Shown one piece after another: positions 1 through 64,000 of a DNA stretch of 64,000 bases. Source of the DNA: Lepidurus packardi (lineage: Eukaryota > Arthropoda > Branchiopoda > Notostraca > Triopsidae); NCBI GenBank assembly GCA_023053545.1, contig JAKZAN010000004.1:3968001-4032000 (forward strand). The letters run 5' to 3'. The position numbers and the translations under genes were made by a program. The notes beneath the pieces were generated by a model, which saw only the letters and a list, made by a program, of their open reading frames with translations, was not told where the DNA came from and made no database searches. Position 1 is the stretch's first letter. Each line of letters starts with the position of its first letter.

Positions 1-3000
1 AGCCAACAACCCAAGCTAGCAAAACATGTTTTGTTCCAAGCAAAACTAAGTCCGTGCAAAAGGCTACGCTTGACTAGCGTGGGTCTTGGGCTGGAAGCTG
101 AAAGCTTCACTGGGGCTATTATAGGCCATCTTGTGCTCGCAATTCGCTTGTACCTATCGTCTGGTCAGTCGTTGGACTTGCTACTCGCATTTAACTCGAT
201 AACCCCTTTCCAGTCCAAGTGTATTAACTTTAACTCTCTCTCTCCAAAACGAAAAATAACGAAAAGAAAAACAAAGCTTCGTGCTTGATATTAGACTGTC
301 ATATAAGTACGTGACGCCACTTTTTTGTGGACTTTTGTCTCAGTCTCTTATCTCCATCATTTTTAATATGAAAGAAATGTGCATGGAAATGGTCCAAGCG
401 GTTACTCGCTAGTTATACAGAGATGACCATCACCAAGAATGGGATTAGACCTAATTTCCTTTTAATTAAACGTACAATTAGCTGTGTGTCACTTACAGTA
501 AGAGTACTCTAAGAATAATCAAGGTTCTTTGAGTACAAGTTAGTTAAAAGGGAGGGGAGGGGGTCTTCGGTTACTTTACAAAGTTCGTCTTAGAACCATC
601 AAGAGCCAAAAAGGAGGCAAAAGTAAAGAGCAACAGCAGGCAAACGGCGCCTAGGAAAAATCTCACAAAAAAGAAAATTGAAGGGCAAGTTTTGCCCCCC
701 CCCCCCCCCCCCTTTCTTGCTTGTAATTTCCCTTTTGCTCTTCTCAATTCTCTCCAGGCCAGCTATAAGAATCGTGATGTTATACACGGCGGCCTAATTT
801 GTCTCCAGAATGGTCTCCAAGACATTCAATTTTGTAAACCTTATTCCTTGTCTTAGTTTTGTTCTCTTTTATCTGTGAATGAATAAGTTTACGGGTATTT
901 CTCAGTTTAAGGGTATTCGAAACTCATGGTAAGATTAGAGGTGCTGGGCAGAAGAAAGAAAAGTTAAAAACCAAGGGGAAGACAGAGAGCGAAAAGGAAA
1001 GTGTAAGGAAAGGTGAGGTGAAGAGTAATTGATGGAAAAATTTGCATAGAATGAGAAGAAGGAAGGAAGGGGGCAAGGTACGAAAACCGAAACCAAACCT
1101 GTCTCTTGTCTGGCCAGCTCCAAAAGAAGCAAGAAGCAGATGCTTTGTCGGTTTTCCAAAGGTAGAAACGTAAAAAAAAATTGTGGAGTAGTTCGAGTAA
1201 GGTCTTGAGCAAGAAGCAAAGTTGTCACTGACTCGTTTGTTAACGTCTAAGCCTACACAAAGTCTGTTTTTATGTTTTGTTTATTCTAGTGAATGAAACG
1301 TTTTTTTAAATTCTATGTATACAGCTTTTAGGGGAAAAACCTGCAATTCAACGAGTTTATTATTCCGAAAACGTTGGGGCCTTCCTAAACGTGATTTTGT
1401 GCCCACATTTTTGCAAGATGTTAAGTAGAGGAGAGAGGATTTATAATGCAATGGCCCAGGTTTAAGAATCCAAATGATTTTGACCGGATTTTGTCGAGTT
1501 ACGAAAGAGTATGGTTGTGTTTATAAATGCTGCGTAGAATAGACTGAAGCTAAAATGACAGGTGAATGTAGCCTGAGGGAAAGGGGAAGCTTTTGTATGA
1601 AAGAACGAACAGAACCAAACCAAAAGTTTGCCCTTCACACATGTGCACGCTATTGGGCGCTTGGCCAAAAACTTTTGCGAGTTTTCGAACAAGTTTGCAC
1701 AACTTCCAAGTCAGGAGAATTAAACATTCCGTTTTTTCTTGAGATATTCGGTGAAGAAAGGAAAACTGCAACTTTTCCGTAGGATTGTGTGGAGTTTATA
1801 GTGATTGACCGAGTTCAGTAGGTGAAAAGCAAAAAGGAGAATACAAGTAGTTTTGTTAGGAAAGGTTTTTAAGTTGTTTTGGGAGGATTTCAAAACCCTG
1901 CTTAATTTTATGATCTCGTTGGTTAAGCATCGTTCTCGTTTCCAAGGTTATTAGGATTAATTTAGTTCGCCTCAAGCTCCTTTTTCCTACTTGCCTCATC
2001 ATATTCGTTCGGTCTTGATCTCCACTTATTCCCAATCGTAATGAGACGATTAGATCCGTACAAGGTAGAAAAAAGGCTCTGATGCTGCAGTTGAGATGAA
2101 TAAGCAAGATAAGAAGAACGAAATGTTCGTTTTCGCTTCGCGATTCCGAGCTTTCATGTGGTGAACAAACGTACAGAAATTGGCTACAAATTAGACTTTG
2201 AACTCCATAAAAGAACTAAAAAAATATTGCAAATGATTTTAAATAAAATATTTATTATATTTTAGAAAATTAGCAATAAAAAGTAAGTCTTTGATGATCA
2301 TGAAAGGATGGACATGTCGTGTGCAGGTATCGTGCGTTTCATGGGTATATTTTCAACGAAGAAGTTCAGGGTCGCGGATTTTGCGCGAATATTGGCTCAT
2401 TCATTATGCAAAAACGGGCACATGAGGGTTCCTCTTGTTACTCCTGTCTTTTTGCCCCCTGTTGCTGCTGTGTTATGAAGGGACTGATGTATTTATTCTT
2501 AAAGCATCATATTCTTTTCAAAATGAAAAAAATATCGTGAGATATGTGGGTAATTAAGAAACTATTCTCGTCTCGACCAACACGTCTCCCTCTAAACTAT
2601 AAAATCTCCAAGTTATGGATGTGTTGCTTAATTAGGGTTAAGAATGTATCGTTTAAAAGGTCTCCCACCAAGTTTTTCTAAGTTTTTCTTTCTTTTAAGC
2701 GCGTCATAAAATGTCGGTATGAGGAAGGTTTTTCAGTTTATCTGCTACGAAAGTGACGCAAGTTGGGGTCGTTTTGGGGCCCTTTTTGTCGACTCTACAG
2801 AACAAAAACTGAGGGAAAGGATAAACGTAATGAGTGACAGTCATGTAGGAAAAGTTCATTAAGGAAATTTTTAAGAAATTCTCTGTGGAGGTTGTGACTC
2901 ATAATAACTCGAATTAATAGTAATTCTAAGCCTTTGTTCGTTTTTTTTTATTTTTCGTTTCTATTTCTTTAAAAGCATTTAGGATTCAAGATTCGAAATT

Positions 3001-6000
3001 GGGCTCGTTTAGACTTGAAGGGAATTTTAGAGAAGATCCCAGGATCGGATTGATTAGTGAAATGGGACCTTGGGCGATGAGGAAATGCCTGGAATTTGTG
3101 CATTTTGTAAAAGGCGAGACATTAAGTAGGTCTGAAGCTTCATTAATGGAAGCTCAGGCAATTGAACGGCTAGAACGTGCCTTTTCGAACCGTGGTTTTG
3201 TTAGAGCTTTAGAAAGCATCGGTAGGCAACTTTTTAATTTCTGGTTCGAGTGTCGAGAACCAGCATTTGGCGGGTAAATGCTAAAGGAAACGCCCTGGGA
3301 TTTTTTTCATTTTTTTTTTTACAGTAGAAATCTTACGCTCAACTTTCAGTGGCGATTAATTGACGGACAGCTTCGAGAAGAATTTTTATCGAAAAACAAG
3401 TTGATGAATGGAAGCCTTTGTTTAGGATTTTATTTTGGGGTAGGTCCATATCAGTTTTGAATGGCTTGGGGAGTTTGAAGAGACCATTGACGACCATAGC
3501 AGCTTGGTATTTGGAGGGTATTTTGGCTTCCAAGGTATGTTAAAAGTAAATTGAATGAGTGCTGTGTTGGCTGCTTGTCTTAGGCCTGTCTTTATCTTGA
3601 GATTCAACAGCACCGAACCCAGGAAAAAGAGAAAGAATGGCTGACGTGGAAACTTTCAAGGAAGAAATTCCGCGATATAACTTTTCAGCTTGCTCGACCG
3701 TTTTTTTATCCCTCTCTGGCTGACGCAAGGCCTGCAAAAATACAAACGAGTCGTTTGAATACAAACGCTAATGCGGAAAGTTAGTTTTACATGGGAAATT
3801 TTTTTTAAAGAAGTTTTGCATTGTAGGATTTTAGCCCCCTGTTAGAAAATGTTTGGAAAATTTCGCATAAAAAACGCAAAATTGTTAACAAATAAGAATT
3901 TGTTTGAAGCTAGAGGAAATTTTGAAAAGATAAGAGTTATTTTTCTTTAAATAATGTAAGCAGGGCTAAACTATTGGGTAATTTAGAAGTAGCCTAGACA
4001 CTACACAAAGCTCTGGATGGAATTACAATGCAGACAATGCAATCTCGAATTTAAATACGCATGCAGGTACAATTTAAATTCATTGGTCCTAATTTGCATA
4101 AATTAGTTGACTGGAATTACAATTTTAAAAATGTCTTTGTGTAGGTTAATAGAAAGCTCAGTTCCTTATAGGATTTGCTATACTTGTAATCCAGGAGAAT
4201 TAATATTGTTGTATGTTAATGCAATGCATAAAGTAGAATTATTTTTTAAAAAGAAAATAACTTTAATCTCTTGCTTACAAACTTTTAAGGAAAAAAAATG
4301 AAATTTCTTTCCTTCAGTTTCTACCTCGAAATATTTACTCGCCTAAACTTGTCGAAATGTTCAAGAAGAGGACAAAAATTCCAGGGAAGGGAAACTCAAA
4401 TGGGGAGTGGCGTTGTTTTATTTTATTTTATTTTGGTGGTAGGAAGAGGGAATGGAGACCATCCAGATGTGCAGAAAATTAGTGTCTTTTTCTCAACTTT
4501 CCTGGGTTTCACCGGAATGATTTTATTTTTATTTTTTTTTTCTCCCTGCAATTATAGGGTCATTGAGCCATGTGTTTTTCGTTTTGCATTGAAGCAGGAA
4601 ATTTTGGAGGGGAATAAAAGCTTCTTTTAAGTAGGGGTAAAATTGGTAAATTAAGGTTTCTGGGGGGTGACAATTTTGGAAGCGTGTTTCCCGTCTTCTG
4701 TTACTACTTTCGGTTTCCAATTTTAAAAGAAACTGGAAAAGGGAGGTAGGGGGGACAACAAACTTTTATAGTGTATGTATCTTGAGTGTTGGATCCACAA
4801 TCCTTGGGGTTTTTATGGCCATTAAAGTTTACAGTTCGGGGGTTTTGGAGGGAAAACAAGACGATTTGATAAGGCAATTTTAGTCAGTTGTTGGGCTGTG
4901 GAAAGCAGAGAAGCAGCTGAGATTTTTGTATTTTTCTAAAGGGGAAGGTATTGTTGTCTAGGGGGTGTGAGCCGGTTGTTTTGGGGGGAGACTAAAAAGA
5001 GACGGATAATGGTATCATAGTTCAGGATTAGAGGTATATCCTGTGTGGAAATAACCTTTCGGATATGGGTCTTTCGGTTCTGGTTGTTAGCAATTCGAGG
5101 AAAGCATCAAGTAGAACTATTGTTGTCCAGGCTATTGTTGGCCTTAACCACATCACACGACTTTGTGACATTATGTCGTCTGGGCTTTTGTGCTTTTCGG
5201 AGGTTCCAAAGTTACAACTTTAGAGGTCAGGTTATTTGTGGACTTTTTTTTTCGTCTTCATGAAGATTTCCTGGCTTTTTTGCAGAACTGGAAGTGTTAG
5301 AAAAGCATGTTCTTGTGGTAGTTTGTCGTTGAACGCTATATGGCCGTAAATAAGGATCAGCCAGGTGAGATAAAGGCGAGAAGGTAAAAGAGAGAGTCTG
5401 GCTAAGAGTAAAGAGAGAGAGAGATAAAGACTGTGAGAATGGGAATAAGGAAAGGAGGACAAAGGAAGAGGTAGTTTTGGGGGGCCTTGTGGCTTTGAAA
5501 GAGAGAGAGAGAGAAAAAAAAGGGTCCTAAGAACTGACCATTCACCTTCAGGTTATGGGGCATTGGCAAGAAAGACAACTTTGGAAACTTGAAAGTTCTT
5601 AAATTTTCGAGGAAAAGTCAAGGTAGAGCAAAATTGGCACTGCGAAATGGAATTGAAGATGGAACTCTATTGGTGACGTCCGATTTTTTTCTCGATTTTA
5701 GAGTGTTTCAATCCTAAAAAGGGAATTTTTCGTTCTAAAAGGTCGCTGTTTGGAAAGAAGAAAGATTACGGAATCATGTCGAGTGGGAAGCTGAATCATA
5801 CTGCGAATTAGAAGCTCATATTGTCTAAATGGGTGACGTCATTTCTTCAACTTTTCCTCATATATATATGTTTTTTTTGCAATTTTTCACTTAAATGTAC
5901 GAAAATATAGTTCTTTTGTTTGAAAAGAGTGTTGTGTAGTTGAACAAACATTTAAGAGTAGGTCAGGTTGCACTTGTGTTTGTTTGGTCGTTCGTGTCAG

Positions 6001-6600
6001 CTTTTGTGCGGTCATCGCCATGACGTAATCAAATGTCTTGTCAGGTTGTTAGCGGAGCTTCGTGGAAAATTCGCTTCGCGTTTTTTGACTAGCGTATTTA
6101 CTTGGAATCTGCTGGGAATCACTATGGAAATTTGCTGGAAATTATGCAGCTTGAGTTTTATATTTTGGGGAAAACTCAATTTAAAAGAGCGAACAACTTG
6201 AAAGCATAGCGTTGACCAAATTCATCCCTAAATGAAGAAGACGAGCTACTCAAAAGGAGTTTCCCTCAAATAGACTGTATTTATTCCTATCCATAGTGTT
6301 TCTTTTTGTTTTCAATCATGAGAATTACAATAATAGTTCATTTCACTTCGTATGGATTTCAGTTCTCTAAAATTTCATATAATAGGATTTTAATTGTCTA
6401 TGCAATAAAGGAATATTTCTCCTGGGCATTTTACCCCCAAAGCAAACGCAAATTCTAACAAATTCAACCAACGTCATTTTTACCCCGTTTTAAAAAGTTT
6501 TGTTCTTATTGTGCAGTCGTTCCTATTTGCCACATTTGTTACTGGTTTAATCAAAGGAAACTTATTTGCAAAAACGTCACGTTGACTGAGAACTGGCAAA
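1..6600. other. upstream non-coding DNA, no gene recognised
   Basis: AT-rich DNA broken by short homopolymers, including an 18-base C run at 695-712. All ORFs here are short and lack any recognisable domain or codon bias. Several antisense ORFs around 935-1230 are by-products of purine-rich + strand sequence. A perfect TGACGTCA palindrome lies at 5834-5841 and octamer motifs (ATTTGCAT) near 1038 and 4093. It could be intergenic or the long first intron of the Fat-like gene, whose non-coding first exon was not identified. Confidence 0.6.
695..712. repeat. poly-C homopolymer (18 C)
   Basis: Uninterrupted run of C on the + strand. Similar long G or C runs occur at 14604-14617, 28448-28462, 47280-47293, 53295-53309 and 57261-57275, so poly-G/C tracts of 14-18 bases are a recurring feature of this genome. 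Such runs are also prone to length errors in assembly. Confidence 0.9.
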
Positions 6601-6627
6601 TTTGCACAAGTTTTGTCGTCACAGGAC

Positions 6628-7328
6628 ATTTGCATATAATTGACAGGATTTTCATCTTAACGGCAATGTCAATATGAAACCCGTTTTTTTGTCAGCTTAG
6701 CGTGTTTAAAACCCAAAAGAACTACTTTTAAGGGGGAAAAAAAGAAAAGACCTTGTTGGTAGGCAACAGGTGGGTTGGCTTGACAGAATTCGGGGAATTA
6801 CGATCTTCTAAGGTCGGGGTGGGTGGGTGGGGGGGGGACTTTGGGGGTAATGTGGGTTGTCCCGGCGCTCGAGTTTTTACTAAAGCTAAGGACTTATCTG
6901 TCCGGCATTTGCATCCAAATGAGACACCTTGTCTGTTTTAATCATATGGAAATCGGGGCAGGCAGAGAGCTTGCTATATAGCTGCTGCCAAAAGCTCAAG
7001 AGAACAGCAGTTCAAGATCACGAAAGCCTCAATTAAGCTCTCCCTCCGTGACGTCTTTCCCAACCCCCGTTGGATCGCTCCGAATCTCCTTGAATGCAAA
7101 GCCTTGAATGCGAGCAGGACCTTACTCGACTTTTGGCGCGCTGATCATTGAATGAAGAAACCCTCATTTGCATGGGCGGGAAAGACCGAGACCGAGTCAT
7201 CACTTGCACGCTCCCAAGTGATGGAAAGGAGGGCGGATGAGTCAAAAAGCCACACTGTGCTCATGGCATGGTCTTTCTCTTGCTTCTTTTGTATATGTAG
7301 GTGTGTGTGTGACCGATATTATGCAAAT
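6628..7328. promoter_or_regulatory. cluster of four octamer (POU-type) motifs with a GC box; candidate enhancer or promoter
   Basis: Perfect ATTTGCAT occurs at 6628-6635, 6907-6914 and 7166-7173, and its reverse complement ATGCAAAT at 7321-7328. The third copy abuts GGGCGGG at 7174-7180. A TATATAG element lies near 6973 and the 7020-7260 stretch is more GC-rich than its surroundings. The octamer is the known target of POU-domain factors. With this base composition about 0.04 copies would be expected by chance in 700 bp (simple composition estimate). It lies about 8.5 kb upstream of the coding start. A regulatory role, or a promoter and non-coding first exon here, is inference. Confidence 0.4.
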
Positions 7329-10300
7329 CACAACAGCTCTTTCATTTTTTTAAAAAATTTATTCAGTAAAAAAGTTAAAAGAGCCGGCAAAAGTAGAAAA
7401 GATTAGTCAGGTGTGCCGGAAATGACGATATACGATATGCAACATCCGTTGCAGAGCCAGAGACGACTGAAAGGAAAAAAAGAGAAAAAAAAGGACACCC
7501 TAAAACCCTGTCAATCGAAGAAATCTCTTACCCGTCTTAAGCAAGCATAGACGACGGCGATCTCGTGTTTCTTTTTCATTTTCTATCAGTTGGCGCAATA
7601 AAAGTCGGATCCAGTAACCTTTTCTTGCGCCGCTGTAGTCTCAGGCTCCCCTTTTTATGTCCCTTTGCCTGGAAATGGAGGCTCGGATTATCTGTGATAC
7701 GTTGTAAGTAATCAATTTTTGGCGTTATTGGAGGGTTCACCTTTGTCGCTAGAGTTATTACTGGGATAAAGTTTAATCAGACACTATGGGACACGGCGTG
7801 AAACATTTCATATTATCTGTTAGCAGCTCAGTTTTATCTTGAACTAATTGTATTTCTTTTATTTGTGGACCTTTATTTCCTTTCTTTATTCCTTCACCAA
7901 TTTGTATGTTGTTAGTGCACACGGTCTTGTGTACTAACACTAGAAGGAGTTAGCTTTGTTTTGCATGTTTCATCATGAAAAGTAATGCCGTAAAGATTCG
8001 GAACTTTGGTTCAAAGTTCTGCAATGTGGCTATTTTATTTTAACTGCCTGGTTACTTGTTCACGAGACATGAAAGATTTAAGCGCGGTAAACATGGTTTC
8101 ACACATCTGTCCTAAGAGTTATGAGTATGACTAAAAGCCAGCGACAAAGGTAATGATTGTCCTATTCACATCTGTCAGCACGTATGACAAAAGGGGTTGG
8201 CCGTTACTATTTATCGATTTGCTACGCTGTTTTCCTGCACTGCATCCTTATGCCATTTCTGAGTTACAAGCCAGTTCGTCTTTCATATTTTGCCGTTTGG
8301 TTTTTTCTCCTTTTTTCCTGGGGAATTTTTCTTCGAGATTCTTCGTTTTTAGGAAACATGTCGTAGTTCTTAGCTAAGCTTTGATCTGCTATATGCTCTT
8401 CAAACGATTAAAAAAAATATATGAAGTTTTATCACCTGTGTAAACGCGACCCCTCTGAGCTTTACTGTACTTCCAGATTTGTCGTTTTAACATAGGATTT
8501 GCAAACTTATGCGCTCCAAAATTCAAGTTGATAAGTTATACTTAAAATCAGAATAATAATTGTAATATTGCAAGTAAAGTATTATAAAAGGGATTGCAAA
8601 TTTAAGTACAATAAAAGTAGTATAAAGCTATAAATACATAACAAAATAGGTAAAAAATTAGTAGAAAAGTAAGAAATAAGTAAAAAAAAAATAAAAATAA
8701 TAATATTAGATTACTAAGTTAAATTGCAATAAATTACTTTAAAAAACAAGAATAAAGAAACTACTTGCATCAGTAGAGTTTAATCGGCTTTCCTTCCTTT
8801 CTTCTCTTCGTTTTGGTTTCTTTCTCCTATAGAATAATTTTCGCATATCCCGTGGTTGAAAAGTAAAACTGACTCGGGGAAAACAAAAAACGATTTGAAC
8901 TTGGTTCGCTTTTAAGTAGCGTGAAATGAGAAAAACCTTGTCAAGTGCCTATTTTGTCGTTCTGTTTTAACCTGTGGGATAGTAGGATGATCGAGAAGGT
9001 GAATTAGCGTGATTCGCAGGTTCGATGTGTTATCGTGAATCACTTGAAGGCGTAGAATGTAGGAAATCCCCGGTCGCATGGAAAGTAGGTTGGATAGCTT
9101 TTCAGGGCTTTCCTTTCCCCCCACTGATTCCCTTGCTTTCGTCTGTCCCTGACAATTACGAACACTACTCCGTTTCCTCCTTTGGAGAGAGGCAAAGTTT
9201 GCTGCTCTTCCCTTTCCAATCAGTTTGATACGAGGTTTTGGTATCAACCCCTGTTGAACTTAGCAAAACCTTAAGAGAGAGAGAGAGGGATGCTGCGAGC
9301 GATGAGTTGAGAGTCGCAGTTTCCGAATGAAGATGCCGAGGGGTCGTCGAGGGCGCTGAAGGGGAATCAAGCATGCCTAAAGAGCAAAGAGTGTGTTTCC
9401 ATATATGTGGGGTGAGTCATCCACCCCCTAACCCTGCATGTGCATACCGAAATAGTAGTGGATTTGCAATTTGCGATTCGTCGCTTAATTTGAGGATTGT
9501 TTGCGCTCCCAGCATCCAAGCACAATTCAAAACAAGACAGGCGATCAAAGACGCGCACACCATTTCCCTTTAATTGCACATGAGAGAGTCGATCCAATCG
9601 AAATAGGTCTTTCTCGCTCCCAGGGAAAAAACTTAATTAGCTGCCTTGGAATCGTGCCTATCTTTCTATCGTGGGCCTGAAAGGAGGCGCGGACAGGCAC
9701 ACATGTGCCGTGAAAAAAGAAGAAGAAAAGGGAGAGGGAGAAAATGCGAGATGTAGGAAAAGGGGATTGAGGGGGTGAACTATTGTTGGCAAGCATTGGA
9801 AGAACGGTATATAGAAGCACCAAAGCTTTAAGGGGGTTTGCGAAGAGGGGAGGATACCAGTGACTCCCGCCCCCCTTTTGCTCTTGCTCCCTCCTTTGTA
9901 GTAGTAGTTGCAGGGGAGGTTCAACAATTTCACCCTGGGGGAAATATCTGCGGGGTCGAAAAGATGGATATGGCATTCCGAGTTTTGGTGTAAAGCTTCC
10001 AAGCTTTTCCCCCCCTCTCCCAGGTGGCTTGTGTGTGCCGTATGTTGGATTGTTCTGATTCAGTTAGGAAGTTAAGAATTGATAGCGTTTTTTAACATTT
10101 GTTAAGGGGTAAAGGGACAGGTGACGGAAGGGAGGTTTGAATTGGACTTGAGCATGAGCTACTTCCGACCCTTAATCCTGAATCGATATGAAACGATTGA
10201 AGTGTGGTTGTGTTTATCGGAGTTTAGATAGATCCTTGAGGCTTCGTTAATTGACGGGACGTGACGTGTATAAAACTAGTATAAAATAGTAAAAAAAAAT

Positions 10301-11290
10301 AGTTAAAGGAAAAGTTTGCGAGCCGAAGTTTGCGAAATAGCCGATAAGTGTAGGAACTTTGAGGAGTGGAAGGGGTAGAAATGTCGGTAGCTTTAATGCT
10401 TCATTTTTCGTATTTCGGTGGGAAAACAGTTACCCGTCTGTTGTAATAATCTATGTTTTGATAATTTTTGCTGAATTTGTTTTACGAGTCACTGCGTGTG
10501 GCGGAATGAAGCGGATTTTTTCACAGCGAACTTAAACGTGGATTAGAACGTTTGTATCATTAGCCCAGTTTTGACTATATTGCTGTGTATTTTATTTACG
10601 TACGAGGACTATAAACAACTTTCGTAGACTGTAAAAAGAAATGGGATTCATTTTAACGGGAAATGTGTTATTTTGTACAATTTCCTAAATGTAATCTTCA
10701 TTTCCAGTATTTTGTGTCTTTGTACGAATAGCAAGAATGCATGAAAACCAAATTCCGCAAATTCATTTACATTTTTTAAATGCATTCTGCATTTTAGTTT
10801 TATAAATATTGTCTTGCATAAAAGGTAAGAGATACTTTTTTTTCAGTCTAGATTGAAAATTACTATATATCTTAGGAATCGATACGGCTTCCCATCACAA
10901 CTAAGAAATTTGATAGGAAATCTTTGTGGGAAACAAATGGGTGAGAACCGGAGAATTCGACACTAGTGTTCAGTTGCTATAATGATTAATGCAAGTTGGC
11001 ATGTTGGTTTGTTCAGACAATTATTCTGCTGTTAACTATCACAAGTTGATTTGAAATAAAGACTATAAATTGCCGGACATTTTAATGCAATGTACTTTTT
11101 ATCGATAATCCAGTAAAGTATCGACCTAAACGTTCGCTGAGACATTAATTCGCAAATATTTTGATACCAGTATAGTTTCTTTACCTAGTCGTCCCTGAGT
11201 TAAACTATCTATGTCCAATGTCCCTCACTTTTGGTTGAAAATTCAGCACACAAATAGAGAAAAGTTTGGAAACTTGATTTGCTTCAGTTT

Positions 11291-11363
11291 GTATCAATCT
11301 AAGATCAGTCTGTGTCTTAGATTGTATGTGTATAAACACACACATTCTAAGACAAATCGATAC
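11291..11363. repeat. imperfect inverted repeat / hairpin
   Basis: The arm 11314-11331 is complementary to 11336-11353 at 16 of 18 positions with a 4-nt loop. Outside it, 11291-11300 can pair with 11354-11363 if a 13-nt bulge (11301-11313) is allowed. A further partial copy of the CTAAGACAAA arm lies near 11424. It may be a short palindromic repeat or a hairpin-forming transcript. No coding function is seen. Confidence 0.55.
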
Positions 11364-12025
11364 CAACGATGGATACGAATTAAAGACCAGATCAAGTTTG
11401 TCAAGTATGTACACATACAGCCTAAGACAAACAGTGGAGATCCAGGATGGTTTCGAGTTCTCATCCCTTACTAAAATCCCATCTGTTAGTCGTCAAGGCA
11501 CGAAACGAACGGGCATTCTATAAAGAAAAAAGTTTAACCTTGGCCCCATCGGAAAAGTCTGTGGCGCGAAAGATTTTCTTGTCTGGAGTTGGCATTGGGA
11601 GTGAAGGATAGGTTCAATTAGAGTTTCATTCAAGTTAAACTCCTTTCGTGGGTTCTTTGGTGCTAACTTCGAGTGAGAGAAGGAGATAAAAGAGTGGTCG
11701 ACGCTCTACGTGTATTTGTATTGTTTCGTACTATCGCGTTTACAGACGACCGTGTGGCGTATAGGGAACAGTCGATTATTTGAGCAGAGCTTTCGGCCTT
11801 GTTATTGCCATACATGGTCACCAAAAGCTGCTCCTACCACGCTTCAAAAAGACCTTGCCAGTTTCAGGAGCTCTCGGTCAGTCATGCATTCATTACTCAA
11901 AATGTGCTACGTGTCTACATTCACAAAACTCGCTAAACTTCCCTTCGCCTTAAAAGAGGTTTACACTGCAAAAAATTGCTGATTAGCTGTCATCTTTTTA
12001 TGTCAATAAAGAAATGATCAAATAT

Positions 12026-12236
12026 GGACCAAATTGTAATAGTACAATGTAAAAAAGGTTACTTTGAAGATAAATTCACTGTTGAAATTTTATAAGATTA
12101 CAAATAAAATTGGGTTATGCCAACTAAATGAAATGGTAAAAATGGGACCAAATTATAATAATACAATATAAAATAAAGAATCTGAAAGGAAGTTCACAGT
12201 TGAAATCTTATTAGATTACAAATAACATTGGGTAAG
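12026..12236. repeat. two-copy tandem duplication, period about 119 bp
   Basis: Copies at 12026-12117 and 12145-12236 both begin GGACCAAATT, continue with TAATA-TACAAT-TAAAA, share TTCAC-GTTGAAAT-TTAT-AGATTACAAATAA and end at CATTGGGT or AATTGGGT. Divergence is moderate, with about one mismatch in five bases. Both copies are AT-rich and have no open frame. Confidence 0.7.
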
Positions 12237-14603
12237 GGGCGTTTACAATTAGAAAATGAGACTATTTATTTTAATGTAATTTTACTACAGATTTTTTTTT
12301 TGGTGCAGAATTGTTTTTAGAATCCGGTTTGGCGAAAGGAAAGTTGATAACAACCTGTTCGCTCTTTTGTTTTTCTCAGCGTTAGTCTCCCCTTCCTTGT
12401 AAAGTCGAGCAAAAGTATCAGATAAGAAGTGCTCTCACCCTCCGTTCTTTTAAACTGCCATTGTGGGCACTTCTCATAACAAGTCAAGATCTCGAAACTA
12501 GGAAATGAAAGAAGTTCGACTCGGTTAGTTCACTTAGCGTTTTATCAGTCATCACTCCATTGGCGGGAGAACCGGGAAGAATGTAATCAAATTACTGGAA
12601 TTGAATTAGTGTACACGATAGAAACCTCAATTGAATTATATAATTGAAAGTCAATTTAGAGTTTCTAAAACGAAAGGAACCCCCGCAACATATACAGCCA
12701 ACGCTTAAAATAAATTGGGGAGAATTTTGGGAAGATGTAGAGTTAATTAACACACGCAAACGAGTTGAAAGTTTACACATGTGGTCTGTTTTTTTGCGAA
12801 AGAAAGGAAAATTCGCGAAAGAAGGAAGAAAAAAGCTAAAGCGCAAACGACATGCACATGAAAGGGGAGTTTTAAACGCGGGGAACAAGAGCGAAAATGA
12901 AGACAAAATTTGCAAGAAATTTATATAAACGCAGTAAAGAAAACTGCACTCGAAAAACACTCGTTTTTATTTGGGCAGGAGTTAGATTGTTGAGACTGAA
13001 TGAAGAAAGCTTAACGCATAGGATGAAAGCACGGGAGACAATGGACAAAAGGAAAGCAAATTCAACACATTCGACAAAACCGAAATTTGCAGGATATTTA
13101 TGGAAGCAAGATACTGTTTAACGCTCCGAAACAAAACATAATCAAGCAGAAAATGCAGGAAACTTTGACGGAAACAAGGAGAGTTTAACGCGTCGGAATG
13201 AAACGCAAATACCAGAGATATTTAATAGTAAATTTGAAAAAGAATAGGAAGAAGTCATTGACGTTTATTTAGTTATCTTGTTTTTTCCTTTTTTTAATTC
13301 GCCGTTGGAAAACCGAAAGCTGTCGAGTCCCTTTTTTAAAAAAAGTAAATACCCCCAGAAAGGAGTGAGTGAGAGAGAGTTATGTAAATATCTGCGATGT
13401 TTTAAGGAAGGATGTGTTTTGTCAAGGAGTTTCAAGGGAGAAGTGTAAAAGGCTTGCCGAGTTCATAATTTTGAGTAAGAAGAAGGGGGAAGACTGGTTT
13501 TGAGGTTCCTTTTGGGCTATGAGGGCAAATGAATTATGTAAACAAAGTCCAATTCAAGTCGGATGCTAACAGGGGTTGCACACAAAGACGTTACAGACTG
13601 CGAACCCATCGAGATACCTTGTGGAACGAATTTTCTTTTTTTTTTTTTTTAGAACAAAAAGACAGGCCTTGTCGGTGTGGAATTGAGCACAAGATGGGTT
13701 AAAAAAAGACAGGAGTCACGAATAAGAGAAGTAAGTTGATTTTCTAGGAGGGTACGTTGCACAAGTATTTTTTTCTTTTTCGTTTTGGTGCGTCGAGTTA
13801 GAGAAAATGGTCGAAAAAAAAGCCCAGGTTCATTCTCTCTACTTGATGTGCAGTGCATTAAGCTTAATGACCTTCCACGCAGCTGAGGAGAGAAATGGTG
13901 GCAAAAGAAGGCGTTATTTTGGGAAGACACAGAGCTTGAAAGACGCTGTTGAGCTCTTGAGTTTCTTTTCAAGTTGTGCAAAGCCCAAAGACACCCAAAC
14001 ACCACGTCGTTAAAAAGGTTATTCGGGAGCTAGAAAAGTAAAGAAGTTACCAAGCAAAAAGCCTGAAATTAAACGGAAAAAAAGACGAAATTGGAACTTT
14101 TTTTTAAAGGTCTGGACTTAAAGGATTTCGGGCAGCCGCGTGACTGATATGCAAAGTCAGATTAGACGAGTGTGTTAGCTGTTGGTTGTTTGTGTCGCTG
14201 ACGCTGGGTTTAAAGTGTCGTTAGAGACCGTGGTTTTGAGGGGTGGCGGTTTTGTGGCTCACGAACCCTCCAAAGGGGGGTGGGGGAGGTATGTAGTGCG
14301 TGGGGTGAAGACTGTTAAACAAAGTGAGGTGGATGTCCTTTTCGCGTTTGGCATGTTCTAAGCTGTAATTGCCGCCGACCCTGGAAGCCAGCAAGAACAG
14401 AAAACACATACTAGTGATGGATGAGTTGACATTTGAGAGCTTGACCTCATCCATGGGTCATTTATCTCACCCCGTTGAAATTGTGGACTTCGGAGGAGGT
14501 CTGAATCCTTGGCGGGAGAGACATTACTACACAGGCAAGGGTGGAGAGCGAGAGAAAAACAGAGGCGATAGAGAGAGCGAGCCATCGTTTATCAGACTTG
14601 GGA

Positions 14604-14617
14604 GGGGGGGGGGGGGG
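14604..14617. repeat. poly-G homopolymer (14 G)
   Basis: Uninterrupted G run upstream of the Fat-like coding exon, inside a purine-rich stretch. Confidence 0.85.
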
Positions 14618-15697
14618 TAAACGAGCCAAGTTTGCAAGGAATTGGAAGATTTTGGCGGACACAAATACTACTCTTTGCAATGAGTGTCCGGCCTTTTGTG
14701 CCACTTGGGGTTTTTGTTGCAGAGTGTACGAGTTAGCAAAAGGATTTATTATTCCCCCGGGGATTTCTGGGGGTCAATATAAGCGTTTTTTGCGGGCTGT
14801 ATTTTTTTAAGGTTAACGTTTACGATTTTGCATGTCGAGCGTCAATAAATGTTTGGAAAGTTTAGCTTGGTCGCTTTTCCAGGGTTTTGAGCCATCAAAA
14901 TTCGCTTTTCCAGGTTTCGAGATTTTTTTATTATTATTTTTTTTTTTAACTTTTAGTGTAAGGGTTCCTTGGAAAATTCCAGTTGTATTGATGTGGTGTA
15001 TTGATGTGTTTTCGAATGAACTGTATGGAGGATGTAGGTAGGATATTTCGGCTACCAGTTCGGAGAGTTTTCCTACGTCTTTCCGAACCGTTGAAGAGGG
15101 TTTTCAGTACACTGGCTAAAAAAATAAATCAGATGAAAAATGGTGAAAAAAAATACTGTGCTTGAATGCAGATGGTTTTCGGGGTTAAATAGTGTGAGCC
15201 AAAATTCGGCAAGTTCTTCTCGTGTTTTTAGAGCATAGTTTACAACGTTTCCTTGTTCAATTTCGCTTTTGTTCCGGATCCTAATTACAAGTTATATCCT
15301 ATTGGATTCGGCGTGCCAGGAAGTATTTTTGGATGGTTTACCCGAGAAAGTTTACGTGACATTTAAGCCTCGAGAAACCTAGTTTCAGAGACGGTCATTT
15401 GTGAATTTACTTTGCAAAAAGCTTCTCCTGAATTTTTAAGCATTTTTTTCTTAAAATAAATAAGTAGACGTGAATAATAAATGGGTTTACGTGAATGTTC
15501 GGGGAGCAAAAGCTAAAGAGTTCCTTCGAGGTAATTTTCCAGGAAGCAGACTTGGACATGGAGTATGGAGCTGAGCACGTCGACAAGAAATTGCTTTTGG
15601 GAGGGGGTGAAGTTTGGGAATTTAAGGATGTCACAAGTTGGGGTTGGGAGAAAGTTTTAGTGCCACCGTAAACGGAAGATTAATTTAAATGTTTGTG

Positions 15698-15708
15698 TAT
15701 CTTTTAAG
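15698..15708 (+). other. probable 3' splice acceptor of the first coding exon
   Basis: TATCTTTTAAG, preceded by a T-rich tract, ends in AG at 15708 immediately before the GC-rich coding exon. The first ATG of the open frame (15689) sits inside this pyrimidine tract, with an in-frame TAA just upstream at 15686. It is therefore more likely intronic than the true start. The preceding non-coding exon was not identified. In vertebrate FAT1 the first exon is also non-coding, which fits. Confidence 0.5.
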
Positions 15709-15787
15709 GTTCCGCGCCGAACTTCGCAAATCATGGATTAAAAAGTTTTGCCGGTGGGGAAAAAGAAAAATAGCGAGCCGGGAGGAA

Positions 15788-18700
15788 ATGGAGAAGCAGC
15801 GCTATACACACGGTAAGCAAGGCATGGAGGTGGAAGAAGAAGCCACGCCTCGCGTTACCTTAGCGCGTCAGCCAGTGCGGCGACGGTTGGGAAGAAGGTC
15901 CTCGTGGATTTGGCTCCTTTCCATCCTCACGTGGACCAACTTAGCGCTGGTCTCGGCCAACAAAGCCGGTCACTTGTACGCTTTTACCCGAACGCGCTAC
16001 AATGCTTCCATTTACGAGAACAGTCCCGCCAAATCCTATGTACTGCCTGATGAAAGGATGGGGATTTTCACGGGCTCATTGGCAACCTCACCACCGGAGT
16101 TGCGCTACCGACTGCTCAGTGGTGACAAGGATAAGTTTTTCAAAGCCGAAGCACGGCAGGTGGGAGATTTTTGTTTTTTGTTTTTACGGACGCGAAGTGG
16201 ACAGACCAATGTTCTGAACCGTGAGCGGACTAGTTGGTACAAGTTGAAAGTCGCCGCCTCGGTACGCGACGCAAACGGGGACGAACAAGACCTCAGCGGG
16301 GTCGAAGCCGATGTGTTGGTCACTGTGCTAGATATGAACGACCTGAACCCGCTCTTTGAACAGTCAGACTACAGCGCTGTTGTGCCAGAGGATACACCGC
16401 TGCATCAGAGTCTCCTCAAGGTCAAAGCAGAGGACGCCGATCTGGGCGTCAACGGCGAAATCTACTTTAGTTTGTCGGAACCGAGCGAGCAGTTTGCGGT
16501 CCATTCCTTAACGGGAGTGATATCTCTGACGCGACCCTTGGATTACGCGAATAAAGCGATCCACGAGTTTCGCGTTTGGGCGACCGACCGGGGACCCAAG
16601 TTCGGATCGGTGCTCCGAGCCTCCTCAGCCAAAGTGCGCTTCTCGGTCCAGCCGGTCAACTTACACGATCCGGAGATCCTGGTGCACCCATTGCCGGAAA
16701 TTGTGGAAAATTCCCACGCCGACGTGTACGCGATCGTCCAGGTCTTGGACGAAGACAAAGGTCCCAACGGGGAAGTTGCTTTCTTAGACATCACACAAGG
16801 TGACCCGGATGGTTTGTTTCGGGTTGTTCGTAGTTCGGACAACCCGCATGAGTTTACCATCCAAGTGCTCAAGTACCTCGACCGAGAACGGGCCCCGCAA
16901 GGTTACAACCTGACCTTGCAGGCCGTCGATGCTGGCACTCCCCCGCGTTCATCTACACAAATGATTACCGTTTCTCTAGCGGACATGAACGATCATGCTC
17001 CCGTCTTCGAGAAGGAACAGTACACCGTCAAAATTCCTGAAATGGCTCCCATTAACACGCCACTCTTGCGGCTCAAAGTTACCGACGCCGACCAAGGTAG
17101 GAACGCGCAAGTGTCTTTGAGTATCGTCGGAGGGAATGAAGGAGGGGTGTTCCGGGTTAACCCACGCACAGGCGTGCTTTACACGGCCCAGAAGCTTGAC
17201 GCAGAGACGCGGGCCGAGTACGTACTCACCATCAGCGCCTGGGACCAAGGGAGCGCGGGGATGCGGAAACAGTCGTCAGCCAAAGTTACCATCCACGTTT
17301 TGGACTGCAATGACAATGACCCCATTTTCCCAGCCAGCCAAATGCAAATTAGCGTCGACGAAAATGAACCACCAGGTCTGGTGGTGACCCAAGTCATGGC
17401 TCGCGACGCGGACAAGGGCGAGAACGCCTACATTTCCTACAGTCTCGCGAACCTCAGTCCCGTACCTTTCGAAATTGACCCCTTCACCGGAGTCGTGCGT
17501 ACGACCCAACTTTTGGACTATGAAACGGGTCCCAGACAGTATGTGCTCCAAATCCGAGCCTCGGACTGGGGTACGCCGTATCGGCGCCAAACGGAGGTCT
17601 GGCTCACTGTCAACGTCAAAGACATCAACGATAACCGGCCACTTTTTGAACGCGTCAACTGCCACGGACGCGTGTCCAGACATACGCCGATTCACGCCGA
17701 GCTCGTTACCTTGTCCGCTATAGATTTTGACGCCGGAAGCACAATCGAATTCCGGATTGCTTCAGGTAACGAAGACGCGTGTTTCGGTTTGGATCGGCAA
17801 ACCGGCGTGCTGAGTCTGTCTTGTGATCTGTCCGATCTCGGTATTTCCGAACGCGTAGTCAATGTGACCGCCACGGACGGCCAACACTTTGCCGATACCA
17901 TGCCGGTAGTCTTGTCTTTGGTCGGAGCACCCGGTATGGGCAGCAACCGGCTAAGAACCACCGATAGTCTTGGATCAGGTCCTGAAATCAAATTCGAATG
18001 CAAAAGTACGGGCATTAACAAGAAATATAACGAAATGATAGCCCTGGCCGCACGGAATAACTACAATCAAAACATGGCTGCGAGCAGTAGCTCCACCCCT
18101 TTTCCGCCCTTACCCTCCCGTTACGGTACGAACATCCATACACCCGAATGGGTTGTTGACTTCCCGGCTCAAGTCCGCGTGAACGAATCAGTCGCTAGCG
18201 GAACCGCCTTGGTTCGCCTACGCGCCCGCGATCGCGACCATGGCTACAACGGTTTGCTCGTGTACGTCATTTCTGGTGGTGACCAAGAGGACTCGGTCTT
18301 CCAGGTCGACATGGAGTCGGGCTTACTTCGCGTCCTCGGGTCGCTCGACCGCGAGCGCACGGCGAGCTACACTCTCAACGTAACCGTGTTCGACCTGGGT
18401 CAGCCGCAGCGCGCCGCGTCCAAGCTTCTCACCGTGTACGTCACGGACGTGAACGACAACGTCCCGACCTTTGAGAAGACGATCTCGAGCGTCTCCGTGG
18501 CCGAAACGGCACCGATCGGTTTCTCCATCGCGCGCTTCAACGCCACGGACGCAGACGAAGGTGACAACGCCCGAGTCACCTATCAACTTGTCACGGAAAC
18601 CCCCGACTTTGACCTTGACCCAGCCACGGGCGTCCTAACCGTCGCCGCGCGGTTGGATCGCGAGCGACGCGGTTACTACGAATTAGTCATTTTAGCCCGT

Positions 18701-19313
18701 GATGGCCCCTCTCCGACTTCCGTAACCCCGAATTCGGCAGCCATATCCCGAGTTATTTTGTCCTCTAGGGCTCTGGTGCGCATCAAGATCCTCGACGTGA
18801 ACGACGTACCGCCCAGGTTCGCCAAAAGCCTCCAAACGGTGAAGATCCCTGAGGACGTACCGGAAGGCACGGTCGTGGCGGTGGTGAGTGCCACAGACCC
18901 TGATTTGGGCCCCGGAGGCGATATCCGATACTCGCTTGCAGGCGTTTACGCGTCCGAGTCGGTGGATCGTTTCGCGATCGACAAGCTCACCGGGACAGTG
19001 CGAGTAAGTCGCGCCTTGGACTTTGAAGAACGACAAGTGTACAATCTGACGGTACGAGCGAGAGACCGGGGCAACCCGGCCTTGAGTAGCGAGGCCTATT
19101 TGGTAGTGGAAGTGCTCGACGTCAACGAGAACCTCTATGCCCCGCGTTTCCCTGATTTGGTCACGATTGCGAGCGTTGCTGAAAACGCACCCATTGGTAC
19201 GTCCGTTACCAAGATTGTCGCCACGGATTCCGATGGACCTGGCGATGACTCCCGGATCACCTACTTCATACGCGGTGGAGATGGCTTGGGACTCTTTGCC
19301 ATCGACCACGAAG
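15788..19313 (+). CDS. fat-like (kug/FAT1-3): Fat-like exon 1 (first coding exon): signal peptide and cadherin repeats 1-9, start of 10
   Basis: Start chosen at ATG 15788 (G at -3 and +4). ATG 15824 is an equally good alternative, and the frame is open back to 15689. Signal anchor WIWLLSILTWTNLALVSA precedes NKAGHLYAF, with likely cleavage after SA. Repeat ends, numbered from 15788: repeat 1 near residue 187 (DMNDLNP), 2 near 296 (VNLHDPE, not a Ca linker), 3 near 403 (DMNDHAP), 4 near 510 (DCNDNDP), 5 near 616 (DINDNRP), 6 near 715. A Cys-containing linker follows at 716-780. Repeat 7 ends near 891 (DVNDNVP), 8 near 1007 (DVNDVPP), 9 near 1119 (DVNENLYAP). Repeat 10 continues into exon 2. 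Donor GTAAGA at 19314 cuts a Gly codon in phase 1. The exon is clearly more GC-rich than its flanks. Confidence 0.93.
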
Positions 19314-22300
19314 GTAAGAACTTTGTCTTTTTTTTGGCTCTATTGGGCCAAGGCTATCGCATACCGTAGCTTATTGATGTGAAACAGTCATAGATGGCGC
19401 TGACGATTTTCGAAAAACCTTTCGTACTTAAGTTGCATGTTACTAATTTATTATTTTGGGGAAAAGGTGGATTGGTTGTGCACTAGATGTTGGTGTGCTC
19501 AAGGTTACTGTGAAAGAATTTTTTTCGTGAAGTTTGCTGGTTTTGACGAAAAGTTGTTCCGAAATTCCCCGTGCTAATCACCCGTACCAAGCTAAGGTAT
19601 ACGGGAGCCCTTATTTTTTATTTATTTTTTTAAGAAGCATCAACGTTCCTTCAAAAGGCGAGAAAAGTCTATGTCTATATTTTCACGCAATAGAAAAGCT
19701 TGGGGTAGATTTAAAAGAAAGTGGGAAAAGGTACTAGTTGAAGGAAGATTTAAAAAAAAAAAGTTTAAGGGGCGTGGGTGTGGTCATTCGGGACTGCGAC
19801 CAAAATCGACGAGAAAGAGTTATTTCTGGGAGGACATAGAAACGTGTTAGTGTGCTAGTGGGCTAAATTCCGTGTTTTCGCAACTCAACACGCAATTCAA
19901 CTCTTTACCTGTCTTAGAAATTAACAAAATTAAGGATTTTCATGGGAAAAACGAAAATCGATTGGAATGGTGTTGAAAAGAAAAGGATTGTAAATTTTTA
20001 AGTACAGTCGTTTATTTACCTTCAATTTTTACCTCATTTACATAATTTTGGCGTGTAAATGTCACATGGGTTTCATTTTCGCCATTGCAAGAGAAACAAC
20101 GGGGGTTAGCCCGGTTTACAACGTCTCTGGTGTTCCATAACACGGTTCTAAAAATGAATAACGGAATGGAGTATCGCTGTAAGGAGCAAAAAGCTGCATG
20201 AGCCTCAACCTCAATTATTTGCATACATTAGTTTTAAGGAGTTTTAACCATCGCTATACACGTGTCAAGATTTGGGCTCCTTTTCCACCCTTTTGCAGGT
20301 TTTCCATTGAAGATTGATTGATTTTCCAAGAGATTTTGACACAAACTAGCCAAGTTTTCTGCCCTATTTCTTCCATTCTGTCAAATGTTTGGCACGGATT
20401 TCTTAATACGTCAGATATCTCGTAAAATATGCGTTTCCTTCACTTTAAAGATGTGCTTATGGCAGTTTGGTGAAAAAGGTACACTTTTCTGCATGCTGGC
20501 GACAAGAAAAGCTCCACATTTGATCCAGGTCAAACGCTGGATCTGATAGACTTTAACCTATCTGGAGGTGAAATCGGAGGGTCAAACCCATCAGCCAACT
20601 TTTCTCAAGCCTGAATTGTGTTACTTTTTTTGTCTGTTGACCCGATTAGTTCGACATGTTGATGTGGCTATCAATCAGAACCATCTTTGTATATTTTTCG
20701 TTGCTTTCTGAAGCGCCAAGTAGCTATTAGACTCCTCCGCTAGTCACGCGTGATGACGTCACGGATGGCCAAGCCAGGCGAGGATCTGTGTTTAGTGTCT
20801 CTCTCTCTCTCTCTTTATCTCAGGGCGAAAGTTGAAAGGAAAAAAAAGAGAACAATTTTCCCCTGCCCCGCCACCAAAACAAGGTGGTAATTTTTCATAT
20901 TCGCGACGTTTAAGGGCGATTCCCTGAACACAAAAGGGAGAACAAATTGTCCGTCTCGTCGAGACCAGATAGCCAACTGACTGAAATATGATGGATCCCA
21001 TAAGGAACTATAATAGTCCGTGGCCCGTTGTGCCGTTTGTGTTTCCATTCTTTACTTTCTTGCTTTCTATCTCGTCTTGTCTTTTTGCTCACTTGCTCTC
21101 CCCTTGCTCTCTTGTTGGGGATGCTGCAAATGGTCAAAAGTTTTGTCTTGGCACATAACATATCACAGCCTGGGCCATCCTACTTTATGGTGACATCCTA
21201 CCAACTTGGCACCACATGCAGGCCCCGGGGCTCTTTTATGTTCTCTTACATATTGCGCTGATAAGTCTCTGAAAGTTGTAAAGTCTTGCTGGGTGCAAGC
21301 TTTTTCTCAAATGAGCTGATAAGCTGTGTATTTTAAGTGCTGAGCATGAAAAAAGGTCTTACCTTCGGTTTTGGTCTCCCTCTTCTTGTGCGTGAAAAAA
21401 GTGCGTGATGCTTTCCTTTTTTTGTAAAATGCTGTTTTGAAAAGTAGCTGCACATCGAAACAGCTGCAATGGTCATTTGTCTCATTCTGGGGACTTTCGC
21501 GCTACGCTGAGGTTGACTAATTGCGCCAAAAGCGTAAGAAGGGGCTCTCTCCATATGTGCAAGTTATTAGTCAATACCTCGTTAGTATGGAAGTGTAAAA
21601 TGGCCTGGGAGGTAACCAAGTAGATGCTGACTTGTGACTTTGACATGTGCCCAAAGGCCTGATGTTGTTATTTTAATGCACACGCGGGGAATAAGTTGCG
21701 GATGCGCTAATTTGGCTAGGGTGAAAAGGGGTAAATGTTGTGTTAACCTCATCCTGTCCCCCCGTCCGTGTGGAGTTTGCACTTTGTAGACTGCTTTATT
21801 TATAGTTTTTGCCAAGTCGGTGTTTTGTTATTGAAGCAAGCAGAGCAAGACAGGAGAAGAGGGCGTTTTGGCGGTATGTTAATGGGGCCTGGCACTTCTA
21901 ATTAACCCCTGGGGGTGACCCCAAGTGTTACTTGTATCTGAGTGGGTTTTCGCTTTTCGGTGGTAAAGACGAAGGTGACAAAACCAACAAACAAAAACTG
22001 TCAAGTGAAGTTTTCGAGGGGGTTGTCAAGAGCTTTAGAGGAGGTTATATAGTGCCAGACGAGATAAATGATATTAAGGATTGTTTATGCTGCAAGCGTT
22101 TCATGGTTTCGGAGACACTCAACTTAAAAAAAAAAAAAAAAAATGAGACCCAATTTAGCGAATTGTGGAAGGAGGAGAGCGAGCATACGCTGGACAGGTT
22201 TGAGAAATATGGTTTGGCAGAAAAAAACGAATGGGGGGGAATCGTTGAGCTGGATAACATTGGTTGTTGTTTATAGTTGCTGTAAATGCGGGGAAAGGGA

Positions 22301-25300
22301 GAAATATGTGTCTTTATTTGTGGATCCTAAACAAGCGGATTTGGTGAGCACACTTGAAGATTTGCTAAGATTATGGATGAAAATATTAGGAGACAAGTCG
22401 AGGGGCTTGATTGGAGGTTTGTTTTACCCTCGCTCGGAACGATTTCCTTTGCTGAAGGACTACACCGTTCAAAGTAAAAGCGGGGGAACACAAGTAAAAC
22501 TGAACCCAAACTAGCGCTACGAACCCGGTTAGAAGCAGCGTGGGTTGCGAGCACCGCAGCGTTCGTGTACGCGTTATGACGTCATACCACCATTGGGAAG
22601 GCATGTTCGATGTGACTCAACGCGACGAGCCCCGGCTTGACTTGAAGGGAACCATCGGTAGCTTTTGCTTTTATTTTGGGACGAAGGAGCAGAGGGTTTC
22701 AACTCGTCGTTAACTTAATTCTCAAAGTAATTTCTATTGAAATGACATGTGGGGGTACCGGAATAGAAGACCCTCAACAGAAGCTCAAGTGCGCTTGTTA
22801 GGGTAACGTACAAACTTGCGGAAACATTTTTATAACCTGGACGTGACATTCTTGTCAACGCTGTGAAGAGCATAAAATGGGGACCAACTGTTTTTCCTTT
22901 CTGGAAAATTAGAAGAAGCTTTTTTTTAAGTACTTCAACCTGCTCTCGGTAACTTTTGGCTGACTAGGGTTTGAGACTCATTCGTTTAACCTAACAAGCC
23001 ATTGTTAAATAATTCTGCAGGGTTAAAAACCTTTAATTAAGGTAAACAAAAATGCAAACTAATATCTTTCCGTTGGTAGATTAGGTTGTTGAAAGGATAT
23101 TTTTTACTATTTTTCATGAAATTATTGGTGGAGCGAAAGAAAACGGGGGAAATCCTATTAAAATAGAAGTTCGTGAGCCATTTCCCAGTAGTGACGCTCT
23201 TCTTGTGATCCGAAATGAGTTTTGTCCTAGTTTATGGCAAGTATTTGTTAGTGTGATATTTGGAAAATGGTATTTTGTAATTAGCAAGGAGGGATTCACT
23301 CGCCTGTTTTTCGCAGGTAAGGATTAAACAGGGTCAATTAGAGGTATTATTTTGCAATTATACATAGAAGCTGAGAATCGTGTTGGCGCTGGTTTGTTAT
23401 GAACCCGTCTGGATGTGTAACTTGCTTGTGTGTATAATGAAGCTTGGGCGGGAACGACTTGCAACACATTGCCGGCCTGCAGGCAACAGACACGTGTTTG
23501 GTTAAGGGAGGAAACTATATTCGTGTTGGCAACGAAACAAAACATTTCTTGTCCAAAAGCCTTTATCTATACCGCCGCAAAACTTGAAAAAAAAGAAAAG
23601 TGATGGCTGTGTGAGCCTCAAGAAGTTATTTACTTACTAAAATGTGTCTTTGGTTAAGTTTTCTAAGTTATCTTTGCATGAAAAGCCGGTTAATTTCGGT
23701 TTGGAAAGGGCGGAGGTTAGACTCGATTAATCTGGAAATAGGCGTGTGTGTTGGGAGAGAGTAACCTACTTGTATATCTTATGCCATGTCGTCGAGCGTG
23801 CGTGTCATTGGACACTCATATAAACAGAGATGAAACGTTAGCGCTGTCCTTTGCTCGAAGAGAGGCATAATACGGAACCCACGTTTTTCCTCGGGGAACT
23901 CAATATAAGCAAGAGAGAAAAAGAGAGACATGGTCTTGTGTAATTTCTGCTTAGAAAACGCGGATAATTTTCTTTCCGGGGTCTGACCATTGTGTACTCA
24001 CGAGGGTAGTCGCTCCGTTTACTGTCGTACAAAACGGTACTGCACGCAATGGTACCAAAAACCGTACCAAGTTCGTATAATACGCGCCTACTGTATATCT
24101 TTTGCCCTTATCTTATGACCCTTGTTCCCCGGAGCTTTACATAATGGGTAGAGTAGCTGGCTTGAGGGAATTTGGCTGGATGAGATTTTCCAAGGAAACG
24201 TTACAGTACAGTACGATTAGAGCGTGGTATGAGTGGAGTACGGTACAGTACAGTTGGGGCCCGTGCCCCCAAAAGATACCACATTGAAAAAGAACGAACC
24301 CGGTCAGAAGCAGCATTTGTTCGGTTACTCTTTACTATTCATTATTGCGGCGTTTGTCCCGCAGGCAGGTAGAAAGTAAAGCTGTCTCCCCAAAGCGTAC
24401 ACAGCGTTTCTTGTGGACGAAATACTATCCGAAAGAGCTTTTACGAAGAAACGTTGTTATATTTTCAGAATCTGTTCATTTCTTTGTTTCTATGTATTGA
24501 TTCTCAGTACCTTCGCGTCTTGCGATAAAGATTAAGACATGAGGATGAATGTTATTAACGTGTTAGGCATTGCTATAATAATATATTAATAAATAATAAG
24601 AATGCCATCGTCACGTTATAGAAGAATTGTGTTTATGATTTTAATATGAACGGTGTTTGGTGTTTCTTGAAATCGTGTAAGAGAATAAAGAAAATCTAGA
24701 AGCAAAATTCGAAATAGTTTAAGTTCCTGAACATTTGCATGCTTTGGTATAGAAAAGAGTGCGTTCTTGAAATTTTTCGAAAATTTGTCAAAATTTCAAT
24801 CTGCATTCTGCCGGTTTCCGACCCGATACGCCGTAGTCACTTGGTATTCGTGCTGTAATGAGATATTAGGATGGGCTTATCCCATACGTTGTATGGGGTC
24901 AAAGAAAACCTGTAGTGCCCAGCCACCCTCTGACGCCATTCAAATATGTAACGCTGGACGAGTAACCAGATTACGCCAGATCTTACCATACATTTTTTTG
25001 ATTTTTTAAAGAAATGTACTTTCTTACTGATCAACTTCTGAATTAATTTGTCTAATACTTCAGTTTATTATGATTACGATTATTATTTTAAGGCAAGAAT
25101 ATAACTTTGTAGACCAAATGCGTCGTTTTCGTGAAGGTAAAGTTCCTTGTTATGTTGCTTTCAGTCTGTAGGAGTCCAAGATATCGTGAAAATAGTAGAT
25201 GGGAGGGTGATTGAACTGCGGTATGAACGATAATAGAGTCTGATTATGTCCCCGTGTGCAGATGCATTAGGAGCACATTCATCAAATAAACAGCCCAAGT

Positions 25301-28300
25301 CATACTGGACTGGTAGGGCAAGGTGGCTTAGGCGGGAGTCGTTGTGTATAGGATTCGTATGAATGATGGATGATAAGGTTTTGGGTGCGGACCTTATCAA
25401 CAGCTGAGGTATATACGCTACACACTATGGACCACAGTTGGTTGGTTGGGAAGGAATGTCGCCTATACGCCTATCTTTTACGCTCATTTTAAAGGGTATG
25501 AATTCCTTAGATACAATCTTACTTCCTTTAAATTGTTCACTAAATAGTTTCAAAATAAGTTCTGGAGTCGATTTCTTCTTGGAAGTAAAATTTTTTTTAG
25601 ATGTATGTCTCCCAAGTCGACGGCGCCTCAGAATGCGGGATTTTGAAGGTGATAATGCCTAGCAGTGCTTTCGTGCTGCAGAGTTATGTAGAGCTATCAT
25701 TTGTGTTTTTTACGTCCCTTTTGATTTTCCCGTTTTTTTTTGTTTGTTTTTTTTACTGCACTCGCTGGGCCTTTTGCCCAAATGTCAGCTAATATGAGAA
25801 CTTGCATGAGATATTTTTGGGCCCGAGAAAGATGATCCTTGACTGTAAGACCCTCTTGTCAGTTTTTTGTTCCTTTTCTTTCGTTTTTTAAACGTTTGGG
25901 CATATTGCTGACAACGACAAGTGACGGGGAATTAAAATACACTTTTTCAAAACGGACTTAATCATCGATCAAAAAGGTGTCGTTAGGGCTCTTTTTATCA
26001 GCACTTTACTTCCCCATTCAAAGCTTCGCTCTTATCGCACTGGGTAGAATTAAGCTTTGGACAACATAGAGAGCATTTTTTTTATTTTTAAAAAACGTAA
26101 AAAGTACATATTGAAATTGAAATTTTGGCTTCTACGGTTCTGAATTATACTTGTATAATATATCCCTATTTTATTGGAGAGGGTGGAGAGAAGGATTGTA
26201 TTGTAGGGTTGGCATGTTATTAACATGCAAACATGTAGGAGCAGCGCAGCCATGCGAGACGTCTTTCTTGATGACTATATACCCCCCTTGCCTTTTTCGG
26301 GGTGGATGGGTGTACATATCTTTGATATCTTTCTACTTCGTTTTGAGGTCCGGCCTATTGCATTCCGTTCGCTTCGACTGGAGAATGCCGGTGATGATAT
26401 AGTGGTGATGGACCCCGAAGGGATCTTATTTCCAAATCTGAGCCAGCTTGAATAGCAGGTTTAATTTTCCATCTGCAGGATTTTTTTTTTTTTTTACCTC
26501 TTGGTAAATGGCGGTTCGGTTCGGACGATCGATGCTTCGTGGACGCCTGAACTCCTGTCCTTCAAAAACAGACTAAAAAAAATAAATTCTCAAAAAGAAA
26601 TGGTCGCAAGACGAATGAGCTGTGACACTCTTCTGAGTGGTGGATCCATTTTTTGGAGGAGAAGAAATTGGAGGAACTAGCTATGTTTCCGTGTCCGAGT
26701 CGACTCTCGGAAGGCATCTTGAAAAGTGTCTTCAAGATTTGTTGAAGGTTTTATCATTTTGCATCTGTCGAGAGGATTTTTCGCGTGTACATGCAGCCGC
26801 CTTTTTTTTAAAAAAAAGATTTTTCCCTAGATATGAGGCGAGTGAAATTGTGTTGAGTTGACGTTGACATATACGGGAGACAGAAGAAGCACGTGGTAGT
26901 CATATAGAGCACGGATTTCCGCTCTGCTCAATGCAGGATCGTTGAGCTTGTCCTGGCTCCAGATGATGGTCGTTTCTATGTAGTGCATGTACTATTGTTA
27001 TGTCTTATGTGCACATACTCTTGCTTTATTCACTCCTCCCCCTCTTCTTCTTGTAACTTCTAATAGCCGCCACGTCAGAGGAGAATGCATTATATGGAGA
27101 ACTAAAGGGACTCAACGGAGACAGCGACAGTTCGGGGAGGTTTTCGCTTGTCGCGGAAGTTGTAATATATAGATTTTTTATTCTTTTTTTTTCTAGAAGA
27201 ATAGGGAAACAACTGCTGTTAAGAGGATATCATATATCTGTTTATGTAATGTTGGGAGCCATTTGGGCCTTGTTCTTGCTCATGAGCGCTGACTTGGTTA
27301 CAACGTGGGGACTATTTTTCCGAGTTTTTATCTCGTAGGAGGGCCGCATCTGCTTCCCCACCCCCTACCACCCTTTTTGGTTTTGTGTTTAGTTCCCTAG
27401 TATCAATTATCTGCGAATAATCGGCTTAAAGCAGTTGTCTGAATATAAAAGACGCGATTGTTACCGAGCGTCGCCTGTTCATTAGCAATTGGAACGTTGG
27501 GCTGCGGAATAAACAAAGAAAATCTGGGAGGATTGCAAAAGATAGCACTGTCAGTGTGTGGGTTTCCTAGTTGATTTTTTTTATAAAGTATAAGGAAGTC
27601 TACATCTGGAGATATGCTAAGGCGATTACAGTACTTCTGTAATAAAGACGTCACATGACAAAGTTTAGCTGGACTTTGCGATCAATTTTCACGTTTTTTT
27701 TTTTACGTTCCGCTTTATTTACAGTCGAACTCGCTTAAGTGCACATCGTTCCGGCATGCAAGTCGTGTGCACTTATCCGGGTTTTGCAATTGGGAGAATT
27801 TATTAAACATGTACACCTGAAAATGCCAGACTTGGATTAAAAATCACCTTACTGGCTCTAAAGTCTTGTATTGACTGTACAAGGAGTATAGAGGAAAGTT
27901 CAAAGGCTCAAGAAGTATATATATTTCTGTATTTATTATTCTGAAGGAAGCTGAAAACGCTGTATCTAAGATAACGAATGAATTTTCGCAGTTGCAATGT
28001 TTCATGAGTCTAATTCAGTCCCTTGGAGGAATTTGGTGGGGGGTTATGAATGGGGTGTCTTATGTGTGTGTGTTATGTCTATGCAGCGTGAGGCTGTCTG
28101 GAGGCAAATGGCATATATACCAGGGTAGTGCCCGTTGCACAGGAGGATTGAAAACCATTTCTCCAAGGTGAGATTTGTCGGATGCTGCGAAAGAATGAAA
28201 GAATACGCGGTGGCGGTGGAAACGGGAGCGTGAAATAGGACTCAGTTGAAATATTTCTGAAACCCACCAAGCAAACAACAAACCCCCACCCCTTAAGAAA

Positions 28301-31300
28301 AGCAAGGAGAGAAAAAAAATTACAGTTTGGCTTGAAATAGTACCGCTATACTGTGAAGCAACAATAAAGTGCAGGCTTTTATTCTGTATAAGAACATTTG
28401 GTGCATAGTATTGATCTGCTATATGTTGCCGATGATACTTTTACTCTCCCCCCCCCCCCCCCTCCGAATGGTATTTGATGATGGAAGAGAATTGTAAGGG
28501 AAAATAAAGAAAAAAGGAAGGAGATAAGGGAAAGAAAGCAATAGCTCGGAGCAGATTTCATAGTTTATGCATAAGGATTGCTTACAGCCTCCTCGTGGAA
28601 CATCGACACGCGCGACACAATTTATGACTCGCACTCTCTCCGGAATTGGGGCGGGTAGAGGGGGTGTGCGATGGTCCGCCAAATCGTATTGGCATATAGT
28701 TCCATTATTGATTAGAAAATTGAGAGAACGATGTTCGAACAAATCTTCGAGGCTACCGAATCTTCTTTCTGTAATGCTTGAGAAAATAGCTGCAATACCA
28801 TTAGTTTTCATTCTTGCATTGAATTGTCTATGTATTTTTATCCAAATCGCATTTTCAATTAGTTTTTCATTTTTTTTTTTTTTTTTTGGTATTTAAGCCG
28901 GGAAGTTAGAATTAAAGACTTAAGGTTGAAATGGACCCTTTTAAATTATTTCGTGCGTTTTTTGTATATTTTGAATTTAATTGAACTTGGCAGGGAGTTT
29001 CCCTTACTTTTTTGGGGGAGTGGCTTTTTTCGTAGGGTTTATTATTTAATTACTCTGCCTTTTTTCTTGCTGACATTTCAGAATTTTGCGCCATGTGGGT
29101 GGGCTGTTTGGTGATGGTCGCTACTGGTCATGTTTCGTGTGGTCGTGTGCCATCTAGGGCAATGATGGGTTTCATTCTGGGAAGTAAAACGAAACTAAAA
29201 AAGAGTCACAATATCCTCCGTCAGAAAAAAAGAGAGCACAATTCTTGCAGTTTCTTCTGTCATTAAAGGATGTAATCGCTTGGAAGCGTCCTCAGTAAGG
29301 CAACTGCCTCAACTCACAACTTGAGGCTGATTTGGTCATGAAAAACATGTCCTAAACTCTTTACAGCCAAATCACTCGGAAAGGTTCAAGTACTTAATTT
29401 TTAAATATTACTCAGAGCCAGCCATACTATTGTACAGAACTTGCTGTTGTACTATACAGTGTTAAAAAAACACTTTCGTGTTCAGCCATTTATGTACCTA
29501 ATTAGCAAATAACAATAGCTTCGTTATAAGGTCTTCATTGTAACGTTGTCTAGCTTAAGACAAATTCAAAATAATTACTAGATTTCATAGTAATTGGACG
29601 ATAGTAATGTTGAAATATGTTAAATTAATGTTCAAAATTATGTTGAATAATTCTCGCAGAATAACTTCGATTAAAAACAGATGTCGGAGCATCTGTGAAT
29701 GAAATTAACATAAATTAAAATGTCACGTGCAAAGCTTTCGAAATTTATAGAGTTTTCTTACACATTTTTAATAAGAAAATCAAGGGAAACTCCGAATTGA
29801 GTTATTCGCATGTATGAAAGGATCTTTGCGAATGAATGAGGAAAAAACTTCATTTTTTATTCTGAACATGTGAGAAAATTAGCTGTTATGTGTTGTTCTG
29901 TTCGTTTTTCTTGCGTCGTCCAATGTGTAATGTGTGTCCCGGGCAGTTTCTTTCTTTTACTTTTTGTTTCTTTTTTTTCACCTTTTTCGTAATGGTATTG
30001 AAGACAGCGCACCTTCAACGCCGGGGTCCGTTTTGTTTGGTGTGTGGGGGCCGTTTTCGCTTTGTTATATAGCTCTGGTGGCTTTCCACTAGAGTTCGGA
30101 AAAACTCATCAGTATGCACTATGAGTAAGGCATACGATAACCTACCTACAGCATTTTCGTGTGCTGTGTGCGTTCCAGCTAGAAGACTTTTTTGCACAGA
30201 TGTAGGTAAGACACCTCTAGACGAATACCTATTGTGGATGCATTATGCAGAGGGTTGAGAAGTTAACAAGTTGCTTCAAAGAATATCTTTTTGACCAGGA
30301 AATATTTTTAAGAAAAATTAGGCCAACATTCTTTTGAAGCTTTTTCTTCGGTTTTCTCGGTTTCGTCTGCTTTGAAGGGGGAAATATCCTATTGAGTGGT
30401 GTGAGCAGATGGAAAAAAAAAGCTAAAAACCACACCCACGTCACACTGCTATAAACAGACAAAGAAATTATTAGTCTCGGGCTTTTTAATAATGAAAAGG
30501 TCCGCCGTAGTATTTAAGCCCCTCTCTCACCACACAAAGCCGAATTTAAGACAAAGAATTGTTTATCATCTTTCGTCGAAGTAGATGTGTTGGCTATACA
30601 CATACAGACACTCACGTACCCAAGTTTTGCAAATAATTGAACGTCAACTTTTTTGTTTTTACCCAAAAATCACTTCTATGCGCATATATTGAAATGTTTT
30701 ATAAATTAAGGTATTTTAAAAATTCAACGAATACTTGGCATTTTTTATAATAGGTATTCGATTTAAAGGTTGTATAGTTTGTATGTCTTTTTCTTTTCCA
30801 CTCATGCGTTTAGTACTAATGAAGTTATTAAAGAAAAAGTAAACAAAAGAACGAAGATCACGTGACTTGCTAGCGTCACTAACATGTCAATGTCCATGGG
30901 ACCAGGAGCTTCATTACTATTTCAAATACGAAATATGGAAGTAAAAGATTAATGGTGGTAACTAGTGCCTTAAGCCACGCCATGATACGTCTGTGACGTC
31001 ATGAGAAAACATTTGCATGTTCCAAACTATCCGAGCAAGAATTCAAGTACTTTAAAGAACGTAAACTGCAAGAATCCTACGAAATCCTAACATGTGATTT
31101 GGATGGCTATTGTTCTTTAATGCTGTGTGAGGTTTCAAGTTTCAGAACTTAAAAGAGACGGACTTTTTCAGTGCTTGGGCACAAGTCATTATGGTCCCGT
31201 CTCTCCTCCTGTAAGTCAATTGTGAGAGTAAAAATGGAAATTTTTGCAAAATGGTAACTTTTTTCTAGGATGCAATTTTCTTTTGGAAGTATCCATTTCT

Positions 31301-34300
31301 TGCGGAGGCATGTCACGTTGAATTTCACCTTGTTTGAATTTAAAGGGTTTCTATTGGTTTTCCCTCCTTAAAAAAAAGTTGTGGTAATCTAGATTTTGCA
31401 TGGATTTGGAATGCTCAAGTCCTCGGTCCCGGTTTTCTATTTTCGGACATATTACATACAAAATTGTTTGCGGCTTAACTTGTTGTCTTGTGAGCGACGA
31501 GAGAGAGAGAGAGGGGGGTTATGTTTGTAGGTGGGGAGTTGAAAGGTTTATATATTTTTTTTCTTCTTTTTGGGAAGTTGTCTGGAAAGCCCAACAGGGA
31601 AGTCAGTTATGCAAATGTTGTTGGGGTGAGAAGAGAGAAAAAACTCGGCAGGTCTATTTTCTTCTGGACGTTCTTCTGGACTTGGGTTACGCGAAGAAGG
31701 AATCCACCCGACCAAACTTGATGAAAACGTAATACGTGCTTAGCATTTGCTAGCTTGTGCACTTCCCCAAGAGTGAAGAGAAAAACATTCAGAAGCTTTA
31801 AGGGTTTTCGGCCCGGAGATGAGGATAAGGATGCTGCACAGTATTTTTATTTATTTATTTTTTTGCTTCGAATATGCTGTGGAGTTGGAACTTTGCATGT
31901 TTTCACATTTTTGCCATGAGGCAAGTCAAAAATTGCTTCATTCCGCGGAATTATTTTCACCTTTAGTTCCCCCCATCGAGGGAGTTGATTCCGTTCTTTT
32001 TCTTTTATTGAGTCACGAGTTATGTTGATTAAATTCGCAAAATGTTAAGGAATTTGTCCCATACCATTTGCCGGTTTGACTGCTAGCTCGCTGAGCTTTT
32101 CCTCGTGGAAGTTTTAAAAAGTTGTACGTTATTAAGTGGAAAGGTTTCTTGCGTTCGCGTGAACTCGCTTCACTAAACTGACGGATTTTCCTGTCATTAT
32201 CTTATGGGAGTTGGGTATCTCATTACTCTTCCAAGGCGGCTCCGACTGCAAAAGACGTACTATACTGTACTATACACCTGCTCGACTTGGGTTGTGAGTC
32301 CTTAAGGAACTTTAACACACCAACTTACCAAGTCGAGAATAACATTTTCAAGCTTCCAAATTTCGATTTTCTTACTTTTTCTTTCCTTCTTTCTTTACAT
32401 GTTGTATTGTACAGTATTGTAATGCAGTACACAGTACAAATATTGAGATATGTTTGGTTTCCCAGCAGCATTTCTTAGGGTCGGACAATTTGTTTTGGAG
32501 AGAGCTATTAATCAAATACAGTTTGTTTTTGTAGTCAGTTTGACGGTAATGACAATCCTTGTTGAACCGAAAGTGAAGTGTGCAATGGAAATGTATTTCC
32601 TTTTAATGACCGGTACTACAAATATACTACGAGTCAGCGCTCTTCCTTTGGAGTTTTCCATGGGAAAAATACGGAGTTACAGGATTGATGTGCATGATCC
32701 TTATTTTTTTTAATTTTTTTTTTGCTACTCACCTTTTTTTCGAGAATCGTAGGGAGGGAGAGAGTGTGAATGAATCTGGAGCAAGATTCCGACCCCAACA
32801 TCTCTTTAACTGACACATTCGGTGATGGATAGCTACTCCCTAACGTGTACTGCCTCTTATTTTTTTCCAAGATTTTTTTTTCTGTTATTGTAAGGAGGTT
32901 AGAGAGAGCCAAAGTTTGAGCCAAATTCACCAAGTCGTTGCTGGGTGACTTAATAGATATTTTTTCCTCCATTGGCTTGTGTAGCAACATTCTGGTCAAT
33001 TTACCAACTCGGTAGAAAGCCCCAAGTTTTGACTTTTTTTTGTGCTCGGTCGTTATCCATTTTTTTCCAAGATTTATGACCGTCTTGATCGAGACAAATT
33101 TTGGAAGACACCGGGCGATAATGACTAAGCTAAAAAGAGACCATTTTTTCTGGGGATACCTCATCTTGAATTTTTCTTTTTTTAAGCCAACTGCTAAAAA
33201 AAAGTAGGCGGAACCGGGGAGGTGCAAAAAATGTGATGAAAACCGCAATTATGTCTAGGTTTATGGAAAAGTTTTTTCCTTTCTTTTAACACAAACTTTT
33301 CTTGGTTCTTTCCTCTTTCTCCTCTGTCTCTTAGTAATTATGCTCCTTCGCCTCACGTTTTCGTGTTTTGGCTCCCGAGTGTGTCTCACAGCAGGAGTAG
33401 ACAAGTTAGCTCGCAGTGTCAGATATGTAATAGATAATCCCGATACTCAACTTAAGTATCGCTGAAAAAATGTGACGCTCTTGGAGCTACGGAATTTGCG
33501 TTTTTTTTTAAGTTTTAAGAAAGTAAAACAAAAGGGGAGGGAAGGAAATGGGAACCATTTTTATGAGAAAGCGCTTACTTTATACAGAATGGAGATTGAC
33601 ACTTTGCTCAAACCCTTCTCAGAGTCCAGGGATGCCTTGAGTTATAGCCAGAATTGAACCGCGGATAGATAGATAGGTCGTGAGAATGGGAAGCGCAAAA
33701 TGTTAGTCCTTTCATGAGGGGATTTTTATGCCCCACTTTGTGTATGAGGCTGGAAGTAGAGGCACCAACACACAGTCGAGAATATTCTGTTATGGGAAGT
33801 TGATTTAGGGGGTTCTTAACTCGTCCATCAGCGTCGCAATCTCCGGTTTTGCTTGCTTTGTAATTTAGGTTCAAAAAGACCTTTTCTTCCTTTTTTTTCT
33901 TTTTTTTTCGTGACGGGAGGAAAAGCTCCGGATCCACCCCTTCCCCCCAATCCGGAGCTGCTGCTCACCGGAACTGTCATTTGGCGCCCCCCAAGACTTT
34001 TTATTCAATCACAAGAAACTCGGGCGCGTTACCAAAATTTCACATCGCTTCTTGTCTTTTTCTAAGAATTAAAGAAAAAAAACTGAAAATTGTTCGCGAA
34101 TAGTTTTGAATGATTGCTCCAATTCCGGTGGCATAAATACCTGCCGAGGAAATGCCTACGTCACTAAAAAAGTAATTGTTCGGTTTGAGGTTTTCCCATT
34201 TCGTGTGAGATTTTGACATGGTCAGCTCCCTTTTTTCATATTGTTGCAGCGAATTGGGTTGAGATCTCTCATTGAAGAATTTTTTATTTTATTTTTTTAA

Positions 34301-37300
34301 ATTTCGATTTGTTAATGTTTTCTTTTGGAAGGGTAGGAAGGAGGTATGCGTCATTCTCTTAACGAAGTTCATATCAGGATTGGTGAAATTGGGAACAAAA
34401 CCTTGGAAGAAGATGTTACTCACCAAATTTAGAGACTTCATCAAAACTATTTGCATATGCAGATGACTCGTACAGTACAGTACGTTGTGGGCTCTGGGTT
34501 GTGGTGTAAGGGGTTGAGGGTATTTCCCTTTATTCCTGGGTACCAAAGGAAAGCGGGTCTAGGGAGCTCATTAGCAGGCCTGTCCAGGTATAGACACGTG
34601 ATTAGCATAACATGAAGAACACAAGAACCCAGTTATAAAACAAAAAGAAGAAAAGGTTGACTCGCTGGCTTCCTCTGGAGAGGTAAATGCGTCTTGGGAG
34701 GTCGTATTTTCTCTTCTTTTGCCTTTTTTTTTTTTTTTACTTTTTATTTAAAAGAGAAATAAAAAGATAAGGAAATTGGGGCCCTAGGTTTAGGAAGCTC
34801 AGTTGGTGCCAAAACTCCGCCTTCCCAAAGTTGAGTTTCGCCTGTTGCTGGCTTTTGCGTTCACCACACTTTCTCCCTTTAAATCCAATATGGTCATCCA
34901 AGTCAGCAAACGATGTTTAAATCAATGATTATGGCGAAATAAAATATTTTTTTTTTTTTGCTTTGTAAAGGTGAGATTCAAATTTGGGAGCAAGTTTTCC
35001 TTGTGTTGTATATTCCTGCTGCTCTAGATGAAGTGTTCCATTTTTCAGACTAGCCAACGAGATTTTTCCATTTCAATTCCAGATGCTCACGCCCCATACA
35101 GAACATGTATAGCGTGTAAGCAGCTTATGTACTCCCGTCTGGGAGGGGGAAAGAAGGTAAAAGGGAAGACGGAATTGCCAGTTCTGAATATGAAAAGAAA
35201 GCCCAGAAGCCTCTCAAAAACATATTTTTTAGAAAGCATTTTTTTCTATTTCTTTTTTTTTTTTGAGGGAGGAACATTGCGGTGAACTTTTTTTATTCTG
35301 ATTATTCTTCCCCGACCTTACTTAGGAAATGTTGAACTGGGTGTTAGTTCGGTTTGTTGACTGAAGAAATTCACGGAAAAGAAGAAGGAAAGAAAAAGAA
35401 AAGTTTGCGTGTTAGTGTTGCGTATATTGCGAGCTGAAAATGTTTATTGGCCCATTCCCTGTATCGTTAAGAGTGTCGTACGTGAGCTTGGTAACAATGG
35501 CCCTTGGCTTATGGCCTATGCATGACAATTTTTATTAGCTTTTATTTTCCTTTTGTATCTTTATCTTGAGCGGGTCCGTCGCAGGGGCGGGGCCAATGTA
35601 TTAAATAAGTAGAAGAAGAACCTTGGTGAAGTGAGTCTGCGAGGAAGAGAGTTTTCACGGGATTTGATGCTTGGGCCATGTAAGATGTTTTTGATGGTTT
35701 TGCTTTTTAGTATGCATTGTCAGGCAAGAATGATCAATGATTCGCTGGCTAGTTTAGGGGGGGAGGACTGTTCAAAATGGAGAAACAGCTCTTTCCTTCT
35801 TCACCCTCTTTACCACATACTATACTTTACACCATATACCACCAAAGCACACCAGATGATGCGTGGTCTTAAGAGAACGTAAAAGAAATGCAATAAGCGC
35901 CAAGTTATAGAGACAACAAAAATAAAAATAGGGGGCAATGGATTGGCTGTGGAAATTCGTAGGGAACTCGGGGGGAAAGTCGGAAAGGAACGAGACGGAG
36001 ACAATATTATTAGAGAAATGATGGGGCTAGCGAAGCTGTGGCACACTAATGAGAAACTCACCCTTCGGCAGATGAGCTATTTCCGCTAGTTTTTCGATGC
36101 CTATAAGTGTAGAGGCCCTTTTTCTGCGGTTTGGGTTGATGTTTAGTTTACTGGTGGTCTGTACCGTACACAGTTTCGAGGTTTGAAAGTTAATAACCAA
36201 CCTATTCATTCAAAATAGAAGCCAATGAACGTTCCCCATAAAATTAGTGCGTGTAGGCAAAAGTAAGTCCAAGAAGGCCTCAATTTGGTTTGACTTAAAA
36301 GGCGAAATTACCACGTTGTCCTTTTTTGTCTTTTTTGTTTCCCTTCTAAAAAAGCATATGTAATCGATTGTATCAAGTGAATTGTTTTGAATTCTATTGG
36401 TTTATAATTGTTTGGCTTAATAAAAGACTCAAGTCATTAATGTCAATTTTTTTTGGCTTGTCTCTTGTTAGGTGTGATAAGGACACGTGTGGTGCTCGAT
36501 CGCGAAAGCCAGTCGCATTACTGGGTGACAGTCGTCGCCCAGGACCATGGCATCGTCCCACTATCGGCTTCCATTGAGGTAAGTAGTGGTGAAACTCAGC
36601 CTAAAAGCCCCCTAAACCGGAGGGTCCATGTCCATGTCAATTTGCGTAGCGCTGGATTATTCCGTGCGCCAAAGTCTCGAGGGAGACTTGCTAGAACGGA
36701 ATTGGAAAGTTGCTTTGACTGTGTTCGAAGTTCCCACTTCCCTTCCCCTTTATCCTAGACATAAGATAAAAGTAGAAGTCGGTAGTAGTCATCTTAAGAA
36801 AAACGATTTTTTTTGTTCTTTGGACAGGAAACAAAAATTGGTTGTTTTGTTTTATTCATCTTCATCTTTCTTTTTTTCTTTTTTTTTTTTGGGGGGGGGG
36901 GAGGGGACGGGGTTGCGAAAACCACTACATTTTCCAGGTTAGTGGAGAACAATAGAAATTCACTGTTAGCAATGAGAAAGTATTTCTAATGGTTTCCGGA
37001 GCTCCCAAGTCGGGAGCCGAACAGGCGTGCGTGCATTCAAGGGTGAGACGAGACGAGGCGGGAAAACGCGTTACTGATAACCTCTTGCACCCTGAACTCC
37101 TTCCCTCTTTTTGAACTCTACTTTTTTTTTTTTTTTTTTTTTTTTTTAACCCGTCTTGCGTGGGGGCTTGAGAATGAGGTATTTCGTTAGCCTATTAGAG
37201 GCGATGTTTTTTTTTCTTTTTTTTTTGGTCCTGAGTTTGTCTTTCAGGTCAAAGGTTACTGTAGTACGTCTTTTGGGGTAGCTGCACATGCCTGTGTTAC

Positions 37301-40300
37301 TGAAGTTTTCAGCAACTGATCTTGTGATTCTAAACGCCCGGACAAACTTTTCTTTAAAGGTTGTGTTTTCGGAAAGAATCATGTATGCATCAATTTTCAT
37401 TTTTAAAGGGCACAAGCCAACCCTCCTACCCTTAAAAAAATTACAAAATAGAGCAAAAAATCTCGTTTCAAGTGAGATTTTTCTTTCCGTCATACTCTAA
37501 GTAGTAATTGAGGTACTTAAAAAAAAAAAACTTTGAAACAGGATCACGTAGCCTAATGACGTCACAAGCGTCTCGGGAATTTCAAAGCGCGCGAGAGTTT
37601 TGTTTAGAAATGCTTTAAGTTAGAACGTAAACAGTAACCATGATTACCGAAAACCTCGCCGTCGTATTTGTGTGACGTCATCCCAGAATTTGCATGTCAA
37701 TAACTCGTGAACGGCTATTCGAAAAAATTTCAAACAAAATGATGACTTCTAGGATAAGTTCATAAAAAAAAGAAGTACAGTGAAAACCGTTTAACACGAA
37801 GCCGCTATTAGCACGAATTCCTTATAACACGAGAAAATATTTCGGTCCCTTCGATCATGTTAAGCAGTTTTCACTGTACTGTCGTTATGGTGACTGTTGC
37901 CCTTTTCAGAAAGCAGACAACATGTTTAGGGACTCGTCTTTCTATTCAAACTTTGCAAAGGTTTAACATGGCGTACTATAATATCTATTGGGCAACAAAA
38001 ATAAGAGGAAACTTTAGTAAACAAGTAAGTTTTTAAAAGTGCATAATTGTATCAACTTTTTAGTTAGACTACTCGAGCTGCTATACTGTGTAATTCGTAA
38101 GCATGAGAAATGTCATAATTTAATTTCCGGTGAAGTTACACACGAAGGTACACACAATTATTTCTACCCTACAATCTCGCGAGTACGGGTACTGCAAATA
38201 TGCAGTAGATCCAACAAATTATTTCCGAATATTCTAAAACTTTGTATAGTTTTAGTGCTGATTTGTGTTATATATTTACCCACCACTCAGTAGAAATTTC
38301 CCATACGAATACTATAGATTCAAGCTATAAAGAGCCATTTGTCTAACCCAAGTTTTTCACATAAGTAAATGCGTGCACACAGAAACGATTTGCAAGTTTT
38401 CTTTTCAATTTAATCCATGGAGACCATTGAGTTCGTGGTACGGCCTTTGGTTTTCTATGGGAGAAACGGGATTTGTGTACCCGACATGGGAGCTCATTGT
38501 TCAATTCAGAGACACGTTGTTGCCAATTCTGTAAAACGTTGCAAATCCAAACAGAGTTACCGAGAGTATTTCCCTCGTTGCAGGGAAGCTCCGAAGTGAA
38601 CTTGAGTGTTTTGTTTATTCAGAGAACAGCGGGTAGTGTTGGCGTGGATTGTGACGCAGTCAAAGCACCATACGTATAAGTATTGCAAGGTGTATTTCAT
38701 CTGCGAAACTTAACGCACACTTAATGGAACAGAACGAGGTGAAATTACATGTTCTTCTGTCCTCAAGTTTTTTTTCTTTTTGCCTGGAAAGTATCGGGTA
38801 GCCGGGGGAACTGGCATAATATGGTACCACTGAGCAGGTTATAGGGATATTGGTATCTGGCGCCCAGGGCGACATTCCTTTTCAAGGCCCGAGACCCGTT
38901 GCTCTATACGTAGAAACTTTATTATCATTTTTTTTTTCTTGGGTGACGTTAGGTAGGAGTGTCGGTGTTTCTTATCTCTGATGCTGTTATGTTCCGCCGT
39001 ATATGAAAGAAAGTGTATATAGTTCCTATGTAGTGCACTCGGTAATATTTTTCTTTTTTCCTTATCCTAAACACAGCCGGTTCGCTATTGTTGAATCCAG
39101 TCAGTCAATAAAGACAGGGGTGAAAAAGGGAAAGAGAAGGCCGCATTCAGGTTTTATTGAGCACGAAAATAGAGCAGTGCAATCAATATTCAGAACTTAG
39201 AGTGGGTGATGAGATTGTTAAAAAAAAAGGTTAAAAGCGAAAGATTTTCAGCATAAATGGGGGCGCTGAAAAGATCTGTGCAAACGTGCTATGCACACGC
39301 TGGTAATTCGTTTCCACTGTAATTAAAAAAGTTTATTGGAATGCATCCTTACCTGGATATTAGCAACGAGCATGGTTGGCATTCCTGGTATCCTTTGCAC
39401 GTCAATTGAAGAGAGATGGAATGCATTTTGCTAAGCGCCCTTGGGCAAAGGGCAGAACGTGTAGTAATTTGAGGATTTGAAGGGATAGCGAGATTTGGCT
39501 TGGAATTGGAAGTAAATTTGCCCATGACTAACATTTAACCCGTGAGTTTTCCCCAAATCTTCTTGGAAAAAGAGTTTTTAATTCATTAGGCCGAATTGCT
39601 CCATGGCGGAGTTCTGCAATGACGTCCTGATGTCACCTAGTAGGATAAGAGAAAAAAGTCAAAGAAAAAATTGGTAAAAAATCAATCTTAAAAAGCCAGA
39701 GCCATGAAAAGAACAAAGTAAGATTTGGGTGGATTCTTGCATTCTCAAGAACCTCGAAATTTTCGGAAATTGGCATGTAAACTTTCGATCATGACATGAC
39801 ATCATAGACATGTCGTGGTGTGAGTTTACGGCGCTTGTTACCAGAGTACTATTTATTTCATGTGAAGGCTCCCGTATAGCTTAGCTTTTCGTGCCACATA
39901 GCATGGGGAACGGAAAAATACTCGTACGTAAATCCTTCAAATCCTCATTACATCCTTATCCTTCAAATCCTCATTACACGAAATCTTCTAAGAATTTACA
40001 GTACTGTAGTGTACGTAGGATTCATACGGAGGGCATGGCAGTTTTACTTGGTCTGTTTTTGCCTTTATTAATATAAGAAATGCTGGTCACTAGTTTCTCC
40101 TCTACGCTAAAATGCAAAAATCTCGGTTGTTTTTCAGAAAAAAATAAGGAAATTCAGTTCGTAATTATAACACTGTCCGGTTTGCCGTAGTATGTGCAGA
40201 AGCGATATCCGTTCATAAACACCCATGTAAAGCACTGCGCGCCCCTCGCGGTAGCTTGGGTGTAACAAGCTAAGCTTTACGGGAGCTTTAAAGGGCAATG

Positions 40301-43300
40301 GCCACCAAAATACAACTTTGTTTTGTAAAATAGAGCGGAAATTCTAATTTCTGGGTATATGTATATTTGTCTCAGGTGCGAAATAATAAGGAAACTATTT
40401 TTGAAATACAAAATCTGAAATTCAAATCTTGCTTTTTTGCCCTTGGCTCTGCGTGGTCACGTGCTGCTGTGACGTCACGGGCGGTCATAACTCCTAGGCG
40501 TACCACAAGACGTGTGTTGTTATTGTGCAGAACGCGAAAGTTAGCTTGTCTTTTCGTTGAAATGGCAGCATTTGGAGACGGAATTAGTTATTACGAAGGA
40601 ATGGAGGACGAAGGCACGGATTGGGATGCGACATTTTCTTTTCCGACGTCAGTTGCTGAAGTTAGAGCCTACCAATTCGAGCCTTTAGTGCCTGCAGTGT
40701 TGGCAATGGAGCAGCCAATTGACAATAACGTTCAATAAGGAAATAAGTTCAATATAGAAAAGGTTCAATACCAACTGCGGGTTGTGACTCCGATGAAACA
40801 AACGCAGCCTCCGAGACCGACGTACAAGTGCTTGTGGCAACGGTGGGGACAGCATGACTATCACTTTGATGCAGCAACTCTTGTACAATCTAGACAGTGT
40901 ATGAATAAACGTAGTATTGAAAATAATAATGAGTATATTTACTTTATGACGTTCTCTTTTGTCAATAGCGGAGGTTCCACAAGTTGTTCTTGTTGGAGTG
41001 TCGCGTAGCGCAGGCACAGTAGCCGGTCTAGAAAACTTCGTGGGGACAGCGGTTTTCAACAAAACCCTTCCGCGGTCTTTTGACCGAAATCCCATTGCTA
41101 TTTTCTGATCAATGCTACTATCAAACTGATCTTCGGTGAAATGTTCACCACAGAGAGTTACCGAATTAGTTTTGGGGTCGACATAATTCGCCCTAGTCCT
41201 TTGGACTTGCAATATCCATTGCCGTCTTCTCTGTGGATCTTTGGGGAATTTATATATCCCTACCCCCGAACTTGAATTGTTGTTACACCCGTAAGCAACA
41301 CAATAGTTCCCGTAACGTTTCGGTATCTTTGTTGGCAGCTCACTTGCCATTTTACACACTAAAACTATACAAAAGCAACAGGGAATCTAAGCGCACCATG
41401 TGAAAACAATGGCCCGCAAGACCCACCTGTCATGCCGCGGACCGCCTGTGACGTCACGCTTCCAGCGGCGGGAAAAGGCCAAAACTTTGCAAATTAATAT
41501 CTCCGTAACGGCTGGTCAGAAAAATCAGAAACAAAATTCTGTGTTCTTAGAATAATGTGTATTGTATGAATCCATCAAAATTTCAGTATGTGCTTGTGGT
41601 GGCCATTGCCCTTTAAGGCCACGGTGAAGTGCAACCTCTTATGGCGCTATAGCATGGCAAACTTTCAAACATTGTAACGACACGATGAAACATTGTAATT
41701 AAACCAAATTTTTACACAATGCGTGTAAGGTATAAATCTAGGGGGTGAAGGTCGTACTTTATTTTTTTTTTATTCTGTGATTTTTTTAATAAATGTTCAA
41801 AGTTATCAAAATCTTAAATAAATCATATATCAAAATTTTACGACCTTCATCCCCTAGGTTTTATTATTTAAAAAATTTTAAAACTCGAACTTTTCAATTA
41901 TCTCTTTCTGTTTACTTTAAAAACTGCTTATAAGTTTCTGAAGTTCTGATGAAAAATTGTGCTGCCACTCAGAAAATAACGGCCAGTCAGGAAACTGCAT
42001 AGCTTGTGCTGAACTCAAGAATGAGCATGAAAAGGAGAAGAGCGTAAAAGTAAGGGGAAGTAAAGGGCAAGTAACTAATTGGGTTTGCTCGAGCCTAAAG
42101 TAACCCAAGGGCACAAATACCTTGTGGCGTTTTACCCTTTTCTTTTATTCTGAATGATTTTGTCTTGTGGCAACTGACGACTAGGATTTTACGCACTACT
42201 ACAACTCTTACGAACTATTTATAGGCCGAATTAAATTGACTGAAAATTAGTTTTCTTAAATTTCTATTACGGCAACAACAGTTTGTGGGTTTTACGAACC
42301 GTTACGAACTTTTGACAGGCAGTATAATGAAGTAAATATAATTTGCTTCTAAATATTCATACAAGCTCGTACTAAAAACTAAATACAATCAAGAAAACAA
42401 GCAAGTGGTAGCCAGTTGGGTCAAGTAAAGGTGAAAACATGTCCGTCTCAGAATGACTTTTCTCAAACATTTTCCCCCTGTTAGCAAAGAGGGGAAAGAG
42501 GTCAAGAAAGCGAACCAAGTGTGGTCTAGAAAAGGTGAAAAGATTTGCAAATAAATGCAAATGAAAATGCAGGTGAAAATAAATGAGTTGCGGCTCATTG
42601 AAGGAACGCCAACGGTTGCCATGAATTCTTCTAAGTGGTTATGGGCTGCACCAATTTGCATAATTCCCATTGCAATTTTTGTGTTGACGGACAAGGCCTG
42701 AACTTTATCTGACCTCAAGCGTGCAGCATGCGGCGAAATGTTCTTTTGCGTAGAGCTTGTCGCGTTTGGATAAACCGGGTCAGTCGTAATAAAAAGATTA
42801 TCCTGGCATTTCTCACATTTGAAAGAAAAACTGCTCCAAAAACCTTTCTTAACTTCCTTTTGGAAAGGAATGGGTGAGCGACAAATATCGTAGTGTTCAA
42901 AAATCTTATTGTGCCCTGACAAGAAATGGCAAACATTTACTAATCGAAGTCCGTCAACTTCTTTCTTCATTTTTGGTTGCGAATACCAAACAGGTTCAAT
43001 GTTAAGTTCTACAGCATCAATTTCTGCCTGTTCTTTAAGAATGCGTGAAAGTTCGTCATCTTCAAGACAGTTCGTTTCTTTGTCAAGGAGATCTAAACTA
43101 GCAATATGGGAAACAACGGCGCTAGTGCTAGCTATAGGTTCAACGGAAATTGATTCTACACCAGGTGTGTAACTTACAGTATTGGAAGCTTGTAATTGAA
43201 AACTTTCACCTGGAATTAATTTCTCGGGCTCAGCTGGATGATGTTTCGTAATCTTTTCGTTTCGCGCCTTCAAAGCAACCCCCATTAGCAGGTGCTTTTT

Positions 43301-46300
43301 TTTCCTGGATGACACTTTTCTATTACCCATTTTCAGTCAGTAGTACAACGCCAAAAAAGTTTCACACTAACTTACACAACTCACTTTTTTTAACCACTCA
43401 CGAACGCAGTAACGAACTTTTTGGGTTGTATTTTTTTTAATAACGTACAATGCTATAATGTTTTAAACAATTGAAGAAATTGGTAACACTAAAATTAAGA
43501 ACCGTTCATGCTGATCTCTGATTACGGAATGAGTTCTAGTCAAAGTTGCATAACAATATTCCGAAAAGTTAGCGAAATAGTAAAAGTGAATGTCCTTTGA
43601 AATCGCATTTGGGCAAATTACACAAACACTAAAAATTAAAAAGTCATTCAGTTTTGAGAAAGAGTGAATTCCCCTTAGTAGAAAAATTATGCGTTTCCAG
43701 TTATTCCGTTGGGATATAACCAAAGCTTGTTGTTGTAGGGAATTTGAGATCGAAAGTGAAGGTTGTTGCAAAATACTGATCCTCAATAATTGGGAATCTA
43801 TTTTATTGGTCACTTCCTTTGACTGATTCATGTCTAAAAGCTAAAATATTCAGTAACTTATTTTATATTCCAGAGTTTCACGATGTGGCCAAGCAGGAAA
43901 AACTATTGCAAGATGTAATTTAGCGATCAATGACCTATCGGCATCAAGATGATCATCAGCATGCATTACACTTTTCAGCAGTGCCATAGCAGTCAAACGA
44001 AAGCCCCAAAGAGCAAGATCTTCGAAGGCTATTAGTTGACTAGAACTAGAATATAAACAGTGATCGCTAAGACGAGCGCTTGATAAGATGGGTGGTAACC
44101 TTGAGTGTAAAGCACGGTAATGGCAATTTTCTAGGAAAATAGTATGATTTAGTTCGGAATTTCTAAGTACACTTCTAAACTTTGGAAATTGGATTATCCC
44201 TTCCATTTGTATTTTATACATAAAACGACGGTGTCAACCTTGACCATAAAGAATGGTAATGGCAATTTTCTAAGAAAATATAATTGCTTAGTTCGCAATT
44301 TCTAAATACTTACACGTCTAGCGCATGAAAATTGGATTATCAGTAAATTGGTATTTCCCTCCCATTCTCAAGCGAACATAGGGAGGAAGTTCCTTAGCAT
44401 AAGCTGACCTTTTCCCTTTACCCCATACTTTACCCTAATTATTGTGTGCAGACCTCTAGTGCGAGAAATTAGTCATAGGTGTATATTTATTTGTAGCATT
44501 CTCAGGATATAGGGGTCTATGCCAGTGACATCTTTTGACGGAAAAGGGTCAACTACTTCGCCTTCACCGTGGCCTTAAAACAGTAAACAAAGCTCCCAGG
44601 TGCCATCGATACGTTTGTGCCATCATAAATGTGACCCTTACTTTGTGTTTCTCTCTTTAGCAGCTTGCTTCTTTACTATTGCGCAAGATGGAAATAAACA
44701 TTTAAGTCGGAACTAGATTTTCTGCTCTTTTTTTGAAGACAACGTTTATTCGGTGGCTATTACTGCTGCTTCCGTGAAGCAGTGGATTTCTCTTGATTTC
44801 AGTCTATTCTCGTTTAGATGTTGAGCGTTTGTCAAAGGCAATTCTAAAGAAAACTAAACGTGATAGAGTTTCTGTTTACTGCTGGCGCCTTAGGGCGAAA
44901 GATGGTAAACAAAAAGTTGGCAAAGCCCAAATTAGACAGCTTTAAAGTTTGGCCACCTTAGTGGCCCAATAGTTACGAAATGATACTGGAACTTTGTTAG
45001 ACCCTTAGGAACTTTGTTACTGATTGATGTAGTGCAGTTAAAAAGCATCGAACTTTCAAAGTAGGCCAACCTTTTTTTTTTTTTTTGGTATCATGTGCTA
45101 AGCTGTTTGAGAGCAAAAAAAATGGGAATGTGTAAAGAACAGCCATTTTTTGTGAATTTTTAAACCCGTAGAATGGATCCAGCACGAAGAGTGTTGGTTA
45201 CCTTTAACCAGTTGTATAATTTCGCCATCAATTTTAGCGGTCTGGTCCTTGGCTGCGTCTTGCATTACTCCAAGTGCCTTTTGCTTTTTCAATTTGTTTT
45301 TCTATGTGTTTTTAAGGGGAGTCGAACCTATAACCAGTACCGATGAACCTGAAAAGCGCAAGAAGCTGTAAGAACAACAATTTGGGATTTTCCATGAAAA
45401 ATGTCGGAATTATTGTGGTTTGGTTTCGGTCTTTAACTTGTGTTCTTCTTTAGAAAAAAAGGTTGTCAGTATTGCCTCAACACATGTTTCCTGCACTTAA
45501 TTTTTACGTCTTCGACCCCATACACAAGTTCGAGCAAGGAAAAAGAAACTTTGAGCTCAAATTTTGGGGGAAAGCTTCCATTAGTCTGCATGCGGATGCC
45601 GCATAGCTATGCAAAAACGAGCATGCTGGGAACCATAAACTGGCCCTCTCGTACTGTACGTCGGATCACATCCCCCCAGAAAAAAGGGTTCACATCCCCC
45701 ATCTCGTGGGTTGGGAGAATTATATCTTAGCTGGGGCGTTCTATATTCATATTAAGCTGGCACATGCTAGATGACGCAAATGAAATGAATGAATGATAAG
45801 TACTTTCCTCTGCCCCCACAGGTTCTGACGGATTTTTTTTTTCTTTTCTTTTTGAAGACGTCTATAAGTTTGCGAGGAAAGTTTGAAGAAAACAGAGTAT
45901 TTAATAAGACTGTTGTACGTTTTTGTTTTGCAGGTGTTTGTGGCAGTGGAAGACGAGAATGATAATGTACCTCAAACGGAAAAACCGATTTATTGGGCTA
46001 CCGTACCTGAGAATTCGCCACCGAAAACACCCGTTTTGCAGATCCATGCCTTCGATGCTGATATGAATCCGTCACAACGCTTGAATTTTCAATTCAAAGC
46101 AGGCAACCCACAGTCCCTTTTTGATATCGATGCTCAGTCAGGTAAGAAAACGTATTATGCTAAAGGGAAAGTTTGTGTAAAGCGCTGGAAACTGAAGTGG
46201 CTTCTGGCCGGAGTTGGAAGCGTTAACCCGGCTTGACTTGGAAGCTATTGCGGCCACGGAAAAGTAACCGAGCCAACCGAATGCACCCTACCCCGCTTCA

Positions 46301-49300
46301 CAGCGCTACTCCGGGCTATGCGCTTATTCGTCTACCCCACTCCTGGTCATAGCGAAGGCCGTGTTGCAAAGGCAAGACGGAGTAACGCAATGACTCCAGG
46401 CCAGAAGTACTTTGTGTGTTACATGTCTTTTATCTCCAGAATGATTCGTATTAGGTGGCATAACTCCGCACATACATACATACATTGTCATTGAGTCCAG
46501 TTCCCACACATAGAACAACAAATATAGTATTAATAACATAGCCACTTCTCGTCTGTGCTGTCTGTTCTATGAAACTGCCATTGGGTATGCAGGAGTAACA
46601 CTAAGAAATCCGGGCAAAAGCCACACGCTTTCTCCGGTCCTTAATTTTTCATTTTTGAGCACCATGCAGGGGCAGGCCGGAGTAAAGCTACAAGTCCGGC
46701 CTGGCCCTAATTAGTTCCCTGCGTTAGCTTTTTGTCTTTCTGACCTTAAAACTTACTGATTGGCTAGAATTAAAAAAAAAATCATAAAAAATTAAGAGAG
46801 ACGGAATGTTTTTCGACAAGGTCTACTTAAATTGATCTTGGGTTACTTTTATCTCATCTAGTATGAAACAGGTTAGGGAAGGGATTATTGAAGTGGCGTG
46901 GTTTTAGTTGTAAAGGGGAAATTGATTTAATGACCTATAGACTCTGACGTTTTTTGTTTGTTTTTTTAAGTTGAATTCAATAGTGTGATTCTTTGATATT
47001 TGTGTTAGTTTGGAGGGTTCGGTTTTTCGAGGTTGAAAAGGGACTTTGAATGTCAGTTTGTATTGTTCATTGTTATATGATCTGACTTGGCTGTTTCTGT
47101 AGGGGACACGTTAGTATTTGTTCCCTTTGCTTTTGGTCGTCACTGATCAGAATCAAAGGAGAGACTTTACTTTTTACAGGTTCTCAGCAAGATTCAGAAT
47201 GTTTTTTCTCTCTCTTTTATTGGCTATCAAGGTTCTTTCTATGGCCATATGTGTTTGCTGTTGAGCTTGAGCTGCAACTCCCCCCCCCCCCCCGTTTTCT
47301 TTTGGCATTTAATGGGAAACCCTCAGAAAAGTTCTTCCCAGCTGCTTAAGTCTTTACGATTGTGAACGAAAAGCTGAATGTTACAAACTTGCCAATTTCA
47401 AGCTCAGTTTTCATTTGCACTGTTTCGAGATTCAAATTCTTTGGTGCTCGAAACGCTGCGGGATTTCGAGCACTCTTTTATGGCGTTTTTCTAAATCGTC
47501 TTGAATTCAAACTGAACTTGATTTCAACAAAATCCTCTATCTTGCGAAGGTATCTACGCACTAGTCGATATGGACTTTGTAATAGTTTCTTGTACGTTCT
47601 AATACTTTCATGTACATCGTATACCTATTTGTACATCTTGTACATACTTTCCACTACCGGTAGGAACATTTTTTAACAGACTTCACATGAACTTTGCATG
47701 TATTTTCTATGTATTTAATACATACAAAGTACATACTCGATACATAATTCATAATACTTGTATTTTATACGTACTTTCTTTTATTTATAATACTTTATTT
47801 TGCCTCTTGTACGTATTGTACCTTTTCGTACTTAATCTTGAAAGCATGCGTAATTTTTTACATATTTTTTTACGTAATTCATATGTAATTTGTATGTATT
47901 GTATATGCATTTAGTACACATAAAGTATGAACTCAAACGTACTTCATACAATCGAAACGCAAAAAAAATATAAATTCATTTTAAAACCAAGCCATTAAGG
48001 GAATAGCATGTGTTAGCAGCTTCGTCTGTGAGGACAAGAAAAAAACCTTAGCGAAGCCATGTACAGGACCCAGCAGGAAATAACATATAGTGTAGTAGGG
48101 TTCCTCTCACCATTCATAATTTGAACATGTATGATAATATAAGCCCCCAACTGTACGTTGTTTTTGTTTTCATTTTGTTTGTTATAAATTTGTTTGAGCA
48201 GCAACTGTTTTGCCTGCTACTCACGCTTTAATGAAAGTTGGGAGAGTATTTGCGTTGCCTAGCAAAGATGGCTTTTTTTATGAAGGAAATGGCTCAGGTT
48301 GGAGAATTTTGCTCGGCGTGTTAGTTAAGAAGAAGAGCTGCGGGTCGCTCGTTTATGAATTAATAACTTGCTACAGAGTTGTTTGAGTTTCTCGGCTACT
48401 TATAGACGTTGTGTGTATGTGTGTGTAGAGAAGCTGCCACTGAGCTGATCCCCACAGCTTTAGTTTCCAGCTTCTTGTTTGGCATTTTAGGGATCTGAGA
48501 AACGCGGTCGTCGTTGAGTCGCCAGGATCGATTTCTTGCTTGGCTCATCATTTTCTTGCGAGGTAACTTGGTACTCGCGACGACAAGGTTTCTGAGAAGA
48601 AGGGGGGAGAGTTCATATAAGGCTATGCCAATTAGTGGAGAACATGTCTCAGTACATTGCGTGTTTATGGAGAACTTGACTAGCACGAGGAACTTTTGAA
48701 GAGGTATTTTCAAGTTGTATGGGTGCTATGTTATAAGATACAAAGTCGGAATGTTAGTAAGCGACGCCCACGTCATGCCAAGTGCCTCTTTAAAGGTATA
48801 CTGTGATATCCCACGTGTATTTGTAGATTTAGAGATTTAAGTTGTGAAAATAGCTCCTAATTACGGCACATTTTCTAAAGCAAAATTTTCAGTGTAATTT
48901 TACGAATATTTTATTTAGGATAAATAGTTGATCAAGTTAGCCACTTCAAGGACAAGTTAATAATTATCATAACGAACACAAAACGTCATGGGTGATTTGT
49001 ATCGTCGTTGTCAGTATTTAAATTTGTGACAAAATTACTCAAAAGAGAATGCAAAACTGACATCAGGGAACTTCAAATTGTCGAGTTTGTTTACATTCCA
49101 AAATGAAAATTTTGGAATTCCAAACACCACACACAATATAAAAAGAAGCTTTTAGTAAGAGTTTTCATGATTTGAATCGAAGTTCGGGTATAATTTGGAG
49201 ACATGTTTGAGATTTTCCTAGATTAAAAACAGCATGCATGTACGGTACATACACCTCTGAGTGCGCTGTAGCGTATAAACAGACGTTGTAAAAGAGAGTT

Positions 49301-52300
49301 GTTCAGTCGGAAGGAATTCATTGTTCCTTTTGCATAGTAGCCAGTACTGTCTAGGAATGGGGGGAAAGAGTGGGAAACAAATTCTTGTATAGGGTACTAA
49401 ACGCCTTGTCTTTGAAAGCTTGTTGTTGTTCTTTTGCTACTAAGGGGAAAAAACCTTGGATTTTCTCGAGTATTACACGTAAGGGTCGTTAAGACCTGAA
49501 AGCTCGTTCCAATCCTACGTAGTATTCCTTCTTTTAGTTCTTAACGAGACAAGATATTCACTTTCTTTTAACGTTTTATAGACCCTTAACTACTGAGTAA
49601 TTAAAAAAAATTATGAAACTGCACTTTCTCGGCTCTTTTTCCATGATAAACGCAGTTAGAAGAGAAATTCCGAATATATATAAGTAGTGCGCAGGCGCAA
49701 GAAGGGCTCTATTAGTAAGTAACAGCCAACGTGGCTAAAGAGAATTGTGTACTACGCAAGAAGAAGCAAGAGCAGCTGCAATCATGTACAGAAAAGCGAA
49801 AAGAACGTTTTCCATGACAAAAGGAGGAAAATCAAGGCCGGTTTAACCAGCGCCAAAGGTTAGATAGAGATGAAAAAACCATGAAGTAAAGCGAGTAGAG
49901 TTGATCGTCTATTATGCCGTTTCTGGGGTTGTTCTGGTGGGCTATGGAGCGTAGCGAACATGGCCTCGCAGCATCTAACTATAACCGACCCCAAATGGGT
50001 TCCTAATAACCGGCCTACGCCATAGACAAGACAAGACAGCAGACACGCGGACTTATGACTACATTATTATTTATGCTAGCTCCACAGAGCTTCAGTTACA
50101 TATGAGAAGCCGAAGCCTTATATGGCTTAGACCTTGTTTAGTACTGCTATAGCATGGCGTCTTTTTGTCTTGTTCTTTATTCTCTTTCTTATTCATTACT
50201 CTTGCCTTAATCCTACCTACTGATGGGATACATTTAGGTATATGTAAAAAAAAAGTCTGCATTTTCTCCTTGCTAAAAAAAGGTCCGTATGTGCCCTATT
50301 ATTTATGTTGTTTTGCCTTTTTATGTTACTCCTCGGGTCATGAGTCATAGAAACCAAGCTATTGTTGCCGGGTTTTCCACTTGCCTGAGAACTGTAAATG
50401 TGCACCTGACGGAGTTTTTAAGTTTAAAGCTGGGATAATCTGATGAGTATTGCATGGAGAAGAGACAACAAAATGAGGAAGTTATTGTGTGTGGGTTTTT
50501 TTACCTGAATTGACGGACTTTGAAAGGTTGGGGCGTAAATCGTGTTGTGCAGAGGCATAAATTTTCTTGGGTTTTTTTTTTTTTTTTTTTTTTACGCCGA
50601 AAAGGAACACTATAGGTTACACCTGGTTTGAGGTGGACCGTTTGTCATTCGTTTTTACTAAAAAGACGTGTCCTGCCGTGAGAGATATCTCAGCTTGATT
50701 GAGCAGCTTTTCTGATACACCTAGTAACATGGCTTGCGTGAGTTTAATACCGGTTATCTTGCACTTGTGGAAGATATCGTATACCTCTGCATCCACGGGG
50801 CAAGTATATCAAATTACCAAACCAGTGAAGAAGAATTCGCTAGACGTTATGTAATAATCCTCATAAATAATCCTCTTAGTAAGTAATTTTGTAATAATAG
50901 TGTATTATAATGAATAATAATTCTAATAATACATATATAGAGTTTGTGTAATAACTCGTCGCTTCTGAATTTCTGAATCCAAAATGTATACTCTCATTCG
51001 AACGTGACAAAAGAATTAAGGTTTACAGTGTGTGGATGCCTGAACCAGGCAAAAAGTACTTTGTTCACAATTTTTGCGTAGTTTCTTCAGTTTATTGGGG
51101 AATACATTCTATTTTCTTTTGGCCAAGGAGGCATTTCACTTTTATGTGTTACAGCAATCTTCCAATGGTTTCTTTCAGTACTTTTTCATAGGCCGTAAAA
51201 CACAAACTGAAAGGGTTAAACTTGATATGTGACCCCCTCTTGTGGTTTTGAGGCGTGGAATGTTGTGCTCGAGCTCATCTTTTGTTATTAGAGACTGTAT
51301 AATTAGAGACCAGACTGAGTTTTGTATGCATGTGTGTGAGAGAGGGAGGGAGAAAAGTGGAGTGAGTGCGTGTGCTTTTATCCCATTTTTTAAAAAAGTT
51401 TCTAAACGTCCCATAACTCAAGCTTTCATTTGTGGGTTTTTCTTTCTTTCTCATTGTAGGGTTGATTACGACCACAGGACGGCGTTTGGATCGTGAAACC
51501 CAACCGGAGCATATCTTAGAGGCAAGTATAATTTTTACTCTAAAAAATTGATCTGGATCTGCAGGGTTTTCGACTTTTTTTCTATATGAAGAGGCATCGT
51601 TTGAGAGACTTAGGAGTTACATTCACGTTTCCGTTGCGTGTTAAGAGACTTCCACAGGATGGATATTTCCTCAGAAAAGAACTGATGGGCTTTGAGAATA
51701 TCGTTCTCACCTGCTTGCCGGTGTGTCCAATCAGATTAGAAGCAATCGAGAGCCTGTAGACCTAATTTTTTTCTTCTTTCTGGGAAACAGACGACTTTTT
51801 CTGCTCCGTAATGCAATTGTAATATTCTTTTTTTTTTTTTTCTTTTGCAAGGGTTTCAAGTTTTTTGAAAAGGAATCACTGATCAAAAAGAGGAAACGTT
51901 AATCTAAATTCCGTAACGATTTTCTAATGGTTATAGCTCTAAATGAGACCTTCGGGGAAAAAATAGTTAGCGAATGTGTAGTGTTTACTTGTGGTTTGCT
52001 TGGTCTTTTCAAGACGGGGTATAAAGCGTCGAAATTAGGGGGCTTGCTGTATAGGAATAAGCGTGTGTGTAGGTGATTGGCGTAAAACCCTTCGTTCTTA
52101 GCGGGAGAAACCGTGATAAAATCTATCAAGCAATAACTACCACCTTGGCTGGCCTTTTTGAGGTACCAATGTGGCCTGAGGTGGTTATAGCCAAACAGCA
52201 ATACTTATTTGGTATGATTATATGGAATCGTTGTGCTGATCACGAATGGAAATGCGATCAGTTTTTTTCCATCTCTTTTTGATTGGGCGTTCATGACTCG

Positions 52301-55300
52301 GAGACTATTTTTTTATTGTATTTCTTTTCCCCCAGAAAAAAAAGGTTATTGGGACAGGAGAGGGAAAAAAGCACTTCAGCTGCAGTTATTGAGCAAGTTC
52401 TCTTGTTCGTAAAAGTTTTTTGTTTAATTTCTTTTCAGAAGATTATTGTTTTTTTTTTTTTTCCCGAAATAATTGGGAGCACAACGTTGATATTTCCGTA
52501 AACGATGATGCCCTGGGTACAAATGATGTCATAAGCTAGTTAACTGTCTTTGTAGACGTTTCGAGTAGTTTGTAATTTTTTCGTTATTTTTAGACTTTTT
52601 GTTAAAATTGGCGCGACTTTTAATGAAATTCGGAGGTACAATTCTCGTGTTGGGCAGTAGCTTAAAACTTGTAAGCGCAGATGTGCGTTGGCTTGTCGCT
52701 AGAAGGATTTTGACCGGCTTTTATTGTTAGAAAGCTGTTCCGACAAAAACCTTCTCCAGAATCCTAAAGGATCTTTATCGCCAGGTTGATTTCTTTCCTT
52801 GTTTTTGGCTCTTATTTTTGTTATTTTTTTCTTGGGGGAGGGGGGAGTGATATTGTGTATATAAAATTATCTTGGAAGAAAATCGCGCCCCGTCTTTTGC
52901 TGTCCTTGTGTCTTCTGTTGCCTTTTCTTGCTAACTTGGTGATGTTTTTGTCTCGTACCATGTGTTCACGACTCTGGAAGATCTTTTTTCCCCGTTTGGC
53001 CATACACAGGAACATGCTGGAGTCTAAAAAGCCTTATAGGATTCCATAGACACAGCAAAGTCTTTCCGGTTGAAGGGAGGAAGATACACAGGACTTTTTT
53101 TTTTCTTCCCAGTTTTAGTATTTGCTGAAAATCTTTCCTCCAAGAAAAAGAGGATTTCTTTCATTTGAGGGGTTTTCGCCTAGGGAGAGATCAATACATG
53201 GCGAACCATAAGTAGTGTTTATGCAGATGATGTAAAAGCTATTGTTGAAAAGTTGCGAGATGAAACGAGTTGCGGATAAAAACTTGGAAGAACTGGGGGG
53301 GGGGGGGGGAGCCTTGTTGGGTTTTTAGAGGCTGTGAAAGCTGTGGGAATCTTGCCAAGTGGCATATGTGGGAGGGTCCATTGATTGGGAGCACAGGTTT
53401 TTTTCCAGAATATTTTTATGTGCTGTGGAACATTTAAAGTCGCTGTCGCGGGTTTATTTTTGTTTAACCTTGTATGCGCTTCGCTCATGTTTTTTCTCCC
53501 AAGGTGCCAATTAAGGATTGTTTGAGCCTAATTGGGATTAAGCTTTGTAATTGCGCGAGACTAAACGGAGAGCAGAAGGCGTAGAAATGGCGTGATGTGA
53601 CAGCAATGCAGTTGTTCTGATTCCTAACTTGGCAATCAGAGCGAAGCCACATCGAATTTAGATATTGGGTTTCAGCGCACCGTGAAAGTAAATATCGAAG
53701 TGAAAGAAACCGAAGGAGACATTTTTCTGTCTTGGTCTTTTTTATTTCCTTTTTTTTTCTCCTGAACTCTCAATGTGTAAAAACCTTTGTTACTGTAGCC
53801 AGATATCCTTTGAGACATGCTTTTGGGTACGAAACGCTGACGCTTTGAAGGCAAATTACTTGACAACTTTCCATTGAATAAGTGAACCAATTCTCATTGT
53901 TGCGTTGCTTTTCCTTGCAGGTAACGGTGAGCGACAGTGGCGAACCGGCTTTGTCTTCCAGTACGCGGGTGGTAGTCGAAGTTATCGATGTCAATGATAA
54001 CGCCCCGGAGTTTTTGGAACGGTTCTACAAAGTCCAGGTCCCGGCGACTAACCTGGAAACGGAATCGTCAGCGCTTCCCATGGAAGATACTGAATTGGCT
54101 ATTACTCAGGTAAACGTTCTACAAAACACACAATAAAAAAGACGTCCTTTTGGTTAATAGAGAAGGTTATTGATTGGCGCTTCGGGGAAATTCATATGAC
54201 GAGCGCAGAGCTCCGGGTCGAACTTGCATGGAATAGATTATACACTCAAGTTACTTTGATAACTTTTTTTCCCTGAGTAGAGAAAGGCAATTAGGCGCAA
54301 AGGTAAGAATTTTCTTGGGGTGGCACCAAAACGCACCTGCACGACCAACTTTTTATTCTTATTCTTAGTATTACAGTACGATAGCTTTCGGCAACAGGCC
54401 AAGTTTTTTAACTGTATTCTTTTATGGAAGAAAAAATAAGGTCAAAAAAGGAAAACTGCTTTTTGGCGGTTTTGGTTCACTTTTGCTCGATAGTTTAAGG
54501 AGATGGATGCTCTTGAGTTGCTATGCCAGTTTCCAGTGACTTGACACTTGAACTTGTGTGGATTTTGAGGAAGCATGAAAAGCAGCGCATCTCATCGGCG
54601 TTCGTTTCAGAGTTCGGATTTGCACAGAAGGAGAATAGGAGACTTGCATTTTGGTCTTTGGGGACGTAAAAGCGGCTAAAGTTAGGAGGAGAAAGAGGAT
54701 TCTGGCGCCGATTAGCAACTGAAATACTGGACACCACAACTCGAGGATTGTTTCTTTTTTTTAAGTAATACTCATCCGAGAGCATACATAACACCGCTTG
54801 CTAGGACGCGTGTCGTCTGTAACCCGTGGTTATAACCTCTACTCTTTTTCTTGAAGTCCTCATTTCGCTAATGGCAAATGATAGACGAGTCTTTGGCTCC
54901 ATTACAACGTGCGGATATGCAAGACTGGCGGCTATAGAACGTTTGGTCCAGACAGATAGTAATAGGATCAATGTTACTTACGCAATGGAGTGGAGTTATA
55001 TCTCTAATCTTTGATTGTACCCAGTAGGATTAGAATGTGTGGTATTGTCTCTATGAAAAGATATCGCCTCGTAGTTGTTGTTGAAAAAGGATATGTGAAC
55101 ATTCTAAGATATGGCAGTAGTTAATAAATTATTGATTAATTACAATAAGCTCTACTTCTGAAATTATTCTAGAAAAAGTTTTAATTTTACCAATTTTAAT
55201 TGTGTTTTATTGGCCCAACCATAATTTAATAGTATATTTGTGGTTACAAATGTTACTTACACAAACTTAACTGTGCAGTTATATTATTAGAAGATAGACT

Positions 55301-58300
55301 TTATAAGAATTACAGTAACAGGAATAAATAGAAGAATTGTAGTCAAACTTAAATTTGAGAGTGTGGTGTTCTTGCTAAATTAATCGTTGGGTTTGAACAT
55401 TACTACTTTTTCTAACAGTTTATCGTAGTATGCTTGTTGTTGTGATTTTCTAACTCAATTCAACGCCTTTGATGATAGTGATATATGTAGTTTTACAAGT
55501 TTCAGTGGTAAACTGCCCTAAGTTATCCATTTATATTGTAAAGTCACCGTTGGATTTTGATTTTAGAATTATTTATTGACGTAAAAGTTACCAGCAAATA
55601 CGTTTTAATTTATAAATTGGTACATTTAAATAGTGGATTATTTTGTACTCGGAAAAGCTTACATTGTTGCGATGTTAACCTTATTGCAAATTATTGTCAG
55701 ACTTAAAATCTGTTGAGTATTCCGTCATCTTCGAGCATGGAAGGCCTTATTGTGCACAAACTTATGTTGCCAGTGCTACATATTTTCTTTAAACAGAAAG
55801 AAATCAAGACAGAAAATTCTGCATATTATAAAAGCGGGTTAAAAACAAGTAAAGTGCCGGTTTACGCTGAAAAAGCGACTGTGTGGTCTGAATTTCGCCA
55901 TCGTGCCCGAAACCGTAGCTTATTATGATGTGAATTCCCAAATTTTTCTGGAACAATTAAAGTATTTACGTTTGAGAAGTAGTGTTAGGAAGCGTTGAGG
56001 TACAAATTGGCCTTCGTCTGGGAACGAAACCTCCTATTGTTTACAGGCTTGCTAAACGTTGTATACATATGGAGCAATTCTTACCCTGTGCGAAGTGCTC
56101 AGTTAGGCGTATTTTTTTCTCTCTCTTCTTGCCAGTTAGCAATGCCGAAAGCGTTGAAGTGAAGTTGAAGCCCTATTGTCCAGCCAATTGAAGCTTATTA
56201 AAAGTTATTAGCGAATCGCTTAAGAGACGTTCTGGTACGACTTTAATGAGAAACGATTTTACAGTTTAACGAAGGAGCGGTCTAAATAGGGATTCTTTCT
56301 TTTGCTAAGGCAGTTATTATCGTTGAAGTTTGAATTGTTTGAAGGTCTATTTCACCGACATATAGTGTTCATTAGTAAGAGAAACCCTCGTATTTGCAAG
56401 TTTTAATGCTTGAGATTCGCGTTTTGGGGCATGTAATTAACAGATGAGCGAGCCGACCGAATCGGATTTTACCAGCAACAATGAAACTTGGACGACTTTT
56501 GATGTCCTAGTCCATAATTTGGACCAGTTACGACCTGTGTTCAGGGTAAGACATCAACCATAAATGTGTTTCTCTACAAAGTAATACCACTCTGTGTCAA
56601 TGTGACTATCTGCCAGACAGCCAAAAAAAGAGTACAGAGCAAACGACCATCATTGTATAGGCATGGCATGAAAGTTAAAATGCACTAGACGTGACACGTT
56701 TGGGGGTATATCCGTTTCGTTTTCCCTTTGCATGCAACGTTGTTGGCATGAAATTGTTATTGTTGGGCTCGTTTTTAACAGCAATCGTGTTTAAGTTCTT
56801 AATAGTTAGAGAAGGGACGAAGTCTGCACGATGTGTAAGCTTGGATGTTTATACTGTTTGTTCTCAAGGGGGAATTGTCCATTAACAGGGAAAAAAAAGT
56901 TCTTGTGGACCTTCCTAGTCTTTACTTTTCGCTTTCTTGACGTGGAGACAAGGAAAAACGAAACCGAGTCCTTGGCGCTTGCTCTGGTTGTGTGGTATTT
57001 AATTAAAAGAGAGAGAGAGCTAATTCGGGGGGTACCCTCTTTCCTTTTTCTCGCGTGTTTACATTTTAGGTTGTTGCGTTTGATCGCGATGATGGCGCTA
57101 ATGCGGAACTCGAGTACAGTTTGATGGAAGCCCAGAAGCTGCAAGGCCGTTTCAAAATCCATCCCCGCACCGGCGTTATTTACTGCACCCGTAGTCTGGC
57201 TCCTGGCCAAGAATTCCCGTTTAATGTGAGTAGACCAGTCCTTACATTCCACACATGCTACCCCCCCCCCCCCCCTCAAGAAAAAATAATAATAATAATA
57301 AATAAATAGAAAAATGAGAATAATCCAAACCAGACATGTCAAAAAAGTTTTTAATAATGCAGTTTGACCTTTTATTTTTTACCAAGGCGAAATGAATTTT
57401 AATTTTGGAGAGGGCAATTTTAGGAGAAAAAATAAGAATGTATACACATAGCTTAAGCCCAGATGTGTTATTTCTGTTAAAGAAAGATCGAAGTGTAGAG
57501 GAGTGCGTTTGGTTCGTAGGGGAGAAAGATTCTTGAAATAGATTTTGTTAGTCTGACGGAAAGTTTTAAGAAAATGGAATCAAAGATGGCAGGACTTGGG
57601 TGGGAATTTTATTTTGGTATATTTGGTGTTGCCGTGTAGTGTAGTTTTCTTCGCGAGAAACACTGTATTCCTATGTATTCCTTGTTTTCATTTTTTTGTG
57701 AGCAGGTTCGAGCGACAGACAATGGAACACCCAGCAAAAGTGGCACTGCTCGAGTGTCCTTATCGGTTTTGGCGTTGCCAAACATCGTCGTTTCTTCTCA
57801 TGAACCCGTTTTGAGTTCAGAGAGCAATCGAAAAGCAGTTTTAATGGAAACGGATCCTATCGGCCATTCTGTGGCCTTCATCATAGCCCAAGATGAGGAT
57901 GGGGACCCCATTTATTACGCTATCGTGGGTAAGTTTGAAGACTCGTAAATTGCGAGCCCTAAGAATAAAACTAAAATGATAAACGGAGTTTAAAAAAGGG
58001 AAATTTTGGAGCTGAAATTATTATTTTTAAATACATAAACTGCATTTGCAGACTTTCCTCGCCCCAGTTACTTTTAAAGTTTAAAGAGTACTTCAATTGT
58101 ACATCCAAAAAGTATTTTCCATGCCAAAATGTTGGGGAAAAGAGGAAATTATATTTGAGCTTTTGTAACTTTGGGTTGGAATTTGCTTTTCCCCTGCACT
58201 TCTGTCATGGTTGCTTTAGTAACTTGTAAGATAGCTTTCTTTTTCCATGAAAGCCACTTGATATGCTATTTAGAGCTAGTTATAAGTTATAGTGCTTATC

Positions 58301-61300
58301 AAGCTTACCGTCAATTGACTCGTTTGAAGTGGGGGAAAAGCTTTCCGCTTTAGTTAGATTTCGCCCTGTTGGGTAAATCTTGAGGTAAAATGGAGCTAAA
58401 ATGTGCGGGATTTTGTAAAAATACCTTTTTTTATTATGGATAAAGGGATGAATTAAGGTTGTGAAACTTGCCGGAGAGAGGAAGCTGAATTTGTTTCTTG
58501 TTGTCACTAGGGGGAAACGAGGGCGACAAGTTTGGAATTAACATCAACACTGGGAAAGTTTATCTGGCTCAGATGGTGGACTGGGAGACGCAAGCTGTAT
58601 ACCATCTGAATATTAGCATCACTGACGGAATTTTCACCATCTTTACGCAGGTGAGTTTTGAACGAATCTCTTGAAGGGGTGGAATATTACTGCAGGAATA
58701 AGGAATCTAGCGATCTACGTCTGTTGATTTATACACTCGATCTTTATTTTCGAAGTATGTCTAATTAAACTTTGATTTGTTTTCGTACGAAAAACGAGCA
58801 CATGTGTGGGGAAACTAGAACTAGCTGAGTAGACTTTATCCAGCAATAACTGTTAAAACGGAAACGAAAAGATTCTATCTCTGATGGTTCTGAGCAAATA
58901 ATTTCTGACAGATCGATCTTAACTGTTTTGAGTGATTTTTTAGTTTGAGTTTGGGTCAAAACGGATCTTTTAAAATAGATCTTGTACTCCAAAATATAAA
59001 TAATTCTTCTAGCAGGGGAATCTTAAGTGTAATCGTCTCTAAAACGTTGTTTATCCCATGGAGAAGTTAGTTGGACGATTTTAGAAAGACAAGAAAGAAG
59101 AAAAACGGAGAAGTTCAGTTGACTAGCCCCATAAAAAGGCGTCTAAAGGTTCTACTTTCAAGTGCGATAAATAGCTAAGCATTACCAGCCAATGTCCCAG
59201 GGAAATGGGGCGATAAGTTGGCTACCTCATACGAGAATCCTTGCTCGGGTTGGCTTTTGGCTTCTCTGAGGAAAAATCGCTTACTATCAGTTCGGGAATC
59301 AGGTGGCAGTTTAGATATTTTCAGCACGATATATCCCAAACCCTTTTTCTATTTTTCTTTTATGTCTTTCTGGAGATAAAGAGTATGGGTCAGTTAAGCT
59401 TTTTCATTACTTGCAGCGTTTATTTCACCAGGCAGGGAAAATCGAAAGCTTTTCTTGTTTATATATTTAAGTATAAACTTGTTAATAACAATTTTGGCTC
59501 CTGTTGCTTCACAGTTGGAAGTAAGCGTGATGGACGTGAATGATCATACCCCAGTCTTTTCCCGCTCGCTGTACAATGTTAATGTGTCCGAAAATGTGGA
59601 AGTTGGCACGGAAATTCTGCAATTAGCGGCCACGGACGAAGACCAAGACAAGCGCGTGTTTTACGCCATACATGGTGCCGCAAGTCCGGTATCCTTACGC
59701 AAGTTTAAAGTCGATTCCACCAAAGGAACCATTACCGTGGCCGAGAAGCTCGACAGGTAACTGTATTATCCATTAATTCCTTAAGTGTAAAAGACTTCAG
59801 AGGGTGGCGGGGATATCCCAAGCTTCCTCACACCCAAAATTGTTTGAGAGAGCTGGACGAAAAGTTCGTAAAGCCGGATTAATGAGTTTTTAAGGCTGTA
59901 AGGGGAAAGTGGTTATGACTGTGGGCGCTTCTTTGTTACAGGGAAATGATGAGCGAGCATGTTCTAACAGTGTTAGTCAAAGACCAAGGCACACCTTCCA
60001 ATCGCAATTACGCCAGAGTACATATCATTGTCCAAGACAACAATGACCATGCACCGGAATTTCTAACCGACCTTATCCAAGTCCGAGTTTTTGAAACGGC
60101 CGCTGTGGGCTCGCTAGTCGCTAATATGATGGCGTGGGACCGTGATCGCGGTTCCAATGCTCGCATTACTTATTCCATCGGCTCAGGTAACAAGAGAAAG
60201 ACTAAAGAAAAAATAAAGATACGGGAAAAGCTTGTTTGATACTATTGGCGGGAGATTTTACCTATGTGTAACTTATGTGTTCCTGTTCCGATGGCAGGCA
60301 ATGTGGGTGGCATGTTTACTATTGATCCTGACTCTGGTATGGTTCGTTTGGGACAAGAATTGGACTTGACCCAAGCAAGCGAGTACATGTTGGTCATCAA
60401 TGCCGCGGATGGAGGCAATCCGTCATTGGCTTCCACCTGTCGGGTCCACATAGCCGTTGTCATGGCCGAAAATGATCCCCCGAGGTACAGTGCAATCTTA
60501 TTCTTTACTTTTAGTGTTCCTTTGAAATATGATTAAGACAGAAGCAATGATAGCCATAAAGGTAGTCTAAAATTGTCAGAATTCTTATAAAGCAAACGTA
60601 CCCGCATAATTATGGAAACAGAAGCCGTGAAAATTACTTAGCCTATTGAAGTAAGAAGAATAGGCTTCGTAGCTCGAATTCTTGTCGCTGGGAGTTGTTT
60701 GTTTTTCGCAAGAATATCTTGCGTCTATCATGTATAATAAGAAAGTAGAATAAGCTAGATAAATAAGAAATAATAGATATTTCTGTGCCATGATTGATTC
60801 TAAACTCAATTATTCAAACTAACCAGCTCGTCATGTCAATTTTTGCAAGAAGTAGCAAAACTACGTACCCAGTATAGTTCTATGGATTATGGAGTATTTT
60901 TTTGTCTGATCATTTTCAATTTCCGCACCGAAAAGGATTTTCCGCAAACTTTTATTAAAGTCGACCATGCATAATTCAGTAACATAAACGTGATTGTTTT
61001 CTTTGTTTTCACACGAAAAGAAGACGGGAATTCTTTGAGCAGGATGAAATCGGGCGTCATATCCTAAGGCAACATGAGGGTACCACCACTGGTAAAAGGG
61101 GGATATTGTAGGAGTGTAGGATTTGGGGAAAGGGGGATTATATATGTTATGAGTTGGAATCATCGGGGTATTAAGCGATGGAAATGTTGCTTTTAGATTC
61201 AGCACCAAGGAGTACGGAGCAGATGTCTTTGAAGATGTAGCCCTAGGGACGTTTGTCATCCATGTGGAAGGACGTTCCGCCTCCTCTCTCGCCTACGAGA

Positions 61301-63881
61301 TCGTCAGCGGCAATGATTTAGACGCGTTCTTGATCAACCCCAGTACGGGCGTGATTGTGACAGGCTCCTCATTAGACTACGAACGTAACCGCGCTTACAA
61401 CCTTACCGTTCGGACTACCAATATGGTAACATTAAAAAAAAACAAAAAAAATACACGTTTTGGGTTTTTTACAGAGTGCTTTTTATTTACAATTCCTGTT
61501 TGCTTTTGTTTCAATTAAAAGGCGGGCGCCGGAGCCCAGTGCACTGTCCTTATTCACGTACTTGACGTGAATGATAACGCTCCAGTCTTCACTCAACGGT
61601 TTTATGAAGGCAGCATCCCCGAATCGGCTGCTCTCGGCTCCTTGGTTTTTGTCCCCGAGTCCAACAGTCCTTTAGTCATCCAAGCCATGGATTTCGACTC
61701 TGGCACGAACGCGCTCCTGAGCTATTCTATTGTGGAACCTGCAGCCCAAGCACTTTTTATCATCGATACAAGCACAGGTATTTATATAAGAAAAATCAAC
61801 GAACATTCTTGGCCTAGCATGAAGTGCAACTGTTTTGTAGCATATTTGGCCATGATACCACTGTACATTTTGTCGACCGTTCACGTTTTTTTCTACATTA
61901 TTTACACTTTGCTTTTTTTTACTCGTGTTGCTTATCAAAGGCTTCGAGTGAAACACGAGTTGCAATTTAGTAGGGTTTCAGTTGTCTGTGTCCAAAAAGT
62001 GGTTTAATTGCTTTCGCCTAAGAGAAAGAACGAAAATTGAAAGCCCGGAGTAATTTTTTTTTTCGTTTTTTTAGGGGCAATAAGGAGCATGGCGATACTG
62101 GACCATGAGACGAATCCTGAAGTGGAGTTCCGAGTCCAAGTATGGGATAATGGGCACCCTCGCTTAACTTCGCCGAACTTGGCGCTCGTGCGAATCCGCA
62201 TTACAGACGTGAACGACTTGCCTCCTGCCTTTACGGAAGCTATCTATAACGCTACTGTGCTGCTCCCCACCTACCCTGGAGTGGCTGTGCTCACTTTATC
62301 AGCCTCTGACCCGGATACGGATGCCCATAGCCCGTTGACTTACGGCCTAACTCCTGGGAAAGGAGCCGAGAGCCAATTTGCTGTGAATAAAAACACAGGA
62401 GTGCTCACCATGAGCCAGGCGGAAGGCTTAGCTCCGTATTACCACTTGGAAGTGAGCGTTTCCGACGGGCTATACACGGCCGTGGCTTATGTCAATGTCT
62501 ACGTCGAACAAGTGGAAGCCTCCGGACTGGCTTTTGCCAAGGATTTTTATGTGGGAGCCGTGGCGGAGAATTCTACCCGGGAAAGTACGATTGCCGTGTT
62601 GGATGTGCTCGGTACCGTTCTCAACGAACATGTGACGTTCCGAGTACTCAACCCAGAAGGGCTCTTCAAAGTGGGTCTCACGTCGGGCGTGGTCCAGACG
62701 ACGGGAGCCGTTTTCGATCGCGAATCGCGGGACAAGTACACAGTCATTATAGAGGTGAGTTACCCCCACGATTTTTTAGGGTTCCAGAAACGATGAAAGG
62801 CGGACTGGAGTTCGACTTGAAACGCTAGATAAAATGTCTTGAAGAGATAACCCATATGCTTTAAGGATGTCTGGTGTTATTTTATTTACCTTTTTGCTTT
62901 CGCTTTTTATTGAAACGGGATTAATTAGGTGAATTTTACCTGACAGCTTTACAGAGTTTCAGTAAACTAAATCTTCTTTAGCGTAACGATGACATAATTG
63001 TTTTTTGACAAGACAGAATGAGAGGAATTACTGATGTTTAAATTTTTGGAAATTCAAAAATCAAATTAGTTCAGAAGGAATTTAATTTTAGTGAAATTTA
63101 ATTTTAATGAAAATTAAATAGAAATTTAAAACCAAGTATTCAAAGATGCTGTATTCTGTTAAATTCTAAAAATAAAAAAAAATGGAATTTAACATTTTAT
63201 AAAAAGTCAGGTTTCTGGTAAGGTGTCGATGTTGTGTAAGAAAAAGTCCAGATATTTTATCTTCGTCTTGCCAACATTTAACTGATAATAAGAAGAAATA
63301 GCTGCAAACTTTCTTACACGGCTTGGTATGACGTGGCTTAATTTTGCCAACGCGAAGGCGTTAAAGTCCGCTATTGCCTCAAGAAAACTTGTTTGGAAGG
63401 TTTTTGTGCGGGAAATTAGGAACTTTGAGTGGTCCCTGCCAGGGAACGTGAACGAAAGATAAACAGCTTGCGGAAAAGTTGAAGAACAACTAATTTGCTA
63501 GATTTGTGCTAGATCTTGTTGGTACGTAATGCACTGATTCGATAGTCTTTAGTTGTAACAAATTTCAAACCTTATTACCCTTCCTGAGCGACTGGCTTGT
63601 CCTTCGTTTCAGCTCAGAATTTCACGTCTTTGACGTCTACATGCGTTCATTAAAGTTTGTCTAGAGTGCAGCAAGATGTGACCGTGTATCGCAATTAAAG
63701 CTTATTGTAAACCCCATTGCAGGCTCGCAGTGAACGCGGAGACGGGGAGAAACCCAGGATTGCTCACACGCGTTTGGATGTAACGGTCACTGACGTCAAT
63801 GACAATCGGCCTGTGTTTATTAACTTGCCTTATTATGCTGTCGTCTCCTTGGAAGCCAAACGTGGGGACGTTGTCACCAAG
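15788..63881 (+). CDS. fat-like (kug/FAT1-3): Fat-like protocadherin (FAT1/2/3-kugelei class), N-terminal half, 15 coding exons, incomplete at the right edge
   Basis: Giant single-pass cadherin of the plasma membrane. Family knowledge: it acts in planar polarity of actin, cell migration and tissue architecture. Joined exons give about 2,203 residues without a stop: an arginine-rich N-terminus, a signal peptide (about residues 40-57), then 19 complete extracellular cadherin repeats and the start of the 20th. Ca-binding DxNDN-type linkers close repeats 1, 3, 4, 5, 7, 8, 9, 10, 11, 13, 14, 16, 17 and 19. They are missing or degenerate after 2, 6, 12, 15 and 18, the pattern I recall for FAT1. Assignment to Fat-like rather than Fat/FAT4 rests on the N-terminus (YNASIYENSPAKSYV, FKAEARQVGDFCFL), the Cys-containing linker between repeats 6 and 7, and the giant first coding exon ending in repeat 10. 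Membrane segment, laminin-G/EGF modules and tail lie beyond the window. Intron phases in order: 1,0,1,0,0,0,1,0,2,1,2,0,1,0,0. Confidence 0.93.
15905..15958 (+). other. signal peptide hydrophobic core
   Basis: Residues about 40-57 (numbered from ATG 15788): WIWLLSILTWTNLALVSA, preceded by a basic stretch (RRRLGRRSS) and followed by NKAGHLYAF, where the first cadherin repeat begins. Small residues S-A at the end suit signal peptidase. The n-region is unusually long if the first ATG is used and shorter with ATG 15824. Confidence 0.75.
19589..19609. mobile_element. terminal fragment of the GCTCCCG-ended MITE family
   Basis: AAGCTAAGGTATACGGGAGCC matches the terminal repeat of the 39866-40287 element (its left end, read in reverse complement) at all but one of 21 positions. 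No partner end was found nearby, so this is a solo end or a decayed copy. It shows that the family is dispersed. Confidence 0.5.
20799..20813. repeat. (TC)n microsatellite
   Basis: Run of about seven CT units. Comparable GA-rich short tandem runs occur at about 9271-9290 and 31499-31513. Confidence 0.8.
27722..27877. mobile_element. possible short TA-flanked element with pogo/Tc1-like ends
   Basis: Left end reads TA-CAGTCGAACTCGCTTAAGTG, a form common for pogo/Tigger-type ends. The right end reads ATTGACTG-TA. Only about 5 to 7 terminal bases are complementary, so the pairing is weak. An inner GTGCAC...GTGCAC motif lies between them. Assignment is tentative. Confidence 0.3.
28448..28462. repeat. 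poly-C homopolymer (15 C)
   Basis: Uninterrupted C run in intron 1. Confidence 0.85.
30763..31120. mobile_element. MITE related to the THAP/TTAA element (deletion derivative)
   Basis: The right end reads GGATGGCTATTGTTCT then TTAA (31117-31120), matching GGTGGCCATTGCCCT-TTAA of the THAP element. The probable left end is TTAA-AGG at 30763. Inside, GATCACGTGAC...GCGTCAC (about 30856-30880) and TGTGACGTCAT with a following ATTTGCATGT (30992-31020) line up with the 37403-37906 copy, and the distance between the two inner motifs (about 120 bp) is the same. No coding sequence remains. The left end is the weakest part. Confidence 0.55.
36472..36578 (+). CDS. fat-like (kug/FAT1-3): Fat-like exon 2 (rest of cadherin repeat 10, middle part)
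   Basis: Acceptor TTGTTAG at 36471 and donor GTAAGT at 36579. Phase 1 in, phase 0 out. Encodes about 36 residues, VIRTRVVLDRESQSHYWV followed by TVVAQDHGIVPLSASIE, the LDRE strand and the beta-strand before the linker of repeat 10. The join to exon 1 restores FAIDHE-G-VIRT, the canonical spacing of a cadherin repeat. Confidence 0.9.
37122..37147. repeat. poly-T homopolymer (26 T)
   Basis: Longest single-base run in the window. It could mark the end of a retroposed sequence in reverse orientation, but no flanking duplication was found. Confidence 0.8.
37403..37906. mobile_element. decayed internal-deletion copy of the THAP/TTAA element, interrupted by a pogo-like MITE
   Basis: Left end TTAA-AGGGCACAAGCCAACC (37403 on) and right end GGTGACTGTTGCCCT (ending at 37903) match the ends of the 40292-41612 element. 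Further matches: TTACAAAATAGAGC against TTGTAAAATAGAGC, GGATCACGTAGCC-TAATGACGTCAC against TGGTCACGTGCTG-CTGTGACGTCAC, and TGTGACGTCA followed by a TTTGCA, CGTGAACGGCT and TTCAAACAAAAT series. All protein-coding sequence is missing. The right target TTAA is degraded to TTTC. The 99-bp MITE at 37778 splits it. Confidence 0.65.
37778..37876. mobile_element. pogo/Tigger-like MITE, 99 bp, TA target duplication
   Basis: Begins CAGTGAAAACCGTTTAAC and ends GTTAAGCAGTTTTCACTG. The arms are complementary with two mismatches in 18, and a TA lies directly outside each end (37776-37777 and 37877-37878). The CAGTG-AA ends and TA duplication are typical of pogo/Tigger and other Tc1-mariner-type elements. 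Far too short to code. Confidence 0.8.
39866..40287. mobile_element. 422-bp MITE with GCTCCCG-type terminal inverted repeats
   Basis: Left end AGGCTCCCGTATAGCTTAGC (39866 on) is complementary, with two mismatches, to AAGCTAAGCTTTACGGGAGCT ending at 40287. The right end abuts TTAA at 40288-40291, which is also the left TTAA of the THAP element. The left flank reads GTGA, possibly a decayed TTAA. No coding capacity. An internal 20-bp direct repeat lies at 39933-39952 and 39959-39978. A solo end of the family occurs at 19589. Confidence 0.65.
39933..39978. repeat. short direct repeat, period 26 bp
   Basis: TCCTTCAAATCCTCATTACA occurs identically at 39933-39952 and 39959-39978 with a 6-base spacer. 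Confidence 0.85.
40470..40477. promoter_or_regulatory. CRE/ATF palindrome TGACGTCA, left promoter of the THAP element
   Basis: Perfect 8-mer 85 bp upstream of the + ORF start, preceded by GGTCACGTGCTGC. The same arrangement is kept in the 37403-37906 copy (TGACGTCA at 37557-37564). CREB/ATF factors bind this palindrome; use here is inferred. Confidence 0.5.
40562..40738 (+). CDS. small ORF of the THAP transposon, 58 residues, function unknown
   Basis: ATG follows the T-rich stretch CTTGTCTTTTCGTTGAA. The product is acidic (MEDEGTDWDATFSF) and has an AYQFEP motif near its middle. I do not recognise a domain. Short F/YQFEP-type motifs occur near the N-terminus of some transposon-associated proteins, but that is only a resemblance. 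The ORF ends 10 bp before the convergent THAP gene ends. It could be the first exon of a longer gene lost by internal deletion, since a 58-residue product would be unusually short. A larger frame extends upstream to 40367 but lacks a convincing start. Confidence 0.4.
   Translation: MAAFGDGISYYEGMEDEGTDWDATFSFPTSVAEVRAYQFEPLVPAVLAMEQPIDNNVQ
40749..41350 (-). CDS. THAP-type zinc-finger DNA-binding protein of a transposon, probably two exons
   Basis: Starting at MASELPTK (minus ATG at 41350; an in-frame ATG lies 9 bp upstream), the C2CH zinc ligands are visible: CVAYGC and later CGEH, with the invariant W in RRRQWILQV and the closing AVPTKF box of the THAP fold (about residues 12-105). THAP domains bind specific DNA, in transposons the element ends. 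The frame continues to RERHK, where minus-strand GTAAAT (40942-40937) can act as donor. The acceptor CAAGAG just before 40877 gives a 42-residue second exon beginning LLHQSDSHAVPTV and ending at TGA 40751-40749. Unspliced, the frame stays open to 40685 but reads as unrelated hydrophobic sequence. The splicing model is inference. Confidence 0.75.
41449..41456. promoter_or_regulatory. CRE/ATF palindrome TGACGTCA, right promoter of the THAP element
   Basis: Perfect 8-mer 99 bp upstream of the minus-strand THAP ATG, mirroring the left one. The counterpart in the 37403-37906 copy is at 37673-37680 and in the 30763-31120 copy at 30994-31001. Confidence 0.5.
41738..41857. repeat. hairpin-forming inverted repeat near the element end
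   Basis: CTAGGGGGTGAAGGTCGTA (41738-41756) is complementary to TACGACCTTCATCCCCTAG (41839-41857) with one mismatch. The 82-bp AT-rich loop is mostly T/A. It lies about 120 bp inside the left end of the 3-kb element and could be a subterminal repeat or a small MITE inserted into it. Confidence 0.75.
42580..43330 (-). pseudogene. Mutator-like transposase domain protein, N-terminal fragment
   Basis: From minus ATG 43330 the product begins with a basic segment (MGNRKVSSRKKKHLLMG), then a variable acidic region. The family-like part follows, about residues 125-248: DGLRLVNVCHFLSGHNKIFEH-type start, paired cysteines in FKCEKCQDN, then LSVNTKIAMGIMQIGAAHNH and LEEFMATVGVPSMSRNSF. This order (zinc-knuckle-like CxxC, VN-motif, G-rich IG.GH stretch, P.MS.. 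F) matches the Mutator-like transposase family as I know it. After NSF the frame runs into unrelated hydrophobic sequence until 42389, with no splice donor seen. The catalytic part is absent, probably by internal deletion. The protein is inferred non-functional. Confidence 0.6.
44091..44341. repeat. direct repeat of about 110 bp inside the 3-kb element
   Basis: Units 44091-44198 and 44231-44341 share GGTAATGGCAATTTTCTA, then GAAAATA, TTAGTTCG, AATTTCTAA and AAATTGGATTATC. Divergence is moderate. Subterminal direct repeats of this kind can be transposase-binding sites; that role is inferred. Confidence 0.7.
45934..46141 (+). CDS. fat-like (kug/FAT1-3): Fat-like exon 3 (end of repeat 10, most of repeat 11)
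   Basis: Acceptor TTTTGCAG at 45933, donor GTAAGA at 46142. Phase 0 in, phase 1 out. Encodes VFVAVEDENDNVPQ, the Ca-binding linker closing repeat 10, then WATVPENSPPKTPVLQIHAF and ends in FDIDAQSG of repeat 11. PENSP and DADMN give the usual Ca ligands. Confidence 0.92.
47280..47293. repeat. poly-C homopolymer (14 C)
   Basis: Uninterrupted C run in intron 3. Confidence 0.85.
47580..47940. repeat. cryptic TAC/GTA-rich repeat block
   Basis: Dense degenerate recurrence of GTACAT, ATGTAT, ATACTT and TACGTA words (for example TTGTACATCTTGTACATACTT and ATTTGTATGTATTGTATATG), with locally palindromic ATTTAATACATACAAAGTACAT. It looks like an eroded short tandem repeat. No fixed period can be set by eye. 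Confidence 0.55.
50572..50594. repeat. poly-T homopolymer (23 T)
   Basis: Uninterrupted T run in intron 3. Confidence 0.85.
51460..51521 (+). CDS. fat-like (kug/FAT1-3): Fat-like exon 4 (62 bp, part of repeat 11), followed by a GC donor
   Basis: Acceptor CATTGTAG at 51459. Phase 1 in, phase 0 out. Encodes GLITTTGRRLDRETQPEHIL-E, the conserved LDRE core of repeat 11. The only donor that keeps the frame to exon 5 (VTVSDSGEP) is GCAAGT at 51522, a non-canonical GC-AG intron with otherwise perfect consensus (GAG|GCAAGT). The nearest GT (51526) would add 4 nt and shift the frame. Confidence 0.9.
51522..51527 (+). other. non-canonical GC 5' splice site of intron 4
   Basis: GAG|GCAAGT. The +3 to +6 bases AAGT match the consensus, as expected for GC-AG introns, which need stronger flanking matches. 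The intron ends TTCCTTGCAG at 53920. Confidence 0.8.
53295..53309. repeat. poly-G homopolymer (15 G)
   Basis: Uninterrupted G run in intron 4. Confidence 0.85.
53921..54109 (+). CDS. fat-like (kug/FAT1-3): Fat-like exon 5 (end of repeat 11, start of repeat 12)
   Basis: Acceptor CCTTGCAG at 53920, donor GTAAAC at 54110; phase 0 at both ends. Encodes VTVSDSGEPALSSSTRVVVE, the linker DVNDNAPEF, then ERFYKVQVPATNLETESSAL and ends MEDTELAITQ. The insertion-like polar stretch before ITQ corresponds to a loop that is also long in other Fat-like proteins. Confidence 0.92.
54110..57069 (+). other. Fat-like intron 5 (3.0 kb)
   Basis: GTAAAC donor, TACATTTTAG acceptor, phase 0. AT-rich through 55030-55700. 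No gene recognised. A 178-codon minus ORF (56806-57342) overlaps exon 6 on the opposite strand and is taken as a shadow. Confidence 0.85.
57070..57225 (+). CDS. fat-like (kug/FAT1-3): Fat-like exon 6 (most of repeat 12)
   Basis: Acceptor ATTTTAG at 57069, donor GTGAGT at 57226; phase 0 at both ends. Encodes VVAFDRDDGANAELEYSLME through FKIHPRTGVIYCTRSLAPGQ to EFPFN. DRDDG-N-E supplies the Ca-binding DxD and the IHPRTG is the conserved repeat turn. Confidence 0.92.
57226..57705 (+). other. Fat-like intron 6 (480 bp)
   Basis: GTGAGT donor, GTGAGCAG acceptor, phase 0. Contains a C15 run (57261-57275) followed by AAT microsatellite units (about 57284-57308). Nothing else seen. Confidence 0.85.
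57261..57308. repeat. poly-C run plus (AAT)n microsatellite
   Basis: Fifteen C at 57261-57275, then after CTCAAGAAAA a run of AATAATAATAATAA and AATAAATA units. Confidence 0.85.
57706..57928 (+). CDS. fat-like (kug/FAT1-3): Fat-like exon 7 (end of repeat 12, first half of repeat 13)
   Basis: Acceptor TGAGCAG at 57705, donor GTAAGT at 57929. Phase 0 in, phase 1 out. Encodes VRATDNGTPSKSGTARVSLS, then ALPNIVVSSHEPV in place of a DxNDN linker, then METDPIGHSVAFIIAQDEDG and YYAIVG. The missing Ca linker after repeat 12 parallels FAT1, where this junction is also atypical. Confidence 0.92.
57929..58510 (+). other. Fat-like intron 7 (582 bp)
   Basis: GTAAGT donor, TTGTCACTAG acceptor, phase 1. 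AT-rich, no feature seen. Confidence 0.85.
58511..58650 (+). CDS. fat-like (kug/FAT1-3): Fat-like exon 8 (second half of repeat 13)
   Basis: Acceptor GTCACTAG at 58510, donor GTGAGT at 58651. Phase 1 in, phase 0 out. Encodes GNEGDKFGININTGKVYLAQ, then MVDWETQAVYHLNISITDGI and FTIFTQ. The VDWET in place of LDRE matches the Fat-like family at this repeat. Confidence 0.92.
58651..59514 (+). other. Fat-like intron 8 (864 bp)
   Basis: GTGAGT donor, TTGCTTCACAG acceptor, phase 0. No feature seen. Confidence 0.85.
59515..59756 (+). CDS. fat-like (kug/FAT1-3): Fat-like exon 9 (linker 13/14 and most of repeat 14)
   Basis: Acceptor CTTCACAG at 59514, donor GTAACT at 59757. Phase 0 in, phase 2 out. 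Encodes LEVSVMDVNDHTPVFSRSLY, then NVSENVEVGTEILQLAATDE and DQDKRVFYAIHGAASPVSL through AEKLDR. The KRVFYAIHGA-SPVSLRKF segment is a recognisable Fat-like signature. Confidence 0.93.
59942..60186 (+). CDS. fat-like (kug/FAT1-3): Fat-like exon 10 (end of repeat 14, start of repeat 15)
   Basis: Acceptor TTGTTACAG at 59941, donor GTAACA at 60187. Phase 2 in, phase 1 out. Encodes EMMSEHVLTVLVKDQGTPSN, the linker QDNNDHAPEF, then RVFETAAVGSLVANMMAWDR and DRGSNARITYSIGSG. The preceding intron 9 (59757-59941) is only 185 bp. Confidence 0.93.
60298..60484 (+). CDS. fat-like (kug/FAT1-3): Fat-like exon 11 (rest of repeat 15)
   Basis: Acceptor GATGGCAG at 60297, donor GTACAG at 60485. Phase 1 in, phase 2 out. 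Encodes NVGGMFTIDPDSGMVRLGQE, then LDLTQASEYMLVINAADGGN and closes with VVMAENDPPR, a degenerate linker. Intron 10 before it is 111 bp. Confidence 0.92.
60485..61196 (+). other. Fat-like intron 11 (712 bp)
   Basis: GTACAG donor, GCTTTTAG acceptor, phase 2. No feature seen. Minus ORFs here are shadows. Confidence 0.85.
61197..61425 (+). CDS. fat-like (kug/FAT1-3): Fat-like exon 12 (most of repeat 16)
   Basis: Acceptor TGCTTTTAG at 61196, donor GTAACA at 61426. Phase 2 in, phase 0 out. Encodes FSTKEYGADVFEDVALGTFV, then VEGRSASSLAYEIVSGNDLD and FLINPSTGVIVTGSSLDYER to TNM. The first part of the repeat is short and lacks the usual DxD, as in FAT1 at the corresponding repeat. Confidence 0.92.
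61522..61777 (+). CDS. fat-like (kug/FAT1-3): Fat-like exon 13 (end of repeat 16, first half of repeat 17)
   Basis: Acceptor TTAAAAG at 61521 (weak pyrimidine tract), donor GTATTT at 61778. Phase 0 in, phase 1 out. Encodes AGAGAQCTVLIHV, the linker DVNDNAPVF, then FYEGSIPESAALGSLVFVPE and SPLVIQAMDFDSGTNALLSY to IDTSTG. Intron 12 before it is 96 bp, the shortest here, and intron 13 after it is 297 bp. Confidence 0.92.
62075..62754 (+). CDS. fat-like (kug/FAT1-3): Fat-like exon 14 (end of repeat 17, repeat 18, most of repeat 19)
   Basis: Acceptor GTTTTTTTAG at 62074, donor GTGAGT at 62755. Phase 1 in, phase 0 out. 680 bp, encoding about 227 residues: AIRSMAILDHETNPEVEFRV, the linker DVNDLPPAFTEA, ATVLLPTYPGVAVLTLSASD, VNVYVEQVEASGLAFAKDFY in place of a DxNDN linker, VAENSTRESTIAVLDVLG and AVFDRESRDKYTVIIE. 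The LLPTYPGV and VNEHVTFRVLNPEG-like stretches are strong Fat-like matches. Confidence 0.94.
62755..63722 (+). other. Fat-like intron 14 (968 bp)
   Basis: GTGAGT donor, CATTGCAG acceptor, phase 0. AT-rich around 63040-63200, no feature seen. Confidence 0.85.
63723..63881 (+). CDS. fat-like (kug/FAT1-3): Fat-like exon 15 (end of repeat 19, start of repeat 20), last exon in the window
   Basis: Acceptor CCATTGCAG at 63722, donor GTAAAA at 63882; phase 0 at both ends. Encodes ARSERGDGEKPRIAHTRLDV, the linker DVNDNRPVFINLPYYAVV and SLEAKRGDVVTK. FVNLPYYAVV is nearly the same in FAT1. The gene continues beyond 64000. Confidence 0.93.
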
Positions 63882-64000
63882 GTAAAAGTTATATCTATGT
63901 CACTTAACAAAAAAAAGGCTTATAAATCGTGAAGTATTTTTTCTCTTAAACTTTCTTTTCCCCATTTCTTTTTCCTTTTTTTCCCTTTCTTTTTTCCTCT
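63882..64000 (+). other. start of Fat-like intron 15
   Basis: GTAAAA donor followed by T/C-rich sequence to the window edge. No acceptor seen before 64000. Confidence 0.75.

Follow-up and report, generated by a model that had tools for sequence, protein, structure and literature searches.

Two putative Kolobok-like elements joined at a single TTAA in an intron of a predicted cadherin gene of Lepidurus packardi

Introduction

How do transposable elements with different ends come to lie end to end with nothing but a TTAA between them? The question is raised by a window of 64,000 bases from Lepidurus packardi, the whole stretch of DNA analysed here, in which a first-pass annotation had read a MITE, an element with a THAP domain and a 3-kb element with a 'Mutator-like' transposase as a chain of three TTAA transposons. 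The chain had been attributed to repeated insertion into a TTAA duplicated by an earlier element, with a co-mobile unit as the alternative. The borders of the elements, their encoded domains and their relatives in the window strongly favor successive insertion of two Kolobok-like families at the same TTAA as the best explanation.

Results and Discussion

The chain of elements (Table 1) is located within an intron extending from about 36579 to 45933, the splice-like edges of which were read by eye. A Pfam search of the open frame 15689-19369 returned cadherin repeats (PF00028, E 1.4e-158) and a FAT4-type match (PF25374, E 1.5e-22), and cadherin repeats were found again at 62041-62796 (PF00028, E 9.3e-17). 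Extra cadherin-like frames were recognized by eye elsewhere in the window. Judged by these domains and the splice-like edges, the host gene of the chain is an animal cadherin gene. The interval 15689-62796 possibly represents an intron-rich, FAT-like gene with many cadherin repeats.

Table 1. Positions in the window of the chained elements, their TTAA borders, their coding remnants and related copies
Feature	Position	Strand	Evidence or remark
Second copy of the MITE family, flanks CCAA and CTTA	~19352..19609	-	repeat/TIR search
Diverged solo copy related to the THAP element	37403..37908		3' alignment, ends read
MITE, no coding match, TIR GGCTCCCGTATAGCTTAGCTT	39867..40287		inverted repeat 21/23
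TTAA, target duplication left of the THAP element, abuts the MITE end	40288..40291		direct reading, TTAA-pair scan
THAP element (1321 bp), Kolobok-like and apparently non-autonomous, terminal sequences 5'-AGGGCAATGG...CCATTGCCCT-3'	40292..41612		TIR search, TTAA-pair scan
58-codon open frame, candidate KolX N-terminus	40562..40735	+	faces the THAP gene
N-terminal THAP domain, rest of protein missing	40999..41350	-	PF05485, E 6.6e-16
TTAA, single, common to the THAP element and the 3-kb element	41613..41616		direct reading, TTAA-pair scan
3-kb element (2958 bp), Kolobok-like and apparently non-autonomous, terminal sequences 5'-GGCCACGGTGAAG...CTTCACCGTGGCC-3'	41617..44574		TIR search, TTAA-pair scan
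PF20700 'Mutator-like transposase', N-terminal part	42620..43330	-	E 7.2e-11
TTAA, target duplication right of the 3-kb element	44575..44578		direct reading, TTAA-pair scan

Direct reading and repeat search agree that the three TTAAs of Table 1 lie exactly at element boundaries, as first annotated. With the TTAA included, the two ends of the THAP element match as an inverted repeat at 22 of 23 positions, and those of the 3-kb element at 17 of 17. When the ends of the two elements were compared, their terminal inverted repeats proved to be different, in line with the earlier assignment of separate repeats to each. Every pair of TTAAs in the window spaced 80-5000 bases apart was scanned, mismatches being counted over 14 bases. 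At most three mismatches were found in 14 pairs, and at most one only in the pairs that bound the THAP element and the 3-kb element. In 30 first-order Markov shuffles, a mean of 2.0 pairs reached the former threshold and none the latter.

The THAP element and the 3-kb element are probably of Kolobok type, to judge from their targets, ends and encoded domains. Kolobok elements duplicate a TTAA target and have 5'-RR/YY-3' ends, in contrast to piggyBac (PMC9587614), their transposases usually carry DDE, THAP and H2CH motifs, and the ends of Xenopus T2 read AGGRR (PMC6004289). In the THAP element, the TTAA duplication, AGGG...CCCT ends of the form 5'-RR...YY-3' and a THAP domain are all present; the term THAP is absent from PMC9587614. 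The PF05485 match spans 87 of the 87 profile positions, the protein also matches the solved structure of THAP2 (2d8r, E 4.4e-07), and the C2CH residues and AVPTKF box were recognized by eye after the description in PMC6004289. Searched in six frames against Pfam at E ≤ 1, a threshold that could miss a diverged catalytic remnant in this or the 3-kb element, the THAP element yielded THAP as its sole match, and a DDE domain with the C/DxxH signature was not found. Since a catalytic domain was not found, the element is filed as Kolobok-like rather than as a proven member, and loss of DDE is as expected for a non-autonomous derivative. Moreover, trimmed Kolobok coding sequences of Xenopus measure 2202 and 2421 bp (PMC6004289), and an element of 1321 bp is thus too short for them.

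The small open frame facing the THAP gene had no Pfam match and no solved-structure match up to E 10. It contains a YQFEP motif that presumably compares with KolX, and it is possibly the start of this second Kolobok protein, a reading we treat as a lead only.

The 3-kb element ends in GG...CC at the TTAAs at 41613 and 44575, which is also the 5'-RR/YY-3' form. Its PF20700 match covers profile positions 1-107 of 357 only, with one such stretch in the three minus frames and zero in the three plus frames. The six-frame Pfam search returned neither the catalytic part nor an exonuclease match, and a single other, weak and unrelated match (E 0.11). Because the searches recovered a catalytic domain from neither, both the THAP element and the 3-kb element look non-autonomous.

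The description 'Mutator-like' in the first-pass annotation survives as the Pfam label of PF20700, while target, ends and THAP point to Kolobok, for the 3-kb element by extension. MuDR/Mutator elements duplicate 8-11 bp of target (PMC5907723). The outer flanks of the 3-kb element have, by eye, only TTAA in common and no 8-11 bp duplication; MuDR/Mutator was thus rejected for it, and the label should not be read as MuDR. The piggyBac superfamily was also rejected, both coding elements having RR/YY ends (contrast stated in PMC9587614). PF20700 may itself be a Kolobok transposase, and the 3-kb element would then derive from a Kolobok lineage with a PF20700-type transposase, perhaps KolobokE; PF20700 was not mentioned among the listed matches of the literature search for this link.

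Two further repeats were observed within the 3-kb element. An inverted repeat CTAGGGGGTGAAGGTCGTA...TACGACCTTCATCCCCTAG at 41738-41857 is perhaps a nested TA-targeting MITE, and a pair of direct repeats, each about 110 bp long and 77% alike, lies at 44091-44341, close to the right end.

Of the chain originally proposed, the junction between the THAP element and the 3-kb element stands. The link to the MITE is weaker: its right end does abut a TTAA, but its left flank is TGAA (39863-39866). The terminal repeats of the MITE are real, and if the degenerate TGAA is its left target, the element starts one base later than the annotated 39866-40287 (422 bp) and measures 421 bp. Translated in six frames, it produced a single Pfam match (E 0.41), which was taken as chance. 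The far end of the second copy of the family matches at 17 of 22 positions, a fit equalled in 0 of 2000 shuffles. Because of the TGAA, and because the second copy lacks TTAA on both sides, TTAA is only a possible target of the MITE family.

It may therefore be asked whether the MITE is a TTAA element at all, or whether the THAP element landed in a TTAA at or overlapping its end, leaving the THAP/3-kb junction as the one true shared target. The TGAA and the CCAA and CTTA flanks of the second copy favor this alternative, which we regard as possible but somewhat doubtful: TGAA is one change away from TTAA, by eye, an AA directly precedes the terminal RR at three of the family's four known ends (the fourth has one extra G), and with 450 TTAAs in 64,000 bases, a TTAA would fall exactly at the MITE edge by chance at about 1 in 142 per site. 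The right TTAA of the MITE probably, although not certainly, served as an insertion target too.

Successive insertion would account for the layout as follows. Insertion by Kolobok transposases takes place at TTAA and duplicates it, so that each resident element offers two intact TTAA borders, and a later insertion into one of these produces element-TTAA-element without a spacer. Two different, apparently non-autonomous Kolobok-like families would have inserted successively at one TTAA in the cadherin intron. Each would have depended in trans on the transposase of its own full-length relatives, the 1.3-kb element on that of a THAP-containing Kolobok and the 3-kb element on a PF20700 transposase. 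The order of insertion, like the transposase supply and the superfamily, is something we infer; the MITE is perhaps the oldest, as its ends and flank are more diverged. The first-pass explanation by insertion into a duplicated TTAA is thus best supported at the THAP/3-kb junction and plausible rather than proven at the MITE.

To what extent such stacking is to be expected was evaluated by simulation. Of the 53 TTAAs in the interval 36700-45930, 31 lie outside the chain, and in 60,000 trials, elements were placed at random on these 31 host sites, newly created border TTAAs being counted as well. Under this model, which takes no account of TTAAs within elements or of target preference, at least two of four elements were stacked in 32% of trials and at least three in 2.0%; with three elements (the MITE left out), the corresponding values were 17.8% and 0.6%. 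Such chains are expected in a genome with many such elements and are unremarkable genome-wide. As random choice among TTAAs already suffices for stacking, no special mechanism is needed.

A special mechanism can nevertheless be formulated, in which the 5'-RR/YY-3' ends turn the borders of resident elements into YY-TTAA-RR sites that the transposase favors, so that stacking exceeds chance. All three chain TTAAs have this form, compared with 62 of the 450 in the window, but the excess is partly built in, since the element ends themselves supply RR and YY, and the three sites are few, are not independent and are accommodated by random choice. Such a preference therefore seems unlikely to us. Slightly more unlikely still is the broader proposition that Kolobok elements prefer TTAAs bordering resident Koloboks and in this way build reversible, spacer-free chains of unrelated families. 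Stacking above chance genome-wide, if true, would point to a preferred target; no such preference was found described for this superfamily among the matches listed in the literature search.

Whether the THAP family depends on its neighbor for movement is addressed by a solo relative located 2.4 kb upstream of the THAP element, in the same intron, to which no 3-kb element is joined. This copy has AGGGCA ends and a TTAA on its left (37403-37406). Its right terminal repeat ends at about 37903 and is followed by TTTC, so the right target is degenerate. The 3' subterminal region resembles that of the THAP element, with an alignment score of 68, where 500 shuffles reached at most 42; the 5' alignment scores 47, the shuffle control covering the 3' alignment only. 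Nested in the copy is a small TA-bounded MITE (TACAGTGAAAAC...GTTTTCACTGTA, 37776-37878, 103 bp including the TAs), which we take to be pogo-like. The solo relative, although a single case, is direct evidence for movement of the THAP family on its own.

This bears on the co-mobile unit put forward in the first-pass annotation, here taken to mean either joint movement of both elements as a block or mobilization of the THAP element by the 3-kb transposase as well. Their adjacency, the common TTAA and a hexamer GGCCAC near the ends of both would agree with such a history, and PMC10664404 proposes joint movement of neighboring MITEs for pithovirus M1/M2 and reports it for rice. We nonetheless consider it highly improbable, given that the terminal repeats differ, the THAP element itself encodes a THAP-type N-terminus, its relative stands alone and neither element contains a detected catalytic domain. 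A single composite element was set aside, the ends being different and a solo THAP-element relative existing. The locus shows that a strict choice of target is enough to place unrelated elements directly next to each other, a layout that could be mistaken for one composite element.

Copies elsewhere were searched in two sequence collections. The TIR patterns of the THAP element, the 3-kb element and the MITE had 0 matches in viral_contigs. Pattern searches with the 3-kb-element protein gave no match in viral_contigs and 34 in genome_contigs, none confirmed, and the THAP protein gave five matches in viral_contigs, again none confirmed. A 17-base THAP TIR pattern matched 103 stretches in genome_contigs. 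When the chain and its flanks were compared by BLAST with all 103, none of the best 20 rows exceeded 26 bases, and the stretches were therefore taken as chance.

Comparison with known systems

The THAP element resembles Kolobok transposons and the Xenopus T2-MITEs and XKol elements (PMC6004289) in its TTAA target, AGGG... ends and THAP domain, and differs from them in that no catalytic domain was detected and KolX is only a lead. Likewise, the 3-kb element shares the TTAA target and GG...CC ends with a putative Kolobok lineage carrying a PF20700-type transposase, but has 107 of 357 PF20700 positions and no exonuclease match in six frames.

As for the arrangement itself, no chain of elements sharing a TTAA was found described among the matches listed in the literature search; several related arrangements are on record. 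Tandem KolobokP copies have a long terminal repeat in common (PMC9587614). In pithoviruses, the MITE-like repeats M1 and M2 abut, as do the elements of the chain, and have one target duplication in common, there a dinucleotide; their arrays recur as (M1-M2)n-M1, mostly through joint movement in the opinion of the authors (PMC10664404). The present chain differs in being linked by TTAA and in occupying a single locus. Arrays of unrelated elements are also formed by rice MITEs, 11% of which occur in multimers (Jiang and Wessler 2001, as cited in PMC10664404), and by the SaTar MULEs, which are unrelated to each other, never nested and linked by microsatellites (PMC5907723) rather than by a bare TTAA. 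The layout described here is thus real but ordinary, a further example of a known arrangement in which the link is a bare TTAA.
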